Positions 1 to 64,000 of a stretch of 64,000 bases of DNA are shown here, one piece after another (position 1 is the first letter of the stretch; each line of letters opens with the position of its first letter). The notes under the pieces are model-generated. The model was not told the DNA's origin, ran no database searches, and saw nothing but the letters and a program-made list of their open reading frames with translations. The position numbers and the translations under genes are program-made. Source of the stretch: Alopecurus myosuroides (lineage: Eukaryota > Streptophyta > Magnoliopsida > Poales > Poaceae). The stretch covers positions 183,767,958 through 183,831,957 of the forward strand of contig CM054062.1 of the NCBI GenBank assembly GCA_028641055.1. Reading direction: 5' to 3'.

Positions 1-2
1 AA

Positions 3-614
3 GAAGATGATGCTGCCAAGCTTAAAACCATCAAGAATACTCTTCACCAACTTTGCAGCGGAGTCAGTTGGATACTTGACGAGTTGCGACTGCCGGGTGT
101 CAGGCCAGATAACATGAAGAGATTACTGGAATGCTGCTCTACAATCCCCGAGTGGATTTGGCACTGGAAACGGTCCTCCTGCCGATTTGGGGTAACCCGG
201 GGACTCGCGTTGGCTAAGGCCTACGCTCCCAAGCTAGAGCTGGCCAAACTTATGAGCGGATTCCCAGAGTTCAACTTGGATGGGTCCAAGTTTTTGCCAA
301 AGGACTTCAAGGCTATTCAGAAAGAAGTCCGTCATCCGGCTAGTGTTATCGCTGATGCCCTAGAAATTGATGTGATTCTCCCGGCTTATGATGCTAATGA
401 CAAGGTTGTCAAGGCGAACCGCCCCCAGCCGTTCGATATGCTTACCCGTTGGAGGGAGGAGGCGATCAAGATGAAGGAAGAAGCCGCCAAGAAGACCGAG
501 GCCGACTCTGCTCCTGCAACTTCTGCTGCACAACCCGGGACTGCTGCTGACCCGAGTGGCGCCGCAACTACCGGTGGCGACAAGGGCAAGGCCAAGATGG
601 ACCCTGCAGCTTGA
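3..614 (+). CDS. 3' end of antisense accessory ORF of Gypsy-1 (partial)
   Basis: The frame is open from the first codon after the window edge to a stop at 612-614, giving about 203 residues with the N-terminus outside the window. It runs antisense to pol and lies downstream of pol in element orientation, as in Gypsy-2. The body resembles the last exon of the Gypsy-2 antisense gene in layout: a W-rich helical stretch, then a long A/E/K-rich and low-complexity tail ending in KMDPAA. I see no catalytic motif. Antisense accessory ORFs are known in Tat-lineage Gypsy elements and their function is unknown. An ATG start cannot be assigned here, because the first in-frame ATG (111) follows clearly conserved sequence. 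Confidence 0.65.
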   Translation, partial: EDDAAKLKTIKNTLHQLCSGVSWILDELRLPGVRPDNMKRLLECCSTIPEWIWHWKRSSCRFGVTRGLALAKAYAPKLELAKLMSGFPEFNLDGSKFLPKDFKAIQKEVRHPASVIADALEIDVILPAYDANDKVVKANRPQPFDMLTRWREEAIKMKEEAAKKTEADSAPATSAAQPGTAADPSGAATTGGDKGKAKMDPAA

Positions 615-1650
615 AGTAATACCTATCATTCCACATACGTCAGCCGGCAAAGCATCGTTAAAACAGCTTTACTATTCGTTTAAGCAGAGCGCCTGTGCTC
701 TTTTGATACTTTATGGTTTTTGTAATACTTTTATTTAAACTCCCGATGCACTTTGCGCCCCTTTGGGCTTTTGATGAATGTGTCTTTGCATTTGCTTGTT
801 CTTGATATCCACTTGCTTTATTCTCGATACCTTATACTTTTTTTTTTATACTTTCCTTAGCAAGACCCGTCCTCCGGGTGTCGTTGGCGTCTAGGGAACG
901 GTTTTACACCTGAATCCCTAAGCTCCTGAGACCCGGATGCGTGGCTCGTTGTAATTTTATCGGCTGGATGATGCTGTTTCTTTCTTAGAGCTCATAAGTC
1001 CCCAGTCCGGGTTTCCGCGTCTAGGAAACGAATCGCCTGTCGCTGAATGCCCAAGACTTCAGGACAGCTTTTTATGAGGTTTGAAGTTATGCTTGATAAT
1101 CGTTGAGTTTCCGGCTGTCGGCCTTATACTCTGCACAACTTGTGGTTTAGATGACCCTTTCGACTATCTTGTACTATAAGCCGGCTTTCGCGTGGATACC
1201 ATGTTGTTACATCAATACGAAAACGGGGTCAAGCAAGTCCCGTTTGGGTCTCATGACCGACATTAATCGTAAGCGAACGAATCATGCCACTTCGTTGCGA
1301 GTCACATCGAGCTTAAGTAAGAATAGCCGAGAAATTTGGACTTCTTTGTCCGGTTATAAGATTGTAGCCGCACTCGTTTTTTCGAATGACGGCCCCTATA
1401 ACTCATTGGCATCAAGGCCGGGTCTTTTTTGAGTTTGCAGCTGTGCTTATAGGAGCAACCAGCCCTCAAGACCTAAAATATGCACACCGTATAAATGATA
1501 ATTGCTTCTTTTCCTGATAACCTCCTTTTTATTTGATATGAGAAAATTGAGTCAGCAAGCCGCCTCATTAAAAACCCATCCAGTCCCCAAGGGTGCCCCG
1601 GATAGGAAAAGAGTGCGTCTGAAACCTGCTGCTTGTTACATCGTTTTCTG
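615..1650. other. Non-coding gap between convergent pol and antisense ORF of Gypsy-1
   Basis: This kilobase separates the tail ends of the antisense ORF and pol. I see no conserved coding sequence. It has a T-rich run (838-853) and four copies of ACCCGG or CCGGGT (about 875, 922, 1004 and 1418), part of the motif enrichment described for the whole element. Confidence 0.6.
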
Positions 1651-4600
1651 CTAAGTGTAGTACGGACGTAGCTGAGCCACGTTCCATGGTCTATCTCTCT
1701 CTTGCATAGGTGCAGTAGTGTGAGCAGTGTCGTTGATTGTGGCCGATTCTTCTCTTGCATCTATCAAGTAATATGACCCATTATGCAGACTCCGGCTTAC
1801 GATGAAAGGTCCTTCCCATGGTGGCGATAGTTTGTGCTTTCCCTCGTTTGTCTGAACCAAGCGCAGGACCAAGTCTCCCTCCTGGAAGACCCGGCTTTTC
1901 ACCCGCCGGCTATGATATCTTCGCAAGTCCTGCTGATATATGGCTGATCTTTCCAAGGCTTGCTCCCTTTGTTCTTCTAACATATCCACGGCGTCTTGCC
2001 GGGTTTTCTCGTTCTCTACTTCCACATAAGCTGTCACTCTTGGTGAATCATGAATGATGTCGCTTGGTAATACCGCTTCTGCGCCGTAGACCATGAAGAA
2101 AGGTGTCATCTGGGTGGATCGGTTGGGTGTAGTGTTAATACCCCAGACCACGGAAGGAAGTTCTTCAACCCATGCCCCAGCGGCCCTGACACAGGGAACC
2201 CTCAGTCTTGGCTTTAATCCACGAAGTAGTTCTTGGTTCGCCCTCTCCACTTGCCCGTTGGCTTGCGGATGTGCTACTGATGCTACATCGAGCCTGATTC
2301 CATTGCTGCCACAAAATTTTTCCATCTCTCCAAGGGACATGTTGGTTCCATTGTCGGTAATTATGCTGTGGGGGTACCCGAACCGGTATATAATTCTTTT
2401 CAGGAACTTGACTGCTGTGGCCGCTTCGCAATTGGTGACCGGCATAACCTCCACCCATTTGGTAAACTTATCAACAGCAACTAAGAGGTGCGTCTTCTTG
2501 CAAGGTGACATATGGAAGGGGCCAACCATGTCCATACCCCAAACAGCGAATGGCCAAGTTAATGGAATGGTCCGTAACTCCATAGCCGGCACATGAGTTT
2601 GGCGAGCGTACCTTTGACATCCGTCGCACCTTGCCACTATCCGTTCCGCGTCTGCTAGAGCTGTGAGCCAGAAGAACCCATGTCGATAGGCCTTGGCCAC
2701 AAGAGACCTTGTGGACGCATGATGCCCGCAATCACCTTCATGGATCTCCTTAAGAATCTGTCGGCCTTCTTCTGGTGTCACACAGCGCAAAAAGACTCCT
2801 GCCGCACTTCTCTTGTACAACTCTCCATTGATAATAGCGTATCCTTTTGCCCGCCTCACGATTTGTCTTGCTAGTACCTCCTGTTCCGGCAGTTCGCCCC
2901 GTGATAAGTATGCCAGATATGGCTCCGTCCACTCGGGAACGCCGTGTATTGTAGCCACGAGCTCCACGTCCGGGTCTTGATTTGCTAATTCTTCTTCAGA
3001 CTCGGATTTAACTGACGGTCGCCATAGCTCGTCCACGAAAACATTAGGTGGAACTGGCTCCCTGCGTGAGCCGAGTCTGGCGAGTGCGTCCGCCGCCTCG
3101 TTCTTTCTTCTGTCTATGTGCTCCACTTCATACCCGGAGAAACACCCGGCAACCCTATCAACCTCCCTGCGGTACGCTGCCATAGTGGCGTCCTTCCTGT
3201 CCCAGGTTCCTGATACCTGCTGCACCACGAGATCCGAGTCTCCAAAGCATCGTATCCTTCTAATGTTCATCTCCTTGGCTACCTTCAAGCCATGCAACAG
3301 AGCCTCATACTCGGCCACGTTGTTTGAGCAATCAAAATGAATCTGTAGCACGTAACTTAGTTTATCCCCCTTTGGCGATGTCAGCACCACTCCGGCTCCT
3401 GACCCCTCGTACTGCTTTGATCCATCGAAGTGCATGGTCCATGACTCGGAACTTGGAACTGCGGTAACCATTCCAGTGTGCGTCCAGTCGTTAACGAAAT
3501 CAACCAAGGCCTGGGACTTGATTGCCGATCTGGGCTCGTAGCTGATATGATAATCTCCCATTTCTATTGCCCATTTGGCTATTCTGCCCGTCGCATCCGA
3601 GTTTCTGATGATATCCGACATTGGTATTGAACTAACCACTGTTATGGGATGTTCTTGGAAATATGGCTTCAACTTCCGGCTGGCCATAAAGACCCCGAAC
3701 ACCAATTTTTGCCAATGCGGGTAACGCTGCTTCGCTTCCGATAACACCTCACTGACATAGTAAACCGGCCTCTGAACCGGGTGACCTTTCCCATCTTCTT
3801 TGCGTTCCACGACAACTACTGCGCTGACGGCTCGGGGACCGGCTGCCACGTATAATAACATAGGCTCTTTAGGACCCGGCGCCGCTAGTACTGGCGCTTC
3901 AGATAACTGCTTCTTTAGTGCTTCAAACGCCTCATCTGCCTCCTGATCCCATACGAACTTATCTGATTTCCGCAAAAGCCGGTACAAGGGTATTGCCTTT
4001 TCTCCAAGCCTGGATATGAATCGGCTCAGGGCTGCCACACAGCCCGTGAGTTTTTGAACGTGCTTCAAATTTTCCGGTTTCTTCAAATTCTGGATGGCCT
4101 TGATTTTATCCGGGTTTGCCTCAATTCCTCTCTCGGAGACTATAAAGCCAAGTAACTTCCCGGCCGGGACTCCGAATACACACTTCGTTGGGTTAAGCTT
4201 CATCTGATACCTCCTCAAGTTTTTAAACGTTTCTTTTAAGTCATCAATAAATGTTTCTGCCTTCCGGGTCTTAATAACCACATCATCCACATACGCGTGC
4301 ACGTTACGCCCAATTTGATCCTCGAAGCACTTCTGAATACACCGCTGATACGTTGCGCCCGCATTTTTCAATCCAAACGTCATGGTTTTGTAGCAGAAGG
4401 CCCCAAAAGGGGTTATAAATGAGGTTTTTTCCCAATCCTCCCTTTTGAGTTTAATCTGGTGGTATCCCGAATATGCGTCCAAGAAACATAGCAAGTCGCT
4501 TCCGGCTACCGCATCTATGATTTGGTCTATCCTTGGCAGCGCGAACGGATCCTTTGGGCAATGCTTGTTGAGGCTCGTGAAATCGATGCACATCCTCCAT

Positions 4601-6006
4601 TCATTTGTCTTTTTCATCACTAGAACCGGATTCGCTAACCAGTCCGGGTGAAATACTTCCATGATAAAGCCTGCGGTTAATAGTCGTGCGATTTCCTCAC
4701 CTATTGCTCTTCTCCTTTCCTCGTTCATTTTTCTCAAACCTTGCTTCACAGGCCTGGCCCTGGGATCCACATGCAAACTGTGCTCTGCCAACTCGGTGGG
4801 GATACCCGGCATGTCGCTGGGTGTCCAGGCGAACACATCCGCATTTGAGCGTATAAATTCCACTAGGGCCTTTTCTTGCGCGTCTTCCAGATTGGACCCT
4901 ATAGTGAACTGCTTGGTGGGGTCTCCTTCCACAAAATCTACTTTCTTGGTGTCTTGAGCCGCCTTAAATTTTACTCTTTCGTCTTCAGAGTCTGGTCTTC
5001 TCAATGCCGTGCCATCTTCCGGATCCACCTGAGACCGGTAATATTTAAGCTCTTCCTTTCTGCAGGCTTGCTCGGCCATCACCGAATCTCCCTCATCACA
5101 CTCTACTGCTATATCCCGGTTTCCATGGATAGTGATGGTCTGCTTGGGGCCTGGAATCTTTAACTGCAAATATACATAGCACGGCCTAGCCATGAATCTA
5201 GCATAAGCTGGTCTCCCGAACAATGCGTGGTAAGGACTGTGCAACCGGACCACCTCAAACGTGAGCCATTCTACCCGATAGTTATCTACCGACTCTCCGA
5301 AGGCTACTTCCAATGTAATTTTTCCTTCGGGGCGCGCCGAATGACCCGGCACGATTCCATGAAAAACCGTCGAACTTTTCTGTAGCTGAGACTCTTTGAG
5401 GTTCATGCGCAAGAAGGTTTCCCAATATAGGATGTTGATGCTGCTCCCTCCGTCCATCAATACCTTTCTCAATTCATAACCGTTGACCTGTGACGAGACT
5501 ACTAACGCCAGGGTTCCAGGGTGCTCTATTCCTTCCGGATGATCCCTTCTGCTCCATGTTACCTCTTGCTCTGCCCATCTCAAGTATCCCGGGGTGGCCG
5601 AGGAAACTGAATTCTCTGTCTGTTTTAACGCCTTTTTGTCCCTGTTGGAAGTCCCTGTAACATGCACATGATATTGTCCTTTTAAATTGAGCGTACGTAC
5701 CATACCGATGAAGATACTGATTTGGCCAATCGATACCGCGGACCCGGATTCAAGACGCTCCGGCTCCAACTCCCACCCGGAATTGTCCACTATCCTTGTT
5801 CCTTCGTCATCAGAGTAGATCTCGCCGACAACAAAGTTCTTCATGATCTTCCGAGCTTCTCCCGCGATGTAAACACCTTTGGACGCAGGCCCCACGGTGG
5901 GCGCCAACTGTCGTGGGATAATCACGGCAGATGTTACCTGGGGTAACTGATCTTGGGGCAAGTCGACACAGGTATTTGGGAGAGGGTTTAGCTCGAAGGA
6001 GGACAT
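1651..6006 (-). CDS. Gag-N-terminal/protease/RT/RNase H/integrase polyprotein of Gypsy-1
   Basis: Uninterrupted 1451-codon frame. The ATG (6006-6004) lies in the LTR, and the reading runs through the LTR end and PBS (residues around 31-40 read PRQLAPTVGP). Domains in order: a short gag N-terminal remnant (to about residue 115), an aspartic protease with DGGSS (D codon near 5454), RT with YVDD (4293-4282), the RT-linked RNase H, a second plant-type RNase H starting at MHFDGS, and integrase with the H-H-C-C zinc finger (GDCGHH...CDGC), DMVGPF, TDNG and GQVERAN. It would process, copy and integrate element RNA. Compared with Gypsy-2 the whole capsid core (about 2.4 kb) is absent without loss of frame, so the element probably needs gag from elsewhere. 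Confidence 0.92.
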   Translation of the reverse strand: MSSFELNPLPNTCVDLPQDQLPQVTSAVIIPRQLAPTVGPASKGVYIAGEARKIMKNFVVGEIYSDDEGTRIVDNSGWELEPERLESGSAVSIGQISIFIGMVRTLNLKGQYHVHVTGTSNRDKKALKQTENSVSSATPGYLRWAEQEVTWSRRDHPEGIEHPGTLALVVSSQVNGYELRKVLMDGGSSINILYWETFLRMNLKESQLQKSSTVFHGIVPGHSARPEGKITLEVAFGESVDNYRVEWLTFEVVRLHSPYHALFGRPAYARFMARPCYVYLQLKIPGPKQTITIHGNRDIAVECDEGDSVMAEQACRKEELKYYRSQVDPEDGTALRRPDSEDERVKFKAAQDTKKVDFVEGDPTKQFTIGSNLEDAQEKALVEFIRSNADVFAWTPSDMPGIPTELAEHSLHVDPRARPVKQGLRKMNEERRRAIGEEIARLLTAGFIMEVFHPDWLANPVLVMKKTNEWRMCIDFTSLNKHCPKDPFALPRIDQIIDAVAGSDLLCFLDAYSGYHQIKLKREDWEKTSFITPFGAFCYKTMTFGLKNAGATYQRCIQKCFEDQIGRNVHAYVDDVVIKTRKAETFIDDLKETFKNLRRYQMKLNPTKCVFGVPAGKLLGFIVSERGIEANPDKIKAIQNLKKPENLKHVQKLTGCVAALSRFISRLGEKAIPLYRLLRKSDKFVWDQEADEAFEALKKQLSEAPVLAAPGPKEPMLLYVAAGPRAVSAVVVVERKEDGKGHPVQRPVYYVSEVLSEAKQRYPHWQKLVFGVFMASRKLKPYFQEHPITVVSSIPMSDIIRNSDATGRIAKWAIEMGDYHISYEPRSAIKSQALVDFVNDWTHTGMVTAVPSSESWTMHFDGSKQYEGSGAGVVLTSPKGDKLSYVLQIHFDCSNNVAEYEALLHGLKVAKEMNIRRIRCFGDSDLVVQQVSGTWDRKDATMAAYRREVDRVAGCFSGYEVEHIDRRKNEAADALARLGSRREPVPPNVFVDELWRPSVKSESEEELANQDPDVELVATIHGVPEWTEPYLAYLSRGELPEQEVLARQIVRRAKGYAIINGELYKRSAAGVFLRCVTPEEGRQILKEIHEGDCGHHASTRSLVAKAYRHGFFWLTALADAERIVARCDGCQRYARQTHVPAMELRTIPLTWPFAVWGMDMVGPFHMSPCKKTHLLVAVDKFTKWVEVMPVTNCEAATAVKFLKRIIYRFGYPHSIITDNGTNMSLGEMEKFCGSNGIRLDVASVAHPQANGQVERANQELLRGLKPRLRVPCVRAAGAWVEELPSVVWGINTTPNRSTQMTPFFMVYGAEAVLPSDIIHDSPRVTAYVEVENEKTRQDAVDMLEEQREQALERSAIYQQDLRRYHSRRVKSRVFQEGDLVLRLVQTNEGKHKLSPPWEGPFIVSRSLHNGSYYLIDAREESATINDTAHTTAPMQERDRPWNVAQLRPYYT
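5889..5906 (-). other. Primer binding site of Gypsy-1
   Basis: Minus-strand TGGCGCCCACCGTGGGGC starts two bases after the LTR end and is identical to the PBS of Gypsy-2. It would pair with a tRNA 3' end in CCA; I cannot say which tRNA. It lies inside the polyprotein reading frame. Confidence 0.8.
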
Positions 6007-6360
6007 GGCGAAAGCAATCTAAGAACCGGAAAGTAACTCGCCGGATCTCGATATGATTATACTGGATACTCGATAACGGGTGTTACAACTATGACTCGAA
6101 TCTCTCTGAGGCTAAGCCTAGGGGTTGGTTTATATAGCACTCATACCCCCCTTGACTTGCCTTTACAAAGCGCTTCCTGAGTCCTGCTCGGACTCTATAC
6201 ACAAACCCTAACTTTCCTTACCGCAACCCACAATCCGGGTCACGAACGTTACATGCCCTGGGCCTTCCAGAAGTTTCTTTGTCTTTAGCCGGATTTGGTC
6301 CAGCCGCCGTTTGGGCCGGATCACACCCGGGAGTTAGTCTACCGGGTTACTATCCCCTCA
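5909..6360 (-). repeat. 5' LTR of Gypsy-1 (452 bp)
   Basis: On the minus strand it starts TGAGGGGATAG at 6360 and ends CACGACA at 5909, next to the PBS. A TATA box (TATATAAA on the minus strand) is at 6136-6129. The gag ATG is inside it at 6006. Only this LTR is in the window, so the insertion cannot be dated from LTR divergence. Confidence 0.85.
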
Positions 6361-6755
6361 TCACCCGCTGCTCCATTTCATGGTCTCCGGCTTGGCGAAG
6401 CCCTGACCGTGGGATTCTTCACCACCACCACGTCGTCGTGCTGCTGGATTTCCGAGGGATCCTCTACTTCCGCGCCCCGCTGGAACGAGGGAACGGAGGT
6501 CGTCATCAACCGTACGTGTGACCGATCACGGATGCACCGCCGGATTGCGGTGCCATCTTCTCGCTATCGGGATCGGTGTGAGTACGACTACGCCAACAAC
6601 GAGATTTGATCTCGTACCACTTTGAGTCTTCGAGGGTATGTGTTCTCCTTAACCCTCTTGTTGCCCGTTGCACTTCGTCTCATAGATTAGATCTTGGCCT
6701 TTCGGGTATCTCTCGCGTAGGAAAATTTTTGTTTTCTATGCTACGTTTCCCTTCA
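6361..6755 (+). repeat. 5' LTR of Copia-A, 3' portion (395 bp)
   Basis: Aligns without gaps to 13107-13501. By eye there is one difference, ccgagg here versus ccaagg in the 3' LTR, a CpG-type transition. It is truncated at 6361 by the Gypsy-1 insertion. Confidence 0.93.
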
Positions 6756-6756
6756 G

Positions 6757-6768
6757 TGGTATCAGAGC
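6757..6768 (+). other. PBS of Copia-A (initiator-Met tRNA)
   Basis: TGGTATCAGAGC one base after the LTR end is the classic plant Copia PBS complementary to initiator methionine tRNA. Confidence 0.92.
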
Positions 6769-8271
6769 CGGATCTATGCGTAGATGTTTTGTACGGGTAG
6801 AACACATAGGTGTATGTGGGCGTTGATGATCATGTTATTACCTCCTTGATTATTTTATGATCTTAGTGGCATAGTGGGATGAAGCGGCCCGGACTAACCT
6901 TACATGTCCACGTACATGAGACTTGTTCCACAATTGACATGCAACTTGTATTGCATAAGTGGCTTGCGGGTGTCTGTTTCTCCTACTATAGTTAAGATCT
7001 AATCTATGAAGGGTTGCTAAAAATATGTTTATCAACGTTGTGGTTGATGTTCGTAGGTATGAACGGTTCTATCCTCGAAAGCCCTAAGCCACGTAAAATA
7101 TGCAAAAATAAATTAGAGGCGTCTAACTAGTTTTTGCTGGGCATGTGATGAGATATGGTCAATATTACAAATTTGATTATGAGATGATCTATTTTGTAAA
7201 TTTTTGATATACCGGAAGGTATCCATATGGTTGTCTTCTTATTGATGGACAATCAAGTTTAGGGTACCGTGGTACTTGGTACCACGCCGGTGGAATGATT
7301 GAGATCATACCATAATGCACATGATGGAGATCAAGTGCAAGGAGGACCATATCATATCACGTTATCCTTACATGTGATGTTTGTGATGTTAATCCTTTTA
7401 TGCATCTTGTTTTGCTTAGATAACGTTGGTAGCATTATAAGATGATCCCTCTCACTTAATATCAAGATAATAATGTGTTCTTCCTTAAAGTATGCACCGT
7501 TAAGAAAGTTCGTCGTTTCGAGACACCACGTGATGATCGGGTGTGACAGACTCAACGTTCGCATACAACGGGTGTTTTCAAGCCTAGCATGTACAGACAT
7601 GGCCTTGAAACACACGCAATACTACGGTTCTACTTGGCGAGCCTAGCATGTACAGACATGGCCTCGGAACACGTAACCGAAAGGTAAAGCATGAGTCATA
7701 TGGCTGATATGATGAACATGTCGATGTTCGCCTTTGAAGCTACATCATCTCACGTGATGATCGGTTTTGGTGTAGTGAATTTGGTTCGTGTAATCACCAA
7801 AGACGACTAAGAGGGATGCTGTTTTTGAGTGGGAGTTCATGGTTTAATTTTGAATTAACTTGAACTTATTTATCATGAACAACAAATCAAAGTGAATTTG
7901 CACAAATTGTAGTATTCATTGGCATCCACATAACTACCTTACACTTAGATTGTTAATTGAGATATAACTGTTATGATCTGGTAAATACCATTTAAGATTG
8001 GTACCGTATGAGTGAAATTTAAAATTGAGTCCTATTGTAGATTTTTGGTATTTCCTACCTAGCTCCATGTGGTTAATGATTGATTAATCTAGAGAGCAAA
8101 TAATTCCTACTTAGAATCCAGAGTCATGGTTGCTTCCGTATTACTTTATCTTCAAAAGAATGTTTTGTTGATCAAGGTGATTTAGGAACTGAAAAGAGTT
8201 GTTTTCAGAAACAATCAAGTGAAAGATATATTGATATCTAGAAACTTATTTGTGGCAACATGACTGAGTAT

Positions 8272-8358
8272 AATTTAGCGTGACAATGTTTGCTTATATT
8301 ATCTGAATATATCCAAATTTAGCGTGACAATGTTTGCTTATATTATCTGAATATATGC
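8272..8358 (+). repeat. 44-bp tandem duplication in Copia-A
   Basis: Two near-identical copies of a 44-bp unit beginning tttagcgtgacaatg (8274 and 8318). Non-coding. Confidence 0.85.
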
Positions 8359-11300
8359 AATGATTGAAGACGCTAGGCGTTTGAATATTCCAAGAAGTTG
8401 GGCGCTCAAAATTATCCTCTAAATCCCTTCCTTCGAGCTATAGTAACTTAATCATAAAATTGTTGTGATGGGATGGATTAGAAGTATGGGTAAAGTATTT
8501 TACCTTACTTGGAAATTGTTAAGAGTGGAATCTAGAAGAATGCTATTAATATGGTGATATTAGTAGAACAATCAAACTCAAAGTATGACTCAATGGGTGA
8601 TAGTATATGACTAACACGCCAAAGAAAATGAGCTAGTAAGACTAGCATTGTTTGATGTTGAATGATTCTTCTGTAAAGGAAAGGGAATATTGAAAATAGA
8701 ATTACAAAAAGATATATGGCAAAAAAAGAAGATAACTGGAAAGTCCAGCTCAGGAGTATATGCTTGATATACAAGTTATAGATGTATTATTAGTTAACAA
8801 AGTATTTTTGGGTATTTTGATACCACATTGGTTGGTATGAGTTGTCATACAAAGCAACGCAATGAAAGAAATACAAGGGCCTAAAAGGAACTAGTAATAG
8901 ATGTGGAATCGATTATGACAAGAACATAAATAAAGTGTTATTGTGTTCATTGTCGTATCGAACCAACCAGTCAAGATTTATTTGAAGAACTTAATAATTT
9001 GTTATTTTTTTCTAGTCTTTTGTGAGAACAAATGAGATTGTTCAAACGATGACCATATTCCATAATTGATGGATATGTTAATCATGTTGGTAAAGTAAAC
9101 ATCTATAAGACTGAATGCTAAACGTTGCAAGACGTAAAAGAGTTTCACTTAAATTGTGGCACCACCATTTTAGTTCATATCGGAAAGGAAAACATGAAGG
9201 AACTCCATATTGATGGACTTCCGGAGTCATTTTATTGACGCTTGTGAGACCTCTTCCAAAAGATGACTAGAATTCCGTTCTTAGGCCAAAGTAGAATGGA
9301 CGACTAATTTAGTGGAGATTATACATATTGATGTATATAGTCCATTATGTGTAGTCATGTATGGTGGATTAATTTTTCCTTCATAAAATTATGTCGATGA
9401 TTTAAGTAGATATGTGAGTATATCTATTTAAAGGGAACAGAGTTTGACATTTTGAATTGGTTCAAAAGGTTGTTAATATGAAGTTAAAATCAATGTAACA
9501 AGATAATCAAGTATTTATGATTGGATCATAAAGGATAAAGTTTGAGTTACAAGTTTAGCAAAACATCTGAGAAGTTGCAGAATTGTTCTACAACTTATAC
9601 TTCTCGAATACCCCACATTAGATTGGAGTATTCAAAAGACAAAATCAAACCCTGTTTGACATGGTAAGATTAATAAAATTGCCATTATAATTTTGTAGTT
9701 TATACATTAAGGACAACCGCTTTTACACTGAAAAGAGCACCATCATGATCCGTTGAAATTGACAACATATACGATATGGTTTGCGTAATGACCCGAATTG
9801 TCATTTTTCTTAAGTTTTGGTATGCATAGCATGTGTAAAATGTTTACAACCAAAATAGGATAAATATATGTTTATAAGGTTATCCCAAATAAAACATTGG
9901 GTATTTCTCCTATCACCGAACCAAAAGACAAATGTTGTTTGTCAGAAAGGGTTGATTTCTCGAGAAAGTAGTTCTTGCGAAACAAGTGAGTGGGAGCACA
10001 GTACAAACTCAACAAGATTAGAGAATCTTCGTTATCATGTCAAGAGTAGCGCAGCACTGGAAGTTGTTCCGGGGTTTACTATTTTGATTAAGTATAAGAC
10101 ACTACAAATGTTGTAGATACTTCAAATGAGTTTGCGAACTGTTCCAGAAAAGTCCAAAAACTTTATACTTAGAACAACTTGTTGTTTAAGTGTAAAGAGT
10201 TGTTTTGACAACAAAAGGACCTGGACCTTATAAAGGAAGCAAATGATGGGCCCTGACTTCGTAAAATTGACTATGAGTCATTATATCCGCCATAGTATCC
10301 TTGTATGAATATCAAGTATGTGACTTGGTAGTCCTTTCGATAGGCATGATGCCTAGCGATAGCAAAAGGGTCTATATAGCGACAAAGACATGGATTTTAC
10401 ATCTTATTAAAATTGTACTTATCGAAAAGTTGTTTTCGACGAAGTTCAAAGAGTTAACTACTACAAGATTTTGATCTTTCGTAGTGATGCTTTAGTCTTT
10501 GCGGATAGTTCTAGCAAAAGGTTACATATTATGATATGGCAGTTGAATAACAAACTCTCCTCTCAAGGAAGTTTTATCAAGGATGTGTACTTGACACAGT
10601 CTGAGAGTTTTGTAAAATTCAAAAAGGTTGCTAGAAAGGTATGCACACTTCAATGGTTGAAGTGAGCATAACGAAGTTGAAATCTTTACCTTAATGAAGT
10701 TATCAAAAGAGTTTGATTCCGTCATGAACGATAAAGATGCTTGTAAAGTTACAAGAAATTAAGTGGGAGCGCTATGACATATTTCCAATACTTTATGTAG
10801 ATGACATATGGTTGACTGGAAAATATGTATTTTAAATTAACACGGTTAAGATTTTCATATTGATGAAAGGCTTGGAAGATATTGGGCATCGATGTCTATA
10901 AAAGATGGATTCAAGCGCCTGATATGATTAAAGCCAAATTACATAGATGAAATATTGAAGTAAGTCAATATAAAATTGATAAGAAGGAGTTCTTGTCACA
11001 TGGAAAATAATTGAGCAAGATTCATGTGTTTTGACACATGATGAGCATCATTGAAATTGAGATTTCTAAGTCATGTTTCCATGCTATGTACACAACCAGA
11101 TGAGTCCTATGCTATAAAATGTTATAGTGGGATAATTCATATGATGATTAGACAACAGTGGGAGAGATCCTTGTGTCATTTTAGAAATGCTAAGGATATG
11201 TTTTCCTATATAGTAATGACAAAATATTAGTTGTAATATGTTACACTAATAGTCTTGTCATTTATTCAAGTAATTTTATCTCAAATAAAATATGTAATGA

Positions 11301-11454
11301 AGGGTAGCACAATAGGATGGAAGAAAGTTCCATGCTGGATTTGAAAGAGTTTCAAAATTAAAATATTGTGACAGATACTACAACAAAGGCTAAAGTATAT
11401 CGTTGTGTTAACAACTGATTATAAGCGTATTTTGTGTCAAGGAGTTCTTTATTG

Positions 11455-11634
11455 AACTTGGTGAATTTCCAAGAATGCTGAAACTATGAAGCTACATTTT
11501 CACAATGTTAGTAACATCAGTTTAAGCTGAGGAATTAAGGTATCACCGGAACTTGGTGAGTTTCCAAGAATGCTAACACTATGAAGCTACATTTTCACAA
11601 TGTTAGTGACATCAGTTTAAGCTGAGGAATTAAG
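11455..11634 (+). repeat. 95-bp tandem duplication in Copia-A
   Basis: A unit starting aacttggtga is repeated at 11455 and 11550 with a few differences. It lies just upstream of the polypurine tract. Confidence 0.85.
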
Positions 11635-11838
11635 TTTTCATCAATTGACCATATATATATACAAAGCCATCTCATTAGAGAATGAGTAATGCGTGTAGAC
11701 GCAAAGAACATGCAAATACAATAGGTCCTGAACAGTTCAGATCTTTTTGATAATGTCTACCACATGCGAAGCATGGTAATAACACTGGTACGCCATATGT
11801 GTTAAAGTGCTTACATACTAGATTATTGACTCTAGTGC

Positions 11839-11849
11839 AAGTGGGAGAC
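11839..11849 (+). other. Polypurine tract of Copia-A
   Basis: aagtgggagac directly precedes the TGAAGGG start of the 3' LTR, the usual plus-strand priming site in Angela/BARE-type elements. Confidence 0.8.
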
Positions 11850-13501
11850 TGAAGGGAATATGCCCGAGAGGCAATAATAAAATGGTTATTATCTTATTCC
11901 TTGTTTATGATGAATGTTTATTTCTCATGCTAGAATTGTATTAACCGGAAACGTTGATACATGTGTGCTTAATAAACAAACAATGGTTCCTAGTAAAGCC
12001 TCTCTTTTAACTAGCTCGTTGATTAATAGATGATCAAGGTTTCCTGATCATGAACATTGGATGTTATTAATAACGGGGTCATGTCATTAGAAGAATGATG
12101 TGATGAACATATACCCAAAGAGAATATAGCAATGCGATCAAGTCATTTAGTTTACATTGTTATATCAAACATACAAAGTAACTTATTCCTTAGACCTTGA
12201 GATCATGTCAATCACTGATACCGGAAGAGTGCTTTGATGGCATCAAACGTCACACCGTAACAGGGTGACTATAAAGGTGTCGTTAAGTGTTCGGAAAGTA
12301 TTAGTTGAGGATCATGGATCAAGAGTGGGATTTGTCCATCCAAATGACGGAGAGATATACTCTGGGCCCTCTCGGTGATATCACATCGAAACCGCTTGCA
12401 AGCACGTGATATGATCACAAGGATGTTATATCACGGGAACGAGAAAAGAGTACTTGTTGGTAACGAGATTGAACAAGGTATGGTTGATACCAATGATCGA
12501 ATCTCGGACAAGTAAAATATCGCGAGACAAAGGGAATAGTTCACGGCGTTGTTGGTTCACACGATCACGAGAGTCATCGTTGAATATATAGGAGTCATCA
12601 CGGATCTCCAGATCCCGCTGTTGATTATTGATCGGAGAGGAGTCTCGATCATGTCTATCTTATTCGCGAACCGTAGGGTGACACACTTAAGGTTCGATGA
12701 CGCGTTTGAGAGGATACGGAATATCGAAGAATATTTTGGACAGCACCGAAATTGTTTCGGGGAAAATTGAAATAGTTCAAGGGGTTTTTCGTCGAATGGT
12801 TGTTAATAGAATTAACAAATGATTCGAGGTGCTTTATGCAAATGTTTGTTAATAGAATTAACAAATGCTGAAATAAAGAAATAAAAATGTTTTATTGATT
12901 TATTAAAGAAAAACTCTTGGATTTTCTAAGTGGGGTTTAAAGGAAAATGAGTGGGTGTGAGTGGAGTGTCCACTCACATCATGAGGGAAGAGGTGGGGGC
13001 ACACCATGGGGCTGGCCGCACCCCCCTTGGGCTGCCTCCCCCCTCTCCTATAAAAGGAGGGTGAGAGCTCTCCCTCCTCCACACACTTGGCCACTTCCAT
13101 TTCCCTTCACCCGCTGCTCCATTTCATGGTCTCCGGCTTGGCGAAGCCCTGACCGTGGGATTCTTCACCACCACCACGTCGTCGTGCTGCTGGATTTCCA
13201 AGGGATCCTCTACTTCCGCGCCCCGCTGGAACGAGGGAACGGAGGTCGTCATCAACCGTACGTGTGACCGATCACGGATGCACCGCCGGATTGCGGTGCC
13301 ATCTTCTCGCTATCGGGATCGGTGTGAGTACGACTACGCCAACAACGAGATTTGATCTCGTACCACTTTGAGTCTTCGAGGGTATGTGTTCTCCTTAACC
13401 CTCTTGTTGCCCGTTGCACTTCGTCTCATAGATTAGATCTTGGCCTTTCGGGTATCTCTCGCGTAGGAAAATTTTTGTTTTCTATGCTACGTTTCCCTTC
13501 A
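11850..13501 (+). repeat. 3' LTR of Copia-A (1652 bp)
   Basis: Starts TGAAGGGAATATGCCC, similar to the Angela/WIS/BARE consensus, and ends TTTCCCTTCA. A TATA box (tataaaagg) is at 13049-13057, about 450 bp before the LTR end. Short ORFs inside have no recognisable product. Confidence 0.92.
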
Positions 13502-13574
13502 GCAAGGTGGGTGATCTCTAGCAATGGTGAGATATATTCTGCACGAGCTCGCCCAAGGAAGAAGAAGGGGAGGG

Positions 13575-13582
13575 GTATTTAT
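13575..13582 (-). promoter_or_regulatory. TATA box of the SIRE-like LTR
   Basis: Minus-strand TATAAATA within the near-palindrome ggtatttatacc, downstream in LTR orientation of the CCGGAG palindrome array. Confidence 0.5.
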
Positions 13583-13628
13583 ACCCATCACCCAATTTTT
13601 AGCCGTTTGAGCTGATTCTGAGAATGTC

Positions 13629-14070
13629 ACACCGGAGACTCCGGGGTAAGGACCGGAGACTCCGGTCTGAAAAGATTCCAGACAACCTCAGACCGGAGAC
13701 TCCACACCTGAGAGGCCGGAGACTTAGGATTGTCTCCTGAGTGACACCAGTGGGTGACATCAATGACACCATCTTCATTTGCGCTTGGGAAACGACGAGT
13801 CCGGAGACTCCGGTCAGCCAAACCGGAGACTCCGGTGTAGACCGGAGAGTTGGCGGAGATTCCGCCCTTTTCTTGTCTCCTTCACGTAGAGTGTGTCTGA
13901 GGTTGAGCGAGCATGCTGGGGCAGGAAATTGTCTGGAGACTCCAGTGAATCTCCGGATAGTATCTGGAGTGTGTCTAGGGGATGACACCATTTGTGCAGC
14001 TCTGGGATCTTCGCAGGAAAACCTCATACCGGAGAATCCGGTCTGTCAGACCAGAGACTCCGCCCTGGAA
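13629..14070. repeat. Array of CCGGAGACTCCGG interrupted palindromes
   Basis: About ten perfect or degenerate copies of ACCGGAGACTCCGGT (6-bp arms CCGGAG/CTCCGG around one base) lie in 440 bp of the SIRE-like LTR, for example near 13651, 13800 and 13821, with variants such as ctggagactccagt near 13931. Spacing is irregular, so this is not a simple tandem repeat. Short ORFs across it are by-products of the repeated motif. Confidence 0.8.
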
Positions 14071-14369
14071 CAAATTCCAGCAAGTTTTCCACAAGGATAT
14101 CTCTTTGTCCTTTTTAATTCTCACACCACCATTTGTAGTATTATTGAATGACCCTGAAAAACATCAACACACTTAAGAATATACATGTGTTGTTAACAAA
14201 CACCCAAAACAAGATTTAGGCGCATTTGCGCTTTCAATCTCCCCATTTTTTGTGTTTGATGACAACACACATATTTGCAGTGAATAATCATAGCTAGGCT
14301 TGGTTTGGAAAAAATAGACGGTCTCTCGAACAGCAAAGTCATGAGCTCCCCCTGTCTAAATCTAAACTA

Positions 14370-14577
14370 CTCCCTCCGTCCTAGTGTATAGAGCACAATA
14401 CCAAAAATATGCACTCCCATCTATTAGGCATATTTTGCATTAATTCTCTTCTAATTAGTGGGTGGTTGGCTCTCTCCACCCCTCTCCACCAATGCATGTA
14501 ATGTTTAAACCCCAATGAATGACTACCTAGGGCCTAGAGAATTGCTATATGTGCCCTATACACCAGGACGGAGGGAG
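14370..14577. mobile_element. Stowaway MITE (208 bp)
   Basis: Terminal inverted repeats CTCCCTCCGTCC / GGACGGAGGGAG with a TA target duplication on both sides (14368-14369 and 14578-14579). No coding capacity. These are the standard ends of grass Stowaway elements, mobilised by Tc1/mariner transposases. Confidence 0.95.
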
Positions 14578-15009
14578 TACTTATAAAAGAGCAAACATGT
14601 TTGGCATACATTAAATTTTAGTCGTGCAATATCTAATCAATGATCCAGATCGTCCCAATGTTTGACAACTCGACACACCTTTTCGTTTTCATGTTAATTA
14701 CACGGATTTCCACCGCCTAAAATAATAAATGTTCTTCTCCTAGACCACCGCGGCGGAGCGGCGAACTGTCCCGAACGATGGGCTGCAACACGGTGGCCGA
14801 GCGGGAGAGGGTGTGCCTGGACCATAAGACCACACGCAATCGGTCTGATAAGCTCGCCGCCAACGACGACCTGTCCCGAACGATGGGCTGCAACACGGTG
14901 GTCGAGCGGGAGAGGGTGCGCCTGGACCATAAGACCACACACAATCTGTCTGCTAAGCTCGCTTCCACAGATGCAAGCTCCATGATTAAGCCCACCCAAC
15001 GTCCTCACG
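14578..15009. other. Unassigned DNA with a 105-bp tandem duplication
   Basis: The first part is AT-rich and featureless. From about 14745 it is GC-rich, and a 105-bp unit beginning ctgtcccgaacgatgggc is present twice (14766 and 14871). ORFs are open on both strands across the duplication, which is what a GC-rich repeat gives; I recognise no product. It forms the left flank of Copia-B. Confidence 0.55.
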
Positions 15010-15387
15010 TGTTGTTGACAGGATCTGAAGAACTCAACGACAACGCGTGAATTGCTACAGTTCAGGTTCAGACGAAAGAGAGAGAGAAAGTTTGTGCTGC
15101 TAACGACGCAGCGTTTTCTGTTTTATCACCTTGCTTATATGCTAAGTACAATATTAAAGGGGCTAACTAACTCCCGGCTGGCTAGCCACGATCCGCACTA
15201 ATCGTGCCATCCCACGACTACGTCACCTAGCTATCTGCTTAACCGGGAGGAAAACAAACGTGAGAGGAGAACGTGGGACATGCACTTCTCCGACAACTAC
15301 TCGCATGCATGGATCACAGGCGACCCGGTGCACGTGTTTATTTCTTCTAAAACATAAAACGGTACTGATGATGAGCTTAGGCTAACA
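15010..15387 (-). repeat. 3' LTR of Copia-B (378 bp)
   Basis: Minus-strand TGTTAGCCTAAG (15387) to CAACAACA (15010). It matches the 5' LTR pieces at 19723-19841 and 26893-27147. Confidence 0.88.
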
Positions 15388-15399
15388 TTTCTCCCCCTT
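15388..15399 (-). other. Polypurine tract of Copia-B
   Basis: Minus-strand AAGGGGGAGAAA immediately precedes the 3' LTR start. Confidence 0.85.
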
Positions 15400-15403
15400 A
15401 AGC

Positions 15404-16813
15404 TCATGATCGCTTACCGATCTCCACGACTTCAGGCTTCTGTCGCATCTCGACGAACCGCACACGTCCGAGAGCTTTGGTCAGGACATCTGCGGCCTGA
15501 TCATGTGTGCCAACATGAGTGACCTCGACTTGTCTAGCCTCCATGCTCTCTCTGATGAAATGAAACTTGACATCGATATGTTTGTTGCGCCCATGATGAA
15601 CAGGGTTCTTGGCCAAAGCGATTGCAGATTTGTTATCCACCAGGAGCTTGAACTGAGCTGGCTCTGTTCCCTGCATCTCACCCAGGAGGCGACTCAGACA
15701 TACCCCCTGAAAAGTTGCATCTGCTGCTGCGACATATTCTGCTTCACATGAGCTGATTGCAATGATCCTCTACTTCTGCGAAGTCCAACTGATCGGATTC
15801 CCTCCGAGAAAAACACATGTCCTCCTGTACTCTTCCGATCGCCCACGTCCCCGGCGTGGTCACTATCACTCTCTCCGAGAAGCTCTGCTTTGCCATCTCC
15901 AATTTTGTACCGGCAGCCGTGGCTTGCTGTTCCTTGAACATATCGAAGGATTTGCTTGACAGCCGCCCAGTGTGCTGCCCTGGGCTTCTCCATGAACCTG
16001 CTGACAACGCCCACAGCGTGCGTGATGTCTGGCTGTGTATTTACCAAGTACCTCAGGCTCCCAATTATGCTGCGGTAGAGCGTGACATCAAATTCTGCTC
16101 CTCCTTCATCCTTTGCCAGTTTCACGCGACACTCCATAGGCGGGTGGCAGCTGTTGCATCCACTAAGCCATGCTGTCTTGAGTATCTTCTCAGCAATAGC
16201 TCCTCTGGGACAACGTGATCTCGTTGTCAGCTTGAGTCACCTCGATCCCCAAGTAGTAGCTCAGGAGACCAAGATCTGACATCTTGAACAGCTTCTGCAT
16301 CTGACCCTTGAAATCGACGATGGATGTCACGTCGGTACCCGTGATGATGAGATCGTCCACATACACTCCGACCAGGAGGTACGAGGTGGAGTCGCCGCGG
16401 AGGTAGACTGCGTGCTCCAGCGGGCTGCGTGCGAACCCGAGCCTAGACAAAGTGTCATCCAGCTTGGAGTACCAGGCACGCGGTGCCTGTCGCAGCCCGT
16501 ACAGCGCCTTGCGCAACCTCAGCACGCTCTCCTCATTGCCAATGGAGATGTAGCTGGGCGGCTGCTCGACGTAGACTTCCTAAGTGAGCTCGCCGTTGAG
16601 GAACGCCGACTTGACGTCCATGTGATGTATTTCCCAGCTCAAGTGTGCAGCGAGAGCAAGCAGCAGTCGCACCGTCTCCATGCGAGCGACCGGCGCGAAC
16701 ACCTCCTCAAAGTCCACGCCCTGGCGTTGGGCATAGCCTTTTGCGACCAGACGTGCCTTGTACCTGGTCACACTACCGTCAGGGTCTCGTTTTACCTTGT
16801 ACACCCACTTCAA
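15404..16813 (-). pseudogene. Copia-B reverse transcriptase and RNase H (broken)
   Basis: Read on the minus strand, frames 16813-16580 and 16525-16190 carry the Copia [42 protein letters not shown] and the active site YVDDLIITG. Frames 16137-15694 and 15676-15404 carry the RNase H region (YRSIIGSLRYL, DNKSAIALAKNP, HIDVKFHFIRE, ADVLTKAL). A TAG after GELT near 16580 and frame changes near 16190 and 15694 break it. The protein would have copied element RNA. The order after integrase is the defining Copia (Pseudoviridae) arrangement. Confidence 0.88.
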
Positions 16814-16914
16814 GCCAATTGCCTTGTGGCCCGCAGGGAGAGTGGAGAGTTCCTAGGTATTGTTGCCGATCGAGTTCATCTCGTCGTCCATGGCGGCCAT
16901 CCATTCACCTTCCT

Positions 16915-18423
16915 TCAATGCCTCCGTGATGTCACGCGGCTCCTCCGCGTTGAGCAGGCACCACTCAAATGCTTCACACACGGCCTCCCCCTCAGTCTCG
17001 TCGTGGATGCAAGAGAGCCGGCGATAGCGTATTGGCTCGGAGTCGGCGTCCCGTGCATCATCGTGGGAGGCAGGCGTGGCCCAGCGCCGCTCCGGAGTCT
17101 CGGATGGCGTTGCGGTTCAGACTCACACGGAGTCCGTTCCTGCACGCCCGGTGTCCCGATTGTTGGTGAAGACGGAGTCACCGTAGCCTCTCCTGCGTCC
17201 AGCTCCTGGACGCCATGATCGGTGATGTAAACCACCGTGAAGGTTGCTAGTGCCGTGTGCGCCGAGTGTGCGACCTGCGTGTTCCCGCCCTGCACTGGCG
17301 TCGTGTCCGCGATTGTCCAGCTCCATGGCCTGCTCTCCACAAACACAACATCATGGGTGACTTGCACTTTCTTCGTCGCTGGGTTGTAGACGCGGTAAGC
17401 TTTGGACCCCTCCTCATACCCGACGAAAATCATCGGCGTTGAGCGGTCCGAGAGCTTGGTGACTCCCGGGCCAACCTTCTTCACGTGCGCCATGCACCCA
17501 AAGGTGCGTAAGTGATGAACGTTGGGCTTCCGCCCGTGCCATTCCTCATACGGAGTGACGCCTTCCAGACTCCGCGTTGGCGCCCTGTTGAGGATGTAGA
17601 CCGCGGTCTTGAAGCCTCCGCCCAGAAGTACGACGGCACGGCCATGCTCTTCAACATGCAGCGCGCCATATCCACGACGGTCTGATTTCGTCTCTCCATG
17701 ACCCCATTCTGCTGAGGAGAGTAGGGAGCCGTGGTGTAGTGCTTGACGCCCATCTGATCACAGTACTCGCGGGATTCAATGGAATTGAACTCGCCGCCCC
17801 GGTCAGACCGAAACGCGCGAAGCTTGCACTTGCCCTTCGCCTCGGCCATCGTCTGCACCTTCTTTAAGCGCTCGAATGCCTCATCTTTGGTCTGGAGCAG
17901 CTCTAGCCACATGTAGCGGCTATGGTCATCAACCACAAGAAGGAAGTACTGCTTGCCGCCGGGGGACGGCGGCATGATCGGCCCGCAGAAGTCCGTGTGG
18001 ACGAGCTCGAGCCCAACTTCAGCGCGGTACGCGCTCGCCTGTGGAAACGAGGCTCGGTGTTGCTTCCCAAGTGCGCACCCGTCGTAGTGCTCCTCGACGT
18101 GATTGATCCCCGGTATGTCGCGCGCCAGTTGCTTGGTTGACATGGCACGCAGCGCACGGAAGTGCAGGTGCCTCATCCGGGCATGCCACTTCCACGACAC
18201 AGAGTCGCCCTGCGCCAACAGGCAGGCAGGCGTGTCGATGGTGAGCACGCAGATGTACAACCTATTCGCTGTCCTCCTGACGCGAGCGAGCAGGCGCTCC
18301 GCTGGATCGCGGATCGTCATGACGCCGTGCTTGATGCCGACCTCACATCCTCCCTCGTCGAGCTGTCCCACGGAGATGATGTTGTTGCGCAGACTCGGGA
18401 TGTAGTAGACTTCAGAGAGGGTG
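16915..18423 (-). pseudogene. Copia-B integrase (frameshifted)
   Basis: Frame 18423-17481 has the gag-pre-integrase zinc finger (HARMRHL...CALGKQ), then the integrase core: HTDFCGP, the aspartate region FRSDRGGEFNS, and YSPQQNGVMERRN with the catalytic glutamate. A one-base change near 17620 shifts the frame in the segment after FWAEA. The C-terminal integrase region (MIFVGYEEGSKAYRVYNP) continues in frame 17493-16915. An in-frame TAG near 18426 separates it from gag-protease. Not functional as it stands. Confidence 0.88.
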
Positions 18424-18425
18424 CG

Positions 18426-19707
18426 CTACTCGCCGCTCTGTGCACGGAAGACGACGGTGCCGCGCCCGCGTACGGCCACCAGGGAGCCATCCCCGAATTT
18501 CACCGTGCCGTGCACGGTTTCATCCAGCTCCGCGAAAACGTGCCGCTCGCCGGTCATGTGACTTGTTGCCCCTGTGTCAAAGAACCAAGCACCGTCGGGG
18601 GAAGGGATAGGAATCACCTTCTCTTCATTGAGAAAGACAGCTTGTGGTGCCACGACTTCTCTGACGATAGCTATGTACAAACCACCCTGCTGCTCCTCTG
18701 CAGGACGAACAAGATTCGCCGCTTCTTGCTTCTCCTTCCGCTCGCGATCGCGCTGCGCCTTGCGACATTCCTTGGCCCAGTGTCCAAGTTTGCCGCAGTA
18801 CCGACAGTTCCCTGGTTTGTGACCCCCCTCAGGCGAGGGCTTGCCGCCTTCGGCTTGGGATTTGGGCTTGTACGACGGCTTGTCCTTCTTTTCGGCGCCT
18901 GACGAAGACGATCCGGAGCGCTGCTTCTGTTGGGCCACCCACTCCTCCTCATTGAGCAGCAGCTTCCCCACGCCTTTGGTCACCTCATCATCGAGCCCAT
19001 AGCCCTCTTCCGCAGTGAGGAGACGCCCGCATAGTTTCTCGATGGTGAGCTCCTTCAGATCCATGACCTGCTCGATGGCCATCACCACCATGCGGTACTT
19101 GCGTGGGACGACGCGGAGAAACTTGAGGACGCCAGCGTACTCGTCCTTTGGATCGCCGACGAGCTCGAGGTTGTTCATGATGGCCATCAGTCGGATCGCG
19201 AAATCCTCGACTGACTCATCGGCCTTGAACCGGAGTTCTTCAAACTCGCGGCGGCGCGTCTGCGCCTTCGCTTCCCGGATGCGCTCGCACCCGAGCCTCA
19301 TAGTTTTGAGGGTTTCCCACGCCTCCTTTGCGTTGTCCTTGGACACCAGCGTGCGGATGAGTTCTGGCGGGACCGCAAGGAGCAGCACCGTCGACGGCGC
19401 CGTACTCGACTGCGTCCCAGAGGCGCGCCACCTGGAGGTCCACCTTCATGACCATCGCCCACTCCGCGTAGTTTGACCGCATGAGGATGCGGTAGGCCGC
19501 GGCGGCGATCGTCTGATGAACGACACGCTCGCGCACCACGAGCTCGCCGCGACGCACCGGGTTGCGGCCTCGCCTTGACGCCATCGAAGGAGAGCGCTGT
19601 CGCTGTCCTGGCGGCACCGACTTGCGCCCGCCGCTAGCGCCACCATCATCGGCAGCCTTGCTCGCTGCCTCGTCGACTGTCTTGGCTCTCTTTCTCTCTG
19701 TCGGCAT
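18426..19707 (-). pseudogene. Copia-B gag and protease (frameshifted)
   Basis: The start MPTERKRAKTV (ATG 19707-19705) begins one base after the PBS. The first frame runs to 19240, but the conserved gag continues in another frame from about 19388 (LLLAVPPELI), so a frameshift lies near 19390. Gag has the UBN2-type helical region and a CCHC zinc knuckle (CRYCGKLGHWAKEC). It is followed by the protease motif WFFDTGATSHMTG, and the frame ends in a TAG at 18426. Confidence 0.88.
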
Positions 19708-19708
19708 G

Positions 19709-19720
19709 GCTCTGATACCA
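19709..19720 (-). other. PBS of Copia-B (initiator-Met tRNA)
   Basis: Minus-strand TGGTATCAGAGC two bases from the LTR end and directly before the gag ATG. Confidence 0.9.
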
Positions 19721-19722
19721 AA

Positions 19723-19841
19723 TGTTGTTGACCGGATCTGAAGAACTCATCGACAACACGTGAATTGCTACCGTTCAGGTTCAGACGAAAGAAAGAGAGT
19801 TTGTGCTGCTAACGGCGCAGCGTTTTCTATTCTATTACCTT
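19723..19841 (-). repeat. 5' LTR of Copia-B, part next to the PBS
   Basis: Matches 15010-15137. It is interrupted at the LINE target site tctattctattacct (19826-19840). Confidence 0.85.
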
Positions 19842-19868
19842 TTTTTGAGACTTATATAACTTTATTGA

Positions 19869-22800
19869 TCAGAACAAATCAATACAAAGTTTCTCCTGGA
19901 TGAACTTAGGAGCAGCACCACGATAGAATGAACTACCAAAAGTTTCAGCTCTTCGAGCAAGGGTATGGGCTGCATTATTACAAGAACGCATAACATGACG
20001 GAAAGACACCGAGGAGAAGTCAACGGCGAGGATCTTGATGTCTTCGATCACGACTCCAACTAGGGATCTATCCCGAACCTGGGACTCGACTCTCTGAATC
20101 ACCGAGAGAGAGTCAGAAACGAGAATCACCTTGTTCAGACCTTCATCACGAGCAAGGTAGACTGCACGCCTAAGGGTCAGTGCTTCTGCGATTTCTGGCG
20201 TCGTGACATCAACAAGTAACTCACTGCATGCAGCAAGAAAATCACCATTGTGGTACCTTATCACGACGCCTATCCCCATTCGCGATGTAGAGTAGAACAT
20301 GGCTTCATCCACATTAACAACAAATGTGCCATCCGGTTTCGGAGACCAACGCGGGGACCTGGACTCACGTATGGGGATGGTCTTCTGTTTGAAGAGGTGC
20401 ATCCGGATCAACTCGATATAAGCTTTGATCTGTTCGGCTAGACTATGTGGATGTCTTCGGCTTTCACCATTGTGCACCGCATTTCTTTCTTCCCAGATAT
20501 GCCACATTGTCACAGCCACCGTAGTCAACTGAGCATCGTCCGCTCTATCCAGGATATCAAACAACCAAGACTTGCATCCTGTAAAGAAACGACGTTGAAG
20601 TTGAAGTGGGAAGGCGGATTTGACCGCACGCCAGACCTCCCTGGCATAGGGACAGAACAGCCACGTATGCTCCGCCTTCTCCTCCCTTGTACAGAACACA
20701 CAGGCGTCTGACGCCGGGATACGACGCCGAATAAGCTGGTGCCCACTTGGCAGGCAATCTTGAGCAAACCTCCAAAGCGTTATCTTCATTTTACCCGGGG
20801 CTTTCAAGTGCCATAGCTTCTTCTAGAGCTTGCCATCGTTATCAACAGACAGCGAGAGTCCTCTCCCAGACAAGCTCCTGCTAGAAATAAAGGCATCAGT
20901 ACGTGCCAAATTATACGCGGATCGCACCGTGTAGGTGCCAAAGCGTGCGTGAGGCCACGATGCAAAGTCGTCGCTGCCCAGACGGCTAATTGGAACGCGC
21001 AGAATCTGCGTTGCCAAAGCTTCACCGAATACTGTCAAAAGGGTCTCCTTATTCCATGTCCCAGTATCAGCATCAAGCAGTGCATCCACCGTTGCACTCT
21101 CGGGTAGGGGAATTAGGGTATGCACCCGTTCCGGAGGAACTCCGGGAATCCAGTTATCCCGAAGGATTTTAGTATTCTTGCCGTTTCCGATCCCCCAACG
21201 GACTCCTTGTTGTAATAGCTCTCTCCCAAAGAGTATACTCCTCCATGTGAAAGAAGCAGATCAAGGTTTAGGAGCCTGCCAGAAATCCACCTCTGGATAA
21301 TACCTCCCCTTCAGCACTCGTGCACAAAGAGTGTCAGGTTCTGTCAGTAGACGCCAGCACTGTCTACCCAACATAGCCTTATTAAACAGCACCAGGTCTC
21401 GAAATCCCATTCCACCCAACACTTTCGGCGTGGATAGCCATTCCCAAGACCTCCAATGCAATTTCTTGTGTCCATCCTCCACACCCCACCAAAAATCTGC
21501 AATTGATCTACGTATTGAGGTACACGTAGCCACCGGAAGTTGGAAGAAGCTCATTATGTAGGTGGGTATAGCTTGGATGACAGCTTTTAGCAAAGTATCC
21601 TTCCCCGCTCTTGATAGAGGTCTGTCGGACAGGGAATTCAGCCGTTGCCAAGCCCTATCGGCAATGAATTGGAACGAGCCAATAGGTGCCCTCCCTACCT
21701 CCGTAGGCATACCGAGGTAGGCCTCCTGGAGGGCCTCCGTTTGAACTCCGATACAGTTCATAACTCTGTTCTTCACTGTCTCATCACAGCTCGTTCCAAA
21801 GAATATTGTGGACTTATCGAAATTAATCTTCTGCCCTGTACCTTCACAGAAAAGTCTGAGAGTAGACTGTAGAGCCGAAACACTCCTTTGATCGCTCCGG
21901 GCGAAGAAGATGCTATCGTCAGCGAATAATAAGTGGGAGATTGCCGGGCCAGATCGTCCATTACGGATCCCTTGCAACTCACCATTTAGTTCCTTCCGAT
22001 GTAGAAGACACGAGAGGCCCTCGGTGTACAGAAGGAACAGATACGGGCTTATAGGGTCACCCTGCCTGATACCTCGAGAGGGGATTACTGGTTCTGTGAG
22101 CTCTCCATTCACCTTAACTACATAACAAACCATAGTAACACACCTCATCACTGAATCTATCCATGGTACTGCAAAACCCAGTTTGATCAGGCATCCATGG
22201 AGGTAGCCCCAATCCACTCTATCGTATGCTTTCATCATATTGATCTTGAGTGCAAAGAAGGGCTTCTTCACACGTTGTCTCCTAATAGTATGGAGACACT
22301 CGTAAGCAACCAAAGCATTATCAGTGATCAACCTGCCAGGAACAAATGCACTTTGTTGTTCTGAGATGATTACTGGAAGGATCATCTTCAGCCTGTTAGC
22401 TAACACTTTGGAGGCAATTTTATATAGCACGTTGCAGAGACTAATTGGCCTGAAATTCTTAAGAGATACAGGGTTGTTTACCTTGGGGATGAGCACAATA
22501 ACGGAGTCACACAGCCCCTCTGGAATACCCTCTCCTGCCAAAAAGCACCTGACAGCCTTGCAAATCTCTTTATCAAAGAATTCCCAATGAGTTTGATAAA
22601 AAAAAGAGCCGGGAAGCCATCCGGCCCCGGCGCCTTGGTGGGACCCATTTGGAATAACGCTGCCTTGATTTCCTCGTCAGAATAAGGTTTGCATAATGTC
22701 ACATTCATCTCCTCCGTAACCTTACCCTCAATAGAATCAAGCACTACATCCGTGTTCGTACACGGCTCCGAGGAGAACAGGTCAGCATAGAAGTTCGTCA

Positions 22801-23994
22801 CCCGTTCCTTGATCTCGGAATTGTCAGAGCACTGAGAGCCATCCTCGCGGATCAACGATTTGATCTTGTTCGTACGCCGTCTAGCGGATGCTCGTGCATG
22901 GAAGAACGCAGTATTGCGGTCCCCCTCCTTCAGCCACTCAACGCGCGAGCGTTGACGTGCCATGGTTTCTTCCCTCTCGAAGAGTTCGCAAAGCTCTTTC
23001 TCAATCACCTTTGGTTCCTCTTGATTTTCTTCCCATGGCGCCAACCGAAGGAATTTCAGCCGTTTCTCCCTCTTGCGAATTTCCTTGGCTACTCGGCCAA
23101 AGGTGTCTCGGCTCCACCGGCCCAGCGAGACAGCCACCTTGTGCAAAGTGGCCCAAGTCGAGCCCAGCGTCGCCAGTCCGCTGGACGAGTCCATCCAGGC
23201 CTGCTCCATGACCCGCTGATAATCAGGAGAGCGTAGCCAGGCTGCCTCGAATTTGAATCCCATCTGTATCGGTCTGGTACTGACAGGCTCGCTGTTTTCT
23301 GCAGACTAACATGGATGGCATAGTGATCCGATGTGGTAGTGATCATGTTCTCCACCGCCACATCATCAAAGAGCTGCATGAAATCTCCATTCGCAACTGC
23401 ACGATCCAGTCGTACTCTGACATTCCGATCCCCCTCCTGCCTGTTGGTCCATGTAAACATGGGGCCAGAATAGCCCAAGTCAATCAACCCACACACCTCC
23501 AGGCATTCCTTGAACAATCGCATTTGAGTTTCCGAACGATCATTTGAGCCATAATGCTCCTCCTGATAGAGCACCTCATTGAAATCCCCACAACATATCC
23601 ACGGTCCATTCCACTGTGTACGGAGTCTTCTCAAGAGGTCCCAAAATTCATGGCGGTTCTCACGATGAGGCTCACCATAAACGAAAGTGGCGCTCCATTC
23701 AATACCGGTCTCATCTGTGACCATAACGTCAATACAATTAGCATTGCATCCCCGCAGTGAGACTGTGAATGGTTGTCGCCAATACAGCACAAGGCCACCA
23801 CTCTGGCCCTCGCTACTAACACCCACACTGTTGTTGTATCCCAAAGACCACATCAACTGTTGGGCTCTCTTATCCTTCATCTTCGTCTCCGAAAGAAAAA
23901 GGATCGCGGGTCGGTATTTCTTGACAAGCCATTTAAGCTCGCCCACAGTCGAGTCCGACCCCAAACCTCGACTGTTCCAGCCTACAAGAATCAT
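19869..23994 (-). pseudogene. LINE ORF2: endonuclease, reverse transcriptase, RNase H (broken)
   Basis: ATG at 23994 opens MILVGWNSRGLG, the APE-type endonuclease, with LSETK, CGDFNEV and SDHYAI. The RT follows: [48 protein letters not shown] and the active site FADDS. A zf-RVT finger near 20700 (CVFC...H...C) and a C-terminal RNase H (VNVDEA, ALTLRRAV, DSLSVI) end the frame at 19869. Breaks: a frameshift near 23255, a second at an eight-T run (about 22602-22610), a stop after FWQAPKP (21261) and a TAG at 20823. The family nicks DNA and primes cDNA synthesis at the nick. Confidence 0.9.
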
Positions 23995-26629
23995 TGCGTG
24001 CGTCGGGGATGAGCGTCAGCCACCGCCAGATCCGCCGATCGACTAGCACCTTCAGGCACACAATTCTTGCGCTTCTTGTTCGAATCATCACTTGGAACCT
24101 CCTCCTGTTCCGCAGTTGGGCCGTAACTCTCGGTAGCAACCGTAGTGTGATTTTCAGCAACATTGGTGATGGCCAGAACCGGTTTTGTCTTTGGTTTATA
24201 CGCCAAAGGTTGCTTCCTTTTTTGTCCAGCAGCTCTATTTGCATCACCATCTTTTTTCGCCTCATTGGCATCAGCGGCAGGTTTCTTCACCCGGGACTTC
24301 TTGGTTTTTACCGGCGACGTGACCTCCGCATTCCTCCTCCCAGACCCTCCTGGCTGGTTACTAGAGCCCTGGCCCGACTGCGAGCCAGTACCCGAGAAGG
24401 ATCTAGTGTCCTTCTTTTTTGCTTCTGGTACACAGACCTTTTCCTTGCACCATGGCAAGTTACCTTCCTCGTCTCTGCTAGCCGGGCTTTAGCACACCAA
24501 GGAGGAGTGCCCAATTAGGCCACACGAGTAGCAGAACATAGGAAGCTTTTCATACTTAACCTCGTAGTAAATTGTGCGCATCAGGCTAGATGATGCCACA
24601 CCAACACACCTCATCAATGGCTCTGTAACATCAACTTGGATCCGCACACGAAGAAAGTCTCCCCATGCCCGACCCTTGTCATCTACCTCCATCTTCTCTA
24701 CTTTGCCAATGAGGCTAGCCAAAGGAGACCCCCTCTGGGAGTTCATCAATGGGAACGGCAGTCCATAGATGCGCACCCAGAGAAGGAGTCTGTCAAAAAC
24801 AATATCAGCTGGTTTCACCTTCGGGTCGAACTGTTGGATCGCGTAGAGATAAACAAAAACTTTTCCTACGCGATGCTTCCAAGATCTAGCCGAGGTAGAA
24901 GGCCACGAGTATTACCACTAGACGCGCGGTTGCGGATTATCGATGAAGCGCGTCGGGGCAGTGCAGTCCCATGATCCGATCCGGCCGATCCAATCCCACG
25001 AACGTCGAAGTGCTGAACGTACAACACCTCCGCCGGTATCCACACGTATGAGGAGGAGCTTCGACGGCGGACTGCTAGGTCCGGTGCGACGGCTGGACTG
25101 AGTGGGGCTAGGGTTCCCAATGCATGGGAGAGTGGACTAACGTACCCGCTGGGCAACCTGCGCCCCTCTTTATATAGCATATGGTAATGGGCTTCACAAC
25201 ACTTGTGGCCCATTCCCTCTGTGAGTCCGACTCACAAAACTAGTCCATTTCCGGTTCGGGTCCAACCCGACCAATACTTGCTCCCGCTCTTAAGTGTGCG
25301 ACCCTGCAGGCTCATGGCGACTTGGACGCGATTGGAGTCCAACTCCCAATCGATCAATCGGTAGCGGCTCCTAGCAGAACGTGCCGACTCCCAAGTACCA
25401 TTGAGTCATGACGACATACCTTTCAATGTGATATTCATCTTAGTCCCTTTTGCCTCACGATATACCTTGTCGAGCTATAGGCGATTTATCGTCATCCCTT
25501 AAATAGCTCAACTCTCTTCTCGATCTGTGACATGTGATTCATCTGACTAACTCTTAGTCAACCGACACAGTTAACACTTAACTGAGTCGCGCATGGCCAT
25601 GCTTCCTGAATCATATCACTCAAGAGGGCCCAGAGAATATCTCTCCATTCGGAGGGGCAAAATCCCATCTTGATTATCCACATCACGCAGCTTGCTTCTC
25701 ATTCGACCCGAACTCTGCCTTTATAGTTGCCTTGTCACAGAACAACGTTTGACAGAACCTAAGTCGGTGATCCACAACTCGGATTGTGCGACAACCTCAC
25801 GTCTAAGGATACATTGATTGAGACATGCAAATGACGACTTGATCTTTGCATCTCAATGTGGGTCAGTCCGACTTGCTAAACTCTTTAGACAAGTCCGTGA
25901 ACGTTGGAATGGCATCACCATGCCCATGACAAGTGGAACCGTGTCATCAGCCAACACTCACATTAGTCTAGGGTGTGTGTCCAGCACAACCTAAATGACC
26001 AAGGACAATCTAGTATGAACAACATGAATATATAGTTCCACAATCGAATCACATATTCAATGACATATATCAGATGTTCAAAACAAGGACAACTTAATAA
26101 CTTTATGAATAAAGTGGGAATTACATCATACATGATTGCCTCTAGGGAATATTCCCAACACGAACCCCTTCAACAGCACCGCATTCTTCCCCACGACCCA
26201 TGGTGACCCATTGATCACCCTCAACATATCCACCTGTGACTCAAATTCTGCCATGAACAAGTTTGGCCCCATCGGATGCACCAGCATGCCTCTAGGGTTG
26301 CCCCACGCCGGGCGGATGATAGAAGATATGGTGTTCACATGCAGCGTATTGGGTGCTAAAACCTTCCCCACGAGTGCCCACTCCGGGCACCCAAAAATAG
26401 CTTCATCCGCGTCATCGAGGACGAAGGTTTGCGCCTACTTCGGTGTTAACTTGAGCCGGCCCAGCATGGCCGTAACGGTGTCACCCGTGTCCGCCTCTGG
26501 TTGATCCGATCTCACCGGTGCAGAGCCTCCCCCCTTGGACGTTGTCACGGTGGCGGCCGGCCGATCCAGAGTAGATCGAGCCCCCGCTGGGAGATCCTCC
26601 TTCCCCTTCCCGATCGCCTTGTCCGCCAT
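23991..26629 (-). pseudogene. LINE ORF1 with DUF4283 and zinc knuckle, split by a solo LTR
   Basis: The start is the ATG at 26629 (MADKAIGKGKED). A TAG follows LTPK (26435), then the DUF4283 domain typical of plant LINE ORF1 continues in frame. The solo LTR interrupts after LLKGF (26161). Beyond it the frame resumes from about 24826 with the rest of DUF4283, a zinc knuckle (CYSCGLIGHSSLVC) and a TAA near 24489, then a basic low-complexity tail to 23991. The terminal TGA overlaps the ORF2 ATG as ATGA. The protein would bind LINE RNA. At least two stops besides the insertion disable it. Confidence 0.85.
24832..26160 (-). mobile_element. Solo LTR of an Angela/BARE-like Copia element
   Basis: 1329 bp starting TGTTGGGAATATTCCCTAGA on the minus strand and ending CCAACA, with TSD cgaac on both sides (24827-24831 and 26161-26165). 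A minus-strand TATA box (TATATAAAG) is at 25176-25168. No internal region is present, so it arose by LTR-LTR recombination after insertion into LINE ORF1. Confidence 0.94.
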
Positions 26630-26892
26630 CAAAGAAACCACCACCAGGTCGATCGTTCGCGCCGCCAAGGGTGGGCAGTGAACCAGGTTCACCCCTTGAT
26701 CACCCCGAACGTGCAAAACGAGACGAGCCGGTTGGGTCTAGCGAGAGGAGCCGGTGATCGTGCGCGGGAGGAAGATGGATGTGTGCCGTCGTGAAGGTCA
26801 CGCAACACAGAAATCGCCTCGAAACCCTAGAATCGCCTGTCGCCGGGAGCGAGACGAAACCCTAGGGGAAACAGGCTCTATTCTATTACCTT

Positions 26893-27147
26893 GCTTATAT
26901 GCTAAGTACAAGATTAAAGGGGCTAACTAACTCCCGGCTGGCTAGCCACGATCCGCACTAATCGTGCCATCCCACGACTACGTCACCTAGCTATCTGCTT
27001 AACCGGGAGGAAAACAAACGTGAGAGGAGAACGTGCGACATGCACTTCTCCGACAACTACTCGCATGCGTGGATCACAGACGACCCGGTGCACGCGTTTA
27101 TTTCTTCTGAAACAGAAAACGGTACTGATGATGAGCTTAGGCTAACA
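26893..27147 (-). repeat. 5' LTR of Copia-B, outer part
   Basis: Continues the LTR interrupted at 19841 and matches 15133-15387, ending at gctaaca. Its separation from the inner part is explained by the LINE. Confidence 0.88.
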
Positions 27148-28905
27148 TTGCACAGACGCCGGCGATCGGCCACTCCCTGCAGCGGGTGCTCTCTCGATGT
27201 CCTGCTTCGCTTGCAGCCACGGACGCACCATGCTCTAGCCGATGACCTGCACCGCTCGCTACCGAGGACGTAATGTCTACTTCCGTCGCGGTTGCAACTT
27301 CTGCTCAGGGCCACGGTTGTAACTTCTGCTCGCCACTACCGCACCCTTGGTCGCCAACGACCTGGTCGCCGTCGCCGAAATCTCTGGGCTTAGGTAAATA
27401 CAAAAGTTACACACCCGAATTTCATAATCGACAGCTTCAGACATCAAACAAATACACTAGCCTGTATATGTTCAAGCCTGCACGGTTAAATACTTCCTCT
27501 CATCATCCTCCAGATCCCGCTCTTGATGTCAGCAATAATCCTCCCCATCGTCTGGTCAACAGTCATGCATATTTTGTCGGACAATTTTCCGAATTTATCT
27601 CACAAATCGAAGAATAAAAGCATATTGGTCACAATAACTCTGATTGCTAGCGGCGCTCTCAGGCTGTACTTCACGTTTTAAGCCGACACGCATTGCTCAG
27701 TACTAACTAGATCTCTGGCCTGTACTTTATGGTTGCATCTTTTGGTGATGGTGTACTACGTGGTTTAATGCTGGTGCATATTGTTTCATGTTCATGTTGT
27801 GCTTAATCCTACTGATCAAGCATGCAGAGCTCTACAGATCTATGTTGCTTCGCGTGATTACAATCTGACTGAACGACATGCTGCGTGTCAGCTAAATTGT
27901 TTGTTGTTTAGGGAATACAGAGTACCAACTACCAACATGCATACACATACTTACTGTTTGTCATGTATAAATGCTTATGGGCTGACGAGGTGAAGAGGAG
28001 CAGTTTGCTCACATTCCATCAAGTACCCTTTGACATGAAACTCTCAGATACAGCGCACCGACCCATGGACCTGGACTCCGCCGTCCTACCCCTATGGCCA
28101 GACGGGACCCAGCTCAGTCGGTTGACCACACATGGTAGTTGCCATCCTAATCTCTCGGAAAAATCTACTCATCTTTCTGCCTTCCTCTCTTCAGAACGAT
28201 CTCGCGTCACACTCATAGCCTCTGTCCTTAGTTGTATGCACGTTTATCACTCACCTCTGCAGGAACAAGAAACTGTGCATCTTTCCGGCCTCTTCCCTAT
28301 AGAACTGTATTAGTGTCCACTAGGATTCATGTTTAGTGTGTACAAGCAATAATCTACATGTATCATGCCTTCACATGTACCGTGTGAGTCCGTGATTGAT
28401 CATTCAACCCTAACTTGGCTATTGAAGCGCCAAGAATTTCATATCCAATGCATTCACTTGCTGGGAAGTCATCACATGTTTTAAAAATAATGGTTCATTA
28501 CATAGATGATGGACATACATTTTCTATAAGGGACGGTCGCAATTACTATCAAAGGCAATGAATTCCCTGTAATTACTAATTACTATCTAGCTATAAAATA
28601 TTACTATTTAAGGTAAGCTGCATTATATCATTGATGAAATAATGTTTAGCAAACACATCATTGCATTGGTTGAGCAGATACTTCCGAAAATATAAATATG
28701 TTAGAGAAACAAAGTGCACAATTCCATAACCGAAGTAATGAGTATAGAAAATATGTACAAAGTGTAACACAAGCATTTTTTTTTGAACTCAACATATGTT
28801 TTGAATTAATGCTTCCATAAAATTTAAATATATCGATTAATAGTTAGGTCGTGCCTTGCACGTGCAATGCCACTAGTGTTTTACAAACAAAGCCCACAAG
28901 TACAA
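27148..28905. other. Unassigned flank with a Helitron-like 3' terminus
   Basis: Right flank of Copia-B. The first 250 bp are GC-rich with a short internal repeat (gttgyaacttctgctc twice near 27290 and 27320). The rest is AT-rich without ORFs I can support. Near the end, the perfect palindrome TTGCACGTGCAA (about 28857-28868) is followed by tgcca and CTAG (28873-28876) then T, the pattern of a Helitron 3' end. No 5' TC end was found, so the call is tentative. Confidence 0.35.
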
Positions 28906-31900
28906 TGTCACGACCCCGGACCCAGAGGTATACATATCGTTATGCGCTCCTAGTCATGGACCCACAAGGGCTTCAGGGTTATCAGACTCGGCCGCAACAA
29001 ACAACAGCAGGTAGACCAGATTCATCGGCACGCACGCCGGATAACTTTGGTACTACTACTCCTTGTGTCCATGCTAGTCATAACCAACTATGCATACCAA
29101 AGCATCCACGAATCGTATGAAACTGAAGGAACGGGGCCAAACCTATACAGAGATGCTATGTGTCCAGGAAGTGCAAACACACAATCGAGGGTTACTGGAG
29201 TTACCAAGCCCCAGGCCGAATCACATCGGCAGGCATGCTCGGAAATGGATCATCAGCTCCACAACCCCTCGACTGCGACAGCTACGCAGGCATAGCCAAA
29301 ACTGTATAACAATGAGCTCGAAACAAACAACCGATCAAAGCAGTAACTCTATACATGAAGATGTAATAAACATATATTACTAGAGTATAGCTTTAGAAAC
29401 AGAGGTCACACGACCCAACATTACATTAGACAACGGAAGGAAAGTTATGTTGCTAGTCAACAAGAACCAAAAAGGCCTAAGAGGCCACAACATAAGTCGA
29501 CGTCCCAGCCCATAGATTCCAGGCTGCTACCTGGGAACCCCAAACTACTCGTCGATCTCCAAGTTGAGACACCACCGAAGTGAGGAACTCCACATGAACC
29601 AAGTTGAAGAAAACATGAGTATTGGAGGTACTCAACAAGACTTAATTAACCTATTATATATGTGCTTCTTTTAGAAAGGGTTATGAAGGTTATTTTTCGT
29701 AAAGCCATCTTTGTTTTCCAAGTTGAGGAAGGAATAGCACGTCTCATGGAGTATTTTGAAAACAGATGAGAAATCTACTCAACTACTAATATCATCGTCT
29801 TTTAATCCACCAAAGTCATTTCAGTACCTCGTGCTTCAAAGATCACCATCTCAAGTTGTTCTGATACCTCATGCTACAAGGTAACCCCTCTCGGCATCTC
29901 CGAGGAGGCATCCTTCATTCGTTATCAACAAGTTTTAGTCATTTCGTTCAAGTTATCTATGATCACAAAATCCGTCACCAAGTCATCCTTAACCGTGGAC
30001 ACGGCTTTTCGAAAGATTTAACTCTGCAGGGGTGTACAACTTTAACCACACGTACCAACCAACTCTTAATGTAGAATGTTAGCACTATTCCGGGAAGTGC
30101 CGGCGGATGGATGTTGACCACGACTTTTCCCTTGCTTCGCCTATTCCATGAGTCGCTCCGAGTAGATATGGTCCGCCAATAGGGAGTGGTCATCTCCTGC
30201 CGGGTCTCTATCGTTGTGAGCGGTGCTTCAACTACTGTCTCGCCACAGGCTGTTACACCGCCACGTCCTAGTTTAGTAAACATTTTTAACATCCCCAATC
30301 CAAATGGAAACCCCGAACTAGGCAACTCATGGAAAAAACTAGGCAAGTTGAGACCGAGGGGAATCTAAGCAATATGTGGACGCACGCTCAGTCCTGGCTC
30401 GAAGAAGAGAACTCGCTCCTAGGGGCATGAACGAGACAACCACCACAGACCCTCTATGGTCTCGTCATCCACAGCTGTTAAGTCATCTTAATCAAGTATC
30501 TCTTAACTTACCACTACTTCCTACCATACTATATTCATTCGAAACTCTGATTCATCAACCGGATGGAGCAGAGCTAACCAGCATGTATGACTAAGCACAA
30601 CATATTTAAGGCTTTGGCGATGAACACAAGCAAACCTATGGCTGCTAGGGTAGTGGATCAGGATAATTAGGCTACACATAATATAGGAGAACTCTAACTA
30701 CTGACACAAGATACATTGGAATCTAATGCATTTGTACGAGAATCAAAAGTCTTTTGAAATCATATATAGGTAGATAAGAGGTTATGCTTGCCTTGCTTCA
30801 AGAAAACCAGATAAAGGCTTCAAGAATAAGTGTTTGACTTGTCGGTTAAGATCAAGTATTCACCACTGGCATTGTTGGCCTTCTCTTCGGAGTCGCATTC
30901 TACCGATAAGAAACAAATACCGAGAAATAAGCAATCAACACATGGCATCGGTGCAATGCGCAATATGTATACATGAGCAAGTTAATTCACTTAAATAAAG
31001 CCCTATACATGTTCGATAGGTTGCTAGAGTTTGTATGGCAAATATGCAATTGTGTTGAAATTAGCCCCGAAATGGTCCTAGGAGGGTGTTTCGGGCGATT
31101 ATGAAAGTGAGTCTAATTTTAATTGCTCAAGTGGTTTTTAAAACATCATAACTGAGTTGCATTTCTCATTTTGAGCAGTTTGGTATATAACTTGTAATAT
31201 TCTGATTTTATTGAATAAAAACTTATTTTCTCTATTTTTCAATGATTTACTTAATACTTAAATAATGCCGCAAATTAAAGTTTGTCAAACATGTATGAAA
31301 GTGACATATTTGGGTTGGAAATAATTTTTTGAACAAAACCATATATTTTTCATATTTTTCTGAGTTACAGAAATAAAGATATTAATTATTCAATTTTAAT
31401 TCATTTTCTGTAATTATAAAAGGGGTGGGGCCCATCTGTCAGTTTTCTTTTCTTTTTATTAAAACATTTCTAAAAAAGGAAGGGCTGGCCCACGATGACG
31501 TCATTGTGACGTCAGCGGGTGGCCGGAACTCTACTGCCGTGGTCACCGGCGGCGATTCCCGGCGATCTGGCAAGCGAGACATAGCTCGTTGGAACGAGCA
31601 CGGGAAGGGGAGCGTTAAGGTGGTGGCGCCGCCCCAGAAGGGCCATCGGAGCCTCGCCGGCGAGCACCGAGCACGGCGGCGGCCACGGGACACTACGGCG
31701 GGGGCGATTCCGACCACGGGGAACGGAGTGCAGGGGTCCACGAGGACGGGGAGCTCACCAGGAGCGTCGTGGAGGGGTCGAGGAGGCCGGAGGGGCACGG
31801 CGGCCGGAGAAGTGTCCGGCGGCGAAATTGGGACCCTCTGGGGCTTCCCAACTTGCTCGCGAGCTCGAGGTGTAAGAGGAGGTTGCGAAGGAGATGACGG

Positions 31901-32490
31901 AAAGCTCAATGGGGCACAGGGGCGGCCGGAGAGACGACGGCGAGCGGCGGCGGCTTCCGGTTAGGGTTAGGGCTTTGGGTACGGCGGGGAGAAGGGATAG
32001 GGAGAGGAGGGTTCCAGGGGGTTCCGAGGGAGGTGGGATCGATTTGGACGCCTCCTCGCGCCCTATCTGCAACGGAAGAGGAAGCAGGAGGTGGCGCGCG
32101 CGACGTTGGTAAGTTGGCCGTCTGCTGGCCGGAGGTGGAAGAAGACAAAAGGGTGATTTTACGGAAAACCCCCTGGGTAAACTAGGAACCACAGAGAGGT
32201 CCCTTTCTCTTTAAAAACAAGATAGAAACAGGGTTTTTGAGGGCCTTTTGGCAAACAGAAATATTTGCAAAAATGATATTTGGAAACCTTATAAAATTTC
32301 CAACCTCACCATATTTTTCTTTGGTGAAATTGAAATATTTTTCACTTCAAAATTTTGGAAACCATTTTAAGTTCCTTTTGTGGATTTTTCTCGATTTCAA
32401 AGTTCAAACATGATTAAATTTTTGTTTCATGCATGCATGAGATGAACACCACACACCACAACCCTATTTTAGCAAAACAGGGATGTTACA
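28906..32490 (-). repeat. 3' LTR of the LARD-like element (3585 bp)
   Basis: Longest available copy of the LTR. It contains a GC-rich block (about 31480-32130) open in several frames on both strands, which the other LTR lacks together with flanking sequence (about 31131-32180). I recognise no protein in it. The rest aligns with 52547-54348 and 57879-58654. Confidence 0.88.
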
Positions 32491-32504
32491 AATCTACCCC
32501 CTTA
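32491..32504 (-). other. Polypurine tract of the LARD-like element
   Basis: Minus-strand TAAGGGGGTAGATT directly before the TGTAACATCC start of the 3' LTR. Confidence 0.8.
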
Positions 32505-33206
32505 CAAGAATATCGTCCTGAGATTCCTGAAGGAGAAAGAAATAAGGAACACCGGTTTTGAACGATCTTCTCGAACCTTACGGTTCTCTTCTTGAAGAGG
32601 TTGACCCATAGCACTTGCGAAGATATTCGGTGGCTACACCTTAGGTAGGAGGGAAAACTCTAAGGAATTGATCTTCATGAAGATCCAGTACCTCATGGCC
32701 AACTCATGGGGATATTGTTCTAGGCAACACTTGAGCTAGCAACCATGAAACACGTCAAGGTAACGGAAGGAATAGGAGAAGTTTTCAAGTTTGTGGACGA
32801 TTGATCTTGAAAGGATTTAGAATATGAACTTTGCACAAGACCTTAAATCCTTTTGGAAAAGAAAGGTTGAACAACTTGGGACACCGAGTTTTCTTCAAAC
32901 AGAATACCAAGATGGTAAGGATTGTCTTGGATACCACAACGTAATATCCAGAGACGGGAGGGAACACGGGAACACAACGGAATCATGTGTCCAACATAAG
33001 TTTGGGAAGAAAAATCATGTTCACTCTTAGAAGTGGACAGAGAGGATGAAGAAGCTTTCATTTATTCCATCATAGTTTGCCGAAATCCTTGTCGACTATT
33101 GTGATGTTACTTCACAACACAAAGAGGAGTAACCAAAAGATGTTGGGACATCATAACAAAGAAAGAATTCTTGGTCACACCATAAAGATGAATAACCAAT
33201 GGGGAT
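32491..33206 (-). other. LARD internal region, segment next to the 3' LTR
   Basis: Non-coding internal DNA, continued at 34043-34246 and 49716-52546. The last five bases (33202-33206, gggat) are the target duplication of the solo LTR. Confidence 0.7.
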
Positions 33207-34037
33207 TATCGGGTTCTACCCCCGAGTAGGGGTAAGATAGGTGAGAAATGGAGTTCAAGGCATTATTTACCGAGTTCGGCCGTACCGAGTTGGTACGGGC
33301 CGGATAGGATGATGCCCAGCCGGGTAGGGCGCTATCCGGCAGGGAGAACAAGAGACCAAGGAAGGATTCGAGTATCTGTCTGGGTCAGCCGAGTAGCACT
33401 TGGGTGATCCGGATAGAGAAGGAGTTGTTCTACTCGGAGGCAAAGTCAATGGAGCCGTTGAGGTGAATCTTGCGTATCCAGGAGCCGTACAGGCGTGCGG
33501 TTCAACTTACTAGGTATGTGGTAATGCATATCCCTACGTGGGTACAATGAGGTATGGGCAATGGCATGTCTTGTCTCTGACAAGGGGGACAGGACATGTC
33601 AGCGACCAACCGCGGAGACTTTCGGCAACTCTGTCAGCAAAGACACGGAGGAGTGCGCTGCTGCACAGTGTGGAGTCGTCTAGTCGGTACTTTTATCTGT
33701 AAAATAGTGGGTGGACACTAGTATATAAGGTGGCTCTCCCCACTCCTGCGCGAGGGTCGCTCGATCATTCATTCTGAGGTTTGTCTTAGCTACTCACAGA
33801 GAGAAAGAAACAGGGAGAGAGGAACTCTTGTACTCGGCATATACTTATACAGAGAGAGAGAGAGGCAGGAGTAGGGGTGTTACCTCCACACAAGGGCCCC
33901 GAACCTGGGTCGATTGTGTTGTTTGTAGTGTTCTCAGCGCGCCAGTTTGGCGTGCGATCCCTCCCCGGATACCTAAAGCGTCCACCGGCCCCAATCTTTA
34001 GCCATCCTATGGCATCTATCTTCTCCACACCACGACA
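33207..34037 (+). mobile_element. Solo LTR related to Gypsy-2 (831 bp)
   Basis: Starts TATCGGGTTCTACCCC (TG changed to TA) and ends CCACACCACGACA, clearly related to the Gypsy-2 LTR, with TSD gggat on both sides (33202-33206 and 34038-34042). A TATA box (tatataag) is at 33722-33729. It keeps the in-frame ATG (34009-34011) that in Gypsy-2 starts gag inside the LTR. It has four TACTCGG/CCGAGTA copies. Confidence 0.93.
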
Positions 34038-34042
34038 GGGAT

Positions 34043-34246
34043 TGAAACACTGAAAGGAATAAGGAATCTCTTTCCTATTGTGGATTGGACGTAACAATAC
34101 GTTTACCACATGGTTAAGACCCCATGGCTGAAGTGACTGACAAATTCACACAATGTGTGAGATGAACAGAACTTCAAGTACAAGCAACTTGAAAAAGTGA
34201 ATTGGTCAATGGCGGTTACGAAACACCACGAGATGGTTCTCATGAT
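34043..34246 (-). other. LARD internal region between two Gypsy insertions
   Basis: About 200 bp of non-coding LARD internal DNA separating the solo LTR from Gypsy-2. Its end (34242-34246, atgat) is the Gypsy-2 target duplication. Confidence 0.7.
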
Positions 34247-35145
34247 TGTCGGGGGGTTACCCCCGAGTAGGGTAAAGACAGGTGGTAAAGGCAGCTTACA
34301 GAAGAGAGGTTTGGTCGAGTAGCCGACTACCTGGTACTCGGTACCCGGTCGACTGCTACTCGGTCTCACCTCAAGATGACCAGAAGGAGATATCAATCAA
34401 GTTCTATCCTTTCGAGTAGAAGGGTTGGCCCGAGTACAATTGGCGGGAACAATTGGCGGGAACCTACTCGGGCCAGAAAGTCAAAGGAGCCGTTCTGACA
34501 CAGGATCCCGCGTATCCTGGGTCCGTACTTGGCAGCATTCGAACTACTGTTCACCTGGGACCGGCCTGCCTGACAGTGACAGCATGGAAGCAGGTGGTGA
34601 CAGGATAAGGGGGCCTACTCTGTGCCTAGGTACAGTGATACCAGTCTGTCCCCTAGTTTTGCCCAACGACTTTACAGAAGCAGCCAAGGTTAGGAACCAA
34701 AGCTGTCAGCGGGTACTCGGAGAAAGGACGATGTGCACACTATGTCGACACTTGTCTAGATTTGGACGTATCCGGCTGGGCACCGTGTATATAAGGTGCC
34801 CCGCCGCCTCCTGCGCGAGGCACGCTAACAGTGGCTCACTGGAAACCCTAGAAACCCTAAGTTCTAGACCTAGCTCTACTCGGAGAAGAGAGAGAGGCTA
34901 CTCGGTAGCGATATCATTTGTACTGTGGCTACTCGGAGAGACATCGTAATACATAGAGAAAGGCAGGAGTAGGGGTTTTACCTCCTCACGAGGGCCCTGA
35001 ACCTGGGTATATCGCGTTGTTTGTGTTGTGTGGATCTCACCTCACGCGGCTATTCGTCGCGTGATCCCTCCCCGGACACCTCCAGCGTCCATCGTCCCCA
35101 CATCTTTAGCCATCCCATGGCATCTGCCGTGACACCACCACGACA
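34247..35145 (+). repeat. 5' LTR of Gypsy-2 (899 bp)
   Basis: TGTCGGGGGGTTACCCCC to CACCACGACA. TATA box tatataag at 34788-34795. It contains nine TACTCGG/CCGAGTA copies (34263, 34335, 34357, 34430, 34465, 34714, 34877, 34899, 34930). The gag ATG at 35117 lies in its last 29 bases. Confidence 0.97.
34788..34795 (+). promoter_or_regulatory. TATA box of the Gypsy-2 5' LTR
   Basis: tatataag in gtgtatataaggtgcc, about 350 bp before the LTR end. The same segment is conserved in the related solo LTR (33722-33729) and in the 3' LTR (49353-49360). Confidence 0.8.
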
Positions 35146-38100
35146 GTTGGCGCCCACCGTGGGGCAACCAGCGGCGCTGGCTGGAGTTTCTGTTCGGACG
35201 GGATCTTCATCAGCGGAGCGCGTAGTTTGTGGCCTTGTCCACAGATTCGGCTCCTTCGACTTCGTCACCGACAACGCCGGCTGTTTCGGCGGCATGGCCA
35301 TGCCCGAGGGCGGCTCGGTGATCTCCTTCGGCTCGCATCTCGTCTACGTCGCCACCGTCGCCAACAGCGCCTACCCCGAGCTGGTGCATGACGCGGAGGA
35401 TCCTCCCGCGGTGGTTGCTGCTCGCGGAAGGCCTGCATGTAGCTCTGCACGCTGCGCTGAGGTGATGGTGACGGGCTTGGCGGCAAACACTGGCGCAGCC
35501 GCTACTGGCGCTGCGGCCGTCGTCGAGGAGGTTGACGACCCGCCTGCTGGTGGCAGGAACCACCGGCCCTACGAGAAGGAGAGCAACTTGCCGCCTTCCA
35601 CGTCTACGGTCATCCCCGCGTCTGCTGCGCGAACTGGTATGCCCACTCCCACCGACGTTGAGCTCCTAGCCGCGAGGGAGCAGCTCGAGCGGCAACGCCA
35701 GGAGCTGCTTGCCGAGCAGGCGGAGTTGGAAAAGATCAGGCTTGAGCTGAGTCTAGACCAGCTCGAGTACAACAAGGCTCACGGCTTCACGCCGGTCGCC
35801 AGGAGGCCCAGCAGAGTAGGCGCTACGCGGCGCAACCTGGGTGCCGAGATGGCGACAGTTGCGGAGGAGCCCGCGCAGTCCGCCACCGCGAACACCTTCA
35901 CAAGGCCAAGGTACAGCACACCCGCCAAGACGCTCAGAGCTGCGCAGGCCGTGGCTGCCGAGTTGCCGCGCCTAGATGGAGAGGCGCGTCTCAGGCAGCA
36001 GGAGAGGCTCAATGAGTTGGTGCTGGAGGCCGCCAGGCAGAACGAGGAGTTCCGGAAGGCCAACCCGGGAGCTGGAGCTTCGCAGGTGGTTCACTCGCAC
36101 GCGGCTAGATCTAACGATCAGGCCTCGTCTCCGCATCCTAGCCGCGAGAAGAGCCGCAGCGGGCGTTCGGGTAGAGACAGGCAAATGCAGGTGTATGACC
36201 CGGCTGCTGCCGCGAAACAGGTTGCTGTGCCGCAGCAGCCCGGGCAGGAACACAACGCTGCAAGAGCAGGCTCTCAAGCCCATCAAGCTCAAAGCCGTGC
36301 CCGAGAAGCCGCGCGTCCGGGTACTTCTCGGCAACCCGCGGCTCAGCCTACTCGGCAGAGGCAGCAGCCGCGTCCAGTGGCACCAGTCGCCAACCCGGTG
36401 GAGCAGCCCGCAGCTATGCAGGTGGATAGGTATGATGATGGCTACTCGGCTATGGAGATGGCTGGTTATGATATTCATGACCGTGTTGGTGAGCGCGTGT
36501 TGGCGCCTGGAGATGCAAGGCACCAGCTGGACCGTATCAGCTTGTCGGCGCGGCTTGAGAGCACGGGTCCTCCTGGCCCCGAGTGCTTTGGCCCGCGCAT
36601 CATGAACGAGCCTTCCGTGAAGGGCTTCCAGCTCGCAAGAGGCACCAAGAGCTACAATGGTAGCACCAAGCCCGAAGATTGGCTCAATGATTACGTCACC
36701 GCGGTCCACATTGCGGGTGGCAACAGGAGATGGGCAGTGCGGTACGTCCCGCAGATGCTAGAGGGTCCAGCTCGCACTTGGCTCAACAACTTGCCCAAGC
36801 ACAGCATAAATTGCTGGCTGGATTTCTCGGACGCCTTCGTCAGCAACTTCACCAGCACCTACAAGAGGCCGAATAGGCCACAGCAGCTTTCGGCTTGCAG
36901 GCAGCGAGAAGACGAGACGGACCGCGAGTACCTTACTCGGTGGAGCACCTTGAGGAACACCTGTGAGGGTGTGAATGAGGCACAGGCCATCACTTGGTTT
37001 GCGCAGGGTTGCCGACATGGCAGCATGCTTTGGCAAAGATTGCAGAGGGAGATGCCGAACACCCTGGCCGAGACCATCAAGATTGCGGATCAATACGCAC
37101 TCGGTGATCCTACTCAGCCACTGATGGACTCCACGGAGCCGAGAAGAAACTTCAACAGCAGCAAGCGCAACGAGTTCCGCAACAAGCGCCGAGTAGATAC
37201 TCGGTATGACCCTGAGGAGGTGAATGCAGTGAATGTCGGAGGCGGTGGTGGCCAAAGGCAGAAACCTGCTGGAGCCTACGGGCAGAACCAGAACCAGGGC
37301 CAAGGCAACAAGAAACCGTTCCGCACTGCGCAGCCGGGTAGCGGGAACTCCGAGCAGCCGAAGAAGTTTGTCTTCGACGACATGAAGGATGGCCCATGCA
37401 GCTTTCACACTCATCATCCCTCGAGGCCTGCTAATCACACTACTCGGCAGTGCGAGTGGTGGGATGTGATCAAGAGTGATGGCTTGCCTCCTCCTCCTCC
37501 CCTGCCAGCCGCCAATGCTACTGTTCAGCCTACTCGCGCGCCCGCAGCTCGGCCGCCAGTGTACCCAAGAAGAGAGAATGTCAACCAGGTGGCTTTAGGA
37601 GCTAACCGGAACTTCAACAACGAGAGATACCGCAACAACAACAACAACTACAACCGCAACAACAACAACAACAGAGGCAACAACAACTATCAGGGCAACA
37701 ACAACAACAACAACAACAATGGCAACAATGGGGGCAATGGCTCCAACCAGTACCAAGAGCACCATGAGAGCTATATGATCTTCACTTCTGAGGCAGTCGA
37801 CAAGCAGTCACAGCACAGGCGGGCCATGGAGGTCAACGCAGTGATTCCTGCTGTCCCTCACTACATGTATTGGTGTGACCAGGAGATCAGGTGGACTCGG
37901 GCAGATCACCCCAAGGTGATGCCCAATCCGGGTACTTATGCCTTGGTGCTGGATCCTACCTTCCTGGGCCCCGAGAAGAATGTGAGGTTCAGCAAGGTGC
38001 TGATCGACAACGGCAGCAGCATCAACATCGTGTACAAGGACACACTCGAGAAGCTTGGCCTGGCCGAGAACATGATGCTGCCCAGCAAGACCACCTTCCA

Positions 38101-38587
38101 TGGCATTGTGCCCGGGATCTCATGCAACCCGATTGGCCGAGTGTGGATTGATGTGCTATTCGGTACTCGGGAGAACTGCCGCACAGAGCGCCTGCAGTTT
38201 GAAGTGGTGGATCATCAGAGCCCCTATCATGCTCTACTCGGCAGGCCTGCTCTGAGCAAGTTCATGGCCTCTACACATGTGGCTTATCTGAAGATGAAGA
38301 TCCCTGGTCCCAATGGCATCATCACCATCTCGGGAGATTACAAGAAGTCCATGGAGTGTGCCTCTGCTAGCTCCCAGCTGGCGGAATCGATGGTGATTGC
38401 TGCCGAGAAGAAGAAGATGTACGAGGTGGGGGCCATGGCTCAGTCCGCACAAGCTGGCGCACAAGGTGTGCCGAGTACCCAGCATGGTACAGCTTTCCAA
38501 GCTGCCAAGGAGACCAAGACAGTCCAGGTTGACCCCGAGTTCCCGGAGCGCGTGGCCATCATTGGTGCCGGGTTGGCGGAGAAATAG
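35117..38587 (+). CDS. Gag-protease of Gypsy-2
   Basis: 1156 codons from the ATG in the LTR (MASAVTPPRQ). The frame reads through the LTR end and PBS (LAPTVG). A predicted coiled coil (about 35665-35760, ELLAAREQLERQRQELLAEQ) precedes a Q/R/A-rich region. The retrotransposon gag capsid domain is at about 36690-37110 (WLNDYVTAVHIAG, ARTWLNNLP, LTRWSTLRNTCEGV). A C/H-rich segment (CSFHTHHP, near 37397) and a long Asn-rich tract (about 37610-37745) follow. The aspartic protease has FSKVLIDNGSSINIVY (D codon near 38005), a variant DNG triad like the DGG of Gypsy-1. The frame ends at a TAG before ESALIHFL, after which pol continues in the same frame. Confidence 0.92.
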   Translation: MASAVTPPRQLAPTVGQPAALAGVSVRTGSSSAERVVCGLVHRFGSFDFVTDNAGCFGGMAMPEGGSVISFGSHLVYVATVANSAYPELVHDAEDPPAVVAARGRPACSSARCAEVMVTGLAANTGAAATGAAAVVEEVDDPPAGGRNHRPYEKESNLPPSTSTVIPASAARTGMPTPTDVELLAAREQLERQRQELLAEQAELEKIRLELSLDQLEYNKAHGFTPVARRPSRVGATRRNLGAEMATVAEEPAQSATANTFTRPRYSTPAKTLRAAQAVAAELPRLDGEARLRQQERLNELVLEAARQNEEFRKANPGAGASQVVHSHAARSNDQASSPHPSREKSRSGRSGRDRQMQVYDPAAAAKQVAVPQQPGQEHNAARAGSQAHQAQSRAREAARPGTSRQPAAQPTRQRQQPRPVAPVANPVEQPAAMQVDRYDDGYSAMEMAGYDIHDRVGERVLAPGDARHQLDRISLSARLESTGPPGPECFGPRIMNEPSVKGFQLARGTKSYNGSTKPEDWLNDYVTAVHIAGGNRRWAVRYVPQMLEGPARTWLNNLPKHSINCWLDFSDAFVSNFTSTYKRPNRPQQLSACRQREDETDREYLTRWSTLRNTCEGVNEAQAITWFAQGCRHGSMLWQRLQREMPNTLAETIKIADQYALGDPTQPLMDSTEPRRNFNSSKRNEFRNKRRVDTRYDPEEVNAVNVGGGGGQRQKPAGAYGQNQNQGQGNKKPFRTAQPGSGNSEQPKKFVFDDMKDGPCSFHTHHPSRPANHTTRQCEWWDVIKSDGLPPPPPLPAANATVQPTRAPAARPPVYPRRENVNQVALGANRNFNNERYRNNNNNYNRNNNNNRGNNNYQGNNNNNNNNGNNGGNGSNQYQEHHESYMIFTSEAVDKQSQHRRAMEVNAVIPAVPHYMYWCDQEIRWTRADHPKVMPNPGTYALVLDPTFLGPEKNVRFSKVLIDNGSSINIVYKDTLEKLGLAENMMLPSKTTFHGIVPGISCNPIGRVWIDVLFGTRENCRTERLQFEVVDHQSPYHALLGRPALSKFMASTHVAYLKMKIPGPNGIITISGDYKKSMECASASSQLAESMVIAAEKKKMYEVGAMAQSAQAGAQGVPSTQHGTAFQAAKETKTVQVDPEFPERVAIIGAGLAEK
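35148..35165 (+). other. Primer binding site of Gypsy-2
   Basis: TGGCGCCCACCGTGGGGC two bases after the LTR, identical to Gypsy-1. It is translated as part of gag. The cognate tRNA is not identified. Confidence 0.85.
37610..37745 (+). repeat. Asn-rich AAC-repeat tract in Gypsy-2 gag
   Basis: Imperfect AAC/CAA repeats encode runs of asparagine with interspersed R, Y and G, just upstream of the protease. It is a low-complexity linker and a likely site of slippage. Confidence 0.85.
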
Positions 38588-41500
38588 GAAAGCGCGCTCA
38601 TCCACTTCCTCCGTGAGAATCGGGACGTGTTCGCCTGGACCAATGAAGATCTACCAGGAGTCCCGAGGGAGTTGGTTGAGCACTCTTTGCATGTGCGTCC
38701 TGACGCCAAGCCCGTGAAGCAGGCTTTGCGCCGTTTCGGGGATGAGAGAAGGAAGGCCATCGGTGATCAAATCACCAAGCTGCTGATCAGTAACTTCATC
38801 ATGGAAGTGCTGCACCCGGACTGGTTAGCCAACCCGGTCATGGTCGAGAAGAAAAATGAAGATCCCAAGGCTGCCACTGCATGGCGCATGTGCGTCGACT
38901 ACACCGACTTGAACAAGGCATGCCCCAAGGATCCTTTCCCGCTACCTCGCATCGATCAGGTGATCGATTCCACTGCCGGCTGTGAACTGTTGTCTTTCAT
39001 AGATGCCTACTCTGGTTTCCACCAGATTGCACTCAACCCTGCTGATCAAATAAAGACTGCTTTCATTACCCCGTACGGGGCTTATTGCTATCGTGTCATG
39101 TGTTTTGGCTTGAGGAATGCGGGTGCAACCTATCAGAGATGCATGCAGAAATGCTTGCACGACCAGCTCGGCAAGAATGTGCAGGTGTACGTAGATGACA
39201 TTGTCATCAAAACGAATAAAACACATACTCTGCTTGCCGACCTGGAGGAAACCTTTGCTAACCTACGCAAGTACAAAATGAAACTGAATCCGAGTAAGTG
39301 CACCTTTGGTGTACCAGCTGGAAAGCTACTCGGTTTTCTGGTTTCTAGTCGGGGCATTGAAGCCAATCCTTCTAAGATAAAAGCTATTGAAAGCATGTCT
39401 TTGCCGAGATCACTGAAAGATGTGCAAAAGTTCACGGGTTGTCTGGCATCTCTGAGCCGCTTTCTGGGCCGAATGGGCGAGAAGGCTCTGCCTCTGTACC
39501 AGCTGATGAAGAAAAGCGACAAGTTTGTCTGGACTCCGCAAGCGGACGTGGCATTCAATGAGCTGAAAGCAATGCTGGCTAGCGCTCCCGTCTTGGCTAG
39601 TCCGCTACCCAAGGAGCCTATGCTACTGTACATTGCTGCGACTAACCGAGTAGTCAGCGTGGTGATAGTGGTGGAGCGAGAAGAAGAAGGCAAGAGTGTG
39701 CAGCGCCCAGTCTATTATCTCAGTGAAGTGCTGTCCAGTTCCAAGCAAAACTACCCGCATTACCAGAAGATGACATATGGTGTGTACCTGGGCGCCAGGA
39801 AGCTGAAACATTATTTCCAGGAGCACCCCATCACTGTTGTGAGTTCTGCTCCCATCTCGGATATCATGGGTAACAAGGAGGCGAGTGGCAGAGTAGCCAA
39901 GTGGGCGATCGAGCTAGCCGCGTACGCTCCCGCGTATACGAGAAGAGAAGCAATCAAGTCTCAGGTCTTGGCGGAATTCCTTGTGGACTGGGCCGAGATG
40001 CAGTATGAACCTCCTGCTCCAGTTTCCAACTATTGGAAAATGCACTTTGATGGCTCAAGGGTGAAAGAAGGCCTTGGTGCTGGCGTTGTGCTTACATCAC
40101 CCAAGCGGGATCAGCTCAAGTATGTGTTGCAGATTCATTTCAAGGCATCCAACAATGTAGCCGAGTACGAGGCAGTGGTGCATGGTTTGCGAGTAGCAAA
40201 GGAGGTTGGCGTACAACGCATCATATGTTATGGTGACTCAGATCTAGTGGTGCAGCAAGTCTCAGGTACCTGGGATGCTTTGGATGCCAACATGGCATCG
40301 TATCGCTTCCTGGTGCAGTCTATGACTGGGTTTTTCGAAGGCTGTGAGTTCCAGCACATTCACCGAGCAGAGAACGAAGCAGCAGACGAGCTATCCAAGT
40401 TGGGATCTTCTCGGCAGTCCATCCCGGCAGGGATTTCCTTGGAGCATTTGAGGAGGCCATCCATCAAGCCTTCCCCCAACTCGGAATCCATCTTTGTTCC
40501 CTCTCTGCCAAGTGAAGAATCTGACCCAATGGAGATTGACTGGGAGAGTGCTGCAGGGAACCCGGGGACTGCCGTCCTCTACTCGGGGACTGCCACTCCC
40601 TACTCGGGGACTGCCACTCCCTACCCGGGGACTGCCGTCCTCTACTCGGGGACTGCCACTCCCTACTCGGGGACTGCCACTCCCTACCCGGGGACTGCCA
40701 TTCCCTACTCGGGGACTGCCACTCCGTACTCGGGGACTGCCGCCCTCAACCCAGAAGCTGTTGCATTCATTGAAGAAGTTCTTGCCAATCGGTCTGGGCT
40801 GCAAAGAAGCGCTCCTACTCCTCCTGTGCAACCACAAGAGCCTGCCCTAATGGAAATGGACGAACCAGTGTTTCCCATGCGGGAGACACCGAGTTGGGCA
40901 ATGCCCATATTATCCTTTCTAAGGGACGGTACTTTACCTGAAGATGAGGTGACTGCGAGGCAGATTCAGAGGAGGTCCAAGGGCTACACCATAGTCCGAG
41001 ATGTGCTGCACAAGAGAAGTGCCACCGGCGTGCTGCAACGCTGTGTGAGCCCAGAGGAGGGAGAAGAAATCCTGGTGGAGATACATCAAGGGGAATGTGG
41101 GCATCACGCCTCATCTCGGGCTTTGGTCAAGAAAGCTTTTCGGCATGGCTTTTACTGGCTCACTGCACTGCAACAAGCTGAAGATATTGTGAGGAAGTGC
41201 GCCGGCTGCCAGATGTTCGCAAGTAAGATTCACATGCCAGCTTCCGAGTTGAAAACAATTCCTATCACATGGCCATTCGCTGTTTGGTGCTTAGACATGG
41301 TTGGTCCCTTCAAGCCGGCTAAAGGCAATATGACACATATCTTGGTCATGGTGGACAAGTTCACCAAGTGGATCGAGGTGAAACCTATTCGGAAATGCGA
41401 TGGGGTCACAGCTGTGAAGTTCGTGAAGGATGTGATCATGAGATATGGCTACCCGCACAGTATCATCACCGACAACGGCACCAACTTTGCAGAGGGGGCA

Positions 41501-42160
41501 ATGGTGCGATTCTGCAGAGATAAGCATATCCGACTAGACGTTGCGTCAGTCGCGCACCCTGCCTCCAATGGGCAAGTTGAGAGAGCAAATGGGATGGTAC
41601 TGGCAGGCATCAAGCCAAGGCTGATTGAGCCACTGCTGAAAACACCTGGGTGTTGGCTAGAAGAGTTGCCAGCGGTATTGTGGAGTCTAAGGACTACCCC
41701 TAACCGGTCAACCGGCTACACGCCATTCTTCTTGGTATACGGGGCTGAGGCCGTGTTGCCAATAGACTTAGAGCATGACTCCCCCCGAGTAGCCCTCTAC
41801 ACTGAGGTGGAGGCGAGAGAAGCTCGAGAAGACGACGTTGACCTGCTTGAAGAAGCAAGAGAGCTGACTCTGTCACGTTTGGCTATCTACCAGCAAAACC
41901 TGCGGCGTTATCATAGCCGAAAGGTGAACCCAAGGGTTTTCCGAGAAGGAGACATGGTCCTTAGGCTTGTGCAGCGCACAGCCGGGATGCACAAGTTGTC
42001 TCCTCCATGGGAAGGGCCCTTCATTGTGAGCAAAGCGCTGCACAATGATGCGTACTACCTTGTAGATGTGCGCCCATCGCAGGCGAACAGGGCAGATAAA
42101 GCTGGAGAGGAAACCAAGCGCCCTTGGAATGTAGCTCTACTTCGTCGTTTTCATTCGTGA
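38588..42160 (+). CDS. RT-RNase H-plant RNase H-integrase part of Gypsy-2 polyprotein
   Basis: Open for 1190 codons directly after the TAG at 38585-38587. Whether it is made by readthrough or silenced by that stop is open. RT has FIDAYSGFHQ (about 38995) and YVDD (39187-39198). The connected RNase H domain ends near HYFQEHPITVVSS. The second, plant-type RNase H spans about 40040-40410 (MHFDGSRVKEG, NNVAEYEA, GDSDLVVQQVSG). A linker with nine 21-bp repeats follows. Integrase has the zinc finger GECGHHASS...CAGC (41094-41215), then LDMVGPF, ITDNGTNF and GQVERANG. The C-terminal LSPPWEGPFIV resembles the chromatin-interacting tail of Gypsy integrases. Only the upstream TAG mars it. Confidence 0.92.
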   Translation, partial: ESALIHFLRENRDVFAWTNEDLPGVPRELVEHSLHVRPDAKPVKQALRRFGDERRKAIGDQITKLLISNFIMEVLHPDWLANPVMVEKKNEDPKAATAWRMCVDYTDLNKACPKDPFPLPRIDQVIDSTAGCELLSFIDAYSGFHQIALNPADQIKTAFITPYGAYCYRVMCFGLRNAGATYQRCMQKCLHDQLGKNVQVYVDDIVIKTNKTHTLLADLEETFANLRKYKMKLNPSKCTFGVPAGKLLGFLVSSRGIEANPSKIKAIESMSLPRSLKDVQKFTGCLASLSRFLGRMGEKALPLYQLMKKSDKFVWTPQADVAFNELKAMLASAPVLASPLPKEPMLLYIAATNRVVSVVIVVEREEEGKSVQRPVYYLSEVLSSSKQNYPHYQKMTYGVYLGARKLKHYFQEHPITVVSSAPISDIMGNKEASGRVAKWAIELAAYAPAYTRREAIKSQVLAEFLVDWAEMQYEPPAPVSNYWKMHFDGSRVKEGLGAGVVLTSPKRDQLKYVLQIHFKASNNVAEYEAVVHGLRVAKEVGVQRIICYGDSDLVVQQVSGTWDALDANMASYRFLVQSMTGFFEGCEFQHIHRAENEAADELSKLGSSRQSIPAGISLEHLRRPSIKPSPNSESIFVPSLPSEESDPMEIDWESAAGNPGTAVLYSGTATPYSGTATPYPGTAVLYSGTATPYSGTATPYPGTAIPYSGTATPYSGTAALNPEAVAFIEEVLANRSGLQRSAPTPPVQPQEPALMEMDEPVFPMRETPSWAMPILSFLRDGTLPEDEVTARQIQRRSKGYTIVRDVLHKRSATGVLQRCVSPEEGEEILVEIHQGECGHHASSRALVKKAFRHGFYWLTALQQAEDIVRKCAGCQMFASKIHMPASELKTIPITWPFAVWCLDMVGPFKPAKGNMTHILVMVDKFTKWIEVKPIRKCDGVTAVKFVKDVIMRYGYPHSIITDNGTNFAEGAMVRFCRDKHIRLDVASVAHPASNGQVERANGMVLAGIKPRLIEPLLKTPGCWLEELPAVLWSLRTTPNRSTGYTPFFLVYGAEAVLPIDLEHDSPRVALYTEVEAREAREDDVDLLEEARELTLSRLAIYQQNLRRYHSRKVNPRVFREGDMVLRLVQRTAGMHKLSPPWEGPFIVSKALHNDAYYLVDVRPSQANRADKAGEETKRPWNVALLRRFHS
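40559..40747 (+). repeat. Nine 21-bp tandem repeats in the RNase H-integrase linker
   Basis: Nine in-frame units of type tactcggggactgccactcc encode YSGTATP or NPGTAVL variants. Variants recur every three units, so there is a 63-bp higher-order period. Each unit contains cggggactgcc; the Gypsy-2 polypurine tract region reads cggggactgc. Confidence 0.93.
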
Positions 42161-42832
42161 GCAAAGATGTGTATGTACCCTCTTATCCGAGTTGAAATTC
42201 TACTCTGCAATCTGAAATTGTTCTCGGGGACTGCCCTCGTCCAAATTTGCTCTAAGTGTTTTTACTCGGCTTGGTCCTTTGTCTATTCGCTTGCTCCACT
42301 TCAGAACTCATAAGTGCATTGAGTACTGTGTTTAAACCTATATGCCAACTCTTCGACTCTGCTGCTGTCCGAAACCCGGCTTCATGGCGAGCAAGAGAAC
42401 AAGCAAAAGGTCAATGAGCACACGAAAATCGCTAAGGAAGAAAGAGTGCAGGAACCGAGTAGATTGTCGGTTACTTTTGTTCCCTGTTTTCGTCTTCTCG
42501 GCTAAGTGGTGGGCTGTGTTACCATGATTGTTTCTAGCGGCTAAGTATTTGCAGCCCTACTACTTGATTCTTGTGACTCGAATACCAAACAAGCGACAAG
42601 TCGCGGGTAGAGCAGAGATGAAAAGATAGGGTGAATAAGAAATGCAACTCGGGGACTCGCATGGAAACGCAACCCGGCATTGAGCCAGTGTTGTTCAAAT
42701 TGATTAATGTCGAAATAAACAGAGTGGGCATAAAAACTGAGTAGCAAGCAAAATAAAGATAGTCTATTACATCTGCTCCCGGCATCCCGGGGATCTGATA
42801 AGTGTTCGAGTTGAAAAAGATTGCAGGTGGCT
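42161..42832. other. Spacer between convergent sense and antisense genes of Gypsy-2
   Basis: Non-coding 672 bp between the two stop codons; it should hold both polyadenylation regions. It contains a further ctcggggactgcc (42225) and actcggggact (42652), and TACTCGG or its complement at 42263 and 42455. Confidence 0.7.
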
Positions 42833-45800
42833 TCAAGATGAGGAGGCAGTGTTCTCGGCGCTGGCCTTGGCTGCTGTTTCTTCGGCGGCAGTCTTGGCAG
42901 CAGTCTCTTCGGTGGCAGCCGTTCCCTCGGTGCTGGCATGGGTGGCATCCGTTCCCGTCTGGACGGTGGTGGATTCCTTCATCTCGGCATCACCCTGGGT
43001 GGCCGCCTGCTCAGAGGTGGCCGTGGCCACCGAAACGAGTACTGGAGCCGAGGAGGAGCCTGAAGCTTGGCCAGGAGGGGGCACCGTGTCGTCGAGAGCA
43101 GCACCTGAGGAGGTGCCAAAGTCAAGTGCGGCGGTGTCGATGTGGGCGTACTCGTCCTCATCGCTACTCGCGACGGCGACGTTCTTCCCCTTCCCGGCCT
43201 TGCCCTCGGGAGATTCGAAGAAGCCTTCCAAGTCGGATTCTACCGCGCCGTCCTCTTCTTCTTCCTCTTCGTACTCGGTGTCGGGCTAGGGGAGGCCATC
43301 AATGAAGATCTCCGTCTCAGCGCACTCCGCGACCTCGTAGGCGATCTGCTTACGTGTGGCCACGCAGTCGGGATCTACCTCCCACTTGGAATTATTGCGC
43401 TTCCCGCGGATGAGCTGCATGTTGAGGTTCTCATACCAGGATGCTATGCAGAGAAGCATCACGTCCGCACCGGCCCGGGCTCCCGAAGCACGCCACTTCT
43501 TCAACTCCTTCTTCACATTCTTCAGCTTGAAGGCTAGGCCCTTCATGGTGGTTGGCCGATCATCATGAGGCCAAAACAGCCTATGGAGCTCAAAGCCCTC
43601 GTGCACCAGGTCAATTCCGACGCCAGCCAGCTGTTCGAAATAGTCCTTGAGCACCAGCAAGCTGTCCTCGATCCCGGCTCTGGTATCTGCTGCCTCACCT
43701 TTTGCAAGGCGAGCTGCTTGGGCCTTGGCCACCTTAGGCGCAGAAGGGGAATCAAGATGAGGCCAGATTTCTGAAATAGCATGGGGTAACTTCAGAACCG
43801 GGAAGAGAAGAACCGAGTAGAGGAAAACCGAGAAGAAATACGACCGAGAAGAAAAGAAGCAGCGAAGAAAAGACTCACCGGACAGTTCGTTGCGCAGCCG
43901 CTGCAACTGAGTCCTCCAGGACTCCTCGTTAGAAATGTGCTTTTCTTGGATCAGGCGCAAGGAATCCATCTGAGCGAAGAGATCAGCGTTGGTCTTCTTT
44001 AAAGTTTCGCATTCTTGCTCAAGGGCCCTTTCCTTGGCTTTGAAAGTGGTCTCGGCCTTGGCCTTCTCGGCAATGGCTCTGTCCCTCTCGGCGCCAATCT
44101 TGACGGCATCCTAGAGTGCCTTTTGCAACTGGAGTTGCAGCTTCTCGGTCTCCGTGGTGTGGTCCTTCAACAGCTCAAGGGCCTGGTCGGACAGCTGCTT
44201 CTGCACCTCTGCTGGCTTGACACAATCTTGGTGTGCCTCAGCAAACAACTTGTAATCTTCTGCGAAGAGATAGATGAGGTTAGCAGAGGAGCAGAGAAGA
44301 GACAGATTCAAAGTCAAACCGAGTAAACAACAAACTTACCTTCCAGCCTTTTGATGGTGGCCTCGGAGTTCTCCACGAAGCTGCGGCATTTCTCATGTTC
44401 GTCTGCTAAGGCCTTCAGTTTTTCTGCAGAGAAGGAGAGTTTAGCGCATAAGAAAGCATAAGCGAGCGTAAACAAAAACGCATGAATCGCACAGCTAAAA
44501 GCGTACCTTGCACTTCAGTCAGCTGTTGGGTGCTGTCCTTGGCGTTCTTGCTGGCTGCCTCTGCAACTGCCTTTTCCTTCTCTAGAGCAGCAATTCGCCT
44601 CCTGGCGATAGAGTGGTTCCAGAGAAGATGGCGGTATAAATTGGTCCGCTTCAGGACGCTATCCTGAGAAGCGAGAAGAAGCAAGTTAGAAAAAGCAGAG
44701 TAGATTCAGCCCGAGTAGGAGGCTACTCGGAGAGTATCCACCCACTCGACCCGAATCTCGGGGACTGGGGGTGATGGTAAGAAAGAAGAAGGGCGAGTAG
44801 AAGAGAAGAAATTTCAACTCGGAAAAGGCAAGAAGGACTTACCGCGTAGGACTGCTCGATGTCCTCGGCATTCTTGCGATGCAAGAACATCTTGGCTGCG
44901 AGTGTCGCGGTCTCGGTGGAGACGGACATGGGATTGCGTCCCAGGTCAACCTTGTTCCAGTCCACGCGCATGTGGTCGATGCCGCCAAGGCTAAGACCGT
45001 GCCATTTATCCACGCCAAGAATCTTGCTATCCCATTTGGCGTCGATGAAGCCAACGGTGTCCAATACCTGTTCAAGACCCTTGGAAGTTATTGGTTTGTC
45101 TTGGACTCCGCGAGAAGCGATGTTGACAGACTGGGGTTGGCTTGGATCTGGAGGAGGGGAGTTCATGGCTACAACCTTCCTTCCCCTCTGGATAGCTAAA
45201 GCTTTGTCCTTGGGAGGGAAGCCGATTGAGTGCTGTTGGCTAACCTCAATCATGTACTCCGGGTAGCAGGGCTGGCCAGCAGCGCGAGCGTCTGCAGAGA
45301 GCGCAGCAGGAATCGGGCCGGACTCGTGGATCACGAGCGCTCCGCCTGAGGATGTACTCTGGTCTCTGGCCCGCTTCTTCGTTTGCTCCTTCTCAACCTT
45401 TTGCTTCTCGGGATCCTCAGTAGTCTTCCCGTCAGTCTTGGCCTTCGCCTTCTCGGCGACTGCCTTCTCGGCAGCTTGCTTCTCGGCCTTCTTCTGCTCA
45501 GCCCTGGCTTTCTTCTGCTCAGCCTTGGCCTTCTCAGCAGCTTCCTTATCAGCAGCTTCCTTATCAGCAGTCTCCTTCTCGGCCTTGGCCTTCTCAGCGG
45601 CTTCCTTCTCAGCTGCCCTTCTGTCAACCTCACCCCTCAGAGCATCCAGGGCGCGTTGCCTGGTTACTCGCCCGGCAGGAGGGCTGGATGTATCCTTGGT
45701 TTTCGGCGGCGAGGAGGAGGTTGGCGGTGTAGGGCCTTGCGCAGTTGGAGGTGTAGGGCCTTGCGCAGTTGGAGGTGTAGGGCCTTGCGCAGTTGGTGGT

Positions 45801-48119
45801 GTAGGGCCTTGCGCAGTTGGTGGTGTAGGGCCTTGCGCAGTTGGTGGCGCCGCAGATCCGTCGCCTTGCGCAGCTCCTGGCTGGGCGCTACCCGGTGTCA
45901 CGCCCGTTTGCACGCTGCTCAATGGATAAGCAGTGGCATCCGTGGCGGTGGTGTCTCCTACTCGCTGCGCGGCAGCGAGGCTCTCTTGTGCAGCAGCCCC
46001 TGTGGCGGGCTGCTCTTGTTCTGCTTCAGGCCGCTCGGCAGCGGTGTTATCTTGCATATTTTGGTCTTGGTTCTCCTCGGCATTGCTAGCCGGAGGAGAA
46101 GGGGGTCTCTCATCGTGGACGGCAGTGTCCTGTGCTGCTAGTTCTGACGCTGCGCCTTGTGCTGGATTGGCAGCAGCAGCATTGGCGTCGTGGTCCTCAT
46201 CATCATCGTCCAGATTGACCAGAGGTACTGGTTTTTCCTTGGCTTGGTCGGACGCGAGAGCTGCATTCGCGTCCATAGGAGGACTGCAGAGAAAGAGAAA
46301 TCGCAAATTAGAAGAAGATTGGGGAAAATAGCACAGCGCGAGAAGGGAGGCGACCGAGAAGAGGGCTTACGCGGTGGTGCATTTGAGCTCTCGTCTGGAC
46401 CTCTTCGCGACCACCTTCTTATCGGCGGGCTTCCTCTTCTTGGCAGGAGGCGCTGGTGCCCCGCTACCAGCCCGTTTGCGGGTCTCAGGAGCGGCGATGG
46501 ACAGGGGCTTGACGACTAGGGGCGCATCGCCCTCGTCCTCGTCTTCGTCCTCGTCGTCCTTGTCCGCGGCAACTTCATCTGAGAATCCAAGAGAAAAGAG
46601 GAAAGAATCAGAAACAGCACACGAGGGATTGATGATTCTCGGAAACAAACAGAATGAAAGTATAGTTACCATCAAAGTCCTCGTCGGACCAGGTGCGAAG
46701 AGCGTCGCGCTTATCAGTGATGGGGGAGCGAGTAGGGTTGGTCTGCTCCGTGGCATCGAAAGAGGGCACATCATCCTCCTCACGATCAGGAAACCAGTTG
46801 CCCTCAAAAACCTCGCAACTCTCGATTATCTGGCGAGTAAGGACCTGAAAAGCAGAGAAGGATCACAGACTAACCGAGTACCAGGAAGGAATCCTACTCG
46901 GATAGGCGTGCAGGTACAAAGCACACAAAGCCTAGGCAGTTTACTAAGCATTCTACCCGGATAGGCGTGCAAACACAAAGCATACCAAGCCTAAGCATGT
47001 TTGCTGGGAGGTATTACTCGGAAGGGCGTGCAGGTATAAAGCACATCAAGCCTAAGAATCATTCCCGAGTAGGCTACCCGGCAAGGCGTGCAAACACAAA
47101 GCATACTAAGCCTAAAGCAATTCGGCTAGATGTCCTACTCGGAACGCAAGGCAATTGCTAGTTGATGCAAGAAGGAGAAGTTATCTACTCGGAAAGTGTA
47201 TGCAAAGAGCAAAGTAAGGAAGGCGTACCCGCTCAATTGGCTTTGTGCGGCTGTACGGGACGAACCCGTATTGCCAGTGGTCGCCAAGGCTTGTCGTCAG
47301 GATGTTCCTTGCGTGCCAGGGGACATCGATGTTGTCGATCTCGATGGTGGTTGTTCTGGTGCAGTCGCGGGGCCCTCCCATGTAACACATGAGATGGCAC
47401 CGCTCCTGCAAGGGCAGTACTCGGCGCTGGATCCAGCAGGCCACCGGGTCGTCGTTTTTGAGGCCCTCCGCCTTCAGCCAGCCGAGTCGATTCTCCATCT
47501 CGATGGCGTCATCATCGTTGACGGGCTTGTCCTTCCAGTACATCCCGATTGGAGCGCGATTGCACCAAACGGGCAAGTTGATTCTATCGTTCACGGGGGC
47601 TCCTTCCGCGGCGGCAACGTTCCTGACGTAAAGGAACGTCTTCTGCCATAGCTTGACGGAGTCCAGCCCCTTGATGCGGGGGTGGTTCGTCCCGGACCGC
47701 TGCACCATCATGGCGCAGCCGGTGTCGGTGGCGCGGGCAACGCCCGCGGAGTCCTTCTTCCCGGTAGATTGCTGGCGCAGATGGAAGTACCTGAGCCACG
47801 TCTCCCACGTGGGCCGGATGCCGAGGAAGGCCTCGCAGACCACGGCGTGGTACGCGAGGAAGACGACGGCGTTCGGCGGCAGGTGGTGCATCTGGATGCC
47901 GAAGTGATTGAGGAATTTCCTCATGAAATCGGAGGCGGGTAGTCCGAACCCGCGCTCGAAATGCGCCAGGAAGACGACGCGCTCTCCCTCCCGCGGGGAC
48001 GGCATGATTTCATCGTCCGGCGCCCGGCACTCCACGCCGGGAGGGACTCGCCTGGTATTGACGAGCCAGGCGCAATCTTCCGCGGTGACGGAGGAGCCGG
48101 CCCAGCCGGATTTGGCCAT
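42833..48119 (-). CDS. Eight-exon antisense gene of Gypsy-2 (PF04195-like N-terminal domain)
   Basis: ATG at 48119 (MAKSGWAGSS). Exons 48119-47229, 46844-46670, 46578-46371, 46283-44843, 44663-44507, 44423-44340, 44259-43879 and 43770-42833 join in phase with GT-AG borders at all seven introns, giving 1425 codons including the stop. Exon 1 resembles the putative gypsy-type transposon domain PF04195 (FERGFGLPASDFMRKFLNHF, WETWLRYFHLR). Exons 2-3 are acidic then basic (KKRKPADKKVVAKR, a likely nuclear signal). Exon 4 has PPTAQGPT repeats and an A/E/K-rich coiled-coil region. Exons 5-7 are helical; exon 8 ends Ala/Glu-rich. In-frame TAGs at 44111-44113 and 43286-43288 interrupt this copy. Function unknown. 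Confidence 0.8.
45720..45846 (-). repeat. Five 24-bp tandem repeats in exon 4 of the antisense gene
   Basis: The plus-strand unit ggtgtagggccttgcgcag plus ttgg(a/t) is repeated five times and encodes PPTAQGPT on the minus strand. A proline-rich spacer. Confidence 0.9.
46895..47150. repeat. About four 60-bp tandem repeats in antisense intron 1
   Basis: Units start at 46895, 46954, 47015, 47075 and 47136 (partial) with tactcgg or tacccgg followed by an aggcgtgca block and aaagca..aagccta. Two unit types alternate (actcgg..gcaggta and acccgg..gcaaaca), a 120-bp higher-order period. Confidence 0.88.
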
Positions 48120-48285
48120 TGTGGCGAGTAGGGAAGATGGAAGATTTCGAGGGGAGTTGGTTGGTGGATTGAGCCCGCGGCGGCGCGAGAGCTTGCGCGG
48201 CGGCGGAGAGCTCGGTGGCGGAGAAGAGCAGGAGACGAAGAAGGAATCGTGCGAGGGAAGGGGAAAAGGAAGTTACCGGCGGGGG

Positions 48286-48293
48286 TATTTATA
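48286..48293 (-). promoter_or_regulatory. TATA box of the antisense gene
   Basis: Minus-strand TATAAATA, about 170 bp upstream of the antisense ATG, in GC-rich surroundings. A start site near 48260 would leave a leader of about 140 nt. TACTCGG copies at 48627, 48656, 48706 and 48719 lie upstream. Confidence 0.65.
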
Positions 48294-48798
48294 TCCCCTC
48301 CGCGAGTTTACCGTTACCGTCTCGGGAGTGGGATCGATTGTGGCGTGTGGTGGATCCTGTGGCCGGCTAGAAACGCACACAAGCGCCGGGTGCGCGCGTA
48401 ATGGCCACAGTTGATCCCACCACCGAATCGTGGCCTATAACTGCGCTTGATGGGACATGACGGCCGGTGGGCCCATTGCGTGAAAACTGGACGCATGGCA
48501 GGTCGTGTCCTGGGCAACGAAACGACAAGGTCGTGGATGCTTGACACGTGTGCAGTTGCTGCGCGAAGGGCTGGACTGTGCTCTGTGCTGCAGAGGCTCA
48601 ATCTGAGAAATTTCTCTAAGTCTTTTTACTCGGCTACATAGTAGAAAGCAAGCGCTACTCGGAAGAGAGGAAACTCAAGGTACTTTCCAGATAGCTACTC
48701 GGAGGACCTACTCGGCATCTTGAGGTTCAAGGGCTGAGATGCAAAGGCTGGTTTAAAGCTGGCAGAGCCTAGTGAACGAGTTCGCAAGACTCAACCAG

Positions 48799-48811
48799 CT
48801 TCGGGGACTGC
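48799..48811 (+). other. Polypurine-tract region of Gypsy-2
   Basis: cttcggggactgc directly precedes the 3' LTR. It is not a pure purine run, and its core cggggactgc recurs in the pol repeats and the 3' spacer. Confidence 0.6.
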
Positions 48812-49710
48812 TGTCGGGGGGTTACCCCCGAGTAGGGTAAAGACAGGTGGTAAAGGCAGCTTACAGAAGAGAGGTTTGGTCGAGTAGCCGACTACCTGGT
48901 ACTCGGTACCCGGTCGACTGCTACTCGGTCTCACCTCAAGATGACCAGAAGGAGATATCAATCAAGTTCTATCCTTTCGAGTAGAAGGGTTGGCCCGAGT
49001 ACAATTGGCGGGAACAATTGGCGGGAACCTACTCGGGCCAGAAAGTCAAAGGAGCCGTTCTGACACAGGATCCCGCGTATCCTGGGTCCGTACTTGGCAG
49101 CATTCGAACTACTGTTCACCTGGGACCGGCCTGCCTGACAGTGACAGCATGGAAGCAGGCGGTGACAGGATAAGGGGGCCTACTCTGTGCCTAGGTACAG
49201 TGATACCAGTCTGTCCCCTAGTTTTGCCCAACGACTTTACAGAAGCAGCCAAGGTTAGGAACCAAAGCTGTCAGCGGGTACTCGGAGAAAGGACGATGTG
49301 CACACTATGTCGACACTTGTCTAGATTTGGACGTATCCGGCTGGGCACCGTGTATATAAGGTGCCCCGCCGCCTCCTGCGCGAGGCACGCTAACAGTGGC
49401 TCACTGGAAACCCTAGAAACCCTAAGTTCTAGACCTAGCTCTACTCGGAGAAGAGAGAGAGGCTACTCGGTAGCGATATCATTTGTACTGTGGCTACTCG
49501 GAGAGACATCGTAATACATAGAGAAAGGCAGGAGTAGGGGTTTTACCTCCTCACGAGGGCCCTGAACCTGGGTATATCGCGTTGTTTGTGTTGTGTGGAT
49601 CTCACCTCACGCGGCTATTCGTCGCGTGATCCCTTCCCGGACACCTCCAGCGTCCATCGTCCCCACATCTTTAGCCATCCCATGGCATCTGCCGTGACAC
49701 CACCACGACA
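48812..49710 (+). repeat. 3' LTR of Gypsy-2 (899 bp)
   Basis: Identical to the 5' LTR except two positions: gcaggcggtg here for gcaggtggtg, and gatcccttcc here for gatccctccc. It is followed by TSD atgat. Confidence 0.97.
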
Positions 49711-49715
49711 ATGAT

Positions 49716-52546
49716 GAACGTGTTTCAACTAGAACAGAGGTTTGGAGGACTGGTAGAGAGACATGGGAAGTATCAACTTCCAGGTTCTCCGGATGTTCTA
49801 ATACCAATATCAAGCTTATGCAAACCTTCAAGAGGTCATCAAGTGGATGTAGAACTCTGATTTTGGAAGAACGGGGAGGGTAACTTATAGAATGAGCCAC
49901 ACAAGGATCCTCATGAGGAGTGGTTGTTCTTACGGATTTAAATAATTATGACATTAGGACTTCTAGCTAATTGTGTCAACCACAACATCAACCATGCCGG
50001 ATTTTCAAATGGACCTAACTCAATACCCTTGAGGAAAAACCAACCATCGTTGCTGCTTGAGATTCAACTCTGGTTAGTGGTTTGATAACTCAGATTCGGG
50101 ATGTTTGAATGAAGAGGTTACACCGGTTACCAACGAAATATATTTACTAGACTCTCAAGATATGGACTACGATGTCATGCTCAAGAACATGAGCGAGGTT
50201 GCAGAACTCATGTATTAGTAAATTGCGAAAGACGGTTGCACCAGATGGTTTACTTGCAAAGTAACACATCAGTTTCCTTGTTGGGAAAACGATTATAAAG
50301 ATAACGAAGTTCTTGGACTTCTTCTCTTTATTGATCAATCATTCAGTGGTTGGGTGTGGATACAAACTTCTTCAAATAAATGGAGGGAACAACCTACCAT
50401 CTCAAGAATAGTCCACACATGCATGACCGGCTTGGGATTATTCCCGAAGGAACAAGAAAACTATACTCGAATCCACGGTGACAATTTTCACCATAAGCAT
50501 ATGAACCGGAGAAAGTCACTTCGAACATCGAGGACACAAGTTTTGTGATGACACAAAGATGGTTCTCGAAAGTTTCCAACATTAGTGCCAATTGTTCAAC
50601 ATGAACCTCTTGCAACTTGGGGAGATAGGGATGTCATTGATGGGCTCGACAACACGCTTATTTAGAACACTCCAAGAAGAGGGATTCATATGATATATGA
50701 ACAAGGCAAAATATTGGTCAGACTAAAGGAGATGAAGGTGTACTCGGGCAAAACACCATCAAGATAGTCCTTGAGTCTGCGATTGATTTGACGATAGCCC
50801 AAAACAAATCAAGGGTAGAATGGTAGAATGTCCACTAAAGAGATACTATCATGCTTCAACAGGAGGAGAACTAGACATCCCATTGCAAAGGAGCAAGTTA
50901 GGATGAACTTTTGTCTTTCAACTCTCCAAGTTATTATTTAAGGTCAACCAACTAGTCCAAGGTGTCCATCAAAATTTCTTGGAGAAAGGAGTAGTTCAAA
51001 CTACCCCTTGTTTAGACATCACGGTTAGGTAACAACCTGGTGATACTTCTAGAAAGACAACCAGAATATCACAACCTACCAGTATGTCTTGGAGTTTGAA
51101 AGGGGTCTTGCTTTTCAAAGAAACAGATATGGTCTTAAGAGCTTTGGTGTGAACCGAACTCTTTGACCAAGAGTGTACACCGGAATGAACGGATTTGGTA
51201 ACACGGTCAACTTTAAGTAGAGACCGGGTGCCCAATAGTGCTAAGAAGGATACAAATGTTTCTTAGATTTTTCAAAGCAATAAGAATTGCTAGGAATATC
51301 TGATACGCATGTCAAAGCACAGACCCACCATTATCACGCATTCAAGCTTGGAGGAGGGGTGAGTGAAGACGTGTAAGAGCATCACTTCATCGATAAGGCC
51401 ATGAAACTAGGCACGACCTCTTGATTTATAATAGTGTGATACTTGAAGGTGGAACGGAACAGAAGCTGGTGAAACTTCTTTAATCTGCGGATTACAAAAC
51501 TTTGACCTGGTCCTAGGGATGAACGAGTACTGGAGTTTATTTCTCCTGGCATTCCAAAGTGGAAGGTTCTGACAGAACACAAGATAAATGCATTGGAAGA
51601 CTCCAACACAGATATGCAACTTGGTGTCCAAAACCACGGATGGGGATTTGAGAGCAACTGAAAGGTAGAATCATGCTCAGAAGAGATCCTAAGATCACAT
51701 TTATGCACAGGGTCGTACTCATTTGTAAAACCCTTGCTAAAAGATCGATATAGCTGAATTAAGAACGAAGATGTGGAATTCATGATGACCACTCTTGTTG
51801 TGATCCCTCTTGGTTCCAAAAGAAAACCTATGACTATTGGAGTTGAAATTACCTAGCCATCCTGAGGTAGACAATGTTCCTCAGGTTCAACAAAACGGAA
51901 CTTGGGTAAATGGTCAGCATCCTGTACTGATAGCGTGAGCACCACATGGTTATAAAACCATACGAATCAACCCACCGCAATTCAGCACATTCTGGGACCT
52001 TCGGTTCAAGTCCAAGGGTTAAAAACCTGGAGAAAAGAGAAACTACTACTCGAGTGCCTTAGGATACTACGAGTAGCAATCACGAAGTTTCTTTCAAAAG
52101 CCAAACATAACTCTGGAAGAATTGGAGTGGAGGATAAAGGATACATTCGAGATGAAAACGAGGTTCTAAATTTGAGATTCTAGAACATGAGAATGTGGAA
52201 TCCAGATAATTCTGGGAGATTAGGATGGAAAGGAATCTCTCATTTGAATCAAGAGATAACTGAGTATGGAACACACACGACTCTAGAAACTCATAACTAG
52301 GTCAACTTGGGTGAAAGGCGTCCTTGCCAAAGAAGGCACATAGGTGTTTGAATGACTAGAACCTTTTCAAATCAAAACAGGTAAGGTGACCCAGAGTTAG
52401 AGAGATACCAGATAAGGACTAAAAAGAATACTAAGAAGGTTTTCACAACACATTTGTGGTTTCAAAATAGTTTTCATAACTCTAGACTCAACATCGACAA
52501 AGTAGTAAGGTTTTCCTACAGGCAGTCCTGCTCTGATACCATGACT
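49716..52546 (-). other. LARD internal region, main segment
   Basis: About 2.8 kb of non-coding internal DNA of the LARD-like element, from the Gypsy-2 insertion to the PBS. The longest frame is about 145 codons and has no recognisable motif. It is AT-balanced and repeat-free as far as I can see. Confidence 0.7.
52530..52541 (-). other. PBS of the LARD-like element (initiator-Met tRNA)
   Basis: Minus-strand TGGTATCAGAGC five bases from the LTR boundary at 52547. Confidence 0.88.
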
Positions 52547-54964
52547 TGTCACGACCCCGGACCCATAGGTATACATACTGGTATGTGCTCCTAGTCATGG
52601 ACCCACAAGGGCTTCAGGGTTACCAGTCCCGGCCGCAACAAACAACAGCAGGTAGACCGGATTCATCGGCAAGCAGGCCGGATAACTTCGGTACTACTAC
52701 TCCTTGTGTCCATGCTAGTCATAACCAACTATGCATGCCAAAGCGTCCACGAATGGTATGAAACTGAACGAACGGGACCAAAGCTATACAGAGATGCTAT
52801 GTGTCCAGGAAGTGCAACAACAATCGAGGGTTACTGGGGTTACCAAGCCCCAGGCCAAATCACATCGGCAGGCGTGCTCGGAAATGGATCATCGGATCCA
52901 CAACCCCTCGACTGCGACAGCTACGCAGGCATAGCCAAAACTGTATAACAATGAGGTCGAAACCAACAACCAATCAAAGCAGTAACTCTAGACATGAAGC
53001 TGTAATAAACAGATATTACTAAAGTATAGCTTTACAAACAGAGGTCACACGACCCAACATTACATCAGACAACGGAAGGCAAGTTATGTTGCTAGTCAAC
53101 AAGAACCAAAAAGGCCTAAGAGGCCACAACATAAGGCGACGTCCCAGCTCATAGAGTCCAGGCTGCTACCTAGGAACCCCAAACTACTCGTCGATGTCCA
53201 TGTTGAAACACCACCGAAGTGAGGAACTTCACCTGAACCAAGTTGAAGCAAACATGAGTAATGGAGGTACTCAACAAGACTTAATTAACCTATTATATAT
53301 ATGCTTCTTTTAGAAAGAGTTATGAAGGTTATTTTGCATAAATCCATCTTTGTTTTCCAAGTTGAGGAAGGAATATCATGTCTCATGGAGTATTTTGAAA
53401 ACAGATGAGAAAGCTACTCAACTACTGATATCATCATATTTTAATCCACCAAAGTCATTTCAGCACCTCGTGCTTCAAAGATCACCACCTCAAGTTGTTT
53501 TGATACCTCATGATACAAGGTAACCCCTCTCGGCATCTTCGAGGAGGCATCCTTCATTCGTTATCAACAAGTTTTAGTCATTCCGTTCAAGTTATCTATG
53601 ATCAGAGAATTCGTCACCAAGTCGTCTTTAACCGTGGACACGGATTTTCGAAATATTTAACCCTGCAGGGGTGTACAACTTTAACCACACGTACCAACCA
53701 ACTCTCAATGCGAGAACGTTAGCACTATTCTGGGAAGTGCCGGCAGATGGAGGTTGACCACGACCTTTCCCTTGCTTCGCCTATTCCATGAGTCGCTCCA
53801 AGTAGAGATGGTCCACCAATAGGGAGTAGCCATCTTCTGCCGGGTCTCTATCGTTGTGAGCGGTCCTTCAAGTATTGTCTTGCCACAGGATGTTACACCG
53901 CCACGTCCTAGTTTTGTAAACATTTTTAACGTCCCTGCAAATGCAAATGTAAAGCCCGAACTAGGCAACTCATGGAATAAATTAGGCAAGTTGAGACCGA
54001 GGGGAATCTAAGCCCCGTGTGGATACATGCTCAGTCTTGGCTCGAAGACGAGAACTCACTCCTAGGGGAATGAACGAGATAACCACCACATAACATATGT
54101 GGTCTCGTCATCCACACCTATTAAGTCATCTCAATCAAGTATCTCTTAACTTACCACTACTTCCTGCCATACTAGATTCATTCGCAACTCTGATTCATCA
54201 ACCAGATGGAGCAGAGCTAACCAACATGTATGACTAAGCACGACATATTTAAGGCTTTCGCGATGAACACAAGCAAACCTATGGCTGCTAGGGTAGTGGA
54301 TCAGGATAATTAAACTATGCATAATATAGGAGAACTCTAACTACTGACAAGGGACGGAGCTCCCGTGTAAGCGCTGGTGTCAGCTGACACCAACGACTTT
54401 CACCGTTTCTTTTAATGACCTTAAAAATTAATTGTATCTTACACCATTCCAAAACATTGGCTGACTCCAGTCCAGCTGAAAAAGAGTAAATTAGCAACCC
54501 AATTACATCCTTAAGTGACATGGCAGCCCAACAAGGCAAACGCTTAGACTCCTACCCACATTACTGTATCGGTATACACACCGTATACACATCGGCCGGA
54601 ATCCCGGAACGACGCACGCCTCTTTAGCTAACTGATCGCTAATTCCCTATATGCTCGCCTGACGCCTGATCGATTAGGATCCAAAACCAACCAAGGGAAT
54701 CCCTTGATAAATCTCAATCGCTCTCTCCCGGTGATGCCAGCCGACCGGCGGCCAAAAAATTAGTCCCCCAAGTTCAGGTTGCGCTGTTGCGACTTGCGAG
54801 AAGAAGGATCGCTGGTGCGAAACGACGAGGTACATCTTCGGCTGTTCGCCGGATCGTAGTCTGTATGTTTTTATCTGAGTATCCGACTGCTTGTTTTCTT
54901 GCCTAAATTACTTGTTTCAAATTGTAATTCGTCGTATTTTTATCTCAATTCACTTTAGGGAACT

Positions 54965-55845
54965 ATGGATAGATTTGTGCTAAAACGAACAGCTCCACAA
55001 GAGTTTGATGCAGCAGAATCGTCAAGGCCACTTAGACTTAGACAAGATAATCAGAGATCTTCATCAAGACCACCAACGCCTAACGTTTCCAGGCCACCAA
55101 CACCTTCAGTTCCAGCAGATATTGATCTAGATGGGCTTCCATATGATCCAGCCGATCGAAAAAGAATATCAGATTACACTCGAGATCCTCAGAAGCAAGA
55201 TGACATAAGGCGAATATATTTAACTAGAGGTCCTTACAGGAAGCAACCAGGCTTCAAGTATCCGCAAAAGCGCATCGCAACCACGAAGATTTAATCCAGA
55301 TTGGTTTAAGGAATATCATGGCTGGCTAGAGTACAGTGAGAAGTTAGATAGGGTATTTTGCTTGTGTTGCTACCTGTTCAGAGATTGCATTGATGGCCAA
55401 GGTGGAAATGACGCATTTGTTGTTGATGGTTGGTCTAGTTGGAACAAGAAAAAAATACTAGATAGTCATGTGGGTGAGGTCAATAGCTTTCATAATGTGG
55501 TTGTTAAAAGATGTGATGCTCTAATGAATCAATACCAGTCCATTAGGGCTGCCCTGCACAAGCAAACTGATATGACAAAAAGGCAAAATCGTATTCGATT
55601 GAATACTTCAGTTGAATCTGCTAGATACCTCATACATCAAGGCTTAGCTTTTCGCGGTAATGATGAATTAGAGTAATCAAAAAATAAGAGAAACTTTAAA
55701 GAGTTGATACGGACATTGGCAAATCAAAATGAGGAAGTAAGGAAGTTAATCAATAATGCTCCAGAAAATTGCAAATGGACTTGTCCGGACATTCAGAAAG
55801 AAATTGTGAGTTATTATGCAAAGGTAAGCAGTCCTATTTTTATTT

Positions 55846-55890
<45 letters not shown>

Positions 55891-57492
55891 AGGTGTAATC
55901 TAAATGGCATGGCCTCTTGTATTTTACAGATAACATTGAATTGTATTCTTGAAGAAATTGGTGGAGATGTTTTCAGCTTGTTGATTGACGAGGCTTCTGA
56001 TGTATCCGACAAAGAACAAATGGTTGTAGTTTTGAGGTATGTGAAAAAGCAAGGACTAATCATGGAACGGCTAGTTGGAGTTGTACATGTGAAGGAAACT
56101 TCTGCAGCGTGTCTCAAATCATATCTTCAAAAATTATTCATTGATATTGGTCTAACTTTAAAGCAAGTTCGAGGTCAATGTTATGATGGGACAAGAAATA
56201 TGCGTGGTGAGTTCAATGGTTTGAAAGATAAAATTCTAGAAGAGAATAGTTCGGCATATTATGTGCATTGCTTTGCTCATCAGCTCCAGTTGGTTATAGT
56301 AGAAGTGTCAAAAAGGAATGATGATATTGCTGATTTCTTTTACATGATCTCTCTTCTCTTCAATGTGGTTGGATCCTCTTGCAAAAGAAAGGACATGATT
56401 AAAGAGATTCATCGAGAGAATGTATTAAAAGCCATAAGTAGTGGAAAAATTAGTACCGGCACAGGGCTAAATCAAGATCAATCACTTCAGAGGGCGGGAG
56501 ATACTCGTTGGGGTTCACACTACAGAACTCTCTCGGGCCTTGTTCAGTTGTTCCCATCAGTTATTACTGTTTTGAAATATGTATCAAAAGAAGGAAGAAG
56601 AAGTTCCAAGAAAACTGAAGCACGTGGCCTTCTATACTATTTTGGAACCTTTGACTTTGTGTTCTATTTGCATATGATGTTACATATATTAGGGAGTGCC
56701 AATACTTTGTCTCAGGCTTTGCAACAGAAGGATCAGGACATCTTGAATGACATGTCATGTGTTCAGTCAATAAGGAATGATTTGCAACAGCTAATAGATA
56801 ATGGATGGGAATCACTTCTGGAGAAGGTATATTCATTTTGTGAAGAGCATGACATTCTGAAACTAAACATGCAGGATGAGTATGTAGATCGGCATAATAC
56901 ACGGAAAAAAACCAACATCACAAACCTTCATCATTACCAAATAGAGTGTCTTAACTCTGTTATTGATTGGCAACTTCGGGAGTTTGATGATAGATTCAAT
57001 GAAGTAAATTCAGCATTTCTTATTCACATGGCATCATTCAGCCCAAAAGACTCATTCGCTGCTTTTAACACCGAGAGCGTACTAAAGCTAGCTGAGTTTT
57101 ATCCTAATGATTTCGATTCATCAAAACTGATGGATCTTGGTCATGAACTTCGCATTTACATTGACAATGTGCGAGCTGACGAACGGTTTGTGAATTTAGA
57201 TGGCATTGCTGATCTTGCCAAACTCTTGGTGGACACTAAGAAGCATCTTTCGTTTCCTTTGGTGTATCAACTTCTAAAATTTGTGTTAATTTTGCCGGTC
57301 GCCACAGCATCAGTGGAGAGATGCTTTTCAGCAATGAATATTGTCAAGAGTATTCTGCGGAATAAAATGGGTGAGAAGTTCATGAGTGATCTTATGATTT
57401 GCTATGTAGAGAAAGATATATTTTCTACCATCATGAATGATGATGTGATTGATTTATTTAAGAAGATTAAGGATCGAGAAAGGAAGCTCTAA
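54965..57492 (+). pseudogene. hAT transposase (TTF-finger/DUF4371 type), inactivated
   Basis: Starts MDRFVLKRTAP. A frameshift near 55285 precedes the TTF-type zinc finger region (RFNPDWFKEYHGWLEYS, CLCCYLF). DUF4371 follows (FVVDGWSSWNKKK, HNVVVKRC). A TAA at 55674-55676 interrupts it. An intron (55824-55929, GT-AG) keeps phase: YYAK joins ITLNCILEEIGGD. The catalytic core includes LLIDEASDVSD, GQCYDGTRNM and HCFAHQLQLV. The C-terminal hAT dimerisation domain (LPVATASVERCFSAMNIVKS) ends near 57492. Plant members of this group resemble zinc finger MYM-type protein 1-like proteins. With one frameshift and one stop this copy is probably dead. A possible 5' leader intron (about 54829-54958) ends tttag before the ATG. 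Confidence 0.88.
55849..55888. repeat. AT dinucleotide microsatellite in the hAT intron
   Basis: About 20 units of TA/AT inside the transposase intron. Confidence 0.93.
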
Positions 57493-58659
57493 AATGTGAG
57501 TCACATGTCACTTTATATTTTTTGTATTTCTTTCCTGTGTATTTTTTCCGTCTAGTTGTGGATATAATATGTTTTCCTATTCATTTTTGCAGGAAGTTAA
57601 ACAAATTGGTAGTTATTATTTTGGCAATCTTTTCTGGGCGTGCAACCAAGTCGTTTTATTATTTCTCTCAATTTGTACTCGCTATGACAAGCTTTTGCAT
57701 ATGACAGCTATTATTGATTTATTGTTGGTTTTGCAATTTTTCATTGTATTACTACGTGAATTTACTTATATTGTGTGTGACATTATTTGCATTGCCCTTC
57801 CATAGTTGTACTTATACGGTCGGCATTGGCTGCCTGACACCAGTGCCAATTTTTTCTAGCTTCGTCCCTGCTACTGACACAAGATACATTGGAATCGAAT
57901 GCATTTGTACGAGAATCAAAAGTCTTTCGAAAGCATATATGGGAAGATAAGAGGTTATGCTTGCCTTGCTTCAAGAAAACCAAATAAAGGTTTCAGGAAT
58001 AAGTGCTTGACTTGTCGGTTAACATCGAGTATTCACCACTGGCATTGCTGGCCTTCTATTTGAAGTCGCATTCTACCGATAAGAAGCAAATACCGAGAAG
58101 GAAGAAATATACACATGGCATCGATGCAATGCGCAATATGTATGCATGAGCAAGTAAATGCACTTAAATAAAACCCTATACATGTTTGATGGGTTGCTAG
58201 GGTTTGTATGGCAACTATGCAATTGTGTTGAAATTAGCCCGAAATGGTCCTGGGAGGGTGTTTCGGACGATTATGAAAGTGAGTCTAATTTTAATTGCTC
58301 AAATGGTTTTATGGAAACCTTATAAAATTTGCCAACTCTCTAGGAAAACTAGGAACCACAAAGAGATCCCTTTCTCTTTAAAAACGGGACAAAAACAGGG
58401 TTGAGGGCCTTTTTACAAACTGAAAAATTTGCAAAAATGATATTTTGAAACCTTATAAAATTTCCAACCTCACCACGTTTTGCTTTGGTGAAATTGAAAT
58501 ATTTTTCAGTTCAAAAGTTTGGAAACCATTTTAAGTGCTTTTTGTGGATTTTTCTCAATTTCAAAGTTCAAACATGAACAAATTTTTGTTTCATGCATGT
58601 ATGAGATGAATACCACACACCACAACCCTATTTTAGCAAAACAGGGATGTTACATACAA

Positions 58660-58693
58660 CAACAATAATGAACAAAATACTTGCATGAATAGG
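58660..58693. other. Short spacer between LARD and Sabrina-like element
   Basis: AT-rich, 34 bp between the LARD target duplication (58655-58659) and the next LTR; no feature seen. Confidence 0.5.
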
Positions 58694-59803
58694 TGATAGC
58701 GTGTAACACACGTTCATTGGCAGACCCCAAGAGTAAGGTATGAAGAGCACAGTAGCAAGTTTCCCTCAAAAAAAGAAACCATGGTTGAATTGACCAGTAG
58801 AAGAAAGAAATCACTTCTGAAGGTTGTTGTCAGCTGATGTTGGTAGGGCGCAGAACCAGTTCAGCAGCAACGTGGAATCTACACAACACAATCAAATTAC
58901 TTTGCCCCAACAAAGCAGTGAGGTTGTCAATCTCACCAGTTTTGCTGAAACAAAGGATTAGACGTATAGTATGGAAAATAGTACTTGTTTGCAGTAGATG
59001 AAAGAGAACAATAATTGCAGTAGTAAAACATCAGTTGCAGTGGTTGTATATCAGTGTAAAGAAATGGACCGGGTTTCACAGTTCACTAGAGGTGTGTCTC
59101 CAAAACAGATAGATAACATGCTGGGTAAACAAATTACAGTTGGGCAATCGACAAATATAAAGGCTGCACCGTAGTGCATATGCATGATATGATGATTACT
59201 ATGTGATTCATGCGGGCATTACAACAAGATAAATAGACCGTTATCCAACTACATCTATGACTAATAATCCACCCTCGGAGTGTCATCTGATCAAACCTTG
59301 GGTATTAAGTTGCAAGAAACGGATAATTACATTAAGAAAGTGTGTAATGTAAACAATAAAATTATCCTTATACAAAGCATTGTTGCTTTATCCCTAATGG
59401 AAACAACACATCCCCCACCCGTTACGTTTCCGTCACTTGAGCGTGAGTGAAAGGGAGTCATAAACCCACTATCGAGCATAAATACTCCCTCTTGGAGTTA
59501 CAAGCATCAACTTGGCCAGAGCATCTACTAGTAACGGAGAGCATGCAAGATCATAAATAACATACACATGAAAGAACATGATAGATTCATAATCATTGGG
59601 CATAGCATTCAATATTCATTGGATCTCAGCAAACACGACATGTAGAATTGCAATAAGATGATATTGATCATGTTAGGCAACTCACAAGATCTAAACATCA
59701 GGCACAAAGAGGAGAGAACAACCATCTAGCTACAGCTATGGCCCCGTAGTCCAGGGATGAACTACTCACGTGTCACTCCGGAGGCAGGAATGGTGATGAA
59801 GTC
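58694..59803 (-). repeat. LTR copy 1 of Sabrina-like element (incomplete)
   Basis: Aligns with 61714-62821 from tgatagcgtgtaacacacg to ggtgatgaag, then diverges. About 160 bp present in copy 2 are missing at the right end. Confidence 0.8.
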
Positions 59804-59918
59804 TCCCCGTCAAGGAACCATCAAGGCATAGCAACAAGAATTCCTGGCGCCGTTGTCGGGGACTTAAAATTCATCATCATCCAGAAGTCTCCCTGTCAAG
59901 GCACCATCAAGGCGTAGC
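59801..59918. other. Direct repeat flanking a PBS-like motif on the plus strand
   Basis: Two copies of gtctcc(c/t)gtcaagg.accatcaagg (59801 and about 59885, period about 84 bp) surround TGGCGCCGTTGTCGGGGA at 59845-59862. This resembles an Asp-tRNA PBS but points opposite to the PBS at 61703-61686. It may belong to another Athila element joined here. Confidence 0.5.
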
Positions 59919-60153
59919 ATGAATTTACACGAATTTAACAGTGGACAACAGAAATATGTTTCCTGCGCAGAAATCCAAATCTAACCTCAACTTTCACTAG
60001 AGACTTTACTAGGCACAACAAATGCAAGAAAATAAAGATTTAAAGGAGTTTTCACATAATTAAACAACACCTTGACTCAAAGAAAACAGAAGAAAACAAT
60101 GCAAAAATAAAACCATGGGTTATCTCCCAAGAAGTTTTTTTCTTTAACGCCTT

Positions 60154-61106
60154 TTAGCTAGGCCCAGAAAGCAAGAAGATGCTCACATAAGAAATATGAA
60201 TTACGCAAAAGAGAGCATCAAGAAGCAAGTATAAAACAAATTTAAGTCTAACCCACTTCCTATGCATAGGAATCTTGCAAAGAAATAAATTAAATAAGAT
60301 CAAACTATAAATCATGGGAAGGTAGAATAAGAGAAATTTCAAAACTTTCAACAAAAAGAGAGGTGTTTTAGTAACATAAAAATTCCTACTACCATATTTT
60401 CCTCTCTCAAAATAATTTTTAGTGGCATTGTGAACAAACTCAACAACATAATTATCACATAAAACATTTTTTTTCATGGTCTAAAAGCACACAATTCATA
60501 TCAAGCTCCAAAACAGTGGGATCAAAAAATTAAAATCACCTCCTATTTTTTCCCACTTTTAGCAATATCAAAACGAGATGATTGGTCACTCATAAAAGGT
60601 ATGGGACACATTATAGCAATCATATTTTCAGTAGCATTATAATTTATAACATCAAGTAACATAGGACCATCATCTAGAGCATTCTCATATAAATTTTCTA
60701 AACAAACTTCCTCATTATCATGCATATCAATAGTTGGAATAAATATAGGATTATCATAGGATTTATAAAAGTATCATGGATTATCATAAATAACAGTAGC
60801 AATATCATTCTCACAAGTTTCATTCATAGTAGTATCAAGGTCACAAGTATAGAAAGTATCAATTTCATCAAAAAGGGATATTTCAAAAGAATCAATAGGA
60901 TCATCACAATTATCAATATAACACTCATCCTCCTTTGGTAAGCATGGAGGGCAATCAAATAAGGTATGAGTTAAAGATTTACTCTCATTGGGAGGTATAC
61001 ATGGGTATATACTCCATTCTTCCTCCTCTTGATCATCACTCTCCTCCTCTTTTACATCCAATGAGCTTCCAGATTCAGCAGTTTCTCCTTCCATAGGTTC
61101 CTGCAA
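60154..61106 (-). pseudogene. Sabrina-type accessory ORF with C-terminal hydrophobic segments (broken)
   Basis: Minus-strand frames 61106-60774 and 60725-60543 share one frame; 60477-60154 continues in another. The first is very acidic (EEESDDQEEEEW) with CDLDTTMNETCENDIATVIYDNP; the second reads MHDNEEVCLENLYENALDDG. The third has two hydrophobic stretches (LLKVLKFLLFYLPMIY and VLYLLLDALFCVIHISYV) separated by a basic loop. I remember similar sequence in Athila-lineage cereal elements outside gag-pol. Membrane association is possible from the hydrophobic segments, but I cannot assign a function. Confidence 0.55.
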
Positions 61107-61193
61107 GGCATTAGTCTCCTCCTTTGGGGGAGAGAATCTATTAAGATCTTCAATTATGTAGAAATTACAATCCTTGTAATTATCAAAGCAATA

Positions 61194-61778
61194 TTAAAGT
61201 ATAGCATAAATCTCGTATTTATAAGGTGCATCGTCAATACTTTCAAGCAAATAGGAAATTTTGAATGCACCCTTCAAAGCAATAAATTCCTCAATTTGTT
61301 CCACATCATAAAAGTCATAATTTCCCTTGACATAAGAAGATATGGTAACATTATCATTATACTCACATTGAAAAGGGAGGTGTTTTATACCTCCTACAGC
61401 AACAATATTTATCAAATCAATAAGTAACATTATAGGTAGAGCACAAATTTCTAACAATGATGTACAATTTATTAATTTGTTCCCATAAGTGTTTCCCTTT
61501 TTGTGACAAGCGGTGTTCTTGTAATATTTTTGTTGTTCTTCTGTGAACCCGCCTTGCCAATAAGATCTAGTTTTAAGGAAATCAATCATTGATAGCAAGC
61601 ATGATGAAGCAAGTAAAAAAGCAAAACAATAACAAAGTAAAAAATGATTGGAGATGAGAGACTCCCCTTGCAGAAATCCTCTTCCTCCCCGGCAATGGCG
61701 CCATAAAAGAGCTTGATGGCGTGTAACACACGTTTGGTGGGAGACCCCAAGAGGAAGGTATGAAGAGCACAGTACCAA
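61194..61778 (-). CDS. Sabrina-type leader ORF of unknown function
   Basis: Open 194-codon frame that begins in the LTR and crosses the PBS (read as WRHCRGG). The stretch from about 61600 to 61194 (for example LPIMLLIDLINIVAVGGIKH and DNVTISSYVKGNYDFYDVEQ) looks like family-conserved 5' internal sequence. I do not recognise a domain. The true start is uncertain; the first 60 codons may only be open by chance. Confidence 0.4.
   Translation of the reverse strand: MVLCSSYLPLGVSHQTCVTRHQALLWRHCRGGRGFLQGESLISNHFLLCYCFAFLLASSCLLSMIDFLKTRSYWQGGFTEEQQKYYKNTACHKKGNTYGNKLINCTSLLEICALPIMLLIDLINIVAVGGIKHLPFQCEYNDNVTISSYVKGNYDFYDVEQIEEFIALKGAFKISYLLESIDDAPYKYEIYAIL
61686..61703 (-). other. PBS of the Sabrina-like element (Asp-tRNA type)
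   Basis: Minus-strand TGGCGCCATTGCCGGGGA, ten bases from the LTR boundary at 61714. It matches the usual Athila/Sabrina PBS apart from one base. Confidence 0.8.
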
Positions 61779-62980
61779 GTTTCCCTCAGAAAGAAACTAA
61801 GGTTGAATCGACCACTATGAGAAAGAAATCACTTCCGAAGGTTGTTTTCAGCTAATGTTGGCAGGACTCACTACCAGTTCAGTAGCAACGTGGAATCTAC
61901 ACAACACAATCAAATTACTTTTCCCCAACGAAGCAGTGAGGTTGTCAATCTCACCGGTTTTGTTGAAACAAAGGATTAGACGTATAGTGTGGAAAATAGT
62001 ACTTGTTTGAAGTAGATGAAAGAGAACAATAATTGCAGTAGTAAAACAGCGGTTGCAGTGGTTGTATATCAGTGTAAAGAAATGGACCGGGGTTCACAGT
62101 TCACTAGAGGTGTCTCTCCAAAAAAGATAGATAACATGCATGGCAAACAAATTATAGTTGGGCAATTGACAGATATAAAGGATGCATCGTAGTGCATATG
62201 CATGACATGATAATTACTATGTGATTCATGCGGGCATTACAACAAGATACATAGATCGTTATCCAACTGCATCTATGACTAATAATCCACCCTCGGAGTG
62301 TCATCCGATCAAACCTTGGGTATTAAGTTGCAAGCAACAGATAATTGCATTAAGCAAAGTGTGTAATGTAAACAATAAAATTATCATTAGAGAAAGCATT
62401 GTTATTTTCTCCCTAATGGCAACAGCACATCCCCCACCCGCTATGTTTTAGTCACTCGAGCGTGAGTGAAAGGGAGACATGAACCCACTATCGAGCATAA
62501 ATACTCCCTCTTGGAGTTACAAGCATCAACTTTGCCAGAGCATCTACTAGTAACGGAGAGCATGCAAGATCATAAACAACATACACATGAAAGAACATGA
62601 TAGATTGATAATCATTGGACATAGCATTCAATATTCATCGGATCCTGGCAAACACAACATGTAGCATTACAATAAGATGATCTTGATCATGTTAGGCAAC
62701 TCACAAGATCTAAACATGAGGCATAAAGAGGAGAGAATAACCATCTAGCTACTGCTATGGACCCATAGTCCAGGGATTAACTACTCACGCATCACTCCAG
62801 AGGCAGGCATGGTGATGAAGAGACCTCCGGTGATGATTCCCCCTCCCGACAGGGTGCTGGGGAGAGTTCCAGAACCCTCCCAAACTAGGGTTGACGATGA
62901 CGGCGGCTATGGATCTTTTTGGTGGAAAAGGCTCAGGTGTTTAGGGTTAACCCGTGGAGAAGCTTAAATACGCGAGAGGG
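61714..62980 (-). repeat. LTR copy 2 (5' LTR) of Sabrina-like element, truncated
   Basis: From tgatggcgtgtaacacacg to gagaggg. The minus-strand CGTATTTAAGC near 62966-62972 is a likely TATA region. The outer LTR part is missing where the next LTR begins at 62981. Confidence 0.78.
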
Positions 62981-64000
62981 TGATACGTCTCCAATGTATC
63001 TATAATTTATTATGTTCCATGGTTATATTATGCCAATTGCTACATGTTTTCTCCCTTCTTTATAGCATTTTTACACGTTTTCCGGGACTAACCTATTAAC
63101 AAGATGCCAAGTGCCAGTTCCCTGTTTTCTGCTGTTTTTTATTTCAGAAAAGTTGTTCTGGAAATATTCTCGGAATTGGACCCCACGAATCCCGAAGTTC
63201 CTATTTTCCTCGGAAGCATCCAGAAGTCCGAAGAGGAGTCGAAGACGCGCACCAGGGGGCCCTCACCATAGCCAGGCGCGAGGCCTCCCTTGGCCGCGCC
63301 TGGGGGTGGTGAGGCCACCCTGATGGCCTACCGACGTTGCTGTTCTGCCTATTTAAGGCCTTCCTCCCAAAAACCCTAAGTTCCACGAAACCTTCCGCAG
63401 CCGCCGTCATCGTCAACCCAAGTTTTGGGGGACAGATCTCTGTTCTGGCACCCTTCCGGGACGGGGAAGTGCCCCCGGAAGCCATCTCCATTGACTCCAT
63501 CGCCATCTCCATCGCTGTTGCTGTCTCCTATGATGAGCAGGGAGTAGTTCTCCCCCGAGGCCGAGGGCTCTACCGATAGCTATGTGGTTCATCTCTCTCT
63601 CCCATGGTGTGATCTATATGTGATCGTGAGCTTTGTAATCTAGTTAAATAAGTAGATGTTACTCTTCATCTATTGTGCTACTCAAGTGTTTTATTAATAT
63701 GAACTTTGGAGTCACCTTGTCCCGCGGTGTGAAGGTGACAGTGTGCACATCCTGTGTGTCTCCTCTATGAATTGTGGTGTTTGTCTAGTACCTTCTAGGG
63801 CGCAAGTTGACAGTGTGCGGCTAACTAGACATGGGAATGCTTACTTTAAGGAATGCTTTTTGCAGCCCTACTCAATGATTAGTGTCCGTAATCCAACCGT
63901 AGAGGGTTAAGAGTAGCATAGTGAAGAGAAGATATTTAGTTATTCAATTATGTGATAATTATTGAGAGTGTCCACTAGTGAAAGTAGGATCCCTAGGCCT
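62981..64000 (+). mobile_element. LTR of another Athila-lineage element (WHAM/Fatima-like), runs off the window
   Basis: Starts TGATACGTCTCCAATGTATC, a hallmark LTR start in wheat Athila-type elements. A TATA-like tatttaagg is at 63350-63358, followed by a GC-rich leader (aaaaaccctaagttcc). The right end is outside, so I cannot tell a solo LTR from a full element. If inserted at 62981, gaggg (62976-62980) is the expected TSD. Confidence 0.8.

Follow-up and report, generated by a model that had tools for sequence, protein, structure and literature searches.

TACTCGG, a seven-letter word that recurs throughout the LTR retrotransposon Gypsy-2, appears to be a DNA recognition word favored by selection, a reading to which we assign a probability of about 0.93. 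We infer that a protein reads this word, and the element's own antisense TRP28 protein is favored for that role at slightly better than even odds. The analysis covered one stretch of 64,000 nucleotides, hereafter the window, which also holds a partial relative, Gypsy-1, and a related solo LTR.

RESULTS

Organization of Gypsy-2

Judging from its sequence, Gypsy-2 (34247..49710, plus strand; TSD ATGAT at 34242-34246 and 49711-49715) is a young element that fits the Retand lineage (Ty3/gypsy, Tat clade). The assignment is based on its set of Pfam domains, the 5-bp TSD and an antisense Transposase_28 gene. Pfam matches were obtained for gag, RT, RNase H, a second RNase H and integrase. The 5′ LTR (34247..35145, plus) is followed by the primer binding site region (35146..35165, plus), the first 20 bases of which equal the matching bases of Gypsy-1. 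The gag/protease frame (34973..38587, plus) was taken from stop to stop and hence starts inside the 5′ LTR. The pol frame (38588..42160, plus) encodes RT, RNase H (RT_RNaseH, residues 341-446), the second RNase H (RVT_3, 487-604) and integrase (rve, 896-991). Thus, a second, archaeal-type RNase H sits between RNase H and integrase, the arrangement by which PMC6317226 recognizes Retand, although it is also true of Ogre, and an antisense TRP28 gene lies between pol and the 3′ LTR (48812..49710, plus). With 899 bp, the LTR falls within the Retand range of 315-1,194 bp given in PMC11963269, whereas the pol-to-3′LTR region (6,651 bp) and the interior (13,666 bp) slightly exceed the published ranges (2,933-6,566 and 7,380-12,869 bp). 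The best 120 of 2,696 relatives of pol included proteins from Lolium, Brachypodium, Festuca, rice and wheat, the best full-length match being 71% identical, and the matches listed also included the rice RIRE2 GAG-POL (P0167), an element that PMC6317226 assigns to Retand. These protein relatives point to a grass host.

On the minus strand downstream of pol, we distinguished frames that are presumably 3′ exons (42833..44110, 2 copies of TACTCGG), a repeat-rich frame (44723..46366, 1 copy), a presumed intron with a diverged 121/61-bp repeat (46826..47229, 6 copies; splicing is assumed) and the TRP28 exon (47230..48119, 1 copy), whose protein homology stops near 47247. Four copies are clustered between the TRP28 start and the 3′ LTR (48627..48715, plus), where an antisense promoter may be located.

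Abundance and distribution of TACTCGG

Gypsy-2 contains 56 copies of TACTCGG where 1.96 are expected from an order-2 model, nine of them in each LTR. The first-pass annotation, which had estimated about 55 copies with nine per LTR and about 2 by chance, was confirmed, and the case proved stronger than it had stated. Comparison with dinucleotide shuffles, the control it had proposed, gave the same picture. A single LTR plus the interior holds 47 copies, as opposed to a mean of 0.97 and a maximum of 5 in 200 shuffles, in which no 7-mer of any kind exceeded 15 copies. The entire window contains 64 copies, and 0 of 100 shuffles reached that number. The remaining 47.7 kb hold 4, compared with a background of 3.7.

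We divided Gypsy-2 into eight disjoint pieces, with boundaries of our own choosing. TACTCGG was the top 7-mer in five of them, namely the LTR, pol without its tandem array, 42161-44722, 46367-47229 and 48120-48811. A CAA repeat pushed it to fourth place in the leader plus gag, and it ranked 196th in the TRP28 exon and 335th in the antisense piece 44723-46366. The word occurs at 10 per kb in the LTRs, 5.9 in the remaining non-coding parts, 3.1 in pol including the array and 2.6 in the leader plus gag, and the antisense frames hold 4 copies in about 4.3 kb; its density drops with rising protein constraint. As annotated initially, LTRs, presumed antisense introns, spacers and gag-pol all carry it, and 20 of the 47 copies are within the gag-pol frames, on both strands.

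We then compared the flanks of the 47 copies. They represent 40 unrelated contexts with nothing in common outside the seven letters. The base that follows is evenly distributed (13/12/11/11), and the preceding base is C in 30 cases, G in 10, T in 6 and A in 1. Flanks were joined only in a 21-bp array within pol (40560..40741, plus; 6 copies), in one intronic pair and in one pair at chance level. Spread of the word by duplication, slippage or mutational bias, with no selection involved, is nevertheless an explanation to consider, as the array and the intronic repeat pair at 46895/47015 did multiply some copies. It is contradicted by the 40 unrelated contexts, which rule out the single expanded tandem repeat that the annotation had named as a possible cause. 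In addition, nulls based on codon usage and synonymous shuffles were far surpassed, and the sites of Gypsy-1 are elsewhere in the homologous gene (see below). We regard this explanation as very improbable.

Most one-change variants of TACTCGG are near background (TACTTGG, 1; TACTCAG, 2). TACCCGG (10 versus 1.4 expected) and TTCTCGG (23 versus 3.1) are moderately enriched in Gypsy-2, and a large share of the TTCTCGG excess may come from repetitive coding sequence. Neither of the two CpG-decay forms is enriched, consistent with the youth of Gypsy-2, whose LTRs show 2 differences over 899 positions.

The plus-strand majority reported earlier was also found, with 33 plus and 14 minus copies, or 28:14 when the array is collapsed (P 0.044). 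This sense-strand excess is what one would look for in an RNA signal serving packaging, dimerisation or small-RNA pairing. However, packaging would need one strand, and the 14 minus-strand copies compare with about half of the 0.97 expected. Four of the minus-strand copies are in pol, outside the antisense frames, and Gypsy-1 has 32 of its 54 sites in sense orientation. Rfam, at gathering thresholds, reported no family anywhere in the window. An RNA signal is therefore improbable, if a little less so than spread without selection.

Selection on DNA within coding sequence

The first-pass annotation had proposed that the pressure acts on DNA and not on protein. We tested this proposal with synonymous codons. 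In synonymous shuffles the gag frame, which has 9 copies (7 plus, 2 minus), gave 0.33, and the pol frame, which has 11, gave 1.07. Outside the array, TACTCGG occupies 14 of the 35 places in gag-pol where synonymous codons allow it; codon usage predicts 0.82. For comparison, we tested 120 rearrangements of its letters that contain one CG, TACTCGG by chance being among them, and the runner-up fills 5 of 32 places in gag-pol. Some sites fall where the protein itself is conserved, in the motifs LLG and AEY of pol and FGTREN of gag. Few places in the antisense frames could accommodate the word (17 in five frames), and 3 of them are occupied. These tests, Gypsy-1 included, rule out protein-driven codons as the source of the word. 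TACTCGG is under selection at the DNA level, and the 14 occupied places of 35 would make Gypsy-2 a clear case of a short DNA word under selection inside coding sequence.

A different word in Gypsy-1

Gypsy-1 (1..6450, minus) is an incomplete Retand element that runs off the window, and its right end is approximate. Its pol frame (1654..6018, minus), in which no gag domain was found, is 64% identical to that of Gypsy-2 at the DNA level. Gypsy-1 contains a single TACTCGG. ACCCGG is its most frequent 6-mer, with AGCCGG and ACTCGG next in the coding frame, and the three combine to A[CG][CT]CGG. This motif occurs at 54 sites, versus 15.9 expected. The coding frame has 33, a number that 0 of 1000 synonymous shuffles reached (8.6 expected, maximum 18); two non-coding pieces have 16 versus 4.8 and 5 versus 2.2. 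The edges of the motif are sharp, with enrichment for A alone at the first base and never for an altered final CGG. Its flanks agree at a mean of 5.2 of 20 bases, which is the chance level.

When the two genes were aligned, the gag part being just 42% identical, 2 of 30 alignable Gypsy-1 coding sites were also A[CG][CT]CGG in Gypsy-2; in the other direction, Gypsy-1 had TACTCGG at 1 of 8 alignable Gypsy-2 sites. So few coinciding sites indicate that the two families each filled the homologous genes with a word of their own, at largely different places.

A solo LTR of a related family (33207..34037, plus; TSD GGGAT) is 210 bp upstream of the Gypsy-2 insertion, and its clear similarity to Gypsy-2 is confined to one part (78% across 192 bp). 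It carries 4 TATCCGG and 4 TACTCGG, the latter versus 0.12 expected and with 0 of 1000 shuffles reaching 4; by eye, 2 of the 4 are at shared positions of the alignment. The non-Retand transposons of the window show neither word, and there was no excess in five non-Retand coding frames or in four further stretches of the window. Nor were the words evident in a pair of Retand fragments taken from different plants. From two elements and one solo LTR in a single window, the word seems to differ by family.

These observations bear on the possibility that a host DNA-binding protein, either a transcription or a chromatin factor, reads TACTCGG and that the family accumulated the word to recruit it. 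The density is highest in the LTR, as for a promoter activator, and Gypsy-1, Gypsy-2 and the solo LTR have a common core, as would be expected of targets of a single host protein family. A promoter factor, however, needs the LTR alone and would gain little from copies throughout gag and pol. Related families of one genome favor different words, and the other transposons of the window lack them. A host factor is thus unlikely, though it is the strongest of the competing explanations.

TRP28 as a candidate reader

Pfam identified Transposase_28 (TRP28, PF04195) on the minus strand at 47181-48272 (E 3e-19). The best 120 of 126 relatives are at most 43% identical at a query coverage of at least 60%. 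According to PMC11963269, TRP28 accompanies 97% of the Retand clusters with recent activity, has predicted DNA-binding residues and is without an assigned function; the corresponding figure for a broader Retand set is 23% in PMC6317226. The antisense product of Grande is reportedly nuclear (PMC7264820).

The fold of the TRP28 exon was predicted with confidence (pLDDT 85, pTM 0.87), and it matched nothing significant in PDB, BFVD or PDB sequences. These searches gave no link through its fold to DNA binding or to VANC, the anti-silencing protein of Arabidopsis VANDAL transposons. For 22 TRP28 proteins, Pfam listed neither of the VANC domains DUF1985 and DUF287 at E values up to 10, in a search whose filters remove most matches with E above 0.1.

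Another protein of the element, such as integrase, gag or the product of a remaining antisense frame, might instead read the word for tethering, compaction, import or integration beside kin. Gypsy-2 does have further antisense frames, and a related solo LTR is its close neighbor, a single case that makes no statistic. The remaining antisense frames gave no Pfam match at 0.01, and no known sequence-specific domain was found in these candidates with Pfam. We consider a reader of this kind quite unlikely, more so than a host factor, and retain TRP28 as the favored candidate.

Searches of other collections

TRP28 had no relatives in viral_contigs or genome_contigs, pol had none in viral_contigs, and the Gypsy-2 LTR had none in plasmids. 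Alignment of pol with genome_contigs returned two plant-like contaminants (L121, L122). A scan of viral_contigs for triplets of TACTCGG yielded at least 120 loci, and among the matches listed none resembled pol, TRP28, the LTR or the post-pol sequence at E 1e-3. The composition controls were 138 pieces of 5.5 kb from these motif-triplet loci and, having been chosen by TACTCGG triplets, are biased toward repeats and ACTCGG. Full-text literature searches showed no paper on an accumulated short word in Retand elements among the matches listed.

DISCUSSION

The sharp edges and free positions of TACTCGG, its presence on both strands and in coding and non-coding parts alike, its family specificity and its drift together argue for a site on double-stranded DNA. 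We propose that a sequence-specific protein binds this site and that selection would have accumulated it over the entire element in the Gypsy-2 family, including LTRs, presumed introns, spacers and, via synonymous codons, gag-pol. The reader would most likely be the antisense TRP28 of Gypsy-2. Bound along the element, it may open the chromatin or protect it against silencing, including at the LTR and antisense promoters. In the sister family represented by Gypsy-1, the core A-x-[CT]-CGG is shared, and the preferred bases and positions are different, which suggests that word and reader drift by family.

Anti-silencing as the main effect is plausible, if at somewhat less than even odds. It is the most economical role by analogy with VANC, whose targeting depends on motif density and whose words differ between related families, according to PMC5735166. 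Transcriptional activation of the LTR and antisense promoters would be a close alternative.

The analogy with VANDAL and VANC, put forward in the first-pass annotation, holds in part. As in that system, one short word is dense in the element and rare elsewhere, a candidate reader is encoded by the element itself, in Gypsy-2 on the antisense strand, and related families have different words, here the one pair of A[CG][CT]CGG and TACTCGG, at other positions. VANC21 recognizes YAGTATTAY and VANC6 recognizes AGTTGTCC or AGTTGTAC, as stated in PMC5735166 and PMC10398659. The analogy does not extend to the arrangement of the copies or to the protein. VANDALs are DNA transposons with words in non-coding DNA, often in tandem and in one orientation (PMC5735166), whereas Gypsy-2 is an LTR retrotransposon with words in coding DNA too, mostly as single copies on both strands. 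VANC proteins carry DUF1985 and DUF287 (PMC5735166 and PMC10398659), neither of which was among the families listed for TRP28 proteins.

Gypsy-2 resembles Retand elements with antisense TRP28 in gene order, second RNase H and 5-bp TSD, as described in PMC11963269 and PMC6317226. The parts examined of these two papers and of PMC7264820 count tandem arrays and not dispersed short words, and make no mention of a saturating word. Geminivirus iterons are also short iterated words, recognized by the virus's own Rep protein and often different between close relatives; unlike the word of Gypsy-2, they are upstream of the Rep gene and not spread over the whole element (PMC12548392).

Our broader proposal, more tentative than the identity of the reader, is that Retand elements have a self/non-self DNA code, in which each family would fill itself, protein genes included, with its own TRP28-read word, and the specificity of TRP28 would drift with the word. 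TACTCGG is a ready candidate binding site for TRP28, whose function PMC11963269 leaves unassigned. With TRP28 as the reader, self-recognition by sequence would have arisen separately in LTR retrotransposons. If the code is real, it would assign a function to TRP28 and provide an LTR-retrotransposon counterpart of VANC with a separate origin.

The pol frame of the Retand-lineage retrotransposon Gypsy-2 contains a 21-bp tandem array (40560-40741) in the linker between the second RNase H and the integrase. Its product is a YSGTATP-like repeat, and the same linker carries different Pro/Gly/Thr-rich repeats in relatives. The antisense frame harbors a 24-bp array (45720-45847; 5.3 copies, 98% matches), which yields an AQGPTPPT-like repeat. 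Immediately 5' of the 3' LTR of Gypsy-2, we found TTCGGGGACTGC (48798-48811), a sequence seen again in the pol array, with TACTCGGGGACTGC. It may be that a polypurine-tract-like sequence seeded the pol array.

Forms resembling the 48798-48811 sequence are also present near window positions 195 and 533, inside Gypsy-1 (1-6450), the second Retand element, which is truncated at the window edge. No gag domain was found by Pfam in its 1455-residue frame; Retand clusters without gag have been described in grasses (PMC11963269). The Gypsy-2 pol alignment also matched plant-type Retand retrotransposon pieces in assemblies filed under Robertmurraya kyonggiensis and Inquilinus limosus (L121, NZ_SWBM01000020.1, and L122, JAEKLZ010000381.1, respectively), which are contamination.

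The control frames checked for word excess included a hAT transposase frame (55828-57489; DUF4371, dimerisation region) and the copia gag and LINE frames (18429-24015). TACTCGG forms close inverted pairs at 37189-37204, 44711-44730 and 46874-46901, and several direct pairs with a spacing of 21-22 bp; together, these pairs are too few to judge whether a protein reading the word is dimeric.

Gypsy-2 starts 210 bp downstream of a solo LTR of a related family (33207-34037), flanked by the target site duplication GGGAT. This LTR contains four copies each of TACTCGG and TATCCGG, the latter being a possible third variant of the word.
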